Below are positions 1-64,000 of a stretch of 64,000 nt of DNA, piece by piece. Origin of the DNA: Citrus sinensis (Eukaryota; Streptophyta; Magnoliopsida; Sapindales; Rutaceae). Both the position numbers and the translations under genes were made by a program. The stretch covers positions 37,343,501 through 37,407,500 of the forward strand of contig NC_068558.1 in assembly GCF_022201045.2 (NCBI RefSeq), given 5' to 3'. The stretch's first letter is position 1, and each line of letters begins with the position of its first letter. The notes beneath the pieces are model-generated. The model saw only the letters and a list, made by a program, of their open reading frames with translations, did not search any database and was not told the origin of the DNA.

Positions 1-939
1 TGGATCTGAGAAAGGACCTTCAATATGAAAAGCTAATTACCGGATAGTTTGGCCGCAGAATATCGGAGACTGGTGGGTTTTCCGGCGACGTTTGATCGGA
101 GCTCGACCGCTTGGATGTGTAAACTCTGAAAACTGGAACGAGATGTAACGGCGATAAAGGGAGAGAACGCTGAAGAAGAAGTAAAGAATCAAGAAGTTAA
201 AAAGCGAAGAGTGAGTGTCACGTGCATCTCGCGTGCAGCCGCACATGAAATTTCTTTGCATCACTTGACCAATCACCAATTTTTTTTTCTTTTTAAGAAA
301 AACCAATTACAAATTAACAATCCATGATTATTGATTTTTTTTTTTTGGGTAGAAAATAACTCAAATTATGAATATTGATGTCTTGTTATCTTAATAACTA
401 ATAACGAGAGATTATGTGTAATCAAAGGGTCTTATAATTGTAATGTCATTTGAATAAATAAAAGCTTTTACCAAACTTTTATACTCAATGATTTACTTAC
501 AAATTCAGTGAATTAGTAAATATTACTTGCAACCTTTTAAGTTTTAACAACTGATCCTTAGTCAAAATAGGTAGAAAGTACATTTTTTGTGCCATTGTTG
601 AGGGAGAAGATTTGGAGAATAGAGAGAGAGGTTAAATTAAGATAAATTCAATAGAATTGAGTCTTTGGGTCTTGACATGGTTTGATATTATCATTTGATT
701 TCTAATTATCTATGTCTGTAAAATTTTTATATAAAAAGAAAAATAGATTTTAAATCTATTATTTATTGTAAAATTTTATTTTTTTATAATAAGAATAGGA
801 TTGGTGATTAAAATAATTAGGCATATTATTAAACTTCACAAAGTTGATAAAAAATAATAATAACATGATAATTTTTTGGTCCTTCGAGCTATCTTTAGTG
901 AAGTTGATTTTTAGCTGCTGACACTCAATTTTAATGTAA
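1..939. other. Left flank, possible 5' end of a divergent gene
   Basis: No convincing coding region is seen. On the minus strand 37-306 is open, but its product is low-complexity and unlike any family I know. A G-box (CACGTG) lies at 218-223 and a pyrimidine-rich minus-strand stretch at about 165-200, as in plant 5' leaders. A possible splice donor on the minus strand lies near 45. This could be the leader exon of a gene leaving the window to the left. The rest up to 939 is AT-rich spacer that should hold the promoter of the DUF4504 gene; no clear TATA box was picked out. Confidence 0.3.
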
Positions 940-3900
940 ATGGAGGAAACACTGAAGGCGTTGGAGAGCTCTCTTTCTCATATCAAATGGCGACTCAAAT
1001 CCTCCTCTAAGCTTCGACTGGAGATTGGTCATCTTTATTTTCCCTCTTTTTATTATTATTATTATTTTCATGATCTGTCGTCCCACTACATCTTATAATT
1101 TACTGATTCTTTCATTTTGTTTAGTATCTGAATTTATTTCCACTGTAATTTAGTTTTCTGGGTCACCTTCAAAATTTGGAATTTTGTTTACTTTCTGCGT
1201 TTTTTGCTTTTATTGTAGTTGTGAACTCATGGGAATTTCTTTTATTTTCCCTGCTGTTGTTTGGTAGATGAGAAAGTGAAGGAGAGAGGAAAGAAATTCT
1301 TGAAGTTGTTGAATGCTTTATCTTTTATGCTTGCATCCTGAATTTCTGTTCTGCTCAATGGCATCAAGTGTTAGAAAACAAAATGATTGTAAAGAAATTT
1401 AGGTTCTTCATAATTTACTTTATAACTGCCTTGTGTTTTTGCGTTGGCCAGAAACGATTGGTGCAACGTTCTTTTGGCTGCATTACTGCATTAACCTGAT
1501 AGGTTTCGGTGCAAGGTTTAGGAACTTCATTGCTTTTTGCATCACTTCTGAGGTTACAGACTATGATTGTTACGTTCACTCATACTGAGGTCATATGGAT
1601 ATGTGCATGTTCATTAATATTATTATATTGAATTGTATTCACTTTATAGTGAACTTGAATTGTTGGAACTTTTGGCAGATATTCTAGCATTATGCACAGG
1701 GATGAGGCCAGTCATAATGGTAGACTATGGTGGAAAGATGCCTGAACTGCAAGAGCACTTATGTGAACTTCTTAAGCGCTGTCAAAAGGTTTGACTCCTG
1801 GCTTACTCACTGGATAAGTTTATGAGAAATGTGATATATTGACATTGTGTTAGTGTTAGATGGGTTGATCTGTTCTGTGAAAGCGGGATGCTCACTGTGT
1901 ACACTCTCTGTAAATAGATAAAGTCAACATGGTTGTATTGTGGGATGCTCACTGTTTGTTATGTAATTATATAGGTCATCAAATTTTATGTCAGTTATCT
2001 CTTGATAAGTATATGTTGTTATCTTACACAGTCATGGTGTTTTCTTATACCTGTTCTCTGTAGACATGCATTACCCTAAAACATCTAAGCATAGCTATCC
2101 GTTTCTTATTGGATGGTTAGATGTTAATATTGTGGTTATACTTGTAAATAATACAGCATCATTTTATCTTTAACTTTTCTTCTGTTTATTAAGAGCTTAT
2201 TGTCTATCAAGATTTCAATATTTATTGTTTATCCAGGAATCACCCTCTTTTGAGCATCTAAGAGTAATGGTTATAGAAGATATGATATATTTGATACATG
2301 TTAAAGGACTTGCCGAATATGTTAGCTCAAGCTTGAGCTCAGAAGCTGAACTGCACTTCGTGGACCTAGAGCAGGATCCACCAAAGGTTGCTGCCCCCTA
2401 TAGGTTTAAATTCCTTTTTTTTGCCACCCTTTGAATATACTCTTTTCTCCTCTTTACTGAATACAATTTCATTCCTTTACCAGATGATAACACTGAAAGA
2501 AAAAAGCTCAGTAGGGATGCAACTAATATCAGTTCAGAAATTGTTTTCATTAGTTTTTCCACTCAATGGAATGACCGATGAAATTAGGTTACCTAACAGG
2601 ACAGATCACACCATTGAAGCCACATCTTCTAACATTACAATCTCTCCTCAATCTACTGAAGTTGTTGACCTCAGTAGCTGCATTTGCGACAGTCAGGTCA
2701 CTATTCCAACTTTGAATGGGTAATTTCTGTAAACTTGGAAATACAATGTTGAGAGAATCCTTTATATGTACCTGTTGGATACTTGGACTATATTAGAGTT
2801 GCTTGAGTTGTGACAAGTTTCTGAGATCAGAGCATGGACTGTCTAAGAGGTCATTCATAAGCAGAATTGTCCCGTTTGAGAAGTCTTCTGGAAACCCGAC
2901 TTAAATTAAAAATGCAGTTTGCTGCATTCTTGTATTCTGGATCTTCCTCTCAAGAAATTTGTCTATCATGCATCATGCATTAGCAGCTGCTTATTGTAAT
3001 ACAAAGAACTAACTACTCAATTTGTTTCAGAAATTTAATAAACTAGTGTTAGATGTTGCTATCATACCGTGGTGCAATAACACTGGGATTTGATATGCTT
3101 CAGATGGCTTCTTGGTTATCCAGTTGTGTATTTGTTTGACAAGGAGCATATTGCTGATGCTATTTATAATCTTTCAACCCAGTCTCTTCGTATCTTCAAA
3201 ATTTTGGTCACCAGGTTTGTTGTTCCTCAACTTATCTCTCAATGCACATAGCTAGAAACTGAAGAATGACTCTAACTGCTCATGATAATAAAAATAGTGG
3301 CCTAGTTATAAAAGGCTCAAGCTTTTCTAAGAATATTTATTTTGGTCCAATTATCTCTATTTCGAACAAACTTTGCAATTGCATTGAATTTATTTTGATC
3401 TTCTCGTTGGTATACAAAAAGAATGTTTTCAACTCTTATTTTCAATCTTCCCCCTTGAAAGAAAGGAAATCAAGTTTCATAGATGTGCTTAGGAAATTGA
3501 TCAATAGAAAATTGTTAGATTTACCAGTCAATTGTTGCTCAATTTTACATTAGTGACAAACAGATGACAGTTTCCTCGTCAAACATTTCCTTAAAAGTTT
3601 ATTTCATCAAATATTTGACAAGAAGTAGCTTATGATCTTCCTTGAGTCTAAAACTAATAATTGACTGATGTCAAAGTTTGAACTTTTCAGGAATGGTCCC
3701 TTCAGTAAAGGATCTATGCCAGAAGAACTAATGAGGTAATATTTATTATTATAATTTTAGTGGTAGAGTTTAGTCTAAACAAGATATGATGGCCTCTGAG
3801 TCCCAAGAAATGTGCATTTTGAGGTGAAATAGTTACAAATTGTGAAATTGGGAGGATGTGATAATGATTATATCACATCCTAGGTTCTTTTGTTTTTAAA

Positions 3901-5296
3901 TTTTTTTTTTTTTTAAGATAAGGATATGACCCTTGGAGTGAGTTATTAGGACCTTTGGTTTTAAAAGAGGTAGGGGTTCAAAACCTTTGGGTCACATACT
4001 TGGGATGTTATATCTCATAATTTTTTGGCTACCAAGATTGTAGGATCCTGTAGTAGTCCTCAGTTTAGTACTTTGTCAAATTTTTTAAGAGAGGTCAATG
4101 ATTGTGTTTCAGGACAAACATATGTAGATAGATTAATAGTTTATTTCTACATTGAGATTATAAAAAATAAGCAGGTAAGACAAAATTAGTCTACGAAGAT
4201 CATTGGTGTGGTTGTTAATGCAAGTGCGCCTTTCGTATATAAAAACACTTAAAGCTCCCTTCATATTGTCTAGTTATTATAACATGGTTGGGGCATATTT
4301 TGGCATTAAGATGTATACTTGCTGACTTTAGCAAAATGATGGAATTTCGATATGCACCATGATGTGGCACATTGTCATCAGTACAACTTATTAGTGCAAC
4401 TTGAGAGCTGCAGAAGGGTACAATTCCCTAATCAGGTCAATCTCAAGCTGGAAGTATTTCCGTCAAATATGCCAAATATGATTCCAGTTGTGCTGAATTT
4501 TTAAAGTATATGCCATCTGATGATGTCAGATAACCTCCTTGCCTCATCTCGATTATCTTGTGGGTTATGAGGCATCAATTTTCTTCAATTTGATTTGTTT
4601 GGTGCACTGTCTTTCTTAATGGTTTACCTATTTTTAATAGATGTAATGACATACAAGTCTTGCCTTAGTGCATCAAGATGAATGTCTGAAGGCACCACAC
4701 TGTTGGTGCCTCCAAGGTGAAGTGTGGAGGTGTTGGGGGAAATATTTTAGATAGAAGGTTTTAAGGGATCCACTTGTGCAATACTACAATGGAAATGGAC
4801 TGAATATGTTATACCACTGATCTTAATATGATTCTCATTGTGTTTGTTGTTTTAGTTGATAGTTATAGTATTCTTCATTGACATGCCATTCAGAAGAATC
4901 TATGGTGACATGCACTTGGTTATCAATGTTGTTTGTCAGATATGGAAGAGGCACATGCTTCTGGACCACATTTATATAAAACTACTTTAATTACCTTAAG
5001 AGAAAGTGGGGATATTATCAGAAGCAAAATATTGTTAACGACTAAGGGGATGATTTATTTGCTTAACTGGTTTTGAGATATTATTATCTATTTACCACAT
5101 GTTGATATCTGTTTCCATGTGAAAATTGTTTTGTAGTTTCTCGGTGCCTTATGAACTGAGCATGGAGGGAAGCAATGAACCATGGGCAGAGATGTTTCTG
5201 GCTAAAATGCAATCAAAGTGGGCAAAATGCAAGCCAACTTGGAGGACACTGCAGATGGAGGTAAGTGAATGCTTTCCACAAGCAATTGCATTATAG
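940..5296 (+). CDS. DUF4504 / C1orf74-like protein, 7 exons
   Basis: Seven exons splice with canonical GT-AG sites: 940-1027, 1679-1788, 2237-2386, 2484-2719, 3104-3214, 3691-3735 and 5137-5296. Together they make 900 nt, or 299 residues. The phases agree at every joint; for example, exon 4 must run to 2719 so that GG plus A gives the Gly of LNGWLLGYPVVYLF. The protein starts MEETLKALESS, has a block with GMRPVIMVDYGG, then a hydrophobic segment ending in the GYPVVYLF motif, and ends near SNEPWAEMFLAKMQ. I recognise this as the eukaryotic C1orf74 (UPF0739, DUF4504) family, whose function is unknown. The last exon passes through a perfect donor (GAG|GTAAGT at 5261) before the stop, so a further 3' exon is possible. 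Exons 5-7 recur as a relic at 18499-20480. Confidence 0.75.
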
Positions 5297-6015
5297 TTAA
5301 ACCACTTCAAAGATATGGTTCAAAAAGGCGCTTAAGCAGAAAGAAAAATCATTTCTTTGGATTGCTGCTAGGAACAGCAATGATTTTGACCGTACGCCAT
5401 TTGGCATTTGCATGCAAGAAAACGGAGTCATTTCATCTTTTACTTTTTCATGTAAAAGGGCAGAAAGAGATCCCCCCAGTCCCCACTCGATCACAAAGGG
5501 ATGAACGGACTATAAATTTGAAACAACAAGGCTGTTTAATGCTTAAAGTACGTTTTCATTTTTGAAGCTTGTTATTAAAAAGGTTTCAAGTTTCATTTTT
5601 AATGGACAACTTTCATGTTTCAATCAAACACTTTAGTTCATGAGAGGAATGGCAGTTTGGTCCCTCTAAAACATCATTTTTCCCACTTGAGTCCTCCTTT
5701 TATGGCAAATGAGCTAAGAAAACTAAGGCTGCTCCTTAAATGATGGCTGCAAGCCCTTTTGATTTGATGAGATGGCAATCACGAGAAACGATAGTTTTAT
5801 TCGCTAAAGCAGAGCAGCAGCCTTCAAAGTTCAAAGCTCAAGTCTTCGATCATTACAAATAGGGAAAAACAAGTAACCCAAATATTGAAAAATAATAATA
5901 ATACAGAAGAAACCCCCTTCTTTTCATTGAATTCAAAGCAACTTCCGCAGAAACAAAAAGAAAATTCAAAATACAAACAAAAAAAAAAATTTGGAACTAA
6001 TAATTTTGTTTATTA
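5297..6015. other. Spacer between DUF4504 gene and fructokinase A
   Basis: This is the convergent spacer between the plus-strand DUF4504 gene and the minus-strand fructokinase. It should hold the 3' ends of both. It recurs in diverged form at about 20700-21380 in the duplicated segment. No separate gene is seen. Confidence 0.5.
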
Positions 6016-8691
6016 TTATGCTCCTTTGAGTAAGTTGAGAGCTTCAGACTCTGTGGGTAGAGCTGGAATTGCTCCCTTCTTGGTGGTAGTGATGGCTCCA
6101 CAGGCATTTGCAAATTTCAATATCTCCCGCAACCTTGTTTCATCCTGGAGAAAAAAAAAATCAATAGTAGATAAATAACCTTAAAATTAAAATCAAGATT
6201 AATAAATAGCAATTGTTATAATAATTATGAGAACAAGTTACCTCAAGAACAGATTGGTCATCAACAAGCTTCCCTAAAAGAGCACCAACAAATGCATCAC
6301 CGGCGCCGGTTGTATCTACTGTGTTCACATGAAAAGCATCCACTGCTCCTTTGAAACTCTACAATTTTCAGGAAAAAAAAAACATGAAGAATAATTAGGT
6401 TACAGTTTCCCCCTCCATACTAACAGGTAATAATACTGTTTGATTATTAGAATTTAACATGCTAATGTTAAGTGAACCTACAGATGAAACATATGCGATG
6501 GGATTATTAAAACTTAAAGGTGGGGTTAAAATTCTACCAACCTACCCTTAATATTATTAAAATAAAAATAAAATATTTCACCAAACTTCAAGTTGGAGGG
6601 TGGGGGCTCCTCACTTACACAAGCAGATTCGGTTCCAAGGAAAAAAAAAAAACTTGAATAACAACAACAGGCCTTGTCCTTTAACATCAAGCCAAGAGAC
6701 AGCATCACCTATTGCTAATGGCTCTTCAACCAATAAACACTTTTAACCAAAACTTCAAATTTCCCCATCACCTCACTAGACTTTTTTTTTTCGAGAATTA
6801 AAATTTTCTAATACTTGCAACTTAAAAACAGCCCACAAAATTATAAATTCACAACTGAATACCCAGCTGGGTGCAAGTGGGCCTACTCCATTTTTATCAA
6901 CACAATTTATCAACACAAATCACACCTACCACCATACCAACTGTTTACTGCTAAAAGTCTAAAATTTAAGCAACCTTCGTCTATTCAACTAACAATCCAA
7001 CTAAATAAAGAAATTGAATTCAGCTTAGCTGGCAAGATTTCTATATATATATTTTTTTTACCTTAGTGTAGTATCTACAGCCATGCTCACCAAGGGTGAC
7101 CAAAAGGAGTTTCAAGTTGGGGTGCCAGAGCGACAATGCTGATTCATCATCAATCTTGTCACTCCCGGTGAGGAATTCAAGCTCCACATCACTGACTTTG
7201 ATTACCTCTGCCTTGTCCCAGATGCTCATTATCTGCTCACGCGCCTCCTCCGGCGAGGGCCACAACGGTAGCCGGAGGTTGGGGTCGTATGAGAGCAGGG
7301 CTCCTGCTTCCTTGGCTGCTTTCATTGCCTCTAAGTGAGCTGATCGGCATGGCTCCACTATCAGGCTTATTGATCCATAGTGGAAAACTTTGGCCTGCAC
7401 GCAGACCAAACTAAAATTAAGATAAACAATAAACACAAGTAAAATCCAAAAATAAAATTAAAAAACGTGTGAAATGTGAATGCAAGGCGCGTGAGGATTT
7501 TAGTCAAAAAGTAGCTACTATTAAAGACAATAATGGCACTGAACACAAATATTTCATGAGTGTTTTAACCATATCGAATTAACTAATATTTTTTGGGACA
7601 TTAATAATTAATTTCGGAAATGTAAATAAATGGTGGGCGCGTGGGAAAGAGACAACAATTAAAAAGAAATCCGTAGGAAGGGTCCACGGTATAATAATGG
7701 AATCCAGGTGGTGGGTAAAAACTACACGATTAGATCTGAGTGCCGAACGCATGCGGGGTCCCACATCTAATAAGTCTGACGTGTCGAGATTTTTAATTTT
7801 TCGACTCTGGCGCACGTGAGAGCACGTGACGTTAAACACCTAAGCCGCTATACTCATCATCCCAAAAAAGAATAATGATCACAGTCAGCTTTTCTATTTA
7901 GAAATTCAACAAGGGCCGCTTGATGTCATGATTCACGCCTCAAGTGGGACCCGTCTGCGATGATATAAGCTGGATCAACAGAAAATTACTTAAGATGTGT
8001 CTAAAGATTTAAGTCATTGCCTGTGACTCCATCAACCAACGGGCCGGCCGGTGATTTAGCGCCGCCGTTGCAAAAATCCAAAAGTCAATATTTTTTATTT
8101 TAATTTTTTTTTGTTTGGCTCGGACTCGAATGAAAAAATCTAGCGAGAGAAATTGGGAGTGAAAAGGGGAGTAAGTGGGACCCGCTGTCCCGGTAAGTGG
8201 CAAGATCCCGCAGACCGCGCGTGAGATTCATGAAAAAGGATACAAAAGTAAAAACGAAATTAAAAAAAAAATTAACGTACAGATCTGATCAGCTCAAGAT
8301 TAAGCTCGTCGGGTCTCAAGAGCATATCAGCGCTGGGGTTTCTGTAAAACATGAACTCGCGCTCGCCGTCAGCCCGCAGGGTCACGAATGCAAGGGCAGT
8401 TCTGGCACCCTGGTCAAAGTTGATGCCGTCAGCGCTGACTCCGTTCTCCTTCAAGATCCCAGCGAGCATGTGACCGAACTCGTCGTCGCCGAGCTTGCCG
8501 ACGAAGGCTGCCTTGCCTCCGAGGCGAGCTACAGCTATGGCGACGTTGGCGGGGGCGCCGCCGGGGGCCTTGAGGAATCCAGGGGCCTCGGCGAGGGAGA
8601 CGCCGGAGACCGTCGGGACGAAGTCTATGAGCATCTCGCCGAAGGACACGATCAGGCTTGAGGAGGATGAAACGGCGCCGTTTGTAGCCAT
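6016..8691 (-). CDS. FRK: Fructokinase (pfkB family), copy A
   Basis: ATP-dependent fructokinase makes fructose 6-phosphate from fructose, the step that brings sucrose-derived fructose into metabolism. Four minus-strand exons, 8691-8281, 7394-7062, 6358-6242 and 6144-6016, total 990 nt and 329 residues, the usual length. All introns are GT-AG in phase 0. The pfkB substrate-side motif GGAPANV lies at residues 44-50. The C-terminal pfkB signature DTTGAGD lies at 263-269, with Asp269 the expected catalytic base. The end, near [19 protein letters not shown], is typical of plant fructokinases. The start MATNGAV is about 105 bp downstream of a TATA box, and no organellar transit peptide is evident, so a cytosolic enzyme is likely. 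A second copy lies at 21379-26304. Confidence 0.93.
7690..8240 (-). promoter_or_regulatory. Conserved block in fructokinase A intron 1 with two G-boxes
   Basis: Intron 1 next to exon 1 stays well alignable to the same place in copy B (about 25050-25850), although the rest of that intron differs greatly. It holds two CACGTG cores at 7813-7818 and 7823-7828, the second followed by ACGT, and a shared stretch around 7870-7960. An intronic regulatory block is my inference; recent common origin explains part of the similarity. Confidence 0.35.
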
Positions 8692-8794
8692 TTGTACAAA
8701 AATCGAAACGTTGTGTATTGAATAGAGAGAGAGTTTATGAAGAGAAATAATATCAATAGAGGGAGAGAGAGATTAAGAAGTACGTGGGAAGGGG

Positions 8795-8802
8795 TATTTA
8801 TA
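8795..8802 (-). promoter_or_regulatory. TATA box of fructokinase A
   Basis: TATAAATA on the minus strand, about 104 bp upstream of the fructokinase A start codon. The leader between contains GA-rich (CT on the coding strand) repeats, common in plant 5' UTRs. Copy B has the same box at the same distance. Confidence 0.7.
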
Positions 8803-8809
8803 GAGAGGA

Positions 8810-11800
8810 GTTGGTGGGTGTCGTTAGAAATTGGATTAAATTTAATTAATAATTATAAATTAAAATAATTAAAAAAAAAAAAAAAGAGTAAGCGTAATTT
8901 ATGGGTAAGTGACATTAATTGGAGATCTTTTTCCTTCCGGAATTTCTTTTCTTATCTTCGATTGTAATTGCAATTGGTTTGGATAATAATTTGTTTTAGA
9001 TATTTATTTGTGGGTCCATGCAATATTTATTATTTATTTATTCTTATAATTTTGTTTCTCATTTTAGATTTAAGTTTAAGTAGGGACTTAGGAGACTTTC
9101 AGACGTGAAAAGGATAGGAAATGATTTTATATTTAATTTCTTAATGTAGGAATGGAGGGAATGAGGTGAAATCTTCATCTTTTTATTTTTTATTTTATTT
9201 TAAAATTATTAAAAAATAAATAATCAAATTGAAATTGTAAAATAATATTTATTCAAACAACATAAATATTAATTAAGATAAAAATTTTAATGTAATTTAG
9301 ATTTAACTACAACTCAAAGCACAATCCACAAACAGAGGAGTAAGAGGTAAGAGCTTTTATTAAGAGTAATAATTTAAGTACCTATATCTATTTTATTTAT
9401 TTCATTATTAACATTAAAGTAATTTTTTTATTATAAAATTATGAAAATTGACTAAAATAATGATTATGATGATTTATATTTTATAGTATAACTTTTGTAA
9501 TGGATTAATGTTAATGTAAGATATATTATCAAATTTTACTTTTATTTAAATTTTTTTAATATGATTAAATTAAGTTTAGAAATTAAAAATGTATCAATTA
9601 TTCGAGAATCATGGATTTCATTTCCTCTCCTCAAGCAATTCTAATGGGGGCATGAAAGGAACAAAGACATATGCAGAACATTGAGATTGAGTATGAAAAT
9701 ATAGGTCCCCTCTCCTTCTCTCCCCATTATCGTCCCTAAGTTTAACTACTTACAGAGTATAGCTTTATGAGTTTCTTTTGAATTAATATTTACGATTGAA
9801 AATCCGATTCGTAATAGATTGGATCTATTTTAAAAACTTTCGGTCTCCTTCACAATGCACACTGAATAATTTGAAGTGGCTTGATATGATGTTTATTATA
9901 TTAATGAAACAAAAGAAAATTCATAAATTTATTATTCATTTAACAAATTTATTAATAAAGAATAACGAAGATTAATAATTTTATCTAAAAAAATATACCC
10001 AAAAAAAATTGGAATTAATGAAGTTAAATAATCCAAAAATATTTGAAGAAAGCATGTTGGAAGTGAGGGGATGGGTTACAAGTTTACGTAGCTCGTGAAT
10101 AGAGAGAATCACGTTGCCCAATGGGCAATGGCTGTCATTTATTGAACAAATAATATAATACGACACATTCATCTTCTTCTTTTTATTAAAAAAAAAAAAA
10201 CAAATTTAATAATCAAATACTGTCTAATCTTACCGTGGTTTTTCTTTATTTTAATTTATTTTTTTTTAACATTAGTCGGTGTTTAATTAATTAATAAATT
10301 AACAACACAAAATCGCCCACTCCCATGACAAAATCCAACTTGTATTCTAGAATGTTCTACTCATCCGTGACTTTTTCTTTTTCTTTTTTCTTTAATTTTT
10401 AATTTTTAATTTTGACAGAAATTTACTGGAACCTACCTTGATCAAACGCAATGACAGATAAATACAATTCAAATGTTGAAAATAAATAAAAAAACAGAGT
10501 CTTTAACATAGTCGAAAACAATGCACTCAACTTGTTGGTCTCATGTCTCGAATGTTTTGTTAGTCATTCATACAATATGTTATTAATTATTTATCAAATA
10601 AACGTTTAAAATAATTATTTTTTCCCTTTTTTATCTATTAATTTTATTTTTAAAATAGTGAAAGAAATTAATAATAATGATTGTAAATGTTATTTATTTT
10701 TAGACAGAATCTTCATCATTAAGTCGATAAACTAACAATTTTCTTTTTTCTTTACGAGCTAGAAAGATTGCTAGATTAGGATAACCCCTTATAGGAAAAT
10801 CAATGTATGGAGTAATAAATTAAAAAACAAAAATCCTATTTTCCTTTAGAGATAATCTCTTTTAGTTAAATTTACTTCAAAGAAAGAAAGTGAATCCGTT
10901 CAAAAGGATTAGAATGGTATCCGCAATCCTCTATTAATTAAACTTCTGATTCTTGAGGTTTCTTATTCCATTAAACTTGTTATCTTATGTGAAAGATTCA
11001 ATTGGATTTGGATCATATTCTTGCATTTTGGATTAGTTCAGAACACCTTTATCAAGTGATTTATTCAAGTCTATCTATCAAATTAGCAGGACTATCTAGA
11101 AATTGATTTTGATTTTGGATAAAACAAATTCATCCAAAAATTCATCCAATTAAATGTCTAATCGAACTTGAAAAGCCCTAATATTTTGTTGAGACATTTT
11201 TCTAATTTTAAAAATTCATTCTAAGACTCTCTTGGAATCTTCAGAATTATCATAATTTTTTTATTAAAAAAATTATAAACACTTAGTAGAATTTATAAAT
11301 TTTATCACGGAATACAAAGACCTTTAAAATTATTTAAACAACTCAATAACTTGAAATTAAAAATCCAATGGCCCTAATCCTAGTCTATTAAGAAAGACAT
11401 TTTGTATAATGTTGATAACAAAATTATGGAAAAAAGTTATTTAATCATAAAAATACATCATGGGCAAATTTATATATATATATATATACAAAAATATTCA
11501 AGTTCGAAATTTTAAAGACAAAGTTACAGTTTTAAGCCTTTAAAGCCGTGCGGTTTTAAAACTTTCCTGCACTTTAAAATCCTTAATATATATATATATA
11601 TATATGAATGGAAGACATAACTTCTGTATTCATTGTTATTTTTTAAAATTATCCCTGCAGAGTAAGTTACCCCTATCCAATTGTTACTCTTTTTTTTTTA
11701 ATACCTTAATCGTAATTTTTATTAGACTCAAACTCAAACCTTAACATTTTATCATACATTCAACATCTTCAATTTCATCTATCTATTCAGATAATTTAGG

Positions 11801-12630
11801 TTCAAATTTAACATTTTACGATTACCCAATCAGTTTCTCTCAAAAAAAAAAAAATTGTTTTTCAGTGGGTTGATTTTGATCCCACAACCACAGATGATAT
11901 AAAAACCCACATTTTTAGACAAAGTCTGAGTTGATGAAAATGGTGGGTCACCGTCCGTCACCCATAGTTTTTATAAGTTTAATTTTTATTTTCTTGTTAT
12001 GTTACGTTGAAAATAAAAATTATAAAACCATTCAAGTGGCTGGCCACTTGCTTGTTGTGCACATTACAGCAGTTGGTGAAGATCAATTATTATTTTTTAT
12101 CAGAAATTTCTCAGCAGACAGTCTTTTTGTTGTCACAACTCAGAACCGAGAATGAAATTTATAAAGAAATTCCCCTAGTCCCAAAGTCCCAAGTCCCAAG
12201 TCCCTACCACTACACAACACTCTCTCCACACCAAATTCATTTGGAATTTTATTTATAATTTTTTTTTCTAAACTTTAAATGAGTTATTTTTATTTTTAAA
12301 AATTTATTGTTAAGATGAGCCCAATTATTGAGCTATATTAAAAATTTTAAACTGCATATTACAAACAGCATGTAAATTACATTACAGGATATATTTTTTT
12401 GTATATATAAACCATATAAAATCTCTTTCTAAATTTGATAAGTCATTGCTTTCCGATTGGTTGCAGCTATGCTTTCTGATTGAGTTTACTTTTGTATTTA
12501 TTTATTAACTAAATTTCTGAATGTGGGCAGTGAGTCAAATATTAGTTGTCGTATTTGATGAGTTGATCATGACTCTCTTCTACAACATGTGCATTATTTT
12601 TTTTTTTCCAAACACCTTTTTTTTATTTGT
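8810..12630. other. AT-rich spacer present only in copy A
   Basis: Similarity to copy B ends just upstream of the fructokinase TATA box and resumes near 12640. In copy B the matching interval is only about 460 bp (26410-26870). So about 3.4 kb was either inserted here or lost there. The stretch is AT-rich, with (TA)n tracts at about 11468-11488 and 11586-11606. A small open frame at 11931-12155 has a hydrophobic start but no family resemblance. No gene or complete transposon was recognised. Confidence 0.45.
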
Positions 12631-12639
12631 AATTATTAT

Positions 12640-15600
12640 ATGTCGTGTTTAGTGCATTTTGTTTTGCAAACTCGCACCGCAACTTGCCAGATCGGCAGAT
12701 CCCATGTGCTTGCAAGAAACCCTTTTTTTTTTTTAAAGTAGTTTCAATTGATTTATTCTGATGCAAATCAAATCTATTTGGAACTTTGTTTTTAAGGAAT
12801 TTATTTGTAATATTGAAAAAAAAAATACGAACTTCATTTTCCATTTTTTTTTTCTTCCAAGTTATTACCTAGAAAAACAGTAAAAGAAAATGATGGATTT
12901 GTTTGAAATCGGAGACGACAATAGCCATGCTCCAAAAGACAACAAAATATAGAAATAGAAACATGTTTCAACATTTTGAAAAAAAAAAAGAAAAAAGTCC
13001 TACGTAAATGCCAATTTGGTGGAGACAAAATCTTTGCTACTTTAGTTTTTGAAGTAAAATAAGGATAGTATATGAAGACAATTTACTTATTAAATAATGA
13101 AGACAGTTTACTTATTAAAGAAACTATGGTTCAAAACAACTACATCTAATTTGACACCCCATATATTAACCTTATATCTGAGGACAAATGTTTGATGACA
13201 TATGTTTGAGGGAAGCGAACGAGTTCCTTTTGTATAAAAGATAGAATTTTATTTTAATTAAGGGAAAATGACACCAATTCTCCTTTAGTTTGATAAACAT
13301 TCACATATGTTATTTTTTAAGATAACATGCATCCATTTATATGTTTAAAAATAATTATACGAACTATTTTTTAGAAATATAAACCCATTTTTATATTTAG
13401 AAATAATTACACATTCATATAGACCCCCATGGTTTGTCTAGAAAGAGAATTTACGTGTTCCAAAAGGGGTGTATGTGACTATTTTTAAAAATATAGAGTT
13501 TTTGTAACCATTTCACCATATCACGAGAGTGTTAGTGTCTTTTTTTTCCTTTAATTAATTTATCTTGTTTTTTAATTATGACGGGAATATTCTTATGGTA
13601 TATTAGTCTCTATTAATGTCATGAATTTTTCCAATATCACGTTACTTCGTATATGAAACTTTATCCCAATTTTATATGTGTATTATTCATTTACTGTATT
13701 TTGTTTTATTAGAAACTATTGATACAAATTTTGTCCCAACTTATGATGTAGAAATTTCGACTGAGGACGACCCCCTTAGGACTTGGGTTCCCTTTATTGG
13801 ATTTGATGATAGTGAGTTTATCATTTTGGTTGATCTTAATGGGTATTTATATATCCTATTATGAGTTTACTTCTTTAGGCAATCAGAATGTCCTTATCTA
13901 ATGATACTCTATAAACACGAGAAAAATATAAGAGGGTCGGCTTTGCCGGCGTAAACTCTCCGACGGTCAAATCAGTCACTGGACTTTTGAAAATATAAAT
14001 TTAGAAAGAGAAATATTAGAGGGAGAAAGTTAGCCCTTTTTACTTTTGAGTCTCTTTCTTCTTACCTTTTAGTGAGAATGAAAGACATATTCATCGGCCA
14101 AACTGATTTGACTTGAGTCCTAGTTATTTTGATGACAAATGTCATTGTTCTTGTGACATTTGGCAACACTTGTCTTTTAGTACCCATGTTGATTGACACA
14201 TGGATATACAAACTTGTCTACGGATTAAAGGAAGAAATATTTTATCCTTAGGTTATTTTTACTAAGACCTTAGGATCATATGAGCCTTCAAACTTAGGAG
14301 GTTTGTCCTAGGATAAGAGCCTATAATATCAACATCTTTTGGGCTTTGAAGGCTTATTACTTAGGAAGATCATTCTAGGTGGTTTGTCCGCCACTTCGTG
14401 GGATTAATTGAGAGAAAATTTATTAAATGGACCGTATTGAGATTAAATTTATTTAGGCCTTATTAGACTTATTTTATTTTTGGTCCAACAGAAACTAATT
14501 ACAGATTTTGTAGCCACCGAAAATCAAATTTAGAGATCTAGAGATAGGGCTTGATATAGACACTTATTTCATTAACAATACAAATTAATAATTTATAAAA
14601 TTGATTCCAATACCTTTTTTTTCATAAATTTACTCCCACTTAAACAAATTTTTTAAAAATAATATAAAAATTGAGTGGAGTCAATTACCCATACTAGCTT
14701 CTACGTATTTCCGCCCAATTTTAGAGAATCCTCCCTCTTTATATATCTGAAACCTAACTGCTTTAAAAATAACCAAATTATCCCCAGTATTTCATTTTCA
14801 ATCGTAAATAAGAGCATGCAACTTGATACTAAACAATATCTTAATCATTTCAATAGCGTTGGGACCTCCTCATCTAAATAATGAGATTGAGAGTTTAAGT
14901 CTCCTTAAGTGTGTTACAAGAATAAAATTTATCTTTTTTTTTTTTTCTTAATAATAGGGGCGATCTCAGTAAACGTTTTCAACAAAATATACTTTGTAAT
15001 ATAATAATAAAAGAAAATAAAAGTGAGTAGAGTCACTGAGTCAGATCATTCCTTAGATTATTTTACTGAAATAAAAATTAATATCTCGTTTTCACAAAAT
15101 TTGATCGATAAGATGTCGAGATGTTTAAATATAGATTACGTGTGACAAGACTCTCTAAGTGGTCATAATTTTCCAGAGCTTAGTGCCTCACGTACCCTCA
15201 AAGATTCAAAGCTTTGTCTTTAGCAAGCACTTGGTGAGTTTGGATGACGATATGGAAAGCACTTCCGAATAAGCACTTCCGAATAAACACTTCCTCCTAA
15301 GTTCGTTTGACATTTTGAAGCTCATATGATCCAAAGAAGGAAACCCTTTGCCTGCCTTTGATTGATTTGATGCCAAGCTATTCACTTTTGCAAATACACT
15401 TCCGGAACTGAAGCTTCATTAAAGTCAATGCATTCACGAAAAGAGATGCACGAGAAAATCTTCATAATTTATATTTCTATTAGAATTGTAATTAATAAAT
15501 TTGACCCACCATATCTCCTCAGCCTTAGGAAGACAATATTATCCAATTCTTTTACCATAAAGATATTTGATTATCATATCTAAAATACATGAGGCATGTG

Positions 15601-16716
15601 ACACGCCTTCCCCCCCACCACACCAGACTCCATCTTTAAGGATCAGAAATTAGAATAATACTATATCTTATTGAAATATAAGTTTTGTGTATTATACATT
15701 TTTTAAAAATTTATGTTATATTTCTCAAGTTTTTGATTGTATGTTCGATTTTTTTTTTCATATTTATGCACTTATATTGTTATAAGATGCAATAATATGT
15801 TAAAAAGAAAAGAATGCATCACATGACAAGACCTTCATAGTTAAATGCCAACTCAATAGCAATAAGTACATAAAAAAATTAGGTCCATAATCACTCTAGT
15901 GGATAATTTAGGAGAATTTGTTATAAGATAGATAATCTTTTTTATTTCATTCTTACATTAATTCCTTATTTGCAAATTAGAGGGGAAAAATGGGTATAAA
16001 TTCCTACAAGCACCCAAATAGTCAAATGTTGCTTCCCAAAATGTATACTGGATATTATAATTCTCAATATAAAATAAAACGGGCAACTTTAGGTTCATTT
16101 TCTCTTCAACGATTCACAATTATCTCCATCATTTTCAGAATATCAACTCATGTCAACTTGTGCTACATTATATAATTCAATAAAGATTATACTATCCTCT
16201 TTTTTTTTAAAAAAAAATCCATTTATGTGATTAAAAAAGTGCGGTGGAAAGGATAAATTCTTAGATAAATAAAATATATTCAAAAGAGAATACAACAAGC
16301 ATACCTGTGAGGCTGCCACGTGCAAACTTTTAAAGAAAAGAAACAGGAATAAAATTAAAATAAAATACTTTTGAAAAAAGAAAAAATAATTAACTACATA
16401 AAACTTAATTATTAGGCAGACAAAATTCTTATCAAAAAGGAAAAAAAAAAAAATACACAGTTTGTTTGATTCAAATCATCATTCATGTAATTGGTGGTAA
16501 CCCTATTACATGAATGCTTGTCTGGTTTAGGATAGAGAGATGGATAATTTCTGCCTATCATATATGCAGACGATGAACAGATATATCACATGACGACAAT
16601 TGGCTATTTACGATAATACTACATTAGTAAATATTAGAATACAAAAATAGTGCCACATAAAAAAATTTAGGTAGAGCAAACGAGGCCTACTAGGCAAAGT
16701 AAAACGAGTTTTTGAA
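12640..16716. repeat. Duplicated intergenic DNA, copy A
   Basis: This stretch aligns in order with copy B at about 26870-29984. Shared landmarks are a block at 12640-13260, another at 14560-15630, and a third at 15830-16716 leading into the CRM exon. Copy A has about 1.2 kb (13320-14545) that is missing from B, and B has about 450 bp (28400-28860) that is missing from A. No gene is seen in it. Confidence 0.6.
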
Positions 16717-17132
16717 TTAAATTTTGACGTCTCTATTTCGTCTCTGTGAAATTTTTTTTATCATTAGAATCATATAACCTTATTTGATATCGATGATGAT
16801 CCTGACATCGTAAAGGAGAGCGATCGCATTCTATGAGAGCTTACTTGGCTTTCCTTAAGAGTTAAAATCAGATAAGCTGCCGTCTTGAGAATCTGATTCG
16901 CTTGCGGATAAGCCCTCATCTTCAATATCATCCCCAAGTTCGGATAGTGATTGATCGGTGGAATCACTTTCTGCCTCATGTGGCACCTGGAGAAAAAGAA
17001 TCATAGGTGGATTCTACGCTTTTCACCATTAAGTGCTATGTTCCTGGAATAGAGCTCCAATTCTTTCTCCGTCATGGCAGTAAAGCGCCCAACAGACTCC
17101 AGTGACTGCTCATGTTTTGATTTTTCCAGCCC
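16717..17132 (-). pseudogene. Truncated CRM-domain gene, last exon only
   Basis: This is the duplicate of the final exon of the CRM gene (intact at 29985-30479). The acceptor CAG at the start of the exon is still there, and the end still reads as RDVKI then stop. Inside, the copy is broken: about 80 bases present in the intact exon (around 30290-30375) are missing, and other indels shift the frame, so an in-frame stop follows the deletion. Exons 1-3 of the gene are absent on this side because the duplication breakpoint fell in intron 3. It is very unlikely to make a protein. Confidence 0.85.
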
Positions 17133-18169
17133 CTGCAAAGGAAATGCAAACTTAAATTTAGAGCAAAACTGCTCCTATATCGATTCCAACGTTCACCAAG
17201 TAAACCATACTACACATCAAAAGAAAATGAAAGATAATTACACCAGAATGCTTAAAATAGAGCTAGGCATTAGCAGTGCAGGAATTGGGAGAAAAATGAA
17301 AGATAAAACTAAAAGGGAATTTCATTTTCAATTTTAAGGGATAATCCTTTCATTGCATTTTGTACATGGATGCATTGGCTTGCCAACCAAGGCAGAGATC
17401 AAGGGGGAAAAAAGGGAAAAATCAATCAAAGCATTCCTAAATCCTAATACCTCCACTTTCTTTTTTTGCCACTCCTGTCTTTTCCGTGATCCTTCATCAT
17501 ATTAGAGCTATGACATATTGCTAAATCTTGCATTTCTCAATTAGAGTTTTAACCAATTCTATATTGACGCATTTTGGAATTATCTTGCAAATTAACGTCA
17601 ATTGTGCCACATCAGTCGGCAGGTCACAACCTTTCTGTTAATTACTTGGGTGATGGGGACTAAAGTTGGCAAGAAATGAAATAGAAATTTGTGCTGGGAC
17701 TCTTGTTGGGCTGTGCTTTTCCTTTTTCAATCATTTTTTTTTGGGGACTAGTCCATTAAATTCCCCAAAATAAGGACTGTAATTCTTTGGTATTATTGAT
17801 TACTCTCCTTTGTTCTATTACTGTTTAAATTGTGAGCAAGAAAAGCCAGTCTAAACAGAGCACTAATGAGGGGAGTTCTTGGAACCCAAAAAAAAAAAAA
17901 AAAAAAATCAATATTGACACGACTAATCGGGGCAAGTTTCCACTGGCCATATTCTGATAGTTAAATTGAGAAACTAAAAGTTTCCCAGAAAATTTCATCG
18001 CTCATCTGGCCACCTCCGGTCTGTTCTAACAATTTGTGTGAATGCTTTTCTTTTTCATTCTCGTCCATATTAAGGAGTTAATGACTTTCACTTGTAATTC
18101 TCAGGATATGTTTGAAAATAAACAGAAAACACTTTGAAAGTTGTCCATTGGAGAGACAAACTCCAATCA
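17133..18169. other. Copy of CRM intron 3 up to the breakpoint
   Basis: This matches the start-proximal part of CRM intron 3 at about 30480-31748, with an internal deletion that removes most of the stretch matching 30880-31120. A poly-A run lies at about 17889-17908. No gene is seen. Confidence 0.65.
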
Positions 18170-18177
18170 GAGAGGGA
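18170..18177. other. Tandem-duplication junction
   Basis: To the left the sequence follows CRM intron 3 (ending CAATCAGAG, matching about 31740-31749). To the right it follows DUF4504 intron 4 (AATCCTTTATA, matching about 2756-2766). The overlap is only a few bases of GAG, pointing to end joining or microhomology rather than crossover between long repeats. Confidence 0.85.
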
Positions 18178-20480
18178 ATCCTTTATACTTGTACCTGTTG
18201 GATACTTGGACTATATTAGAGTTGCTTGAGTTGTGACAAGTTTCTGAGATCAGAGCATGGACTGTCTAAGAGGTCATTCATAAGCAGAATTGTCCCATTT
18301 GAGTTGTGACAAGTTTGCTGCATTCTTGTATTCTGGATCTTCCTCGCAAGAAATTTGTCTATCATGCACATGCATTAGCAGCTTCTTATTGTAATACAAA
18401 GAACTAACTACTCAATTTGTTTCAGAAATTTTATAAACTAGTATTAGATGTTGCTATCATACCGTGGTGCAAAAACACTGGGATTTGATATGCTTCACGT
18501 GGCTTCTTGGTTATCCAGTTGTGTATTTGTTTGGCAAGGAGCATATTGCTGATGCTATTTATAATCTTTCAACCCAGTCTCTTTGTATCTTCAAAATTCT
18601 GGTCACCAGGCTTGTTGTTCCTCAACTTATCTCTCAATGCACATAGCTAGAAACTGAAGAATGATTTTAACTGCTCATGATAATAAAAATAGTGGCCTAG
18701 TTATAAAAGGGTCAAGTTTTTCTAAGAATATTTATTTTGGTCCAATTATCTCTATTTCAAACTTTGCAATTACATTGAATTTGTTTTGATCTTCTTGTTG
18801 GTATACGAAAATAATGTTTTCATTCCAAAAGCTGAAGTACTTTAACTGCTATTGCAAGGGGCTCTTATTTTCAATCTTTCCCTTGAAAGAAAGGAGATCA
18901 CGTTTCATGGATGTGCTCAGGAAATTGATCTATAAAAAACTGTTAGATTTATCAGAAAACTGTTGCTCAATTTTATATTAGTGACCCAAAGATGACAGTT
19001 TCCTCATCAAACATTTTCTTAAAAGTTTATTTCATCAAACATTTGACAAGTAGTAGCTTATGATCTTCCTTGACTCTAAAGTTAATAATTGTCTGATGTC
19101 AAAGTTTGAACTTCGCAGGAATGGTCCCTCGAGTAAAGAGTCTACGCCAGAAGAACTGATGAGGCAACATTTATTATTTTAATTTTAGCTCGTAGAATTT
19201 AGTCTAAACAAAATATGAAGACCCTTGTTTTTAAAAGGGGTAGGGTTGGGTCACATACTTGGGATGTTATATCCCATAACTTTTTCACTACAAGATTGTA
19301 GGATCCTGTACCAGTCCTCGGTTTAATAATCAGTAAACTTTTAAGAGAGGTCAACGATTGTGTTTCAGGTCAAATATATGTAGACAGATTGATAGTTTAT
19401 TCCTAAATTAAGATTCTAAAAAGTAGGCAAGTAAGCCAAAATTAGTCTGCGAAGATCATTGGTATGACTGCTAATGCAAGTGTGCCTTTCATATATAAAA
19501 ACACTTAAGCTTCCTTCATATTGTCTAGTTATTATAATCCAGTTGGGCATATTTTGGCATTAAGGTGTATACTTGCTGACTTTAGCAGAGTGATGGAATT
19601 TATTTCAATATGCACCATGATGTGGCACATTGTCATCAGTACAACTTACTAGTGCAACTTGAGAGCTGCGGAAGGGTACAATTCTCTAATCAGGTCAATC
19701 TCAAGCTGAAAGTATTTCCATCAAATATGCTAAATATGATTCCAGTTGTGCTGAATTTCTTGAGTACATGCCATCTGATGATGCCAGATAACCTTCTTGC
19801 CTCATCTCGATTATTCTTTGGGTTTTGAGGCATCAATTTTCTTCAAGTGGGGCTTGTTTGGTGCACTGTCTTTCTTAATGGTTTACCTCTTTTTAATAGA
19901 TGTAACGACATACAAATCTTGCCTTGATGCATCAAGATGAATGTCTGAAGGCACCACACTGTTTGTGCCTCCAAGGTGAAGTATGGAGGTGTTGGAGGAA
20001 ATATTTTAGATATGAGGTTTTAAGTGATCCACTTGTGCAGTACTGCAATTGAAAGGGACTGAATATGTTTCACTGCTCATCTTAATATGATTCTCCTTGT
20101 GTTTGTTGTTTTAGTCAATAGTTATAGGATTCTTCATTGACGTGCTATTCAGAAGAATCTATGGTGACGTGCACTTGGTTATCAATGTTGATTGTCAGAT
20201 ATGGGAGAGGCATATGCATCTGGACTGAGATAATACAAAAACTAGTTTAATTACCTTAAGAGAAAGCAGGGATGTTATTACAAGCAGAATATTGTTAGCG
20301 ATTGAGTGATGATTTATTTGCTTAACGGGTTTTGAGATATTATTATCTATTTACTACATGCTGACATCTGTTTCCATGTGAAAAATATTTAACAGTTTCT
20401 CTGTGCCTTGTGAATTGAGCATGGAGGGAAGCAATGAGCCATGGGCAGAGATGTTTCTGGCTAAAATGCAATCAAAGTAG
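18178..20480 (+). pseudogene. 5'-truncated DUF4504 gene relic, exons 5-7
   Basis: Exons equivalent to 5, 6 and 7 lie at 18499-18609, 19119-19163 and 20396-20480, in introns that still align to copy 1. Exons 1-4 are missing. The exon 5 acceptor has changed from CAG to CAC. The donor after exon 5 is GC instead of GT, and the donor after exon 6 is also GC. Exon 7 stops early at TAG 20478-20480. With no start and damaged splice sites it is a relic. The coding similarity is still high, so the duplication is not very old. Confidence 0.88.
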
Positions 20481-21378
20481 GACTTTGCGGATGAAGGTAA
20501 ATGAATGCTCCCTTCTAATGAATAAAATTGCATGGAAAATTTTGCACTTTTCATGTTGCTAGCCTTGAAACAAAGCAATGAAGGGCGGTGAAAATATAAA
20601 ATATGACTAAATATTACAGATACAAAACGATTGTAGGAAAAAAGTAACCCAAACACCACAGGGTCTTATCTTATTAGAATGAGTTGAAAAATATTCTTAC
20701 AAAAGGAAAGGGATAAGATTAACCACTTCAAAGATTTGATTCAAAAGAGGGCTTCAGCAGAAAGAAAAATCATTTCTTTGGATTGCTGGGAAGTGTGAAG
20801 TAACAGCAATGATTTTGCCGACGGCATTTAGCATTTGCATCCAAGAAGAGAGCTCCCTAGTCCGCACTTGATCACACGAGGGATAAATGGACTATAAAAT
20901 TGAAACAACAAGGCTGTTTAATGCAATACAAGATGAATCAACACACCATCTTAAAGTACGTTTCATTTTTTAAGCTTTTCATAGAAAATATTTCAAATCT
21001 CATTTTTAATGGACATTTTTCCCTCTTCAATATCATGTTCCCCACTTAGGTCGTCCTTTTATGGGATCCTTTTATGAGAAACGAGCGAAGAAAACTAAGG
21101 CAGCTCCTTAAATGATGGCTGCAAGCCCTTTTGATGAGATGGCAATCATGAGAAACGATATTTTTATTCACTAAAGCAGAGCAGAAGCCTTGGAGCACAA
21201 GTCTTCCATCGTTACAAACAGGGAAAGACAAGTAACCCAAACATTGAAACAAAGAACCCAAAAAAAGAAAAAAAAAAGATTGTAAAACAAGAAATGGCAG
21301 AGAAAATTTGATAGCTCTAGAAGAAGCCCTTTCTTTCATTGAATTTCAAAGCAACTTATATAGAAACGAAAAGAAAAT

Positions 21379-24300
21379 TCAAAATACAAACCAAAAAAAA
21401 ATCCAACTCATAATTTTGTCTATTATTGTGCTCCTTTTGAGTAAGGCGAGAGCTTCAGACTCTGTGGGTAGAGCTGGAATTGCTCCCTTCTTGGTGGTAC
21501 TGAGGGCTCCACAGGCATTTGCAAATTTCAATATCTCCCTCAACCTTGGTTCATCCTGGAGTTAAAAAAAAAAAAAAAACCAAAAGTGGATAAATTACCT
21601 TAAAATTAAAATCAAGATTAATAAATAGCAATTGTTATAATAATTATGAGAATAATCACTCGGCCTTGCCCGAGTGGCTAGACTTACTCTCTCACAAGTG
21701 TGAAGACTGTGGTTCGAACCACTAAAAGTATCGTGTGAGTTTAATTTTAATTTTCTTCTTCAAAATTTGAGTGAAGATAGTCTTTTCTCTCTCGAAATGT
21801 GAGTGGAGTTGACGTCCTTTAAATCTTAGAAATGGTTGATGTAAATTAGTTCCAATAATTGTCTGATTGTAAATATAAGTTATAGTATCACGTAATATGT
21901 TGTAAGCTGAGCAATAGTCTTGTGTAATTAAAAAATATATATATGAGAACAAGTTACCTCAATAACAGATTGGTCATCAACAATCTTGCACAGAAGAGCA
22001 CCGACAAATGCATCACCGGCGCCAGTTGTATCTACTGTTTTCACACGAAAAGCATCCACTGCTCCTTTGAAACTCTACAATTTTCACAGAAGCCAAGAAG
22101 ACTAATTAGAGTATAGTTTCCCACTCCACACTAAGGGGTAGTAACATAAGGTTATAATACTGTTTTATTATTAGAATTGAATATGCTAATAGTGAAGTGA
22201 ACCTATCTATGGTCCAAACAAAACCATTTCGATTATTAAAACTTCAAGGTGGGGTTAAAATTCTACCCACACACCCTTAATATTATTAAAATAAAGATAA
22301 AATATTTCACCAAAATTCAAGTTGGAGGGTGGGGGCTCCTCACTTCCACAAGCAGATTCGGTTCCAAGGAAAAAGAACTTGAAAAACAACAACAGGACTT
22401 GTCCTTTTAACATCAGCCAAGAGACATCACCACCTATTGCTAATGGCTCTTCAACCAATAAACACTTTTAACCAGAACTTCAAATTTCCCCAGCACCTCA
22501 TTAGTCTACTTTTTTCCGAGAATTAAACTTTTCTAGTACTTGCAACCTAAAATCAGCCCACAAAATCATAAATTCACAAGTGACTACCCAGCTGGGTGCA
22601 AGTGGGTCTACTCCATTTTTTATCAAAACGAATCACACCTACCACCATACCAACTGTTTACTGCTAAAAGTCTAAAATTTAAGCAACCTTCATCTATTCA
22701 ACTAACAATCCAACTAAATAAAGAAATTGAATTCAGCTTAGCTGGCAAGTTTTATATATATTGTTTTTTTTACCTTGGTGTAGTATCTACAGCCATGCTC
22801 ACCAAGGGTGACCAAAAGGAGTTTCAAGTTGGGGTGCCAGAGCGACAATGCTGATTCATCATCAATCTTGTCACTCCCGGTGAGGAATTCAAGCTCCACA
22901 TCACTGACTTTGATCACCTCCGCCTTGTCCCAGATGCTCATTATCTGCTCACGCGCCTCCTCCGGCGAGGGCCACAACGGCAGCCGGAGGTTGGGGTCGT
23001 ATGAGAGCAGGGCTCCTGCTTCCTTGGCTGCTTTCATTGCCTCCAAGTGTGCTGATCGGCATGGCTCCACTATCAAGCTTATTGATCCATAGTGGAAAAC
23101 TTTGGCCTGCTCGCAGACGAAAAATAAAATTAAAATAAACAATAAACACAAACAAAATCGAAAAATAAAATTACAAAATCGTGTGAAACGCGAATGCAAG
23201 GTGGCGGGTGAGGATTTTAGTCAAAAAGTAGCTCCTACTGAAGTCAATATTGGCATTGAAACACAAATATTTCATGAATATTTTAAGGCAATTCCTAAGT
23301 TATCGGCTGACTAATCCGAAACCGTTAGATATCTTGAATTTGAATTCCACGGATGATGTTAATTTAAGTGGTGGGCTATTGGATGAGACGGTTTGAAAAT
23401 GATTTGTAAAGCGAAAAATGTTGAAAATGAAGAGGGAATGATCTAGGGTTTATTAAACTGGAAAATTAAAAAACTTTCCTTGTAATTAACAAAAAAATAA
23501 TAATATTTTTAGTTAACAATACATCTTCTACGCCCTATTGAACAGAATCAATATCCACACGGCCGAGGGTTTAATTTATTAAGAATATAACAATTTTAAT
23601 TAGAAATCAAAACATAATGTAACTCGAATAATAATATAAAACGCTGAATGACTAGTTAAATTTGATTATGTTTTTAATTTAATAAAACTTCCCTCATCCC
23701 ATTGAGATTCATAAAAAAAAAAAAAAAGGGAAAGAAAATTGTATAGAACAATTGGAACCAACGTACATTCATTAATAATATAATTTGAACTCACTTTGAA
23801 ATTGGATTTAAAGTTATAGAACCAATTATAGTAAAATAAATTAAAATCTTTTTAATAGAATAAGGTAGTAATTGGACTAACTTTAATTTTTTTTTTTAAT
23901 TCGATTCTTCGTAGTACATTAACACTTTTGATAGCAACAAATAGAAGTCGAATCATTTTTGAAATATGGTATACATTATAGGATTTAACTATATTGAATT
24001 TAGTTTCATTAAAAGAACATGTTATATTGTAAATCGATTACACTTAAGCGATATTTGAAGTATAGAACAAAATGATATATTAAAAGAACATGTTATATTA
24101 TATATTAAGATTTATAATCAAAATGATTTAATAGTAAACTATTATTAAATAATAAAATAATAAAATATTATGTTATTTATTAATATTACTATACTATAAT
24201 ATAATTTATTTCTATATGTTAGTTATTATAATATAGGATAATTATGTCGAATATAAATGTTTAATTTAAATTTATTTTTGAATTTAGTGTGTTTGTAAAT

Positions 24301-26304
24301 AATAAATGATTAAATAAAATCTATAAATTTATTTTTACTTAGTATAACAATAATAAAATGATTTTATGTAATGAAAATAAAATAAAGTACTATCATTTGT
24401 TCATTAGATATTTCAGTTTATTACTATCTTATATTATTATTATTATTATTTAAATTAGTATATTTATTTAAATATAAATATAAACTAATATTTAACAAAT
24501 TTAGAATTTATTAAATAATAAAAATTAAATGATTATATTTGAAATATGACTAGTATTTGAATGCAATACAACCTAGACCCCATCTTCCATAAGTTATCAT
24601 TATCTAGTACATTAGACAAGTGGTGATGAGCATTAGTTATGTAATATCCATCACCTTTAACAAATCACCCTTAAGTCCCTTAACTGGTAATAAAATTTTT
24701 ATATAGTAACTAATTCTAATTTAGTATGTATTTTAGTGCTTTATGTAATAGAAAATAATAACCATTAGGGGTCAATTTCGAAATAAAAGTGGTACTTACA
24801 ATTGCACATAATATACACCATATTTAATCACATACATCATGAAATCGGGATAAAAAGTTTGGTAATTACTCTCCTTACTAATCACCTGGTTTGTTGTGGT
24901 GTTTTGGTGTTTGAAATTTTATCTTAAAATATCTGATGTTTTGAGCGTTTAAGAACTAAAATGGTTAATTAATTTTTTTTAAAGTTGCTGACGTCATCAT
25001 GCCACGCTACTGCCACGAGTCCAATCCATCAAAGACAGTCCACGAAGGACCCACGATTTAATAACGCAATCCAGGTGGTGGGTAAAACTACAAGATTAGG
25101 GTTGCGTTTGGGATTGAGGTGCGGTAGTTTTTAAGTTATAATTGTTGTGAAAAAAAAATTATAATTATGAAATAAAAGTTAATAATATATAATAAATATA
25201 AATTTTAAATAATAATTTTGATAAAATTATTAAAGATATAATAAATTTTATATTATACAAGTGAAAAATTATATCAACATAATTTAAAAATTACGGCCTA
25301 CCCTCAATCCCAAACGCACCTTAGATCTCGATACAGGACTCATGTCGGGTCCCACACTAATAAGTCTGACGTGTCGAGATTTTGGAGTTTTTCGCTCAGG
25401 CGCACGTGACGTTAGCACCTAAACCGGTATACTCCTCATCCCAAAAAAAGAATAATGATCACAGTCAGCTTTTCTGTTTAGAAATTCAACAACGGCCACT
25501 TGATGTCGTGATTCACTCCTCAAGTGGGACCCGCCTGCGATGACGTTAGCGGGATCAACAGAAAATTAACTGAATATGTGTCTTTAAGTCAATGCCTGTG
25601 ACACAATCAACTGACAGACACAATTAACTGACAGGCCAACAGGTGATTTTAGCGCCGCCGTTGCAAAAATCCAATATTCAGTATTTATTTATTTATTTAC
25701 TTTTTGCTCAGCTCGGACCCGAGGGAGAAAATCCAGCCCCGGATCGAGAAATTGGGAATGAAAAAGAAATTAAGTGGGATCCACTATCACGGTGAGTGAC
25801 TGGATTCCTCGCACGGCGTGTGACTGATCGAAAGAAAAAGATCACAAAAGTAAAAACAGAATTGAAAAAAATTAATGAAAAAAAATAACGTACAGATGTG
25901 ATCAGCTCGAGATTAAGCTCGTCGGGTCTCAAGAGCATATCAGCGCTGGGGTTTCTGTAAAACATGAACTCACGCTCGCCGTCAGCCCGCAGGGTCACGA
26001 ATGCAAGGGCAGTCCTGGCACCCTGGTCAAAGTTGATGCCGTCAGCGCTGACTCCGTTCTCCTCCAAGATCCCAGCGAGCATGCGACCGAACTCGTCCTC
26101 GCCGAGCTTGCCGACGAAGGCTGCCTTGCCCCCGAGGCGAGCCACGGCTACGGCGACGTTGGCGGGGGCGCCGCCCGGGGCCTTGAGGAAGCCCGGGGCC
26201 TCGGCGAGGGAGACGCCGGAGACCGTCGGGACGAAGTCGATGAGCATCTCGCCGAAGGAGACGATCAGCCCTGAGGAGGATGAAACGGCGCCGTCTGTCG
26301 GCAT
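21379..26304 (-). CDS. FRK: Fructokinase (pfkB family), copy B
   Basis: The tandem paralogue of copy A makes the same reaction. Exons are 26304-25894, 23106-22774, 22074-21958 and 21555-21379, the first three the same lengths as in copy A. GGAPANV and DTTGAGD are kept. Exon 1 differs at about eight residues, exon 2 (111 residues) appears identical, and exon 3 differs at about five (such as RVKT for HVNT). Near the C-terminus one extra base shifts the frame after EALALLK. The end GA-stop is replaced by about 21 different residues, including a Trp/Phe-rich tail, giving 345 residues. The tail lies after the pfkB core, so activity may survive. The start MPTDGAV is chosen because an upstream in-frame ATG (26418) lies before the TATA box. 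Intron 1 is about 2.8 kb against 0.9 kb in copy A. Confidence 0.87.
21645..21949 (+). mobile_element. tRNA-derived SINE in fructokinase B intron 3
   Basis: A 289-bp insertion (21653-21941) is flanked by perfect 8-bp duplications TATGAGAA (21645-21652 and 21942-21949). Copy A has the empty site with a single TATGAGAA near 6227-6234. The 5' part looks like a tRNA: an A-box-like region around 21671-21684 and a perfect B box GGTTCGAACC at 21711-21720, about 36 bp apart. The 3' end is AT-rich. These are the marks of a Pol III SINE. It points along the plus strand, opposite to the host gene. Confidence 0.85.
23290..25010. other. Copy-B-specific insertion in fructokinase intron 1
   Basis: Alignment with copy A intron 1 breaks at about 23290 and resumes at about 25030. 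The extra 1.7 kb is very AT-rich, with many runs of AATA-type sequence. I see no open frame, terminal repeats or LTR ends, so its origin is unknown. Loss from copy A is equally possible. Confidence 0.45.
25096..25323. mobile_element. Tourist-like MITE in fructokinase B intron 1
   Basis: A 222-bp element (25099-25320) has long imperfect terminal inverted repeats of roughly 40 bp, starting GGGTTGCGTTTGGGATTGAG and ending in the complement of GGTGCGTTTGGGATTGAGG. It is flanked by TTA on both sides (25096-25098 and 25321-25323). The interior is AT-rich with no coding. Copy A has the empty site (GATTAGATC near 7728). A TTA target duplication and a GG...TTTGG end suggest the PIF/Harbinger group. 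Confidence 0.82.
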
Positions 26305-26399
26305 TTGTACGAAAATCGAAACGGTGTATATTGAACAGAGAGAGTTTACTCCGAGAGAGTTTAATGACAGAGATAGACGAAGAAGCAAGTGGGAAGCGG

Positions 26400-26419
26400 T
26401 ATTTATAATTTTAGCCAAT
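26400..26419 (-). promoter_or_regulatory. TATA and CCAAT boxes of fructokinase B
   Basis: TATAAATA on the minus strand at 26400-26407 lies about 97 bp before the start codon. On the complementary (plus) strand a CCAAT motif lies at 26415-26419, only about 8 bp upstream of the TATA box. The TATA box matches copy A; the region further upstream does not. Confidence 0.6.
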
Positions 26420-29400
26420 CACTGTTCACAGGATAATAAATAATTTTTTTAATTTATAGATCAATATTCTTCCTATAATTGTTGATGATATTCTTGTTAT
26501 GTTTACGACGAGGAATTTAAGTTTATAAATTATAATATGTTAACTATAAAAAAAACAATAGGGAAAGATTTTGTATTTTTTTAATAAATTTACTAATAAT
26601 TATTGATTTAATTAGATTATATTTCATATCGTTTTAAAATAAATTTAAGATAATTTTAATAAATTAATATATAAAAAATATTATTAATTACTAGACAATC
26701 CCACATTATATCAAACAAAAGATATGATTATTTATAGTTTAGTCTAATGTTGCACCAAACACAATATAGTATTATAGATAATTTAATGTTATCCAATCCA
26801 ATTTTATCTTATTCAATTCGATTCAATCCAATCCAATCAAATCTGGCATACCAAACAAGCACTATATCTCATGATTAGTGCATTCTGTTTTGCAAACTTA
26901 CAATTTGCCAAATCGGCAGATACCATGTTGCTTGCAAGAAACTCTTTTTTTTTTTTCTCTCTCTTTTAAAGTAGTTTCAATTAATTTATTCTAATGCAAT
27001 TCAAATCTATTTAGAACTTTATTTTTTTAAAAATTACTATGTAATATTTAAAAAAATGTACGAAGTCTTCTTTTCAATTTTTTTGCCCAAGTTATTACCT
27101 TGAAAAACAATAAAAGAAAATGATGAGTTTGTTTGAAATCGGGAGACACCAATAACCCTACTCCAAAAGGCAACAAATACAGAAATAGAAACATTACTTT
27201 GAAAAAAAAAAGGAAAAATCCTACATAAATGAGTACTTGGTGGAGACAAAATCTTTGCTATTTTAGTTTTTGCAATAAAATAATAATAATACGTAAAGAC
27301 AATTTAGTTATTAAAGAATGAAGGCAATTTACTTAACTATATCTAATTTGACGCCCCGTGTTACTATGAAGACAAATATTTTATTACAAGTTTTTTCAAG
27401 GAGGTGAGTTCCTTCATTGGGATGTAACATTTAGAATTTTCTTTTAATGAATGGAAAAGGACATCAATTCTCTTTTAATTTGATAAATGGTCACACATGC
27501 CGCCTTTTAGATCGATAAGGGCTGATATAAAAAAATTATTTCATTAACAATACAAATTAATAATTTAGAAAAATGATTCCAATACCATTTTTTTTTAATA
27601 AATTTACTCACACTTAAGCAGAATTTTAAAAAAAAATTAATATAAAAATAACCCCTACTAGCTTCCACGTACTTCCACCCAATTTTGAAGAATCCCTCAT
27701 CTTTATGTATCTCAAACCTGAAAGTTTTGTATCCCAGTTCACCTTCAATTATGCGAATCTCAATAAACTTTTCTTTAACAAAATGTACTATGAAATATAA
27801 TAATAAAAGAAAATAAAAGTGAGTAGAATTAGGTCCTTACTTACCCTCTAAGAATCGAAGCTTTATCTTTAACAAGCAATTAATTAGTGAGTTTGGGCGA
27901 CGCAATCAAAAAGCACTTTAGAATAAGCACTTCCTCCTAAATTCGTTTGATATTTTGTAGCTCATATGATCGAAAGAAACCCTTAGCCTGCCTTTGATTG
28001 ATTTGATGCGAAGCTATTCACTTTTGCAAATCCACACCAATCTTCCCGGAATTGAAGCTACATTAAAGTCAATGCATTCACGAAAAGAGATGCATGAGAA
28101 AATCTTCTTAATTTATATTTGTATTGGATTTGTAATTGATAAATTTGACCCACCATATCTCCTTAACCTTAGGAAGACAATATTATCCAATTCTTTTACC
28201 ATAAAGATATTTGATTATCATATCTAAAATACATGAGGCAGAAATTAGAATAATACTATATCTTATCAAGATATAAGTTTTGTATATTATAAATTTTTTA
28301 AAATTTATGTTACATTTCTCAAGTTTTTCATTATACATTCATTTTTTTTTCATATTTATAAATTTATTTACCATAAGATGCAACAATACGTTAAAAAGTA
28401 CCTCTGAGTGTCCAACATTGATATGTGAAATTTTTTAAATATCTTGTATTTAAATGAAAATGTTAAATTGAAAATATTTAAAGAATTCTGATGGAGTGAA
28501 AGCAACAAATAGAAAAGAACACACTCAAAAGAGAAATTTTTTCATTTAAAAAAAAAAAACAATAGCTAGGGTTTGGACTTTTTTTTATACCTAAATAATT
28601 CTAACTTACAAAATCAAGCAAACTCTATATATTTGATCATAATAAAATAATAACTAACTAAAACGAAAAAAAAAAAACTTAGAACCAACTTCGTGATAAA
28701 AAGATTAAAATCCAATTATTTTTAAAAAAATTAGAAAAAATAACTTGAAATATTCTTTTCAGGCCTTAAACGACGAAATTTGACAATTTTTTTATGGCAT
28801 CATAGTCTTAATAGTGTGTTTTGATCCTCTAATATGAAATGTCACCTCGTGAAGGAATGAGAAAAGGAAAAATTCGTATCATATGGCAAGACCTTCATAG
28901 TTAAATGCCAAGTCACTAGCAATAAGTACAAAAAAAAAATTGGGTCCATAATCACTCTGGAGGATAATTTTGGAGAAATTGTGATAAGATAGATATTCTT
29001 TTTTATTTTATTTTATTTTATTTTATTCTTACAGTAATTCCTTATTTACAAATTAGAGGGGAAAAATTGGGTATAAATTCCTACGAGCACTCAAATATTG
29101 TTTCCCAATATGTGTACTGAATATTATAATTCTCAATATAAAATGAAATGGGCAACTTTAGGTTCATTTTCTTTTTAACGGTTCACAATTATCTCCATCA
29201 TTTTCAGAATATCAACTCATGTAAATCTGTGTTGCATTATATAAATTCCATAAAGATTATTGTATCATTTTTTTAAAAATCCATTTATGTGATTAGAAAA
29301 AGTGTGGTGGAACAATAAAATCTTAGATAAATAAAGTATACTCAAATGAGAGAGAGAGAGAGAGAGAGAGAGCAAAACAATTAATTAAGAAAATAGGAAA

Positions 29401-29984
29401 GTTAAAAGAGAGGTTTTGTTGTAGAGGTCAAAAAGCAGCTACAAACAAACAACTTGCAAATGAGACACTCTGTCATCATCCACAGAGAATGTAGAAGGAC
29501 AAAAAGAAAATCAAGAGCAATATCAAACAAGATACAACAAGTACAGTGGTGAGGCCGCCACGCACAAACTTTTAAAGAAAAGAAAAAGGAATAAAATGAA
29601 AATGAAAATGAAATACTTTTGAAAAGAAAAATAATTAACCTTACAAAGTTCAAATTTAATTCTTAGGCCTTAACAAAATGATCCCATAATAGTTGAAAAG
29701 GACACAATTCTTATTCAAAATTAATATGAATACGCAATTTGTTTGATTCAAATCATAATTCACGTAATTGACGGCACCCTATTATATGAGTACTTATCTG
29801 GTCCAAGATTCTGAACTAGATAATTTCTTCCCATCATATATGTAGACAATGAACAAAAACATCACATGAAGACAATCTGCTATTTACAATAATACTCAAT
29901 TAGTAGAATTAGAATACAAAAATACTAACAAAAAAAAAATTAGGTAGAGCAAACCAACCTAGGCCAGTAAAATGAGTTTTTGAA
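26420..29984. repeat. Duplicated intergenic DNA, copy B
   Basis: From about 26870 this aligns with copy A 12640-16716. At about 26740-26870 there is an AT-rich stretch with repeated CCAATCCAAT-like motifs ending near CCAAACAAGCAC, which resembles the end of a small transposon, but no partner end was found. A (GA)n run lies at 29348-29372. No gene is seen. Confidence 0.55.
29348..29372. repeat. (GA)n microsatellite
   Basis: A perfect GA dinucleotide run of about 12 units. The matching place in copy A (about 16270) has no such run, so it expanded in copy B. Confidence 0.9.
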
Positions 29985-32900
29985 TTAAATTTTGACGTCT
30001 CTATTTCGTCCTATGAAATTTTGATTATTAGAATCATATAAGGTTTTAGACATAGATGATGAACCTGACATATTAAAGGAGAGCTCTCGCACTCTAGAAG
30101 AGCTTACTTGGCTTTCCTTAGAGTCAAAATCAGATGAGCTGTCATCTTGAGAATCTGATTCACTTGTGGATAAGCCCTCGTCTTCAATATAATCATCAAG
30201 TTCTGATAGTGCTTGATCAGTGGAATCACTTTCTGCCTCTGAGGCACCTGGAGATAAAGCATCATAGGTGGAGTCTAGGCTTTTCCTTTCCACCATTTTG
30301 AATTTCCATGATTCCTTGGTAACTTTAGACGGATTGTCCATGATTGACATGGGATTCCGATTATTTGGGTCACCATAAAGTGCTATGTGCCTGTAATAGA
30401 GCTCCAATTCTTTCTCTGCCATGGCAATAAAGCGCCTAACAGACTCCAGTGACTGCTCGTATTTTGATTTTTCCAGTGCCTGCAAAGGAAATGCAAACTT
30501 AAATTTAGAGCAAAAATGCTCCTATATCGATTCCAACGTTCACCAAATAAACCATACTACACATCAAAGGAAATGAAAAATAATTACACCAGAATGCATA
30601 AAATAGAATTAGGCATTGGCAGTGCAGGAATTGGGAGAAAAATGAAAGATAAAACTAAAAAGGAATTCATTTTCAATTTTAAGAGATAATCCTTTCATTG
30701 TATGTTTTGCATGGACGTATTGGCTTGCCAACCAAAGCAGAGATCAAGGGGAATAAAAAGGAAAACTAAATCAAAGCACTCCTAAATCCTAATACCTCCA
30801 CTTTCTTTTTTGCCACTCCTCTTTTTTCCAGTATCCTTCATCACATTAGGGCCATGACATAATGCTGAATCTTGCATCTTTCAATTGGAGGTTTAACAAA
30901 TAAAATAAAATAAAGGATTGCCAAGGATTGTTTCGTGGCAAAGCGAGGGTCAAACAATGAATTTATAAGTTCATCCAACTCAACCTCATGAATCAACAAG
31001 CTCTTACTCACAGAGCTCATTTGCATCTCCCCACCATACCATGTGCTCCAATCTGAAGACTGCATTAAAAGAACTGAGATTCTACCAGCACAATCGCTAT
31101 TTCTAGAACAAAAAGGCTCGTCTATATTGATGCATTTTGCAATTTTCTTGCAAATTAACATTAATTTTCCCACATCAGTCGGCAGGTCACAGCCTTTCTG
31201 CTAATTACTTGGATGATGGTGACTGAGTTGGCGAAAAAGGAAATAGAAATTTGTGCTGGGACTTTTGTTGGGCTGTGCTTTTCCTTTTTCAATCATTTTT
31301 TTTTTGTACTAGTCCATTAGGTTCCACAAAATAAGGACTGTAATACTTTGATATTATTGATTACTCTCCTTTGTTCTATTACCGTTTAAATTATGAGCAA
31401 GAAAACCTAATGAGGGGTGTTCTTTTTTTTTTTGTGGGGGGGGGGGGGGGGGGGGGTGTGTCAATGTTGACACCAATAAAGGCGGGTTCTAGAAAATACT
31501 TATCTAAGCTAATGGGGCAAGTTGCCACTGGCCATAATCTAATAGTTAAATTGAGGAACAAAAAGTTTCCCAGAAAATTTCATCACTCATCTGGTGACCT
31601 CCAGTGTGTTCCAACAGTTTCTGTGAACGTTTTGCTTTTTCATTCTCGTTCATATTAAGGATTTAATCACTTTCACATGTAATTCTCAAGATAAGTTTGA
31701 AAATAAACAGAAAACACTAAGAAAGTTTTCCATTGGAGAGACAAACTCCAATCAGAGGGTGAATTGAGCTGGATTTGCTAAGAGCAAGTATGCTAGTGCA
31801 CGCTCACCTAATCCAAAACAAGCTGAGGAAAGTACTCTCAGCTATATTACCCAAGGGATTAGTGTTTCCAGCTTGAGATTTCCATTACAAAGCATGAAAG
31901 GCAACTTGTGTATTCCATTTACTCAGATCTCTGTTTCACTTATATTTCGTCAAATGTACAGAGGAGTTCAATTTCCAAAGATAATGCAGTTCTTATTTGG
32001 CTTTCTTTTATGACTAATAATAGTTTTACAATTTTTTTTTGGTTGTGTGTGGGGGGTGGAGGGGGGCACTAACATCATATTAGGTTTATTTGGTTCAAAT
32101 CGCCACCAAGATTTACACTTCATAGCAACTGAATGTATGCCTAGTTGTGAAGAACTACATGTTCCTTTGGAAGGGGTGAAAAAAGGATGGAAACTAACTA
32201 CTAATAATAATTAAACAAACCCATCTCCTGCAAATAATTAACCAAGCAGTTTTCTGCCAAAATTGAACAACCAGCCAAGCAAAATCATCTGCATCACTTG
32301 GCAACCTAAGTGCTCAAACGACACCACCAGGCCAACATAAACATGTAGTAAAACTGAACAAACCCTTTAATTTGGGGTCAAGGATGGACTAAAAACAATA
32401 AGCATAGGACATTTCACGAGTTGGAATTATGGCAGTGTAATTTCTTCCTCTCATCCTCATTGTTTGATCAGAAATTAAAATGAAATTTTATTCATAATAT
32501 TAACATGCAAGTAAAATTAGAGTATGCTGAAGTTGGAAAATGCACCTTTTTCTTGGACAATGTATCTATAGGTGACATTATTTCTGGCTGCACATAGTTC
32601 TTCCCTCGGTAAAAGATTACAGTATCGTCTCCAATTATCTGTATGGGGATTCCACCACTTAATCTGGCAATTTCCTCAGCGAACTCATGTATCTGGCCAG
32701 GTTTAGAAGGCTTGCAGAAGACCTTAACAGTTTCATGTTTCTTCCAATGCATATGCATGTTAAGAATAACACCCCCAAATACTCCTCTCCTGCCAATCGG
32801 CACATAGTTAGACCTTTTCTGGGCCATCTTTTTGAAATAGAAACGTTCCTCACCGGTCAACTCATGTGGTTTAACCACAGGACCCTGTACTTTTGGAACT

Positions 32901-35269
32901 TCATACCGCTTAAGTCTTTCAATCAGCAAGGCTTCCTTAATTTTGGCCTGAAATTATTATTATTTTTTAGAAAGTTCCATATAAACATGTATAAGGATCA
33001 ACTACCAACAACTAAGAACAAGATTGTGGTCCATCAATCAAAAATCCATAACAGAGCATGCTGTGTATGAAAGTCAGAGGAATATCCACATTCAGAAAAA
33101 ATCAATTTTTTTCTCCACTTTTATATCATAAACATGCAACAGAATTTTGATTTTGAAACAATTTTGGGATGCAACAAGCTAAAGAAGGAAATGAATGTAA
33201 GACACTGAGATTAATATACAAATTCACACAACAAAGACAACTAAACCTCAGTAAACAATTTTGTCATGAGGTGGCGACTGTCGTGGTTGGAGGTGGTGAC
33301 TCAACCCCTGGAAATACATAGACTATCATGGAACTCCTTTTCAATTGCGCCCACTATCTCATGACATGGTGTGTTTGAACACACCGGTTGCATCCCAAAA
33401 TTGTTTAGTTGATCCTCCAACAACGATAAATTGTAAAATGAATTTAATGTAAACAAGAAAAATAATTGCATAATAGGATCTGAAACTAGTATTTTCCATG
33501 CTTCGGCCCAGAGATTTCATGGCAGTTGTATTTAGATGATCCAGAAAAAATTGATTAAACTCAAACAAACAAATCAGACCAACAACATAAAATTGGAATA
33601 TTTGCTCTTGCACTCAATTTCAAGAATTTAGTTTGCAACCAGGCAAGCTCATCCATTCTACCTAATTAACCCCCTAACCTTTCTTTTAATTGTGATGGAG
33701 ATGAGATGACCCTCTTTAGTGTCTCATTTCAACCCATACGACCAAACTCCTTTTTCAAGAGAACTCTCAACCTGATAACTCCTACCCAGGGAAATAGCAT
33801 CAAAATAATTAAATAACTAATGTCTAAAACACTGCACTTTTGTTATTGTAAGAAACTCAATTAATTTTCAAAAGAGGCTAATACTTTTACCTTCCTTAGC
33901 TCCTCTAATCTACCATCAACTAAGCCATAAACAGTAATCTTGAAGAAAAACAAAGCAACTTATGAAAAATGCTTTCTACTAAAGCACCCCGTAAGTATTC
34001 CTCCAAAAGCATTTTAAGTGCCATTACTAAAATAAATAAAATAAAATTCTAGAAAAAAAAAATATCAAGTGCTTCACCAAAACACCTTTGTATACAACCA
34101 AACATAATAAACTAGAAGCAAGAGTGGTTTTGGTATAATAATAAGGAAATAATGACAGAAATTACACTGCCATAATTCCAACTCATGAAATGTCCTATGC
34201 TTATTGTTTTTAGTCCATCCTTGACCCCAAATTAAAGGGTTTGTTCAGTTTTACTACATGTTTATGTTGGCCTGGTGGTGTCGTTTGAGCACTTAGGTTG
34301 CCAAGTGATGCAGATGATTTTGCTTGGCTGGTTGTTCAATTTTGGCAGAAAACTGCTTGGTTAATTATTTGCAGTAGATGGGTTTGTTTAATTACTCAAT
34401 GTAAATCAGGTTAATTATGGGATAGATATTATTAAAAATACCTAATGTAGCTTAGATAAGCTCAAGCTTTCAAACAAAATACAGTTTCTCCGAAAAGGTA
34501 CACTGACCTTTTCAAGCTTGTATTTTATTCTCTCCTCTGCATTGGCAAACTTCTGCTTCTTCTTCTTCCCTTTGACAGTAAGCCGACGAGGGTCCCTCTT
34601 ATTAGCATCTTTTCTCTTCTGCTTCTCTCTCTTCTTCTTCAACTTGAACCTCTTTTTGGTCTGCCACTTCTCCTTCTTAGGAGGGTCAACTTCATGTGTT
34701 TCAAACTTAGGCTTTCCTTCCGAAATGACCAGGTTCACAGCTCCATGACTCACATTTCTCCAAACCCACGAAGGATTTATCGGTTTTGGTGGACCTAAGT
34801 GACTATATGGACACAGAACTGATTCCGGGGCTCGCAAAATCGATCTAGTAGATACAGAAAATCACACCGCACAGATGAAATCAGTAAATACTACACGTAC
34901 AGATTGTATTGCTCAATACAATTACACAAACGCAAAGCAAGCATACGAATCCTTGCAATCATAATCCATACAGATTTTGCTAAATCCAGAAACGATATTA
35001 ATTAACGATAATTGACAACCCATAAATGTATGATAAAATGAGAGAACTTCAGTGCTTCAACGGACAGAAAAAATGGGGTTTCGGTTCGAATGAATTTAGT
35101 TGAATTCGGGAAAAAAAAGAAGAAGAAAAGAAACCAAACAAATTTATACACATTAGTATATGATCAAATTTAAATAAAAAAATTTGAGAGCAAGAGAGTA
35201 CCTGAGAGAGAGGAATTTGTTAAGAGAAGAAGCTTTTCGAAGATTATGAAATAATAACGCCTCTGCCAT
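29985..35269 (-). CDS. CRM-domain RNA-binding protein (At3g25440-like)
   Basis: CRM (CRS1/YhbY) proteins bind RNA and mostly help organellar intron splicing or ribosome assembly. Four minus-strand exons, 35269-35202, 34844-34508, 32947-32546 and 30479-29985, total 1302 nt and 433 residues; all joints keep frame with GT-AG sites. The N-terminus (MAEALLFHNLRKASSL...) is rich in Ser, Leu and Arg with no early acid-rich stretch, as in an organelle transit peptide. A strongly basic Lys/Arg segment follows at about residues 85-135. The single CRM domain is in exon 3 (about 150-260) with the loop GRRGVFGGVI and then HMHWKKHE. The C-terminal third is acidic and Ser-rich. Length and layout fit the Arabidopsis At3g25440 group with one CRM domain. 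Exon 3 sits between long inverted repeats. Confidence 0.88.
31436..31456. repeat. Poly-G tract in CRM intron 3
   Basis: An unbroken run of about 21 G follows a T run (about 31423-31433). The matching place in copy A is an A-rich run instead (about 17889). A long G homopolymer is rare in plant DNA and the exact length may be a sequencing artefact. Confidence 0.8.
32208..32445 (+). repeat. Left arm of 238-bp inverted repeat
   Basis: Nearly identical to the reverse complement of 34157-34394. It lies in CRM intron 3, just downstream of exon 3 in the direction of transcription. No coding or transposon end was seen in it. Confidence 0.9.
33156..33406. repeat. Small element with 20-bp inverted ends in CRM intron 2
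   Basis: A perfect 20-bp inverted pair lies at 33156-33175 and 33387-33406 (AAACAATTTTGGGATGCAAC and its complement), about 210 bp apart. Just inside the right copy is a perfect hairpin GGTGTGTT-TG-AACACACC (33369-33386). It may be a MITE, but no clear target duplication is visible. Confidence 0.5.
34157..34394 (-). repeat. Right arm of 238-bp inverted repeat
   Basis: Partner of 32208-32445, in CRM intron 2. The two arms enclose exon 3 and about 1.7 kb in all. In the primary transcript the arms could pair as a long double strand with exon 3 in the loop. Confidence 0.9.
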
Positions 35270-35834
35270 TCCAATAAATTAACAGTGTGCCAAGAGTATG
35301 AGAACAGGTGTTTTAAAATTGCCTCAACCCAGGCCGGACCTTTTGGTCCCGATTTATATTCATCAAAGTCAAAGCAGCAGCGGTGACCTCTTTGATAAAA
35401 ATTTGAATAATGATAACATTATTTAACAAAACAGTGAAAAGAAGGGACTTACGTGATAAAGCACATCCCACCCTGATTAATTCGAAACATAATACGATTT
35501 GCAAGCCGTCCAGTTGAAGTAATTTTTAACTTTTATTTGGAATGAATTACATTTATGAGACAGCATGAAATTATTATGGCTTTATAATTAAACACTAAAA
35601 TGAATTTCATTTGCAATTTTAGGTTGCATCAGTCTTTTTTATAGTTATCGTGTTACAAAGAAATAAAATGAAATTGAAGAATTGTTATTTAAATAAGAAA
35701 AATTCAATATATGACGCAAATAACCAAAATTTTCAACATCTGTTATATACAAGTTTTTGACCAATTTGGCCCAATCACGTGCAATTACATATACGTATAT
35801 TTTATTCCTCAATAATAATTATTCACGACGTCTC
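35270..35834. other. Spacer between ZFWD pseudogene and CRM gene
   Basis: Both neighbours are read on the minus strand, so this holds the ZFWD 3' end and the CRM promoter. AT-rich; no gene, and no convincing TATA box was identified. Confidence 0.45.
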
Positions 35835-38396
35835 TTAGCTTGGCTTTGCCAACAATTTCCATACGCCCAACATCCCAGCTCCATCACCGGTGAAAAACAG
35901 CTTATCAGGTCCGATCTCAATTACTCTAACTTCGTGCTTTGAAAATATCCTGCCTCTCTCCATAAACCTGGCACAAAAGAGTTCAATTTCGTTAAACAGC
36001 AGCAAAGAGAGAAAGAAACTTCAGCCAAATGGATAATGGATTTCACTTTCAGCACAGAGATGAGACTCACGATGGCAGCTCGTATAGGTGAACGGTGTTG
36101 TCATTACAAGCGCAGATCAGAACTGGCTTACCATCTGGATCGTTCAGCCCACCAAGTGCAAGCACACCCTGGAACAAGAAACTAGAAATAATCAATGAAA
36201 CAGTAAAACCCATAAACAGGTGAGACGGGATGTGTCCGGGCACTTTCACAGCAGGAAGTTGAAGCAATAAAAAAATTAAAAAATGGCATTCGATGAAGCA
36301 AATACGAAGACAATATTTGGCAAAGAAGGAGCCAATACATATTCACATCCGACCATACAGCAACAGAAAAATGCATTTAGCATATTAGCAGCAACATACA
36401 TTGCATTGTATAATCAACAAAATTTTCTATTTTGCCAAGCAAATAAACATATGGAACAATATATATATATAGCAAAAGAAACTCAACATACATTATCTTC
36501 TTTATGTGTATAGGCAGCTTCCAAGTTGCCCCTTCCAGTAGCGAACCAAACTTTTATTGTGTGGTCCAACGAACATGATAGCAAAAACTGATCCCAACAA
36601 AGAAGAGACATTGGTGCATCGGTATGATCATTCAATGTCATTACAGGCTCCAAGGTGTCAAGTTCCCAAACCTGGTGGAAAGAGAGAAGAAAACAATGAA
36701 AGGGTTCAGATTGATCACACATATAACAGAAGTTCCAATAAAAGATACCAACCATTTGCAAGAATAGAATTTAAAAATAAAAGGTGTGAAAGCAATGACA
36801 AAGCAAACTGAAATAATTATATGATAATAAATATTCAGTAAGCCAACGGGCCAGTGCCACATAACATGAACATATCCTCAGATATCCAAGACTCCCTGAC
36901 AAACACCATCCCTAACAGCAGGAAGAAAAGAATAGCTGGTAAATCTCTGTATAAGACCAACTTACCCTTATCGTATTATCCATGGAACCAGAACATAGCC
37001 TACTGCGTCCAACAGCTAAGCATGTCACAGGACGAGTGTGGCCTTTCAAGGGTGTAGCCAGTTAGAAAAGGATTCTGGGTGTTGGGAATGCCTTTCCAGA
37101 CCAGAATATTACCATCCTGCCATGTCCAAAACAATTAAACATTTCTGAGCAATGAATGAACAAACTGATGATGCAGGGGGATGGTGTGAACATCCAAATT
37201 TCAAAGTGATATTCTCAACTGTGATTTCAAAATGTTATCATTAAGATATTCATCGTAAATGATGAATGTAACCTAGTTACACTGACAAGTGCCAATACTT
37301 TGCAATGACATATCAAACCATAGGGAAGAAACCATGTCAGCTCCAAATGATAATCAAATATGCTCTAGTTACCTGTGCCCCAGCGAAGAGCATTTCATTA
37401 GCAACAACCATGGAATAGACTTCACCAACAGGTCCGTCAAGGCTAAATTCAGCCGATGACTCAATGTTCCATGCCTGCAAAATCACCAACACATAGAAAA
37501 TGAGCTTTTGAGCACAAAATTAACTAGATAGAGATAAAAAGAAGGTCATTGTCAATTGAAGACAAAATATACTAAGTTCTATTCTAACCTTAACAACATT
37601 AGGCATGCCTGTAAACAACCATGGGCCCTCGCAAATCAAAGATCCAACCCCAGCACCAAGAATGATCACACTAGCACATTGACCAGTATTACAGTCCCAA
37701 AGTCATACTGTTCCATCCCTGCTGCCCGAAAAAAGCTTGTCAGACCTTAAAGGAAGAGCAATTCCACTGACAGCCTGTCAATGAAAGGTCAAAAGTCATC
37801 AATCAATGATGAATTATACTACTGCATATAACAATTAAAAAACAAAAAAAGTTTCAAATCCCAAGCAATGCCTTTTCATGCCCCTCCAGCTTTGCCAGCA
37901 TTGTTAACCCTTCCCCGCAAAACCATGAATGCAAAAACCGGCATTCATCACCTCTTACACAATTACCCAACAGCCAATGGCGACATACATTGTTCAGGGT
38001 AGTCCTGTTAGAAGTACTTTTATCTCCAGACTCATCACTTAGAGTAGAAGAAGCCGATGATGAGTTCTTAGGACCAGTATAACCAGGGTTTTCTCTATTT
38101 CGAACATGGAGAATTCTATCTTCTGATCCACTGGAAACCCATACATTATTCTTAAGACGACTATAGCCAGGTGGGCTCTTCTTAGCAAGCTTAGGGTTAC
38201 TAATAGGCAGGGGTGGTGATTCAGTGTGGGCAAATCTACAGGGGTTTCGATTGCACCTTCCTTCTAAAACGTAAACACATACAACTTTGTTGGTGGGCCA
38301 TCCTCCTCCTACCCCGCCTCCTGCTTGTCCATTAATTGGATTAAAGAATGATCGTTCTCTTTGATCTGTGAATCTCTTGGATGCCTTAACGTCCAT
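35835..38396 (-). pseudogene. CCCH zinc finger / WD40 (ZFWD-type) gene with two disabling changes
   Basis: Seven minus-strand exons: 38396-37872, 37774-37589, 37474-37373, 37116-36966, 36671-36492, 36168-36071 and 35967-35835. They encode a protein of about 457 residues of the plant ZFWD type: two CCCH fingers (C40, C48, C53, H57; and C138, C146, C152, H156) followed by a WD40 propeller. Two faults are visible. Codon 199 in exon 2 reads TGA (37705-37703) inside SRDGTV-x-LWD, where the family has Arg; CGA to TGA is a simple transition. Exon 4 is 151 nt instead of a multiple of three: the frame shifts between DGNILVWKG and LKGHTRPVTC. Exons 5-7 are otherwise clean and well spliced. Intron 1 has a GC donor. 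Either a young pseudogene or an assembly error. An intact product would be a nuclear or cytoplasmic RNA- or protein-binding factor. Confidence 0.82.
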
Positions 38397-38397
38397 A

Positions 38398-39034
38398 CTA
38401 TAGATCAAGAAAAGAGAGAGACAGAGACAGAGATGAAATTAATTGACAAGGCATACAACGGTTCCTTCAAAGAAAATCGACGATCCCATCGCAGAAGATC
38501 CAAAATCAGAACAAAAAGTGAAGATGAAGAACAAAGCACGGTCCACCTTTCGATCCTTTGATCTTCCATTCCAATTAGAAAATCCAAATATAAGTGATTG
38601 CAAGGTAAACACTAACAGGAATTCCAAAATCTAAATACAGAATGGGCCGGCCGATGGCCACAAGAATCGGACTCTTGATGATCTTGAAATTCGACCATTA
38701 TCTTCTGACCCAAAAATCCTCCGCAAAAAACCATAACCCTAACCTAAATGAAAGAATGAAAACCTAACGCTTCATATATGTCGAATCATAACCACAATCA
38801 AATTCTTGGTAAGCTTAAAACTCGATCATTATCTGACAGCAAAATCCTCAGCAAAAAACCCTAACCCTAACCGTAACCGTGAGAGAATGAATGATATCAG
38901 AAGAACCCTAACGCTAACACACGTCGAGTCATAACCGCAGTCGGATCTGATCATCATTGCAGATTATGATAAAGAAACCCTAATTACAAAGACATAAGCT
39001 TCATTGATTGATTAATAGAGATATTGCTGCAAAC
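38398..39034 (-). other. Probable 5' UTR intron of the ZFWD gene
   Basis: Just before the ATG there is a good acceptor (TTGATCTATAG then T-ATG, AG at 38399-38398), and a donor CAG|GTTTGC lies at 39034. An untranslated leader exon would lie at about 39035-39190. The intron holds several telo-box-like AAACCCTAA motifs, for example at 38855-38872 and 38975-38983. Confidence 0.5.
38690..38950. repeat. Imperfect tandem duplication, period about 131 bp
   Basis: Two diverged units, about 38690-38820 and 38821-38950, share CGAYCATTATCT, AAAATCCTC(C/A)GCAAAAAACC, ACCCTAACC and TCATAACC in the same order. It lies in the ZFWD leader intron and doubles the telo-box content. Confidence 0.7.
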
Positions 39035-39199
39035 CTGAGATTTTTCCAAAACGACGAACTCTAATTTTCAAATTTGTTTTAGATTCAGGAACCAAATTGA
39101 TATCGTCGAACAAGGAAAGAAATAAGGAATGATTGAAATTGAGGAGAGACTGTGTGAAGGGACGCGTGTTTGTGAATTACTGAATTATTATTATTTTTT

Positions 39200-41560
39200 C
39201 TTCCCGCCTCGAAGATTAATTAAAGTAAAACTTCAATGGCTCTGTTAATTGCGTTCTGTTTCTGGCTTTGCCAGGATATATATAGTGTTGCGAATCCCGC
39301 GTTTTCCTAAACGAAGTAGGCATTGGGCGAATGCCACGTGGCTTCCATTTCTTGGCGGTTCGTAAGTTGTCAACGGCTATAAATTAATTTTTCAAATCAG
39401 TATATTTATGTCAATTACGTTTATATTCGGGGAGAAAAAAGTCAATTCAGTCTTTGTCATTTATTTTGTAGGTGGGCCTATTTAAACCAACTAAAAATAT
39501 TGATATATATACATAATTATCAAAATGCTATTGATACTTACATTTAGAAATCTGCTAGGATTAACTTAAATCAGATATAAAATCTTATGTAGAAAATAAA
39601 TAAATAATCTTACTTAATTACTCACCACATGCAAAATAAGTGGGGTAGGGTGCATGTTTGCCAATACCATACCCGCACCAGCAAAATAAGTAAATTATCA
39701 ACCGCAGGTTTCAATTTTTTTTTTTTTATAAAAAAAAAAGTTTACCGAGCATTTGAGCAATTACCAGCACTGGTACTCAATGGATAGGTTCCCGAGCTCA
39801 AAAATGTAAATTACAAAATTCAAACTATAAAATTATAAAATTTGCCTAAAATACATATAAAATACTCCATTCTAATTTTTATCGGATTAAACGAGAGTTT
39901 AAAATTTAAATATTAAAACAAATACATAAAATTTATTAATCCAACATAAATTCTCCAATTTAAGTACTAAATGTGTAAGTCTATCTTAAGTAATTTTAAT
40001 GAGGATTAGGTCTAATACATTAATTATTTAACAGAACAAGGCTACAAAGCTTAGTGCCGTCACTTGCCCTCTTTGAGTTCTATTACAATGGCAAGATGTT
40101 ATATATAGGGGTAGTAAAAATACCTGCTCGGTCCAGACTCCAGACTTGAACCGCACCTGGGTGTTGTGAGCTGGGTAATACCTAACTGGAGTATGAAGTT
40201 GGGCCGGTCCCGAGCATTACTTGATAAACTTAGAATCAGGCTCGGAACCCGGATTTTATTAAAAAAAATTATAATATATATAATTTTAAATAGTTATATT
40301 TATTTGACTCATCTATTAACATATCTAAAGTTTTAGACACTTAAAGTTTGTATTTTCATGACAAATTTTATTGAAATAAATTTAAAACTTATAAAATTAT
40401 AAAAAAAATAAAATCTATACATATATAATATTAAAAATACAAAACCAAAACCCGGCCCGGTGCCGGGTTTAAAAAACCTTACCCGAGCAATTAAAAATTA
40501 CATTTAGACGGGGTCCGGACATTGTGACACCCCAAATAGACCTGGGTTTTGCCAACCCTAATTATATATATGCATAATCCTACAAACCAGAAATGGAAAT
40601 AACATAATTGCTACACAAACTGGGATGGAAAGAATCATACAAATTCGGCGACAAACTGGAGGCTAATTGTGGAGGTAAATGAGCCATCATGTAACAGGGA
40701 GCAACATCATGTTCCAGCTGTGCTACAATTGTGCTTCAATAGCGACTTGCAGTAGATAACTTTGCTCCTGTAATATTAATTTTAACTTGAATATTTCATG
40801 CTTGAATATTGAAAATCAAGTAACTTAAAAAATAAAAAATAGTAACGCGGCTAGTGAATACCCACGCGAGTATCCATTGGATTTTCCTCTTTATCAAACT
40901 TGTATATTGCTTGGCAGCAGATTTTAATTTGTATTACCAAAATGGCCTATTACTCTGCAAAATTATTCACAGCAAGTGAATTTTAATAAATGGATAATAA
41001 CATGCAAAATTACCATTCCTAATCTTAGGATATAATCTAAATTTCTACTTCCACTATTAAAATAATATTTATTTCATACTATAAGAAAAATCTGCCTTCA
41101 TCCAATCGAACTACTGGGGAAGGAAATTGAACCGCTACCCTCACTCATGTTATGGCAGCGACTGACGGCTCGACCTTTATTTGATACTTAAAAACAATTA
41201 ATTAGTTAAAAAATTAATAATAGAAAAAAGAAAAAAAAATTAACCTGCTCTTCATTATTCAACGCTCAAAGCGGGACAAATACGGTGGACAAACGCCAAA
41301 AGTTGGGTCCCACAGCTTGCGTACTTCTCGTGACGTTGATCTGATAATCCTAACGCTCAAGTTGAACCGGTCCGGGTTGAGTAAACGGGTCAAACAATAA
41401 ACCGGATCATTTTAAAGCAGTCACTTGACGAGACGATTTCCATATCGATGACGACGTGTCAATAATATATTAAATCCAGTTAAAAACGTTGACTTCTATT
41501 GTTTTTAAACGAATCATGTTGCGCCATGTCACCCTACCCCCGCGTCCCTATAATGGGTTG
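39200..41560. other. Intergenic region between ZFWD and FAR1-related genes
   Basis: The two genes are divergent, so both promoters should lie here. Apart from the element at 40107-40560 I see only AT-rich spacer. No open frame with family resemblance. Confidence 0.45.
40107..40560. mobile_element. Non-autonomous hAT-like element with GGCCCGG-rich ends
   Basis: An element of about 450 bp begins TAGGGGTAG and ends CCAACCCTA, giving short imperfect inverted ends (TAGGG at both). It is flanked by TTATATAT-like sequence on each side, a possible 8-bp target duplication, though the AT repeat makes its limits unsure. GC-rich segments with CCCGGCCCGG motifs near both ends enclose an AT-rich core. No coding. 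Confidence 0.55.
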
Positions 41561-41641
41561 CCCTGAACCCTCACCTCATTTTTTTTTACCTATCGGCGAA
41601 CCAAATTTGATCGTCGAGCTTGATAAGCAACAAAATTTTCA

Positions 41642-44600
41642 AGTAAGTTTTTTTTTTTTTTTTTAAAAAAAAGCTTTGTATTCTTTATTTATGTTTACTT
41701 TCCTTTTATTGATTATGGTTAAGGTTTTTTATAATTTAATTTAATTTTTGATATAATACAGAGCGATTTGTCAAATTTTATTTGTTTTTAGTTTACAATT
41801 AATGAATTTGATATTTTTTTAGCTGTAGAGAATCTGTGAGTGAATGTAAAAATGTTAAGTTAGAATATCTTTAATTTTTAAAAAATAAATTAGAAATCGG
41901 ACTTCTTTTTTTTTTTTTTTAAATGAAGAATTTCATGTGGCTATCAAGAACAATTGAGTTTGGACTTATTTGGTTGCCAAGGAACTGCCCAAAAAGAAAA
42001 TGAGAAGCAAATTTAAAATTTTAAGTTAGCATCAGTCAGTTCTTCTAAGAAGTATAAAGATTTTTTTTCTTTTGTTTTTGGAGGCTATTTGGATTTTTTT
42101 TTTTTTATTTATGGGGATTGACAATGAAGTTAAGACTGAAAGATTTTTATTCAGTTTTAATTTTCTTAGATTTATTTGTAATTAAATAAGGAGTTTGCTT
42201 TATCTGATAGCTGTTTGTGAGCAGCCAAAAATGTTTAAGTATTTAAAATTTTCTGATTTCAATGTGTCTGGGGGTTCATAAATTTCAATGTAATGAGCTG
42301 CTTTATTTGGTTAAAGGGAAACGAGTGGAAGAGAATATGGGTGACAAACATCTCAGCTTTTATTTTCTTTTAATGTTGCAAAGTTCAATTAACTAAAAAA
42401 ATTAAAAAAAGAGAAAAGAAAAAAGAAAAAAGAAGAAATAAAAATAGATAGCAACTGTGGTGAGACTCTTACAAGTGTTATACCCTGTGAATTTGAGCTT
42501 TATATCTTCCACGTTTGGGCTTGAAAGTACAAAATAGGACGTTAGAGTTTGCTTATGCAATTTCCATTTTTCCTTTTGTTTTTTACCAATGAAGGGAGGG
42601 ATGCTAATTTTGTGTTATAGTTAATATTAACCATGTGTGTTTGGATATGATAATAAATTTGGTTGTTATTACAGTGGATTACAGGATTGACAGCAATGTC
42701 AATGGTGAATTGGTGGGAAATTCTGTTGACGTGGGCGATAGGGTGGGGAATGAAGATGAAATTTATAGAACTTCTGTTGAAGTAACATTGCATCAAGATC
42801 AAGACAATAAAGTGGATCCAGATTCTTTGGCACTGGAAACAATCCCAGAGGGGATACCATCTGTAGCGTCAGTTCAGGCAGATGAGCCGTATGTGGGACA
42901 GCAGTTTGAATCTGAAGCAGCTGCTCATGCATTTTATAATGCCTATGCTACACGTGTAGGATTTGTCATCCGGGTAAGCAAGCTCTCTCGATCAAGGCGT
43001 GATGGATCTGCTATTGGCCGTGCACTTGTTTGTAACAAAGAGGGTTACAGACTGCCTGACAAACGTGAGAAGATTGTAAGACAAAGGGCTGAGACAAGGG
43101 TTGGTTGCAGGGCAATGATTTTGGTGAGGAAAGTAAATTCTGGTCAATGGGTCGTTACGAAGTTTGTGAAGGAGCACACTCATCCCCTGACTCCTGGTAA
43201 AGGTCGAAAAGACTGCATTTATGATCAATATCCGGTTAGTTTTTGCTCTTTTCATCTATACCTGTTAGTAGTTGTAGCCCTCAAGACATTTTGCATATAT
43301 AATTTCTAGAAACCAAGTTATCATTGGTAATGTTTGTGAGAAACAATAGAATCTTGCTTAACTTAGTTGTTTATGTGTGTGCAATAGAATATTTTCCTTT
43401 AGTGGGAAGGTAATAATGTGAGTCCTGGACTTTTGAGAGCATAGGCTATATTTGATGCTAGACATTTTGGTCCTATGCAACTTTAGGCTAAATAAAAATG
43501 GTTCAGTCTTTGGGTGTTGCTTATCATCTAAAGGGAAGATGACTTAAGATGGAGGGAAGGTGCTATATAAACTTTGGATGCCTTTATCAGATTGCTGATT
43601 TACTTTCTTGTATTGATGGCCGATTTGTAAATCACTGTTATGCACGTAACATTAAATCCGGGAAATTATTACATTATTATTAACTGCATTATATTAGAAT
43701 GGAACTTATACATGAGTATTATGATGCTTATACTCTTAATTGAACTTCAATCCCATATCAGTGGGAGTGAGATTGAGTATAAAAAATATCTTGTAGTATT
43801 TTTATGGATTGCTTGAGATTTTATGGTGTCTCATCTATAAACTTTAGAGCGGTGGTAGATTCAGTTGCCACAGACTCTTTCGCCAGATAGATTTTCCATT
43901 CTAATTTCTCCAATTTACCCTGAAACATTTTGAAGGAACCAAGAAAAAGATGACTATACATTGAAATATGGACCTAGGTAGCCATCATTGCATATCTGTT
44001 GCTGCTTGTGTACTGCTGGATTAGGTTCTTGCATGCAGGGATGAAGCTAGAGAAATTCCTTTCTGAAGGGGCTAAAAAAATTTTAACTGAAAAAAAAAAG
44101 GTTGGGGTGGGTGTTGAAGAGGAAAAATAATGCAATAAGATATATGATAGAGATAGATAAACAGTTTATGGATAATGTTGATGTGTTTATTAAGAGCAAA
44201 TGTTTAAAAAGTTAAAAACTGGCGAGTATCAAATATGATCTAACTGAATAAGATAAACATGTTGATTAGTTGATTGATTTGACTTGTTTATATGATAAGA
44301 TTACATTTGCTACTTAAATGTTTTAATTTATAAGCATGTGGATACACATTAGTTGAACCCATGACTTGTTTCTCTGAGAATATGGGGGCAATATGAGACT
44401 CAATGATTTGTGTAAACTTAGACAAGAAATTGAGGAGGGGAAAAGTTGCAAAATATAATACCATATCCGCTGCATCCATTAGACATTTAGTGGAAATGAA
44501 AATTGAGAAGAGGCACCTGCCTCTTCTCATACAACCATTGTTCAATCCCTATTTGCATGGTTCTACCTGCCTCTTCTCATACAACCATTGTTCAATCCCT

Positions 44601-45825
44601 ATTTGCATGGTTCTATTGGTTTCTGTTAGTCCTTGAGGGTTTTGCAATAATTACCATTATACAAGCACTTTATATATATGTAGCATTTGGCATATTTAAC
44701 CCCGTCGTGGTGCTGTGGGTTTTCGGACTTCAGTTTATTGTTCTCTTGTAGGTTTCTTTGGAATTTAGTTAAATAAATCGCACCTCTCTTTCTCAGTTAG
44801 ACAGGTCATATTCCTTGTGGTGCTATTAGGTGGTCTATTGACCCTTACGTTGTACTTACATTTCTTTTTTGCAACTACACTGTATATCTCTTACATTAGG
44901 ATTCTCTGGGTGTCCTTTGGGATTCAAACCGTTACTTTATTTTCATGGTTCTTTGTTACTGCATCCATTTGATTCCTTGCTGGTATATTATCAAGTGTAT
45001 CTTTTCTAACATGGCATTGGAGTTTTAAAGCAATGTATTTTGTGTAATATATTCTTTGTTTATATGAGTTCTTTCCCCACGGTACAATCATATTTATTAT
45101 TATGAAGTTGTAATAACTGGTGTGGTCTTTCAATTCTCTGTCTCACTCTCCCTCCCTTCTGAGAATCTAATCTTGGTGACTAAATGGTTCATGTGAATCA
45201 TCAACCATGAAGACTTCGAAGAGACCTAGTAGCATTATATAATCCTAAAATGAGTTGACAGGTTCAGAATCCTATTAATGTGAAATTTAACATGTGTAGC
45301 TTTTCTGGTGTGTTAATTTAAGTATGTAGAGTGTATCAATTTAGTTACGTAGTCAAACTCCGGAAGTTTTTTATTTCATTTTCTCGTTGCACTTGAAGTT
45401 TTAGAGCCACAAAGTTGGCCAGATTTCTCTGACGTTAATTACAAAATGTTCAGCAGAAAATCAGCCAATGGTATTGGAAACTTGATGAACTTCTATTAAT
45501 AGTGACAGATAATATAGCTGTGTAGAATGATTATATTCTTGGGACATGACTTTTGTCTTGAAGTCATTAAAATTATTGATAGAACCCAGGTTCTTATTGC
45601 AACTAACCTCTTTTAATCTATTTTTTGTAGAATGAGCACGATAAGATTCGAGAACTATCACAGCAGCTGGCACTTGAGAAAAAGAGGGCTGCAAATTATA
45701 AAAGGCATCTGGAATTGATAGTTGAGCAAATTGAGGAGCACAATGAGAGTTTGGCAAAGAAGATCCAACACGTAGTTGACAGTGTGAAGAACATAGAAGA
45801 CGAAGAGCAGAAGAGCTGTACATAG
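41642..45825 (+). CDS. Short FAR1-related (FRS-type) protein with split start codon
   Basis: FAR1/FHY3-related proteins descend from MULE transposases; short members keep only the N-terminal DNA-binding zinc domain. The main exon is 42675-43234 and the last is 45631-45825. Before the main exon is an acceptor (TTATTACAG) and the exon begins TGGATTACAGG. A leader exon ending TTTTCAA with a perfect donor (GTAAGT) at 41643 supplies the A, so splicing makes ATG-GAT-TAC (MDYRIDSN). The protein then has 251 residues, the length I recall for Arabidopsis At3g59470. The FAR1 domain spans about residues 71-175, with its Cys and HTH metal ligands (GCRAMI, KEHTHPL). A charged coiled coil (HDKIRELSQQL to the end) follows. 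No transposase domain. The alternative start at 42635 would need intron retention. Confidence 0.82.
43235..45630 (+). other. FAR1-related intron 2
   Basis: A 2.4-kb GT-AG intron between the zinc domain and the coiled coil. Apart from the 50-bp tandem repeat at 44516-44615 no inserted gene or transposon was recognised. Confidence 0.6.
44516..44615. repeat. 50-bp tandem repeat, two units
   Basis: Two almost identical 50-bp units, each starting CCTGCCTCTTCTCATACAAC and ending GCATGGTTCTA. A simple local duplication within the intron. Confidence 0.9.
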
Positions 45826-46930
45826 TATCTGCAGTTTTAGTTCTTCCCATTTTGTTGGAAAACTAAACCAAACTGGTATAGGGACTTCTGTTGCGTAAAG
45901 CAGTCAGTATTATGTTTTAGGATTGGCTTAGAAATCTCATGCTGACTTTTTCTTAGCTTTTTAGGTGTTCTTTCAGAATCATCAAATGGAAATAATTGGG
46001 GGTATTCATTGTAAAACTTGTATAATTTTGCTCCGTTTTTTGGAGCACCAGGTTCACAGAAGAAATTAGGGTCTCATTGTACAGTTTTTCGAGCCCTTCT
46101 TTGTGCAGTTGTGCTAAAAATGCCAAGAGTTTAGGGCATTGGGTTGATCCTAGAGGAAGTTATAAAATTATTTCCAGTGTTCTGTTAGTACTTGTTGAGT
46201 TTGATGTGTCTTGTATAGCATTCAAATGATAACTAGATCTGAAGTATTTATTTTCTTTTTCTCAGCCTTAATGGTTTATTGGGACAAGGTTGCTTAAAGA
46301 ATTTGAGTAAATAGCATTGATTTATTATCAATGTATTTGAGAGTGGATTCCTTCATTAGTTTGATTGTCAAACTTGAACATCAAAATTTTCCGAACCTAA
46401 TGAAAAATATTGACTTGGTTGTCAACATCAAAATTTACAATTCAATCTTGAACATTCATTAAACTAGAAGAGGCTGGGAGAAAAAACAAAATTAAGAGAG
46501 AGTTCTCATTCTTTTTCATTTGGGATGGGATTCATTTCTAATGGGACGAGATTTAGGAAATTTTATTATGTCTCAACTTAAAGTCAGGATGAGAGCAGGA
46601 TATAAAATTATCCTCCCCTTTTTTATTGCCAGATGTTAATTAGTTGCAAAAATCTCATCCCATCATGTTTATACGTACACTTTTGTACAGTATTTATTTA
46701 GTAATGGTTTCCGCGTTTTATTAATGTGTGGAAACACTGTATATGACATTCTCATTGCGTCAGGTTGGTATTAATAACTTTTTTGTCTCGAAAAGGACAG
46801 GAACTTGTAGTTTCGGGATTTGTAACACAAACTATGATGATCACTTGTCTGTGCTACTCCGTCCCTTTTATTTATTTCTTTTTAGCGATGTTGCGAGTAA
46901 TAATATGCATGAAGAATAAGTAGTCCTGAG
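45826..46930. other. FAR1-related 3' flank
   Basis: Holds the 3' UTR of the FAR1-related gene (to perhaps 46100-46250) and spacer. From about 46700 the sequence begins to resemble the DNA that follows the BAHD relics further on, marking the left edge of the MIR395 array. Confidence 0.5.
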
Positions 46931-47084
46931 AAAATTATAATATTGAATCTAGACGCAATTGAATACTAGATTGGGCACAAGGAATAAGAAACAAGTGTGT
47001 GCAAAAGGCATGGGCAAAAATCGTCGGCACAGACCAAAAAAATTGATTCTCAGAACTTGATCTTACCTACCCAGCATTCTGACT

Positions 47085-47251
47085 AGATACACATATCATT
47101 AACTTTCGCTTGAGTGTAAGTATTTGTCTCATCCAGTTATCTTCAAAGTTCTATGGTCCCCTTTGCCAAAGCCACTCGTGGCTGGCAGTTTCTGAAGTGC
47201 ACATGAATCAGTAACATGTGTGTATACAGAACCCTGGCTTCATTATAAATA
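47085..47251 (+). promoter_or_regulatory. MIR395 copy 1 promoter
   Basis: TATAAATA at 47244-47251. The upstream block shared by copies 1, 3, 4 and 5 (CCAGCATTCTGACTAGA...) includes AGATACAC at 47085-47092, one base off the TEIL/EIL-type site whose complement is AYGWAYCT. SLIM1/EIL3, an EIL protein, drives MIR395 under sulfate limitation in Arabidopsis; use of this site is inference. Confidence 0.6.
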
Positions 47252-47300
47252 ACGAGGACTGCACCACTAAGTAATCAGAAACCAATTAAGAAGCAAAAGA

Positions 47301-47403
47301 GTCAGTTGGTTCCTGGAGTTCCTCCGAGCACTTCATTGGGGTCATTCAGAGAAAAGTCGTCACCCTACTGAAGTGTTTGGGGGAACTCTGGTTGCCACCT
47401 GAC
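47301..47403 (+). ncRNA. MIR395: MIR395 copy 1
   Basis: A microRNA precursor whose product silences ATP sulfurylase and SULTR2;1 mRNAs under sulfate limitation. The 21-nt mature sequence on the 3' arm (47368-47388) starts CTGAAGTGTTTGG and ends GGGAACTC, matching miR395a. The 5' arm (GAGTTCCTCC...CACTTCATT, about 47316-47337) is complementary to it. The ends GTCAG and CTGAC close the base of the stem. First of five in this window. Confidence 0.95.
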
Positions 47404-47456
47404 ATTACAGTTGTATCCTTTTGTTTTCTTTTTTTTTCCCTTTCCTTTTGAATTGC

Positions 47457-47462
<6 letters not shown>

Positions 47463-47502
<40 letters not shown>
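47463..47502. repeat. (CT)n(TA)n microsatellite
   Basis: About 15 CT units are followed directly by about five TA units, 60 bp downstream of MIR395 copy 1. Confidence 0.9.
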
Positions 47503-47503
<1 letters not shown>

Positions 47504-47569
47504 ATAGTTATTTTTCATTTGTTTGATATTTAGTAGGAGTAAAATAATGTGATCATACATAGTAAATGT

Positions 47570-48206
47570 ATATAGGGGGTGTTTGGCGTCCATCATAACA
47601 CGAGTGCAATGCAATCTCATGTTTGGTGCAGCAACCCCACTCTCAGTCGGGTTTAGCTTATGTGGCAATTAGCCACATTAGTTTTTTTTTTCTTTATTAT
47701 AATAATAAATAAATATAATTTTTAATTTAAAATGATATTATATTATATAATATTAAATTTTATTTTATTATATAAAAATATAACTAAATATTGTATTATT
47801 TAATTATATTATAATAATTAATATATAAAATTGATTGTTATTTAACAATTTAATATAACTAATAATGAATACTTAAATAATATATTAAAATAAAAATATA
47901 ATATAATATTACATTATTTAATTATATTACAATAAATTAGATATTAGAATTAATTATTTTTAAATAATTTAATATAGCTAGTAATAAATACTTTTAACTA
48001 CTAATAATATGAATAATATTAATTTAAAATTAATAGTGATATAACTAATGATAAAAAAAAATTAGAACATATAATACAATTTATGTTGCAACAAACATAA
48101 TATTGCATTGTAACTTAATTGCATTATAACTTAATATAAATTAATGTATGCCATAATGCAATGCAATTAATACAATACAATACAGTGTACTAAATGCACC
48201 CATATA
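47570..48206. mobile_element. AT-rich MITE-like element
   Basis: A 627-bp element (47575-48201) begins GGGGGTGTTTGGC and ends AAATGCACCC, short inverted ends of the plant Tourist type. It is flanked by ATATA on each side (47570-47574 and 48202-48206). The interior is extremely AT-rich and non-coding. The duplication is in a TA-rich context, so its length is uncertain. Confidence 0.65.
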
Positions 48207-48505
48207 CTGTAATATACACACACCTAACATAATATTATAAAAGAATAAGGTGTAAACTTAATATTAGATCCAAATTCCATTTTAAATCTTTTTTGTAGCC
48301 ATAATCTCCACCCTATCTTATTCACTTACATTCAAATCCTTATCCTTTTGTTTCCATGGCTAGTGGCCAATCAATTTGACTATCATTTGGGATATATTAG
48401 TATTTATTAATTTATATATGCAAGGTTAACTTTCATGTAACTTGGATACCGTTTTATGCCTAAACCCGCATTTGGTATACAAATTTCAGAAAACAAAGAG
48501 TAAAA

Positions 48506-49867
48506 ATGCAACCTCAAATTCTTCTAGGCCTCAAACTATTCCTCTTCAAATCATTTCCAAGAAGATGATAAAATCAGAAACACCAACTCCTCATAAGCTT
48601 CGCTGATTGAGAATCTCATCCAATTGACCAGTTTCATCCTCCATTATACGTCTCCGAAACCTTTTGTTACCAAGCTGAAAACACAAATGGAAGGAGAGCC
48701 AAAATTCCAGGAAGAAGTAAGCAGTTGGAGAAGTTTCTATCAGAAATTTTAACCCTGTTTTATCCTTTAGCTGGAAGGTATATTAAGGAGAATCCCTCAA
48801 TCGATCGTAATGATCTTGGGTTCGAATATCTAGAAGCCAAAGTAGCTAGCTCTCTAGCTCCATTTCTTGACAGAAATGTTGATAGCAAGCAGCTAATCGA
48901 TTTTAGTCCGTATCAAACAGAGTCAATTACTAGTCCATTACTACCAATTCAATGCAACATGTTCGTTTGCGGTGGAATGGTTATTGGCTTGTGCATTTCA
49001 CATAGGATTGTTAATGCAACTGTATTGCATAAATTCTCAGATGAATGGGCTAAAGCTAGCCGAATTGGGATTCATAGAGTGGATAATATTGAACTCAGTT
49101 TCAGTTTGGCTATGCTTTTACCCACAAGAGAAATGGTGCCTGAAAGCATGTACGTGCTTCCTCTGAAGCCAGGATTGAAGACTGCATCAAAGACGTTTGT
49201 TTTCTATCGTCTGGCAATATCCAGTCTCTGGACAAATGCGGATAATAAAGGGCTAAAACGTTTGCCTTCTGGGCTGCAGTTCGTGACAACAGTTATATGG
49301 AAAGCTCTTAAACATGGGAAATTAAGGCCGTCTCTCATCGCTCACATGCTAAATCTGAGGGGGAGGACTCTTTTGCCGATATCAGATGATTGTTGCGGGA
49401 ACCCGATCAAGCCGATTTTCATCAGGTTTTTTCAGGAAATGAGCAAGAACATTCAGCTTCAGGATTTGGTATCTCTGGTTGGTGATGCTACAACAAAAAC
49501 TATTAACGAATGTGGGAAAATAGATAAGGGAGATGATATTTTCTTGATGGTGAACTATTCCTGTAGAGAAGCTGGCGAAGAATTCGAAAGAGGTGGATTA
49601 GATGCTTATTTTTTCACAAGTAATTGTGAGATGCCATTTTATCAGAATTTTAGCTGGGGAAAGGCTGTTCGAGATAGCCATGTTCAATCGCAAGTTCAGA
49701 TGATTGTGCTGATTGGTACTAAAGTTGGGGATGGAATTGAATCAAGGACATGCCTGGATGAAAATGATATGAAACTTTGTCAACAAGATCCTGACATTAT
49801 AACCTTCACTTCCACACAGCAGGAGGAGCTGTATGACTGTCCAATTTTTTTGCGCTCAAGATGTTAA
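48506..49867 (+). pseudogene. BAHD acyltransferase pseudogene 1 (vinorine-synthase-like)
   Basis: BAHD enzymes move acyl groups from CoA to alcohols or amines. This is the best-kept of four relics: one frame is open from about 48610 to the stop at 49867 and reads through most of the family, from QFHPPLYVSE, SEILTLFYPLAGRYI and IQCNMFVCGGM to LRSRC at the end. The N-terminal piece (MQPQ... TPTPHKLR) is in a different frame and meets TGA, so no ATG leads into the main frame in the proper place. The catalytic HxxxD is HRIVN and DFGWG is NFSWG. Both signature motifs have thus lost their Asp. No intron is seen. Loss of function is likely even if it were translated from a late start. Confidence 0.85.
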
Positions 49868-50300
49868 ATGAAATTTTGTGTTTGTTCTGGGTGATAATTG
49901 AAGCAAACTTCTGGTGTTCTAACCTCGCTAATCACATGGTTTCTTCGTGCAATAAATTTTTAATTCTTGAAACTGGTAATTAATTCCTCATCCTAATTTC
50001 AGGAATTATAACAGAAACTAGTAACGACCATTTGCCTGTACTACTCCATTCCTTCTATGTCTTTCGTTTTGGTGATGTTGTTGGTGATAATATGTCTGAA
50101 AAATAAGTAATCCTGAGAAAGTTGTAAATATATAGTAACATTGCAAAAATAATGAGTCAAACATCCACCAGAATAGTGAACCTGGATGCAATTGGATACT
50201 AGATTGGACACAAGGAATAATAAGCGCAAAAGGCAGGGGCAAACATTATCGGCACAGGCCAAAAAATTGATTCTCAAAACTTGATCTTACCTACCCAGCA
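49868..50300. other. Spacer between BAHD relic 1 and MIR395 copy 2
   Basis: Includes a stretch (about 50170-50290) that recurs before each MIR395 copy, with GGATGCAATT, CTAGATTGGACACAAGGAATAA and GGCCAAAAAATT motifs. No gene. Confidence 0.6.
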
Positions 50301-50386
50301 TTCTATGGTCCCCTTTGCCAAAATGGTTGGCTATTTCTGAAATGCATATATGAATTATTGACGTGTATTCAGAGCCCTACCTTCAG

Positions 50387-50394
50387 TATAAATA
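50387..50394 (+). promoter_or_regulatory. TATA box of MIR395 copy 2
   Basis: TATAAATA in the usual context. Upstream, the block between CCAGCATTCT and CTATGGTCCC is missing (joined at about 50305), so the AGATACAT-like site seen in other copies is absent here. Confidence 0.75.
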
Positions 50395-50444
50395 ATGAGG
50401 ATTGCACCGCTAAGTAATCAGAAACAAATTTAAGAAGCAAGAAA

Positions 50445-50552
50445 GTCTGTTGTCTTCCGGAGTTTGGGCACTTCATTGGGGTCATTTAGAGAAGATTTGT
50501 CAGCCCTACTGAAGTGTTTGGGGGAACTCTGGGTGCTGTTAAGGTTGTTGAC
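50445..50552 (+). ncRNA. MIR395: MIR395 copy 2, damaged precursor
   Basis: The mature 21-nt sequence is unchanged at 50509-50529. The 5' arm lacks about four bases in the region that pairs with the GGGGG stretch (GGAGTTTGGGCACTTC against GGAGTTCCTCCGAGCACTTC in copy 1). The base of the stem is also changed on the 3' side (GGTGCTGTTAAGG against GGTGCCACCTGAC). The stem should be weaker, and the promoter block is partly missing. This copy is probably on its way out. Confidence 0.85.
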
Positions 50553-50639
50553 ATTTTCCCACCTGAATTATTATATTTTATAGTTTTTACGTCATGATAT
50601 ACTTAACTTTAAATGTTTCTTCAGTTTGGTCCATACAAA

Positions 50640-51260
50640 CTCCCAAGGGACGTCACAAATGAAAAGACGAAATTTTAGAAAATGTAGAGTTTAATCCTGC
50701 AAAACAGCTTCTGTTCACACTGACAGCGCTTCACAAGACGAAGAAGTTTATGTGCGTACCACGAAAATCCCATGCAATTAATTTCGGATAGCGCAACCTT
50801 ATCAGTGCTTCAGTCCAGCAAAACCACTCTTCTTCAGCCCCACACATTTAGCGTCGTTATTAAGAGGCTGAAAAATTAATTCGAATTTTATCCACCACTA
50901 CCTTTTAGAAGAATAAAAGAAATCAAATTTGATGACCACCCTATCAATTGTCAATTGATAATAATTAACAAACAAGTTTCTCTTTCTTCTTCTTAAAGGA
51001 TTTGGACACAGTGCAACTTTGTATTGAGTTTCTTTATAAAGTATAATATGAGATTGGTAGTTATGGGATAAAAAATAATATGTAATTAAATTTTAACTAT
51101 ATATTGGTATAAATTAATGCACAGTCATTAAAGATTATGAGAGATAAACACAACTCATCATTGTATCCAAATACTATTTTAAATCTTGAACTCACTTTAA
51201 ATCAAATTTATTCACTTAAATTTTAAGTAGGAACGAGAGGTATGAGATTCAAATCCCACT
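50640..51260. other. Spacer with BAHD-region remnant
   Basis: About 50635-50700 (CAAACTCCCAAGGGACGTCACAA) resembles the DNA just before BAHD relics 3 and 4. The rest is AT-rich with no gene. Confidence 0.4.
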
Positions 51261-51743
51261 CATATGGGCATGGGCGGACCCAATTAAGGCCCAGGAGGGG
51301 CTTCAGCCCCCCTGGACCATTAAGTTTTCTTTTAAATGCACCCCAAGCCCCTTTTGAAAAAATTAGATAAAACAATTTGGACACATTTTTCATATATTAA
51401 AAGACTTGTGGTTCAATGGTAAGAGTGCTATTTAATGATTTTAAAACCTTGGTTCAAATCCCATTAGCCACATTATTTTATTTTTTAAAATATTTTATGG
51501 AAACTACTTCGAAAAATAATATTTTCACGCATTTAAAATACTACTTCAAAAAATGATATTTTCACGCATTTAAAAAATAATAATTTATTACTATTATTAT
51601 TTAGAATTTAAAAAAAAGTAATAAAATTTGAGTTTATAAGACTTAAAATGTATTCGAGTGAACATTAAAAAAAATCTAAGTTAAATAAAAATTTTTGAAC
51701 TAAGCCCCTCTCATTTTAGTTTCTGCGTCCGCCACTGCATATG
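51261..51743. mobile_element. Non-autonomous element with tRNA-like core
   Basis: A 471-bp element (51267-51737) with inverted ends around GGGCGGACC / GTCCGCCACTG and AGGGGCTT / AAGCCCCT, flanked by CATATG on both sides (51261-51266 and 51738-51743). Inside, 51408-51419 matches a tRNA A box (GTGGTTCAATGG) and 51451-51461 a B box (GGTTCAAATCC). Ends of this kind (CAGTGGCGGA...) are common in plant genomes. Whether the core is an old SINE inside a DNA transposon or one composite element is unclear. Confidence 0.55.
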
Positions 51744-51976
51744 AGTGGTGATAAAATTAGATTGCCATAAACTATAGATTAAAAAATAAAAAATAAAAAT
51801 AAAAACCCTAACCTCTTCCTTGCACAGCTGGAGACCAATTGACTGAACCATCATTTGGAATATATTAATATTTAGCGATTAATACATGGTTAAAGTTCAT
51901 ATAACTTGGGTGTGATTTTAATTATAAGTTCAAATCCCCGCTTCTGACATACAAATTTCAGAAAACAAAGAGTAAA

Positions 51977-52200
51977 ATGTGCAGCCTCAAAGTCCTCTTC
52001 AAATGCTTTCCAAGAAGTTGGTAAAACCAGCAATCCCAACCGTAACCTTCGCAACTGCTTGAAAATATATCATGCATTTACCAGTTTCATCCTCCATTAT
52101 GTACTTTTTCAACAAGATCCTGACATTATAGACTACTCTTCTACGTCAAATCAGCAGTATGATGATCGTCTAATTGTTTTGCGTTCAAGATGCATGTTGA
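51977..52200 (+). pseudogene. BAHD relic 2: N-terminus joined to C-terminus
   Basis: A start-like piece (ATG-TGC-AGC; CTCAAAGTCCTCTTCAAATGC...) runs to the YV of the N-terminal region and jumps straight to the C-terminal QQDPDII segment and RLIVLRSRC. Everything between is missing, so about 1.1 kb of the gene was deleted. Frame breaks are present. The same joint occurs at 57530-57805. Confidence 0.75.
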
Positions 52201-53328
52201 ATGGTGTGATAGATAGTTTAATTAGTAAAATCACTTGAGTATTCGAATCTCGCATTCATTTATAGGGAGGTTAGAACGATGAAACAAGCACACACGTTAG
52301 AACTATAAATAATTTCTTCGTACATAAGGTTTTTAAAATGCAATTGGTACTTAATTATTCATCCTATAAAGCAACGCAGAACACCAACTTACTCCACTTA
52401 TTAAAATTTGGATATTCAAGGCATTTTTGTTTTTATTTTTACAAATAACCTCACCCTAAAATAAATTTTATCAGTACAGGATTTATCATAGAAAAGTTTT
52501 CCATGCAGAGATAAAATTCATCTTCAAGTTCTTCTTTTAATTCAATAGTGTGTCGAAACCGGCATCGGCATAGTTAAGATTGGCTTTGTGTTCTTCTTCA
52601 GCTTCTGCGATCATACTTGTTTAGTTGTTTATGATTTTACAAGGCCGTGGTAAAATAAAATAAGGATTAAATTAAAAGATAAAAAAGTAATAAATTTACA
52701 TAATATTTTATTTTTTAGTGAACTGAGTTCATGTTTTCTTGTCTTTCCAGCTTGGTCCTCGTCAGTTTGTGATTAAAATGAACGTTACTCATCATAAGAT
52801 AATGACTTAAGCAATTAAGTAAACTGATGTTATTCACAAACATTAACCACCCGAAAATTAGTAAATTACAGCTTTACTTAGAAGACATATATGTGAAAGG
52901 ATAATATGTTGAACAGTGAATCTGTACGCTTTTCAGCGGTAGATATATTTGACGTAAGGCATAATATTGAAGTCCACATGCTATGCATGCCGCTATTCTG
53001 CCCTCATATCCATCACAGTATCAGGGGGTTGTCCTTGATTAATTAATTAATTAATTATCCATGTTATGAAGATTTCGTTCCTTTCTCTTGGTAATTAATG
53101 TACTTCGAGTGTGGATTAAAATTCGTAAAGCTCAAATAATTTCGTATCTACATCATCAAACTCTCCTCTCGTACCTTCGAGGTTAGCCGAAAAAGAAAAT
53201 TATTCGTATCTACAAGAAAAGATATATAGAAAAGGGTAGAACCTAGAATTGAAGGCGCCGATGAAAAATACAAAAGGCATTGGGCCAAAAAATTATTCTC
53301 GAAGTTTAACTTTCCCAGCATTCTGACT

Positions 53329-53450
53329 AGATTCATATATTATCAGTAACTTCCCTTGGGAGGATTTTTCTTCATCTTCAATGCTCTATGGTCCCTGTTG
53401 CAACATGCATGGAGGTAATAACATGTATACGGAACCCTTCACTATAAATA
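53329..53450 (+). promoter_or_regulatory. MIR395 copy 3 promoter
   Basis: TATAAATA at 53443-53450; AGATTCAT at 53329-53336, whose complement ATGAATCT fits AYGWAYCT. Confidence 0.6.
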
Positions 53451-53491
53451 GTGAGGGCCTCACCACTAAATAATCAGAAACCAAGAAGAAA

Positions 53492-53595
53492 GTCAGTTGC
53501 CTCCTAGAGTTCCTCTAAACACTTCTTTGGGGTCATTTGGAGAAAATGCCGTTGCCCTACTGAAGTGTTTGGGGGAACTCCGGGTGCCAACTGAC
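53492..53595 (+). ncRNA. MIR395: MIR395 copy 3
   Basis: The mature sequence is unchanged at 53560-53580. The 5' arm starts at about 53507 (GAGTTCCTCTAAACACTTCTTTGG); one base differs from the other copies (TTCTTTGG for TTCATTGG), adding one mismatch opposite the mature 5' end. The stem base is perfect, GTCAGTTG with CAACTGAC. Confidence 0.95.
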
Positions 53596-53647
53596 ATTAC
53601 AATGTCGATTGGGCATTACTATTGCTTTGTTTTGGGCTTTGGCTGGT

Positions 53648-54521
53648 GTGACATTTAGGCTTGGCAATTTAGCTTGACCTTATTTTTGGCCCGATTGACC
53701 CAATTCTAATTTTTAGGGCTTTGACCTGAATTTTTAAGTTTAGGGTCGAGTTAGGGCAAAGATTTTAAGGCTCAAACAAATTTAGGGTTAGGGTAGGGCT
53801 TAATGCCGACCCGACCCGACCCTATTTAAAAAAAAAAATTAACACAAGTTAACACATGCACACAACACATCCTCACAACATCACACATTGTGTGTTTTTA
53901 ATTTAATTGCATTATATTTTTATTTGTATAAGACATGAGTTTTTTTATTTTTTATTTTTTATGTTGTGTTGTTGAATTGAATTGTGTATGACTAAAATGG
54001 TTGTGGAATTATATTGTGTATTTTTAATTTAATTACATTGTGTTTTTATTTATATAAGACATGAGTTTTTTTATTTTTTATTTTTTATGTTGGGTTCTTG
54101 AATTGAATTATGTATGGGTAAAATAGTTGTGAAATTACATTATGTGTTTTTAATTTTATTACATTGTGTGTTTTTTATGTTGGATTTTGGAATTGATTTG
54201 TGTGTGGGGTTGAAATAGTTGTGGAATTGGTTGAAATGGTTGTGGAAAGTGGATTAGATTGTGTTTGAAATGGTTGAGTAATTGCCGAATTGATTGAAAT
54301 GGTGGTGGGAAATAAAAATTAAATTGTGGGGTTAACTATTTCGGTAGGGTCGGGTTGGGCTTGACCCGATGTTGGCCCGATTAGGGTCGGGCTCGGCCCG
54401 ACCCTAACTAAATAGTATTCGGACTTTTTTAGGATCGGGTTTTAAATTTCTTTTGATCGGGTCGGGTAGGGCTTGGCCAAGCCCGAGCCCGACCCGACAT
54501 TTTGCCATCCTTAGTGACATT
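53648..54521. mobile_element. hAT-like non-autonomous element, 858 bp
   Basis: The element (53656-54513) begins TAGGCTTGGCAA and ends TTGCCATCCTTA, with an exact 8-bp duplication GTGACATT on each side (53648-53655 and 54514-54521). The empty site is seen after MIR395 copy 4 (near 58855). Both ends are rich in GACCCGACCC-type motifs. The middle (53885-54200) has a roughly 126-bp tandem repeat, about 2.5 units, marked by AAGACATGAGTTTTTTTATT. No coding. Confidence 0.82.
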
Positions 54522-54842
54522 GCAACAGGAGTTGGATTAAATCAGGATCATGAGATCAGCTTCTTAGCAAAATTCACTAAAGTGATTGCTGGTTAATAAA
54601 TTAAAAATAAAAATAATTAAATCTTAATTATATACCAATAATCACACCATATCGGTTAGTACAAAATGATTATAGCATAGTTAATTATTTTTTATTATCT
54701 TTTGTTTTCATTCAATTAATATTTTATGTCATATCATTTTGTAAAAATTAACCCCATCATTGCTCTGTACTCTTTGTTGATTTGTTCTCCTCCCATAGGT
54801 AATGTTGGTTGAAAAAGACCAATTATCCTGTTAACGAAGAAG

Positions 54843-55498
54843 TTGCGGCCCATGCAAACTCCCAAGCGACGTCACAAAAATTCAAACAATAATTTCGGAC
54901 AGTGCAGAGTTTTATTCGATTTCGGAGGAATGATAATTGGCTCGCGCATTTCACGCAGGATTGTTGGCGCAACCGTATTGCGGAAATTCTTTGATGAATT
55001 GGCCAAAGCTAGCCGAATTGGGATTCATCGAGTCGATAATATTCATCCAGTTTCGGTCTGGCTATGCTTTCACCCACACGAGATATGGTGCCCGAAAGCA
55101 GATACGTGCCTCCTCTGAAGCCAGGATTGATGAAGACTGAAGACGTTTAATTGTTATCGATCATTTGGCACTACCCACTTAATCGCAGATCAATTGCGGA
55201 TAATAAAGGGCTAAAACGTTTGCCTCCGGGGACAGCTAAATATGATAAATTAAGGCCGTCCCTCGTTGTTCACGCGCCAACTACTCATTTGCCCATATCA
55301 GATAATTGTTGCGGAAACCCACACATGCTGGTTACCGTCAGGTTATTTTTTTTATGAAAAGAACAACAGGAACATGAAGTTTCAGGATTAATTTGGTATC
55401 TCTGGTAGGTGATGCAATAAGCAAAACTATTAATGAGTCTGGGAAACTAGAAAAGGGGCTAGCCAGCGAAGAATTCAAAAGAGAAGACTAGGTACTTA
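54843..55498 (+). pseudogene. BAHD relic 3, middle part
   Basis: Starts abruptly near GGMIIGSRISRRIVGATVL, the region of the HxxxD motif, where His is now Arg. It continues through KASRIGIHRVDNI, DNKGLKRLPPG and ISDNCCGNP to INESGKLEKG with several frame changes. It is cut at 55498 by a transposon; the C-terminal part resumes at 56424. Confidence 0.82.
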
Positions 55499-56423
55499 GG
55501 GAGTGTTTGGTACCTTTTTTCATTCATCATTTTTACAAAAAATTTTTTGGCAATGCTTGTTTCCTATTAGATTTTTTATATGTGTGAAAACAACAACTAA
55601 TTCTCTAAAGCTAACAAGAAAACAATAAAATATTTGTAGTGGTTTATGTATGAGTCTCAGACTTAGTTTTTCACTTCCTAACATCTAACGAATGTAATTT
55701 TTTTATCGGGCCCAACTGGACAACACCCAAACCTTATTTCTCTCTTATGTCTTTTTTTGTGAAATTACAGTTAAATCTTTATTTGTTGTGACTTTTGCTA
55801 ATTTATACGGGCAGTTGCTTTTTTCTAATTATTTTTTTGTTTTATTTAGTTTTTGTAATATAATAATTTTTTAACATGGTAACTTTAAAATTCTCCATTT
55901 AATCCGATTTAACCTCTCTTTTTAATTACAATTTTTTTAAAAATTTATAAATTTGTAAAAATCTTTTTAAGCTAGTTACTCTAATATTCAGTTATAATTA
56001 TTTTGTTTTACCAAGTTTACATTTCGTTTTTGAAAAAAAAATACATAAATTGACGCCACTAGAAAATAATGATAACGAAAAAAGTTAAATTTCTATAGAT
56101 AAATACAATTTAAATAAAGAATTTATAAAATTTAAAATAAACTATATATTTTAATTAACTTTTTTATTATTAAGAATATACTAATATTCTAAATTTCTAA
56201 TAGAGACCAATAATACTCTTTTTATTATATTCCTTATTTTCTCATTCTTTTTTATTGCCTCTATTTTTCCAAACAAATAACCAGCACATTCTCACTTTTT
56301 TATTTTCAAATACAATTTTTAAAAACAAACTACCAAATACATTTTCAAATTTACTAGAAACTAATCATTCTTTTATACTATAAATAAAAAAGCCTTTTGA
56401 AAAACAATACCAAATGCACCTTA
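55496..56423. mobile_element. PIF/Harbinger-like element in BAHD relic 3
   Basis: 922 bp (55499-56420) begins GGGAGTGTTTGGTACC and ends AATACCAAATGCACC, with TTA on both sides. The empty site is in BAHD pseudogene 1 (GATGCTTATTTTTTC near 49601). AT-rich, with no transposase frame seen. A sister copy occupies the same site in relic 4. Confidence 0.8.
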
Positions 56424-56816
56424 ATTTTTTTACGAATAATTGTGGGATAACATTTTATCCGAATTTTGGTTGGTGAGAGGCCGTTTGGAGTTAGCCAAGT
56501 TCAATCTCAAGTTGAGATGATTGTGCTGATTGATACTAAATATTGAGCGATTAATACTAAATATTAAGTGGAGAAACATATTCTTTAGGAGAGATATAAA
56601 CTCAAGCAACTTTCCTTTACAATGTAATATAGGGCGTAACTCAGCATTAAAGATGGGAATGGAATTGAAGCAAGGATGTGCTTTGATGAAATGATTTGCA
56701 ACTTCTTCAAGAAGAGTCTGACATCATGGCCTTCGCTTCCATACAACTTTTTCATTTTTCAACAAGATCCTGACATCATAGTACGATTGTCTGGTTTTCT
56801 TTTTAGCTGAGATTAA
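56424..56816 (+). pseudogene. BAHD relic 3, C-terminal part
   Basis: Resumes with the segment equal to FTSNCEMPFYQNFSWG in pseudogene 1, then VQSQVEMIVLI. An insertion of about 120 bp follows, then DGNGIEAR. The QQDPDI segment occurs near the end. Frame is lost in several places. Confidence 0.78.
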
Positions 56817-57529
56817 ATGCAATTTCGTGTTTGCTGTGGGAGATAAAATAGTTTAATTTATAATATCTCGAGTTAAAACAAAAACCTAGTGTACGAACCT
56901 CGCTAACCACATGGGTGAAAAGGCTATAAAACCAGCCTACCTTTATAACCTCTAATGAAACAAACGTATAAATATAATGTCTGTGGAAGCTCAAGGTTTT
57001 TAATTCATGAAACTGTTAATTAATTAATTCGCCATCCTAATTATCATGCCAAGTTGAAAATCTAAGCTACAAACTCGAATTAGAAGAACTTTAGGAAATC
57101 GAAGCGACACAGAACAGCAATTCTGTTATCTCATAAACTAAATTTGTTAAAATTTAGGAATGCAATTTTTTTTAAGTGCAAATAATCTCATCATGAAATA
57201 AATTGCATTAAATTTGTATCAAATTTAATAGTATATGAATTACCGATATCGTAAGATAAGCTTTTCCAACAAAGATAAAATCAATCTTTAATTCTTTTTT
57301 AATTTGATTCAATAGTGTTTGTTTGGGGAGGAATTTGGATTCTGACATGGACAAATGACTTCATGACACATGGCAAAGCTGGAGGCCAATTGAGTCAACA
57401 ATCATTTGGGATATATTTATACGTATTGATTAATAATGGTTAACATTCATATACCTCGGGTATCATTTTTATTATGAGTTAAAATCCCAGCTTCTGACAT
57501 AAAAATTTCAGAAAACAAAGAGTTAAAAA

Positions 57530-57805
57530 ATGCAGCCTCAAAGTTCTCTTCAAATCCTTTTCAAGAAGTTGGTAAAACCAGCAAACCCATCCCCTAGTAA
57601 CCTTCGAAGTTGCTTGAAAATATATCATCCATGTACCAGCTTCATTCTCCATTATGTACTTTTTCAACAAGATCCTGACATTACAGACTTCGCTTCCATA
57701 TCAAATGATCGTCTAATTATTTTGCGTTCAAGATGCATGTTGAATTGTGTTATAAATAGTTTAGTTGGTAAAATCTCTTCAATTCAATTGGAGGTTTTAG
57801 AATGA
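57530..57805 (+). pseudogene. BAHD relic: 91-codon N-C fusion frame
   Basis: An open frame begins MQPQSSLQILFKKLVKP, typical of the N-terminal BAHD region, and passes directly into QQDPDITDFASI and LIILRSRC, the C-terminal end. The catalytic middle is absent. It shares the deletion joint with 51977-52200, so the deletion came before the duplication of this unit. It lacks both signature motifs; a product would not be an acyltransferase. Confidence 0.7.
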
Positions 57806-58484
57806 TGAAACAAACATACGCATTAGCATTATAAATAATTTCTTCATACTTTAGGATTTTAAAATACAATTGGTAATTAATTATTCATCCTATAAAGCAA
57901 CACCGACCGCCAACTGCACTTATTAAAATTTGGAAATTCAAAGTATTATTATTATTGTTATTTTTTTTTTTTTTGGGTGCAAATAAGCTCACTGTAAAAT
58001 AAATTTTACAGTACATGATTATCATAGAGAAGTTTTCCATGCACTGATAAAATTCATCTTTAAGTTCTTCTTTTAATTCAATGGTGTGTTAAAACGGGCA
58101 TTGGCTTAGTAAAGATTGGCTTTGCGTTCTTCTTTAGCTTCTGGGATCGTACTTGCCTAGTTTTTATGATTCTACAAGGCCGTAGTAAAATAAAATGAGG
58201 ACTAAATTAAAATAATATAAAAAATGCATATTTTAATGTAATATTTTATTTTTTAGTAGACTGAGTTCATTTTTTTTCATCGTTCTAGCTTAATTGGGTA
58301 TATATGAAGTTCATGAAACTCTCCTCTCGGACATTTGAGATTAGCCAAGAAAGAAAATTCGTATATACAAAAAAATATATATCGAAAAGGATAGGCCTTA
58401 GAATTGGAGGTACCGGTGAGAAAGTACAAAAGGCATTCGGCCAAGAAATTATTCTCGAAATTTAACTTTCCCAGCATTCTGGCT

Positions 58485-58655
58485 AGATACATATATGATC
58501 AGTAACTTCCCTCAAGTGGATTTCTCTCTTCTTCAAAGATCTATGGTCCCCATTGCCAAATGCATGGCTGTCTAGTTATTTCTGAATTCTCTCTCTCCAT
58601 CTACACACTCATGCACGTAGTAATAACATGCATACGGAAGCCTTCACTATAAATA
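58485..58655 (+). promoter_or_regulatory. MIR395 copy 4 promoter
   Basis: TATAAATA at 58648-58655; AGATACAT at 58485-58492, a full match to the complement of AYGWAYCT. Confidence 0.65.
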
Positions 58656-58698
58656 GTGAGATTTTCGCCTCTAAGTAATCAGAAACCAAGAAGAAAAC

Positions 58699-58803
58699 GG
58701 TCGGCTGCCCCCTAGAGTTCCTCTAAACGCTTCATTGGGGTCATTTGGAGAAAAATTCGTCGCCCTACTGAAGTGTTTGGGGGAACTCCGGGTGCCACCT
58801 GAC
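58699..58803 (+). ncRNA. MIR395: MIR395 copy 4
   Basis: The mature sequence is unchanged at 58768-58788. The 5' arm (from 58715) reads GAGTTCCTCTAAACGCTTC, with a G in place of A that allows a G-U pair. The precursor is otherwise as in copy 3. Confidence 0.95.
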
Positions 58804-58849
58804 ATTACAATGTTGATCGGCATTACTATTGCTTTGTTTTGGGCTTTGG

Positions 58850-59460
58850 CTAGTGTGACTTTGCAATAATAGTTGGTTTAAGTCAGGATCAAGATCTCCT
58901 CTCATGATTTGATAAATCATCAGCTTCTCAGGAAAATTCACTCAAGTGATTGTGGATTAATAAATTAAAAATAAAAGTAATTAAATCTTACTTATCTACT
59001 AACACTAAAAGATAAGTGGTACAAAATCTTTAAAAACTCAGAAAAGTTCAAATCACTATAAGATCTTAATCTAAATATTAAAATATCATAAGGCCCACAA
59101 GATAGAGTTATACAAACTAATGCGCAATAAATGCATTAAGTGGTGGATGAAAATGACATGGCTCATATGATTAATGTTTTATTATTTTGTGTCTTCATCT
59201 AACCAGAACAAATAATTGTACCATATTAGTTAATCTAAAATGATTTATAACTCTACTATTGCCATTTCGTTTTTATTATTTTAATTTATGTTTTTTAATA
59301 AATTAATATTTTATGTGATATCATTTTGTACAAATTAACACTGTCATGACTATTTGTTCTTCCGCAATAGGTAATGACGGTTGAAAGAGACCAATTACCT
59401 TGTAATTGAAGAAGTTGCGGGCCACGCAAACTAACGACGTCACAAAAATTCAAACAACAA
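58850..59460. other. Spacer after MIR395 copy 4
   Basis: Matches the DNA on either side of the hAT-like element after copy 3, followed by AT-rich sequence and the short lead-in (GAAGTTGCGG...GACGTCACAAAAATTC) that precedes relics 3 and 4. No gene. Confidence 0.5.
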
Positions 59461-59464
59461 TTTC

Positions 59465-59954
59465 GGACAATGCAGAGTTTTATTCGATTGCGGAGGAATG
59501 ATAATCGGCTTGCGCATTTCACACAGGATTCTTGAGGCAACCGTATTGCAGAAATTCTTAGATGAATGGACTAAAGCAAGCCTAATTGGGATTCATGGAG
59601 TCGATAATATTCATCCCAGATTCGTTTTGGCAACGCTTTTACAGTTTTACCCACAAGAGATATGATGCCTGAAAGCAGATACGTGCCTCCTCTGAAGCCA
59701 GGATTGATGAAGAGTGAAGACGTTCGTTATCGATTATTTGGCACGTATAATAAAGGGCTAAAATGTTCGTTATCTATTTTCAGGAAAGAACAATAGGAGC
59801 ATGAAGTTTCAGGATTAATTTGGTATCTTGCAATAACAAAAACTATTAATGAGTGTGAGAAACTAGAAAAGTGTTATTGACTTTTCTTGATGGTGAACAA
59901 TTCCAGGAGAGGAGTTAGACACCGATGAATTCGATAGAGACGATTAGATGCTTA
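59465..59954 (+). pseudogene. BAHD relic 4, middle part
   Basis: Begins with the region of QCRVLFDCGGMIIGLRISHRILEATVLQKF; the HxxxD motif reads HRILE. It runs through DNIHPRFVLA with frame shifts, and a deletion removes most of the segment after NKGLK. It is cut at 59954 by the same kind of element as relic 3. Confidence 0.8.
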
Positions 59955-60859
59955 GGGACTGTTTGGTATCGCTTGTCATTCATCATTTTTCTTTTTGTTA
60001 AAAAGAAAAATTGAAAAACTTGTTTAGTAACGCTTATTTATTGTAGCATTTTTTGTATGTGTGAAAACAATAACAGCTTGTTCTCTAAAGTTTTCAAGAA
60101 AATAAGAAAACTGAAAATTTGTGTTTTACACATAGTGATTAGTGTATGGGTCCTACACTTACTGTGGGCAATTTGACAGCACATAAATCTTGTTTATCTC
60201 TATGTTCTCTTTTAGTAAAATTACAGTTAAATCTTTATTTGTTGTGACTTTTGTAAATTTTTATGGTCAATTGCTTTTTTTTTTCTTTTTTATTTTTATT
60301 TTTTGTACTATAATAATTTATTTTAACATGGTAACTTTAAAATTCTTCATTTAATCTGATTCGGCCTCTTTTCTGTTTAATTTCAATTTTTAAAATTTTA
60401 AGCTAGTTACACTAATATTCAGTTACTATTATTTTGTTCCATCAAGTTTTCATGTATCATCTGAAAAAAGATCACATACATTGACGCCACTAAAAATAAT
60501 CATAATTAAAAAAATAAATTTCTATAGATAAATGCATTTAAGATAAAGAATACATAAAATTTAAATAAACAATATATTTTAAAATAATTTTTTTACTAAG
60601 AATATACTAATTATTCAATTTCTAATAAAGACAATTAATACTTATCTTCTATAATATTATGTCTTTCCTCATTCTCTTTATTGTCTACATTTTTCCAGAC
60701 AAACAACCAAACACATTCGCACTTCTAATTTTCAGATATAATTTTGAAAATAATTACCAAACGGCTTTTCAAATTCACTAGAAACTAATCATTCCTCTAT
60801 ATTATAAAATAAATTTAAAAAAAACACACATTTTGAAAAATAATACCAAATGCACCCTA
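59952..60859. mobile_element. PIF/Harbinger-like element in BAHD relic 4
   Basis: About 902 bp (59955-60856), beginning GGGACTGTTTGGTATC and ending AATACCAAATGCACC; TTA on the left and CTA on the right. It aligns along its length with 55499-56420 and sits at the same codon position, so both descend from one insertion. Confidence 0.8.
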
Positions 60860-61144
60860 GTCTTTTACAAGTAATTGTGGAATAAAATTTTATCCAAATT
60901 TTAGTTGGGTAATGGTTGTTCCAAGTTAGCCATGCTCAATCTCAAGTTGAGATGATTGTGTTGATTGATATTAAATATTGAGTGGAGAGATATGTTTTAC
61001 TTATAAACCCAAACAACTCTCCTTTACAAACTAATATGGGGCATAACTCAACATTAAAGATGGGGATGGAATTGAAGCAAGGATGTGCTTTGATGAAAAT
61101 GATTTGCAACTTCTTCAAGAAAAGAGTCTGCGATCATAGCATTC
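60860..61144 (+). pseudogene. BAHD relic 4, C-terminal part
   Basis: Resumes with the NFSWG-region equivalent (TCCAAATTTTAGTTGGGTAATGG) and AQSQVEMIVLI, followed by the same roughly 120-bp insertion as in relic 3 and GMELKQGCALMKMICNF. It is interrupted at 61145 by a solo LTR; short remains continue at 61746-61778 and 62314-62440. Confidence 0.75.
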
Positions 61145-61745
61145 TGTCACGGGCCGCTCAAATCTCCCGCAATCGAAAGTTAATTTTGCGCACACGGGTT
61201 CGCTTAGCAAAAGTCTGCCTCGAAGTGGAGTGCGCTTAGCACTAAAGGCAGGATGCACTTAGAAGAGGGATGCGCTTAGAAATTGGCCACCAACATAACA
61301 AGCCAACCATGGTGCGCTTAGCGACCATCCAAGCCTGGCCCGAATTCTAAATTTCTCTATAATTTTAAATAAGCTAGAAGTTTCTAGAACTCTTCACTTA
61401 GACCCCTAAGATATTTATACAAGTTGCATAGAACTCTCTAGACCTACCATTCCAACACCTATAAATATGGGTGAGCCCCCTTGTTTGCCCACCAACCACA
61501 CCACATACACAAACACACCAACACACACAAGCTCTCTAGCTCTCTCATAAAAGCTCTCTTGTATATTATTTTTAGTATGTAATAAAATATATTTTGGCCA
61601 CATTGCTCTACTTCTCTCTAGTATTTTCTGCAAGCGTTCTTGCTTCGTTAATTTGAGAAGTGTTTTAGGCTTACGTAGTGATTGAGTGCTAGAAGTTGCC
61701 TAAGTGCCGCACAGGTTGCTGCGCAACGAAACTCATCTCATGACA
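61145..61745 (+). mobile_element. Solo LTR, 601 bp
   Basis: Starts TGTCACGGGCC and ends CATCTCATGACA, so the ends TGTCA/TGACA are inverted, as in LTRs. The flanks ATTC and ATTT suggest a 4-5 bp target duplication with one change. BAHD relic sequence resumes directly afterwards, so there is no internal domain. A TATA box (TATAAATA, 61460-61467) and an AATAAAAT signal near 61579 give U3-R order on the plus strand. The first 180 bp hold five variants of GCGCTTAG. Confidence 0.8.
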
Positions 61746-61778
61746 ATTTGCTTCCATGCAACTTCTTCAACAAGATCC

Positions 61779-62313
61779 TGTAATGGAGTGAGGCATAGCA
61801 AAAGCAGAAATTGATAGGGTAGGAAAACTAGATATTGTTTTGGTACTGGACCAAGTCAAAGTGATTAGGTTATGCTCTAATCGAAGCATGATTATATCTC
61901 ATTCTAACTCAAATGACTCAATGAGATTTTTAAATATGTGTAATGCGAGATTAGATGACGCTCTAATCCAAACGATTCTTTAAGAGAGATTTTGATATAT
62001 AATCTCAGAGGGAATTATAAAATGTGAGTTTTATTGAATAACTGAATCTGAAGTTATCAAAACAATGACAAGGCCTCTCTATTTATAATAGAGGAAACCC
62101 ACTTCCTTTAACTTAAAAAAGAAAACTAAATCACAATCATAATGGAAATAAAATACTCCTTATCTAAGTTAACTAAATCTCATATCTTAATTGACTCTAA
62201 TAAAAATAGAAAGTTCTAAAATAATAAACTACCATAATTGACTCCAATTAAAATAAAAAGTCTTAAAATAATAAAATTCTAAAATCTTAAAATTCCTAAA
62301 TTAACTTCCTACA
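61779..62313 (-). mobile_element. Solo LTR in antisense, about 535 bp
   Basis: Plus-strand ends TGTAATGGAG and CTTCCTACA give inverted TGTA/TACA. On the minus strand it reads TGTAGGAAG..., with a TATA box (TATAAATAGAGAGGCCT around 62075-62095) and ends CATTACA, which resembles a Copia-type LTR. It splits the QQDPDI codons of relic 4 (AAGATCC before, ATCTTGACATC after). The target duplication is unclear, so the right end may be off by a few bases. Confidence 0.6.
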
Positions 62314-62319
62314 TCATCT

Positions 62320-63166
62320 TGACATCATAACATGATTATCTTTTCTTTCTTTTCTTTTCTTTTTTTTTCAGGTCAAGATGTTGAATGCAATTTCATTTGT
62401 TGTGGGTGATAAAATAATTGAATTTATAACATCTCTTGAGTTGAAACGAAACTATGGTGTACGAACCTCGCAAATCACATGAGTGAAAGCCTATAAAACC
62501 ACCCTACCTCTATAAGCTCTGATGAAACAAACTTACAAATAGTTTCTTCATGTGCTCAAGGTTTTTAATTCATGAAACTGTTAAGTAATTAATTCTTCAT
62601 CCTAATTTTAATGCCAAGTTGAAACTGAAAGCTACAAACTCGAATTAGAAGAACTATAGGAAATCGAAGCAACGCAGAACACCAATTCTATTATCTTATA
62701 AATTAAATTTGTTAAAATTTTTTCTTTAGTAGAATCACCCTAAAAAAAAAATCGTTAAATTCAACAGTACGTGAATTAACAATATCATAAGATTAACTTT
62801 GTGATCTTCGGCTTCTGCGATGGTACTTATTTATGATTTTTTTTTCCAAGACCATGGTAAATTGCTGGAAACTCGAATATGGTGGTATGAACAACATAGC
62901 CAGTTTAAAGACAGATACATGAAAGGATAATATTTTGAATAGTGAATCTGGACGCAATTCAATGCTAGATTGGACGTAAGGAATAATTTTGAAGTCCTTA
63001 TGCATGCATGTAATCTGCCCTTTTGCGAGCTCCCCTAATCAGGGTTTACCATTGATTAATTAATTATCGATGTTGTAAAGATTTCATTTCTTTAGCTAAT
63101 TAATGTACTTAATTGAGTATGAGAGAGTGGGTTAAATTCATAAAGCTTCATTAATTACTTATCTTT

Positions 63167-63209
<43 letters not shown>

Positions 63210-63300
63210 TCAAAAAGGATATCCTTGGAATTGGAGGTGATGAGAAAAAACGAAAGGCATAAGAATGGGCCAAAAAATTATTCTCCAGACTTGATCTTTC
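62320..63300. other. Tail of BAHD relic 4 and MIR395 copy 5 upstream DNA
   Basis: The last BAHD codons (around 62370) are followed by the usual 3' flank (GGGTGATAAAATAA..., matching 56838 onward) and the shared pre-MIR395 stretch (GGACGCAATTCAATGCTAGATTGGAC near 62948). A (GA)n run lies at 63171-63205. No gene. Confidence 0.55.
63171..63205. repeat. (GA)n microsatellite
   Basis: A GA run of about 17 units, 290 bp before the copy 5 TATA box. Confidence 0.9.
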
Positions 63301-63314
63301 CCAGCATTCTGACT

Positions 63315-63468
63315 AGATACATATATCAGTGACTTAGTTCCCTTGAGTGGATTTCTATCATCTTCAAAGTTCTATCATCCGTGGTCCCTTAATTGCCAAA
63401 TGCATGGCTGGCTATAGCTGAACTCTTCATGTGAAGTAATATGAAGGTAGAATCCTTCACTATAAATA
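63315..63468 (+). promoter_or_regulatory. MIR395 copy 5 promoter
   Basis: TATAAATA at 63461-63468; AGATACAT at 63315-63322, a full match to the complement of AYGWAYCT. Confidence 0.65.
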
Positions 63469-63520
63469 GTGAGGGCTGCAGCAGCAAGTAATAAGAAATT
63501 AACCGTGAGAAAAAAATTCA

Positions 63521-63631
63521 GTCAGTTGTCTCCGGGAGTTCCTCCGATCACTTCATTGGGGCTATATGATCATTTAGAGAAAATTTGTCACCCCACTGAA
63601 GTGTTTGGGGGAACTCTGGGTGCCACCTGAC
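63521..63631 (+). ncRNA. MIR395: MIR395 copy 5
   Basis: The mature sequence is unchanged at 63596-63616. The 5' arm (GAGTTCCTCCGATCACTTCATTGG, from 63536) pairs well. The loop is longer than in the other copies because of a few extra bases (GGGGCTATATGATCATTTAG). Stem base GTCAG with CTGAC. Confidence 0.95.
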
Positions 63632-64000
63632 ATTACATTGTTCAATTGGGTTTTACTATTTCTTTGTTTGGGTTTTGAGAGTGATTTTAGTAAGGTTAAT
63701 GTTATCTTCCCATCTCGATTTATTAATAAATTGTTTTGTAGGGTAAATATGCTTATTTAGTTAATAGGTTTTGATTCAATTATTGTTATTTTTTTTATAT
63801 ATTTTTTAAAATTACCCTAATGTCTTAGTTTTATATCTATTTTCATTAAATCTACTTAATTATTATCTGTTTTTACTGTTATATTAAGTTAGGTTTCTTT
63901 CAATCTTAAGTTGTAATACAGAAAAGAAAAATTTATCCTCGAAAAGTTAGATCACGTACTCAACATATATCAAAGTAGCAACAAGGACATTCTACGTAAT
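63632..64000. other. Right flank
   Basis: AT-rich spacer after MIR395 copy 5; no gene seen. A further BAHD relic and MIR395 unit may follow outside the window. Confidence 0.4.

Follow-up and report, generated by a model that had tools for sequence, protein, structure and literature searches.

The window analysed here, a 64,000-nt stretch of Citrus sinensis DNA, contains five exact copies of the miR395 mature 21-mer, CTGAAGTGTTTGGGGGAACTC, all on the plus strand, at positions 47368, 50509, 53560, 58768 and 63596; the sequence occurred in none of 100 shuffles. The tandem array of five MIR395 genes with a common 21-mer described in the earlier note is therefore borne out. The mature 21 nt lie on the 3p arm and are identical in all five copies, neighboring copies are 3.1-5.2 kb apart, and each 21-mer is preceded by a TATA box, TATAAATA, at a distance of 117-135 nt. 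A genome search with the 21-mer, allowing up to two mismatches, found no sixth MIR395 copy on C3, where the array lies; outside the array it found one exact copy (C4) and two further loci within two mismatches (C4 and C5). The following hairpins belong to copies 1, 3, 4, and 5.

47306..47398, + strand: MIR395 copy 1 hairpin; mature sequence 47368-47388; TATA box TATAAATA 47244-47251; RF00451 score 56.5 bits; MFE -61, z -8.3
53497..53590, + strand: MIR395 copy 3 hairpin; mature sequence 53560-53580; TATAAATA 53443-53450; Rfam score 60.6 bits; z -8.5
58705..58798, + strand: MIR395 copy 4 hairpin; mature sequence 58768-58788; TATAAATA 58648-58655; Rfam score 67.5 bits; z -6.9
63526..63626, + strand: MIR395 copy 5 hairpin; mature sequence 63596-63616; TATAAATA 63461-63468; Rfam score 66.6 bits; z -7.2

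These four of the five hairpins reach the gathering cut-off of the Rfam MIR395 family (RF00451, 56 bits), copy 1 only barely. They fold at -56.5 to -61 kcal/mol (z -6.9 to -8.5 relative to shuffles), and the miRNA/star duplex is well paired in each. Copy 2 is a decaying MIR395 that has lost 4 nt of its star arm together with an upstream box that the other four retain.

50450..50539, + strand: MIR395 copy 2, damaged hairpin; mature sequence 50509-50529 intact; 5p arm shortened by a deletion of 4 nt; TATAAATA 50387-50394
50301..50305, + strand: copy 2 promoter-deletion junction; ~72 nt gone relative to copy 1, TTCT shared at the junction, box removed

The star (5p) arm is shortened, 4 nt of the mature strand bulge out, the fold is at -33.8 kcal/mol (z -1.8), and the Rfam score, 40.6 bits, is under the cut-off. 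At the promoter junction, the matches to copy 1 that run up to 47080 and from 47149 meet with a 4-nt overlap; the ~72-nt length of the deletion was counted by hand on the alignment with copy 1. The view that all five copies are conserved was rejected because copy 2 fails in fold, Rfam score, and promoter; what stands of that earlier claim is the 21-mer and TATAAATA, present in five of five, but not the intact hairpin or the promoter box, both missing from copy 2.

Because copy 2 decays yet keeps its 21-mer, retention of the 21-mer does not by itself prove selection. The same observation would fit purely neutral tandem duplication, in which the likeness of the mature sequences stems from recent origin or gene conversion and not from selection for dose, as would the differing trees of hairpins and upstream regions: copies 1 and 5 are the closest pair in their hairpins (JC 0.086) but not in their upstream regions (0.431). 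Hairpin likeness among the copies could indeed also stem from gene conversion. However, the 21 invariant bases stand beside upstream JC distances of 0.16-0.44 among the five copies, and box and hairpin are also kept in four of the five. The FastTree length for the five upstream regions is 0.871 substitutions per site, at which the chance of 21 invariant bases under neutrality is ~1e-8 (exponential), or 4e-7 at a tree length of 0.7 and 8e-10 at 1.0. We consider a wholly neutral history improbable.

The promoter box, 13 nt long with an EIL/SLIM1-type core, occurs in copies 1, 3, 4, and 5 of the array and at C4 and C5 loci, its start lying 237-291 nt ahead of the 21-mer (237-289 nt in the array copies). 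The four boxes in the window were each located by promoter alignment and genome motif search.

47079..47091, + strand: box CTGACTAGATACA upstream of copy 1
53323..53335, + strand: box CTGACTAGATTCA upstream of copy 3
58479..58491, + strand: box CTGGCTAGATACA upstream of copy 4
63309..63321, + strand: box CTGACTAGATACA upstream of copy 5

The 13-mer is present within 300 nt upstream in six of the eight MIR395 loci found by mature sequence, as compared with 0.00023 expected from its genome-wide count, a rarity that is not a formal P value since it was in these promoters that the box was first noticed. Duplication relates the C3 copies to one another, and likewise the C5 copies, so that the independent loci with the box number three (C3, C4 minus, and C5) and those without it one (C4 plus). 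At the C4 plus locus, AGATTCA is present at -335, and one stretch can be aligned with the C4-minus box but lacks its AG core. Pairwise local alignment of promoters from different loci (12 pairs) is weak, with 0 to 378 of 500 shuffles scoring as well, and the best segment touches the box in six of the 12 pairs. The EIL site AYGWAYCT is matched over its full 8 nt in copies 3, 4, and 5; the sites of copy 1, C4 minus, and C5 match at 7 of 8 positions (hand count), and in the 480-nt stretches that surround the 21-mers, copies 1 and 2 and the C4 and C5 loci gave no full match.

Genome-wide there are at least 58 matches to the 13-mer; 9 of 58 are at MIR395 or MIR395-like hairpins, and 14 others were examined. 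Three of these 9, on C5, precede diverged MIR395-like hairpins (1.6 kb of sequence read around each); two of the three hairpins are well folded (z -5.9 and -5.4) and the third is not (z -1.2). The 14 other listed matches of exact variants, in 13 stretches, are not followed by any miR395-like sequence in the 600 nt downstream on their own strand, where the best mature matches have 8-10 mismatches, and the 13-mer was accordingly rejected as a sufficient mark of MIR395. Open frames in three of these stretches (L036, L038, and L048) look copia-like by eye.

We tentatively suggest, from promoter comparison and at somewhat less than even odds, that the box (about CCCANNATTCTGACYAGRTWCA) may be a response element of MIR395 genes to which the sulfur-starvation factor SLIM1/EIL3 binds directly, that it may have been kept across unlinked MIR395 loci whose promoters are otherwise hardly alignable, and that its loss may silence copy 2 in spite of a perfect mature sequence. 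If so, SLIM1 control of miR395 would be direct, and the array would be a natural deletion experiment. Whether that control is direct or indirect is left open in the available passages of two reviews (PMC4206189 and PMC8910084); the shared box offers a concrete site for the question, and copy 2 a built-in negative control. The idea is partly anticipated by tomato, for which the accessible part of PMC12428225 reports enrichment of a SLIM1/EIN3 site in promoters of sulfate-responsive miRNAs.

BAHD acyltransferase sequence or its remains are present in all four intervals between the MIR395 copies. A further 39.5 kb of sequence beyond the window gave no BAHD match at E up to 10.

48507..49867, + strand: BAHD1; N terminus broken (48507-48610), followed by a 418-codon open frame (48611-49864); HRIVN, NFSWG; PF02458 E 1.2e-33
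51973..52192, + strand: BAHD short_a; N-terminal piece joined to the final ~30 codons by deletion of the middle
54900..56783, + strand: BAHD long_a; first ~115 codons gone, ~0.9-kb insert (about 55495-56420), stops and frameshifts
57524..57736, + strand: BAHD short_b; deletion junction identical to that of short_a
59468..61121, + strand: BAHD long_b; N-terminal junction and insert identical to those of long_a

The best preserved, BAHD1, matches PF02458 over residues 5-394 of its 418-codon frame, and its best solved relative is a monolignol ferulate transferase (E 4.3e-49), as might be expected of a working or recently recruited gene that uses an upstream exon or a shifted start. The defining motifs of BAHD acyltransferases are HXXXD and DFGWG. 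In BAHD1, however, these have become HRIVN, with N for D, and NFSWG, whereas the closest paralog, on C8, keeps SHRIAD and DFGWG. The frame that opens at the ATG at 48565 runs for 13 codons to a stop, in a different phase from the main frame, the change of frame lying before 48611, and the first in-frame ATG of the open frame is codon 117 (counted on the translation), so that no intact reading frame with a start codon was found for BAHD1. We regard a working BAHD1 as quite unlikely, although the 418-codon frame leaves room for a recent or incomplete death. The claim that the BAHD copies had lost frame, motifs, or most of their length thus holds for the four fragments and for the start and motifs of BAHD1, but not for its 418 stop-free codons.

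Two BAHD remnants lie in the third interval, at 54.9-56.8 kb and at 57.5-57.7 kb, since the unit duplicated last was a [BAHD-MIR-BAHD] block and not a simple pair.

51822..57372, + strand: block [BAHD short_a - MIR copy 3 - BAHD long_a]; tandem duplicate from 57373 to about 62720, from self-comparison

The duplication covers ~5.5 kb, and the two block copies have diverged fairly evenly (JC 0.134-0.150 in four of five segments and 0.181 in the insert); at substitution rates usual for trees, a JC near 0.145 would correspond to some tens of million years. That the repeated unit combined a BAHD and a MIR395 gene, as earlier supposed, is supported by the BAHD sequence in every interval, with the qualification that the last step copied the larger block. 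Two large deletions and one insert are common to both block copies, and the short and long BAHDs were therefore dead before the block was duplicated. Since they were already broken at that time, this step cannot have been favored for BAHD function, and the microRNA array was still growing after the protein-coding neighbors inside it had died.

Earlier steps might still have been driven by the BAHD gene, with MIR395 as a passenger that was kept when the BAHDs died later. Plants commonly have tandem BAHD families. BAHD1 has stayed open over 418 codons, although a neutral distance of 0.0865 predicts 3.7 stops in it (P of none 0.025; 0.12 at 0.05 and 0.28 at 0.03), together with ~9 frameshifting indels by scaling of the measured indel rate. 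With the C8 paralog as outgroup, neither relic taken singly has fewer changes than BAHD1 (46 against 42 for long_a and 47 against 30 for long_b). Against such a history stand not only the age of the lesions in the short and long relics relative to the last block duplication, but also the lack of a third-position excess between BAHD1 and long_a (44, 40, and 41 differences of 245, 243, and 243) and, at sites where both relics agree, more changes on the BAHD1 side (24) than on the relic side (16). The two long relics themselves have no codon-position bias (17, 23, and 16 differences of 180, 177, and 181). A close BAHD paralog was not found elsewhere in the genome (best 39 % identity). Early duplication for the sake of the BAHD gene appears unlikely.

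Nor is BAHD a regular partner of MIR395 in this genome, an idea rejected because no BAHD was found within about 30 kb of the C4 MIR395 pair or the C5 gene (for the three diverged C5 copies the reading covered 1.6 kb each); it looks like a neighbor caught in the duplication rather than half of a functional pair. The earlier view that selection holds only the microRNA fits copies 1, 3, 4, and 5, in which mature sequence, hairpin, TATA box, and promoter box are kept, but not copy 2, which has lost the box and some of its star pairing.

The reading that we favor, with a probability of about 0.8, is that the MIR395 array arose by segmental tandem duplication and now comprises four complete-looking units (1, 3, 4, and 5), a decaying copy 2, and decayed BAHD passengers. 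The ancestral unit would have combined a single MIR395 gene, under a promoter of its own, with an adjoining BAHD acyltransferase gene. The BAHD copies would then have decayed to passengers, the short and long ones before the last ~5.5-kb copying, while copies 1, 3, 4, and 5, with box, TATA, and strong hairpin, kept what look like complete transcription units. The sequence itself shows the anatomy, the order of the lesions, the conservation, and the candidate target sites. Expression, SLIM1 binding, and the benefit of dose are parts that we infer: under sulfate shortage an EIL3/SLIM1-type factor would bind the boxes, each MIR395 copy would be transcribed independently, and the identical miR395 made by several copies would act in a higher dose on the mRNAs of ATP sulfurylase and sulfate transporters. 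Three of the six candidate miR395 sites examined lie at genes of these kinds, namely an ATP sulfurylase gene on C1 (PUA_2, E 1.3e-31) and two sulfate-transporter-like (SULTR-like) genes on C7 and C5.

As a cluster, the array is an ordinary MIR395 cluster, and its weight lies in the order of lesions and the shared box. No published description of a BAHD-MIR395 pairing, or of the CTGACYAG stretch or box at MIR395, was found in a literature search made mostly at listing level. BAHD1 resembles the BAHD acyltransferases (PF02458; vinorine synthase, monolignol ferulate transferase) in domain and sequence but differs in its changed HXXXD and DFGWG motifs and lost start, and the other four remnants are fragments. 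The UPE-box and the SLIM1 EIL binding site are given in the available text of PMC9573389. The full 20-nt UPE-box was not found in the promoters compared, in which one 8-nt half was seen: copies 4 and 5 carry AGATACAT, its first 8 nt and the reverse complement of an AYGWAYCT site, and AGGTTCAA, present at the C5 loci, is the reverse complement of TTGAACCT, which lies inside the UPE-box. Unlike the UPE-box, the array box thus has one half-site only, preceded by the kept CTGACYAG stretch. The accessible part of PMC2812943 describes MIR395 clusters of rice, Arabidopsis, and other plants, including a rice cluster that packs eight hairpins into 497 bp; three rice clusters are described there as perhaps having one promoter each. 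The present array is like them in having several MIR395 hairpins that arose by tandem duplication and encode the same miRNA, but differs from the rice cluster in its spacing of 3.1-5.2 kb, a TATA box for each copy, a promoter box in four, and decayed BAHDs between the copies.

The DNA under study carries a genuine MIR395 array, with four sound copies and one decaying, grown by tandem duplication together with dead BAHD acyltransferase passengers. Five copies of the 21-mer CTGAAGTGTTTGGGGGAACTC are present in the window, always on the plus strand (47368, 50509, 53560, 58768 and 63596; copies 1 to 5), as compared with no occurrence in 100 shuffles. Four of the five copies reach the Rfam MIR395 threshold, and the predicted folds of copies 1 to 5 have minimum free energies of -61, -33.8, -60.9, -56.5 and -57 kcal/mol with z-scores of -8.3, -1.8, -8.5, -6.9 and -7.2. 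A search of the genome (299.7 Mb, 11 contigs; window at C3:37343501-37407500) with the exact sequence and with up to two mismatches found no sixth copy on C3. It returned one more exact mature sequence (C4:27674618, plus strand; C4 plus) and two with up to two mismatches, C4:27671855 (minus strand; C4 minus) and C5:25006844 (minus strand; the C5 gene). With scores of 74.6 and 62.1 bits, both C4 loci pass Rfam, and at 52.8 bits the C5 gene is slightly below the cut-off of 56; the fold z-scores of the two C4 loci and the C5 gene are -6.9, -2.1 and -6.7.

The earlier note's statement on all five copies holds for the mature sequence and for the TATA box (TATAAATA, 117-135 nt upstream of the mature sequence in each C3 copy), but not for the fold, Rfam score or promoter of copy 2. 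Copy 2 is not sound: in the alignment, 4 bases facing the mature strand are missing from the 5p arm of its hairpin, it scores 40.6 bits against the cut-off of 56, and its promoter lacks ~72 bases present in copy 1. At the deletion junction, the copy 1 matches that end at 47080 and restart at 47149 overlap by 4 bases in copy 2, where they meet at 50301-50304.

The BAHD sequences that accompany the array comprise one long frame, BAHD1, and four remnants:
48611-49864, BAHD protein frame (PF02458, E 1.2e-33), BAHD1
52.0-52.2 kb, BAHD remnant
54.9-56.8 kb, BAHD remnant
57.5-57.7 kb, BAHD remnant
59.5-61.1 kb, BAHD remnant

Self-comparison shows a tandem duplication in which 51822-57372 and 57373 to ~62720 are the two copies of a block consisting of a short BAHD relic, MIR395 and a long BAHD relic (long_a and long_b in the two copies). 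Of five segments compared, four have a Jukes-Cantor distance of 0.134 to 0.150, and the insert has 0.181. The short and long relics were already broken before the block was copied, because both short relics have a common internal deletion junction and both long relics have a common loss of ~115 N-terminal codons and a common 0.9-kb insert. The upstream regions of the five copies group as (1,2), (3,4) and 5. The beginnings of units 1 and 2 are homologous from 46808 and 49994 onward, soon after BAHD1 ends, as would fit a repeat unit with MIR395 first and BAHD second; this supports the proposal that one MIR395 gene and one BAHD gene were repeated together, to which we add that a larger block moved last.

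The insert in the long relics (~55495-56420 and 59953-60862) has GGGNNTGTTTGGTA-like ends and TTA-like flanks, and looks like what we take to be a PIF/Harbinger-type MITE. In the long_b region, a ~600-bp stretch (61147-61744) starts with TG and ends with CA and, as read by eye, may be a solo LTR; the surrounding 61145-62380 does not align to the first block. An element of ~0.85 kb at 53661-54508 contains an internal 126-nt repeat, and a second copy of it (85% identity) lies ~19 kb outside the window (C3 ~37426934-37427719). Elsewhere in the window, a pfkB-type (fructokinase-like) gene is present in two copies, read from open frames on the minus strand, ~15 kb apart (7041-8772 and 22738-26418); the PfkB domain match refers to the second.

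Solved relatives of BAHD1 include monolignol ferulate transferase and vinorine synthase. It appears to be a lone, old lineage, because the closest relative found in the genome (C8:16930785) is only 39% identical. A usable start is missing from BAHD1: the frame opened by the ATG at 48565 runs for 13 codons to a stop, and it is not in phase with the main frame. The motifs of BAHD1 are altered, HXXXD to HRIVN and DFGWG to NFSWG. Substitutions are even over the three codon positions between BAHD1 and long_a (44, 40 and 41 of 245, 243 and 243 sites), between BAHD1 and long_b (35, 31 and 34 of 205, 204 and 207) and between the two relics (17, 23 and 16 of 180, 177 and 181). With the C8 paralog deciding, sites at which both relics agree against BAHD1 assign 16 changes to the relics and 24 to BAHD1; taken singly, the counts for relic and BAHD1 are 46 versus 42 for long_a and 47 versus 30 for long_b. 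Together, the codon-position and outgroup counts show no clear constraint on BAHD1. On the other side we weighed the absence of stops and frameshifts: despite the lost start and motifs, the frame is open over 418 codons, for which the probability of zero stops is 0.025 at a neutral distance of 0.0865, 0.12 at 0.05 and 0.28 at 0.03. The expectation at 0.0865, as scaled from the measured indel rate, is approximately nine frameshifts.

No BAHD sequence was found near the C4 pair or near the C5 gene (within ~30 kb), where the sole match had an E value of 9.9; for three diverged C5 copies the neighborhood covered was 1.6 kb each. Among the loci examined, BAHD is a local passenger, and its pairing with MIR395 is most likely a by-product.

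What most merits experimental attention in this array is the promoter box, together with its loss from copy 2. The promoters of copies 1, 3, 4 and 5 have CCCAGCATTCTGRCTAGATWCA in common, and the 15-column windows of this sequence, with 14 columns invariant, are the most conserved upstream of the hairpin; C4 minus carries CCCACAATCCTGACTAGGTTCA and the C5 gene CCAAATTCTGACCAGGTTCA at a similar distance. By coordinates, from the start of the 13-mer CTGRCYAGRTWCA to that of the mature sequence there are 289, 237, 289 and 287 nt in copies 1, 3, 4 and 5, 291 nt in C4 minus and 239 nt in the C5 gene. The 13-mer has 58 matches in the genome versus 94 for the reversed control, and it lies within 300 nt upstream of six of the eight MIR395 loci known by mature sequence (0.00023 matches expected), the exceptions being copy 2, by deletion, and C4 plus. 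Fourteen other matches of the same exact variants have no miR395-like sequence within 600 nt. Pairwise local alignment of promoters (12 pairs, with 0 to 378 of 500 shuffles scoring equally well) would by itself support conservation weakly. The box also pointed to loci that the mature-sequence search had missed. On C5, at distances of 45 to 148 kb from the C5 gene, three further matches each precede miR395-like hairpin sequence by 222-236 nt (hairpins ~50 kb apart):
C5:24858500-24860100, diverged MIR395-like hairpin, box kept
C5:24913300-24914950, diverged MIR395-like hairpin, box kept
C5:24961000-24962650, diverged MIR395-like hairpin, box kept

Relative to the C5 gene, their mature sequences are changed by one or two substitutions and by the insertion of a C. 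Folding is good for two of the hairpins (z -5.9 and -5.4) and poor for one (z -1.2). They are relatives of the C5 gene and therefore provide no independent test of box conservation; possibly they are dying copies or represent a new miRNA specificity.

A whole-genome search for the complementary sequence, in which up to three mismatches were allowed, yielded 19 places, versus 4 for the reversed control. Thirteen are MIR395 genes themselves (mature or star arm), and the other six were retrieved and read. One of these six falls within the frame of an ATP sulfurylase (PUA_2, E 1.3e-31). Two others sit immediately ahead of the first in-frame ATG in sulfate-transporter-like genes, whose short first exons have no Pfam match; the E values to a solved SULTR-like protein are 7.6e-9 and 1.1e-6. 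A thiolase-like frame contains a fourth, and the last two have no clear assignment. The components of the canonical miR395 circuit are present in the genome as predicted target sites.

The core of the box, AGRTWCA, is EIL-like in sequence. In published work, the EIL consensus is given as AYGWAYCT and the SLIM1-bound UPE-box is AGATACATTGAACCTGGACA (PMC9573389); induction of miR395 in Arabidopsis requires SLIM1, with its directness stated to be unknown (PMC4206189, PMC8910084); and in tomato SLIM1/EIN3 sites are described as enriched in promoters of sulfate-responsive miRNAs (PMC12428225). Direct control of miR395 by SLIM1 through the candidate box would be plausible. Of the UPE-box, copies 4 and 5 contain one half, AGATACAT, and the C5 genes the other, AGGTTCAA.
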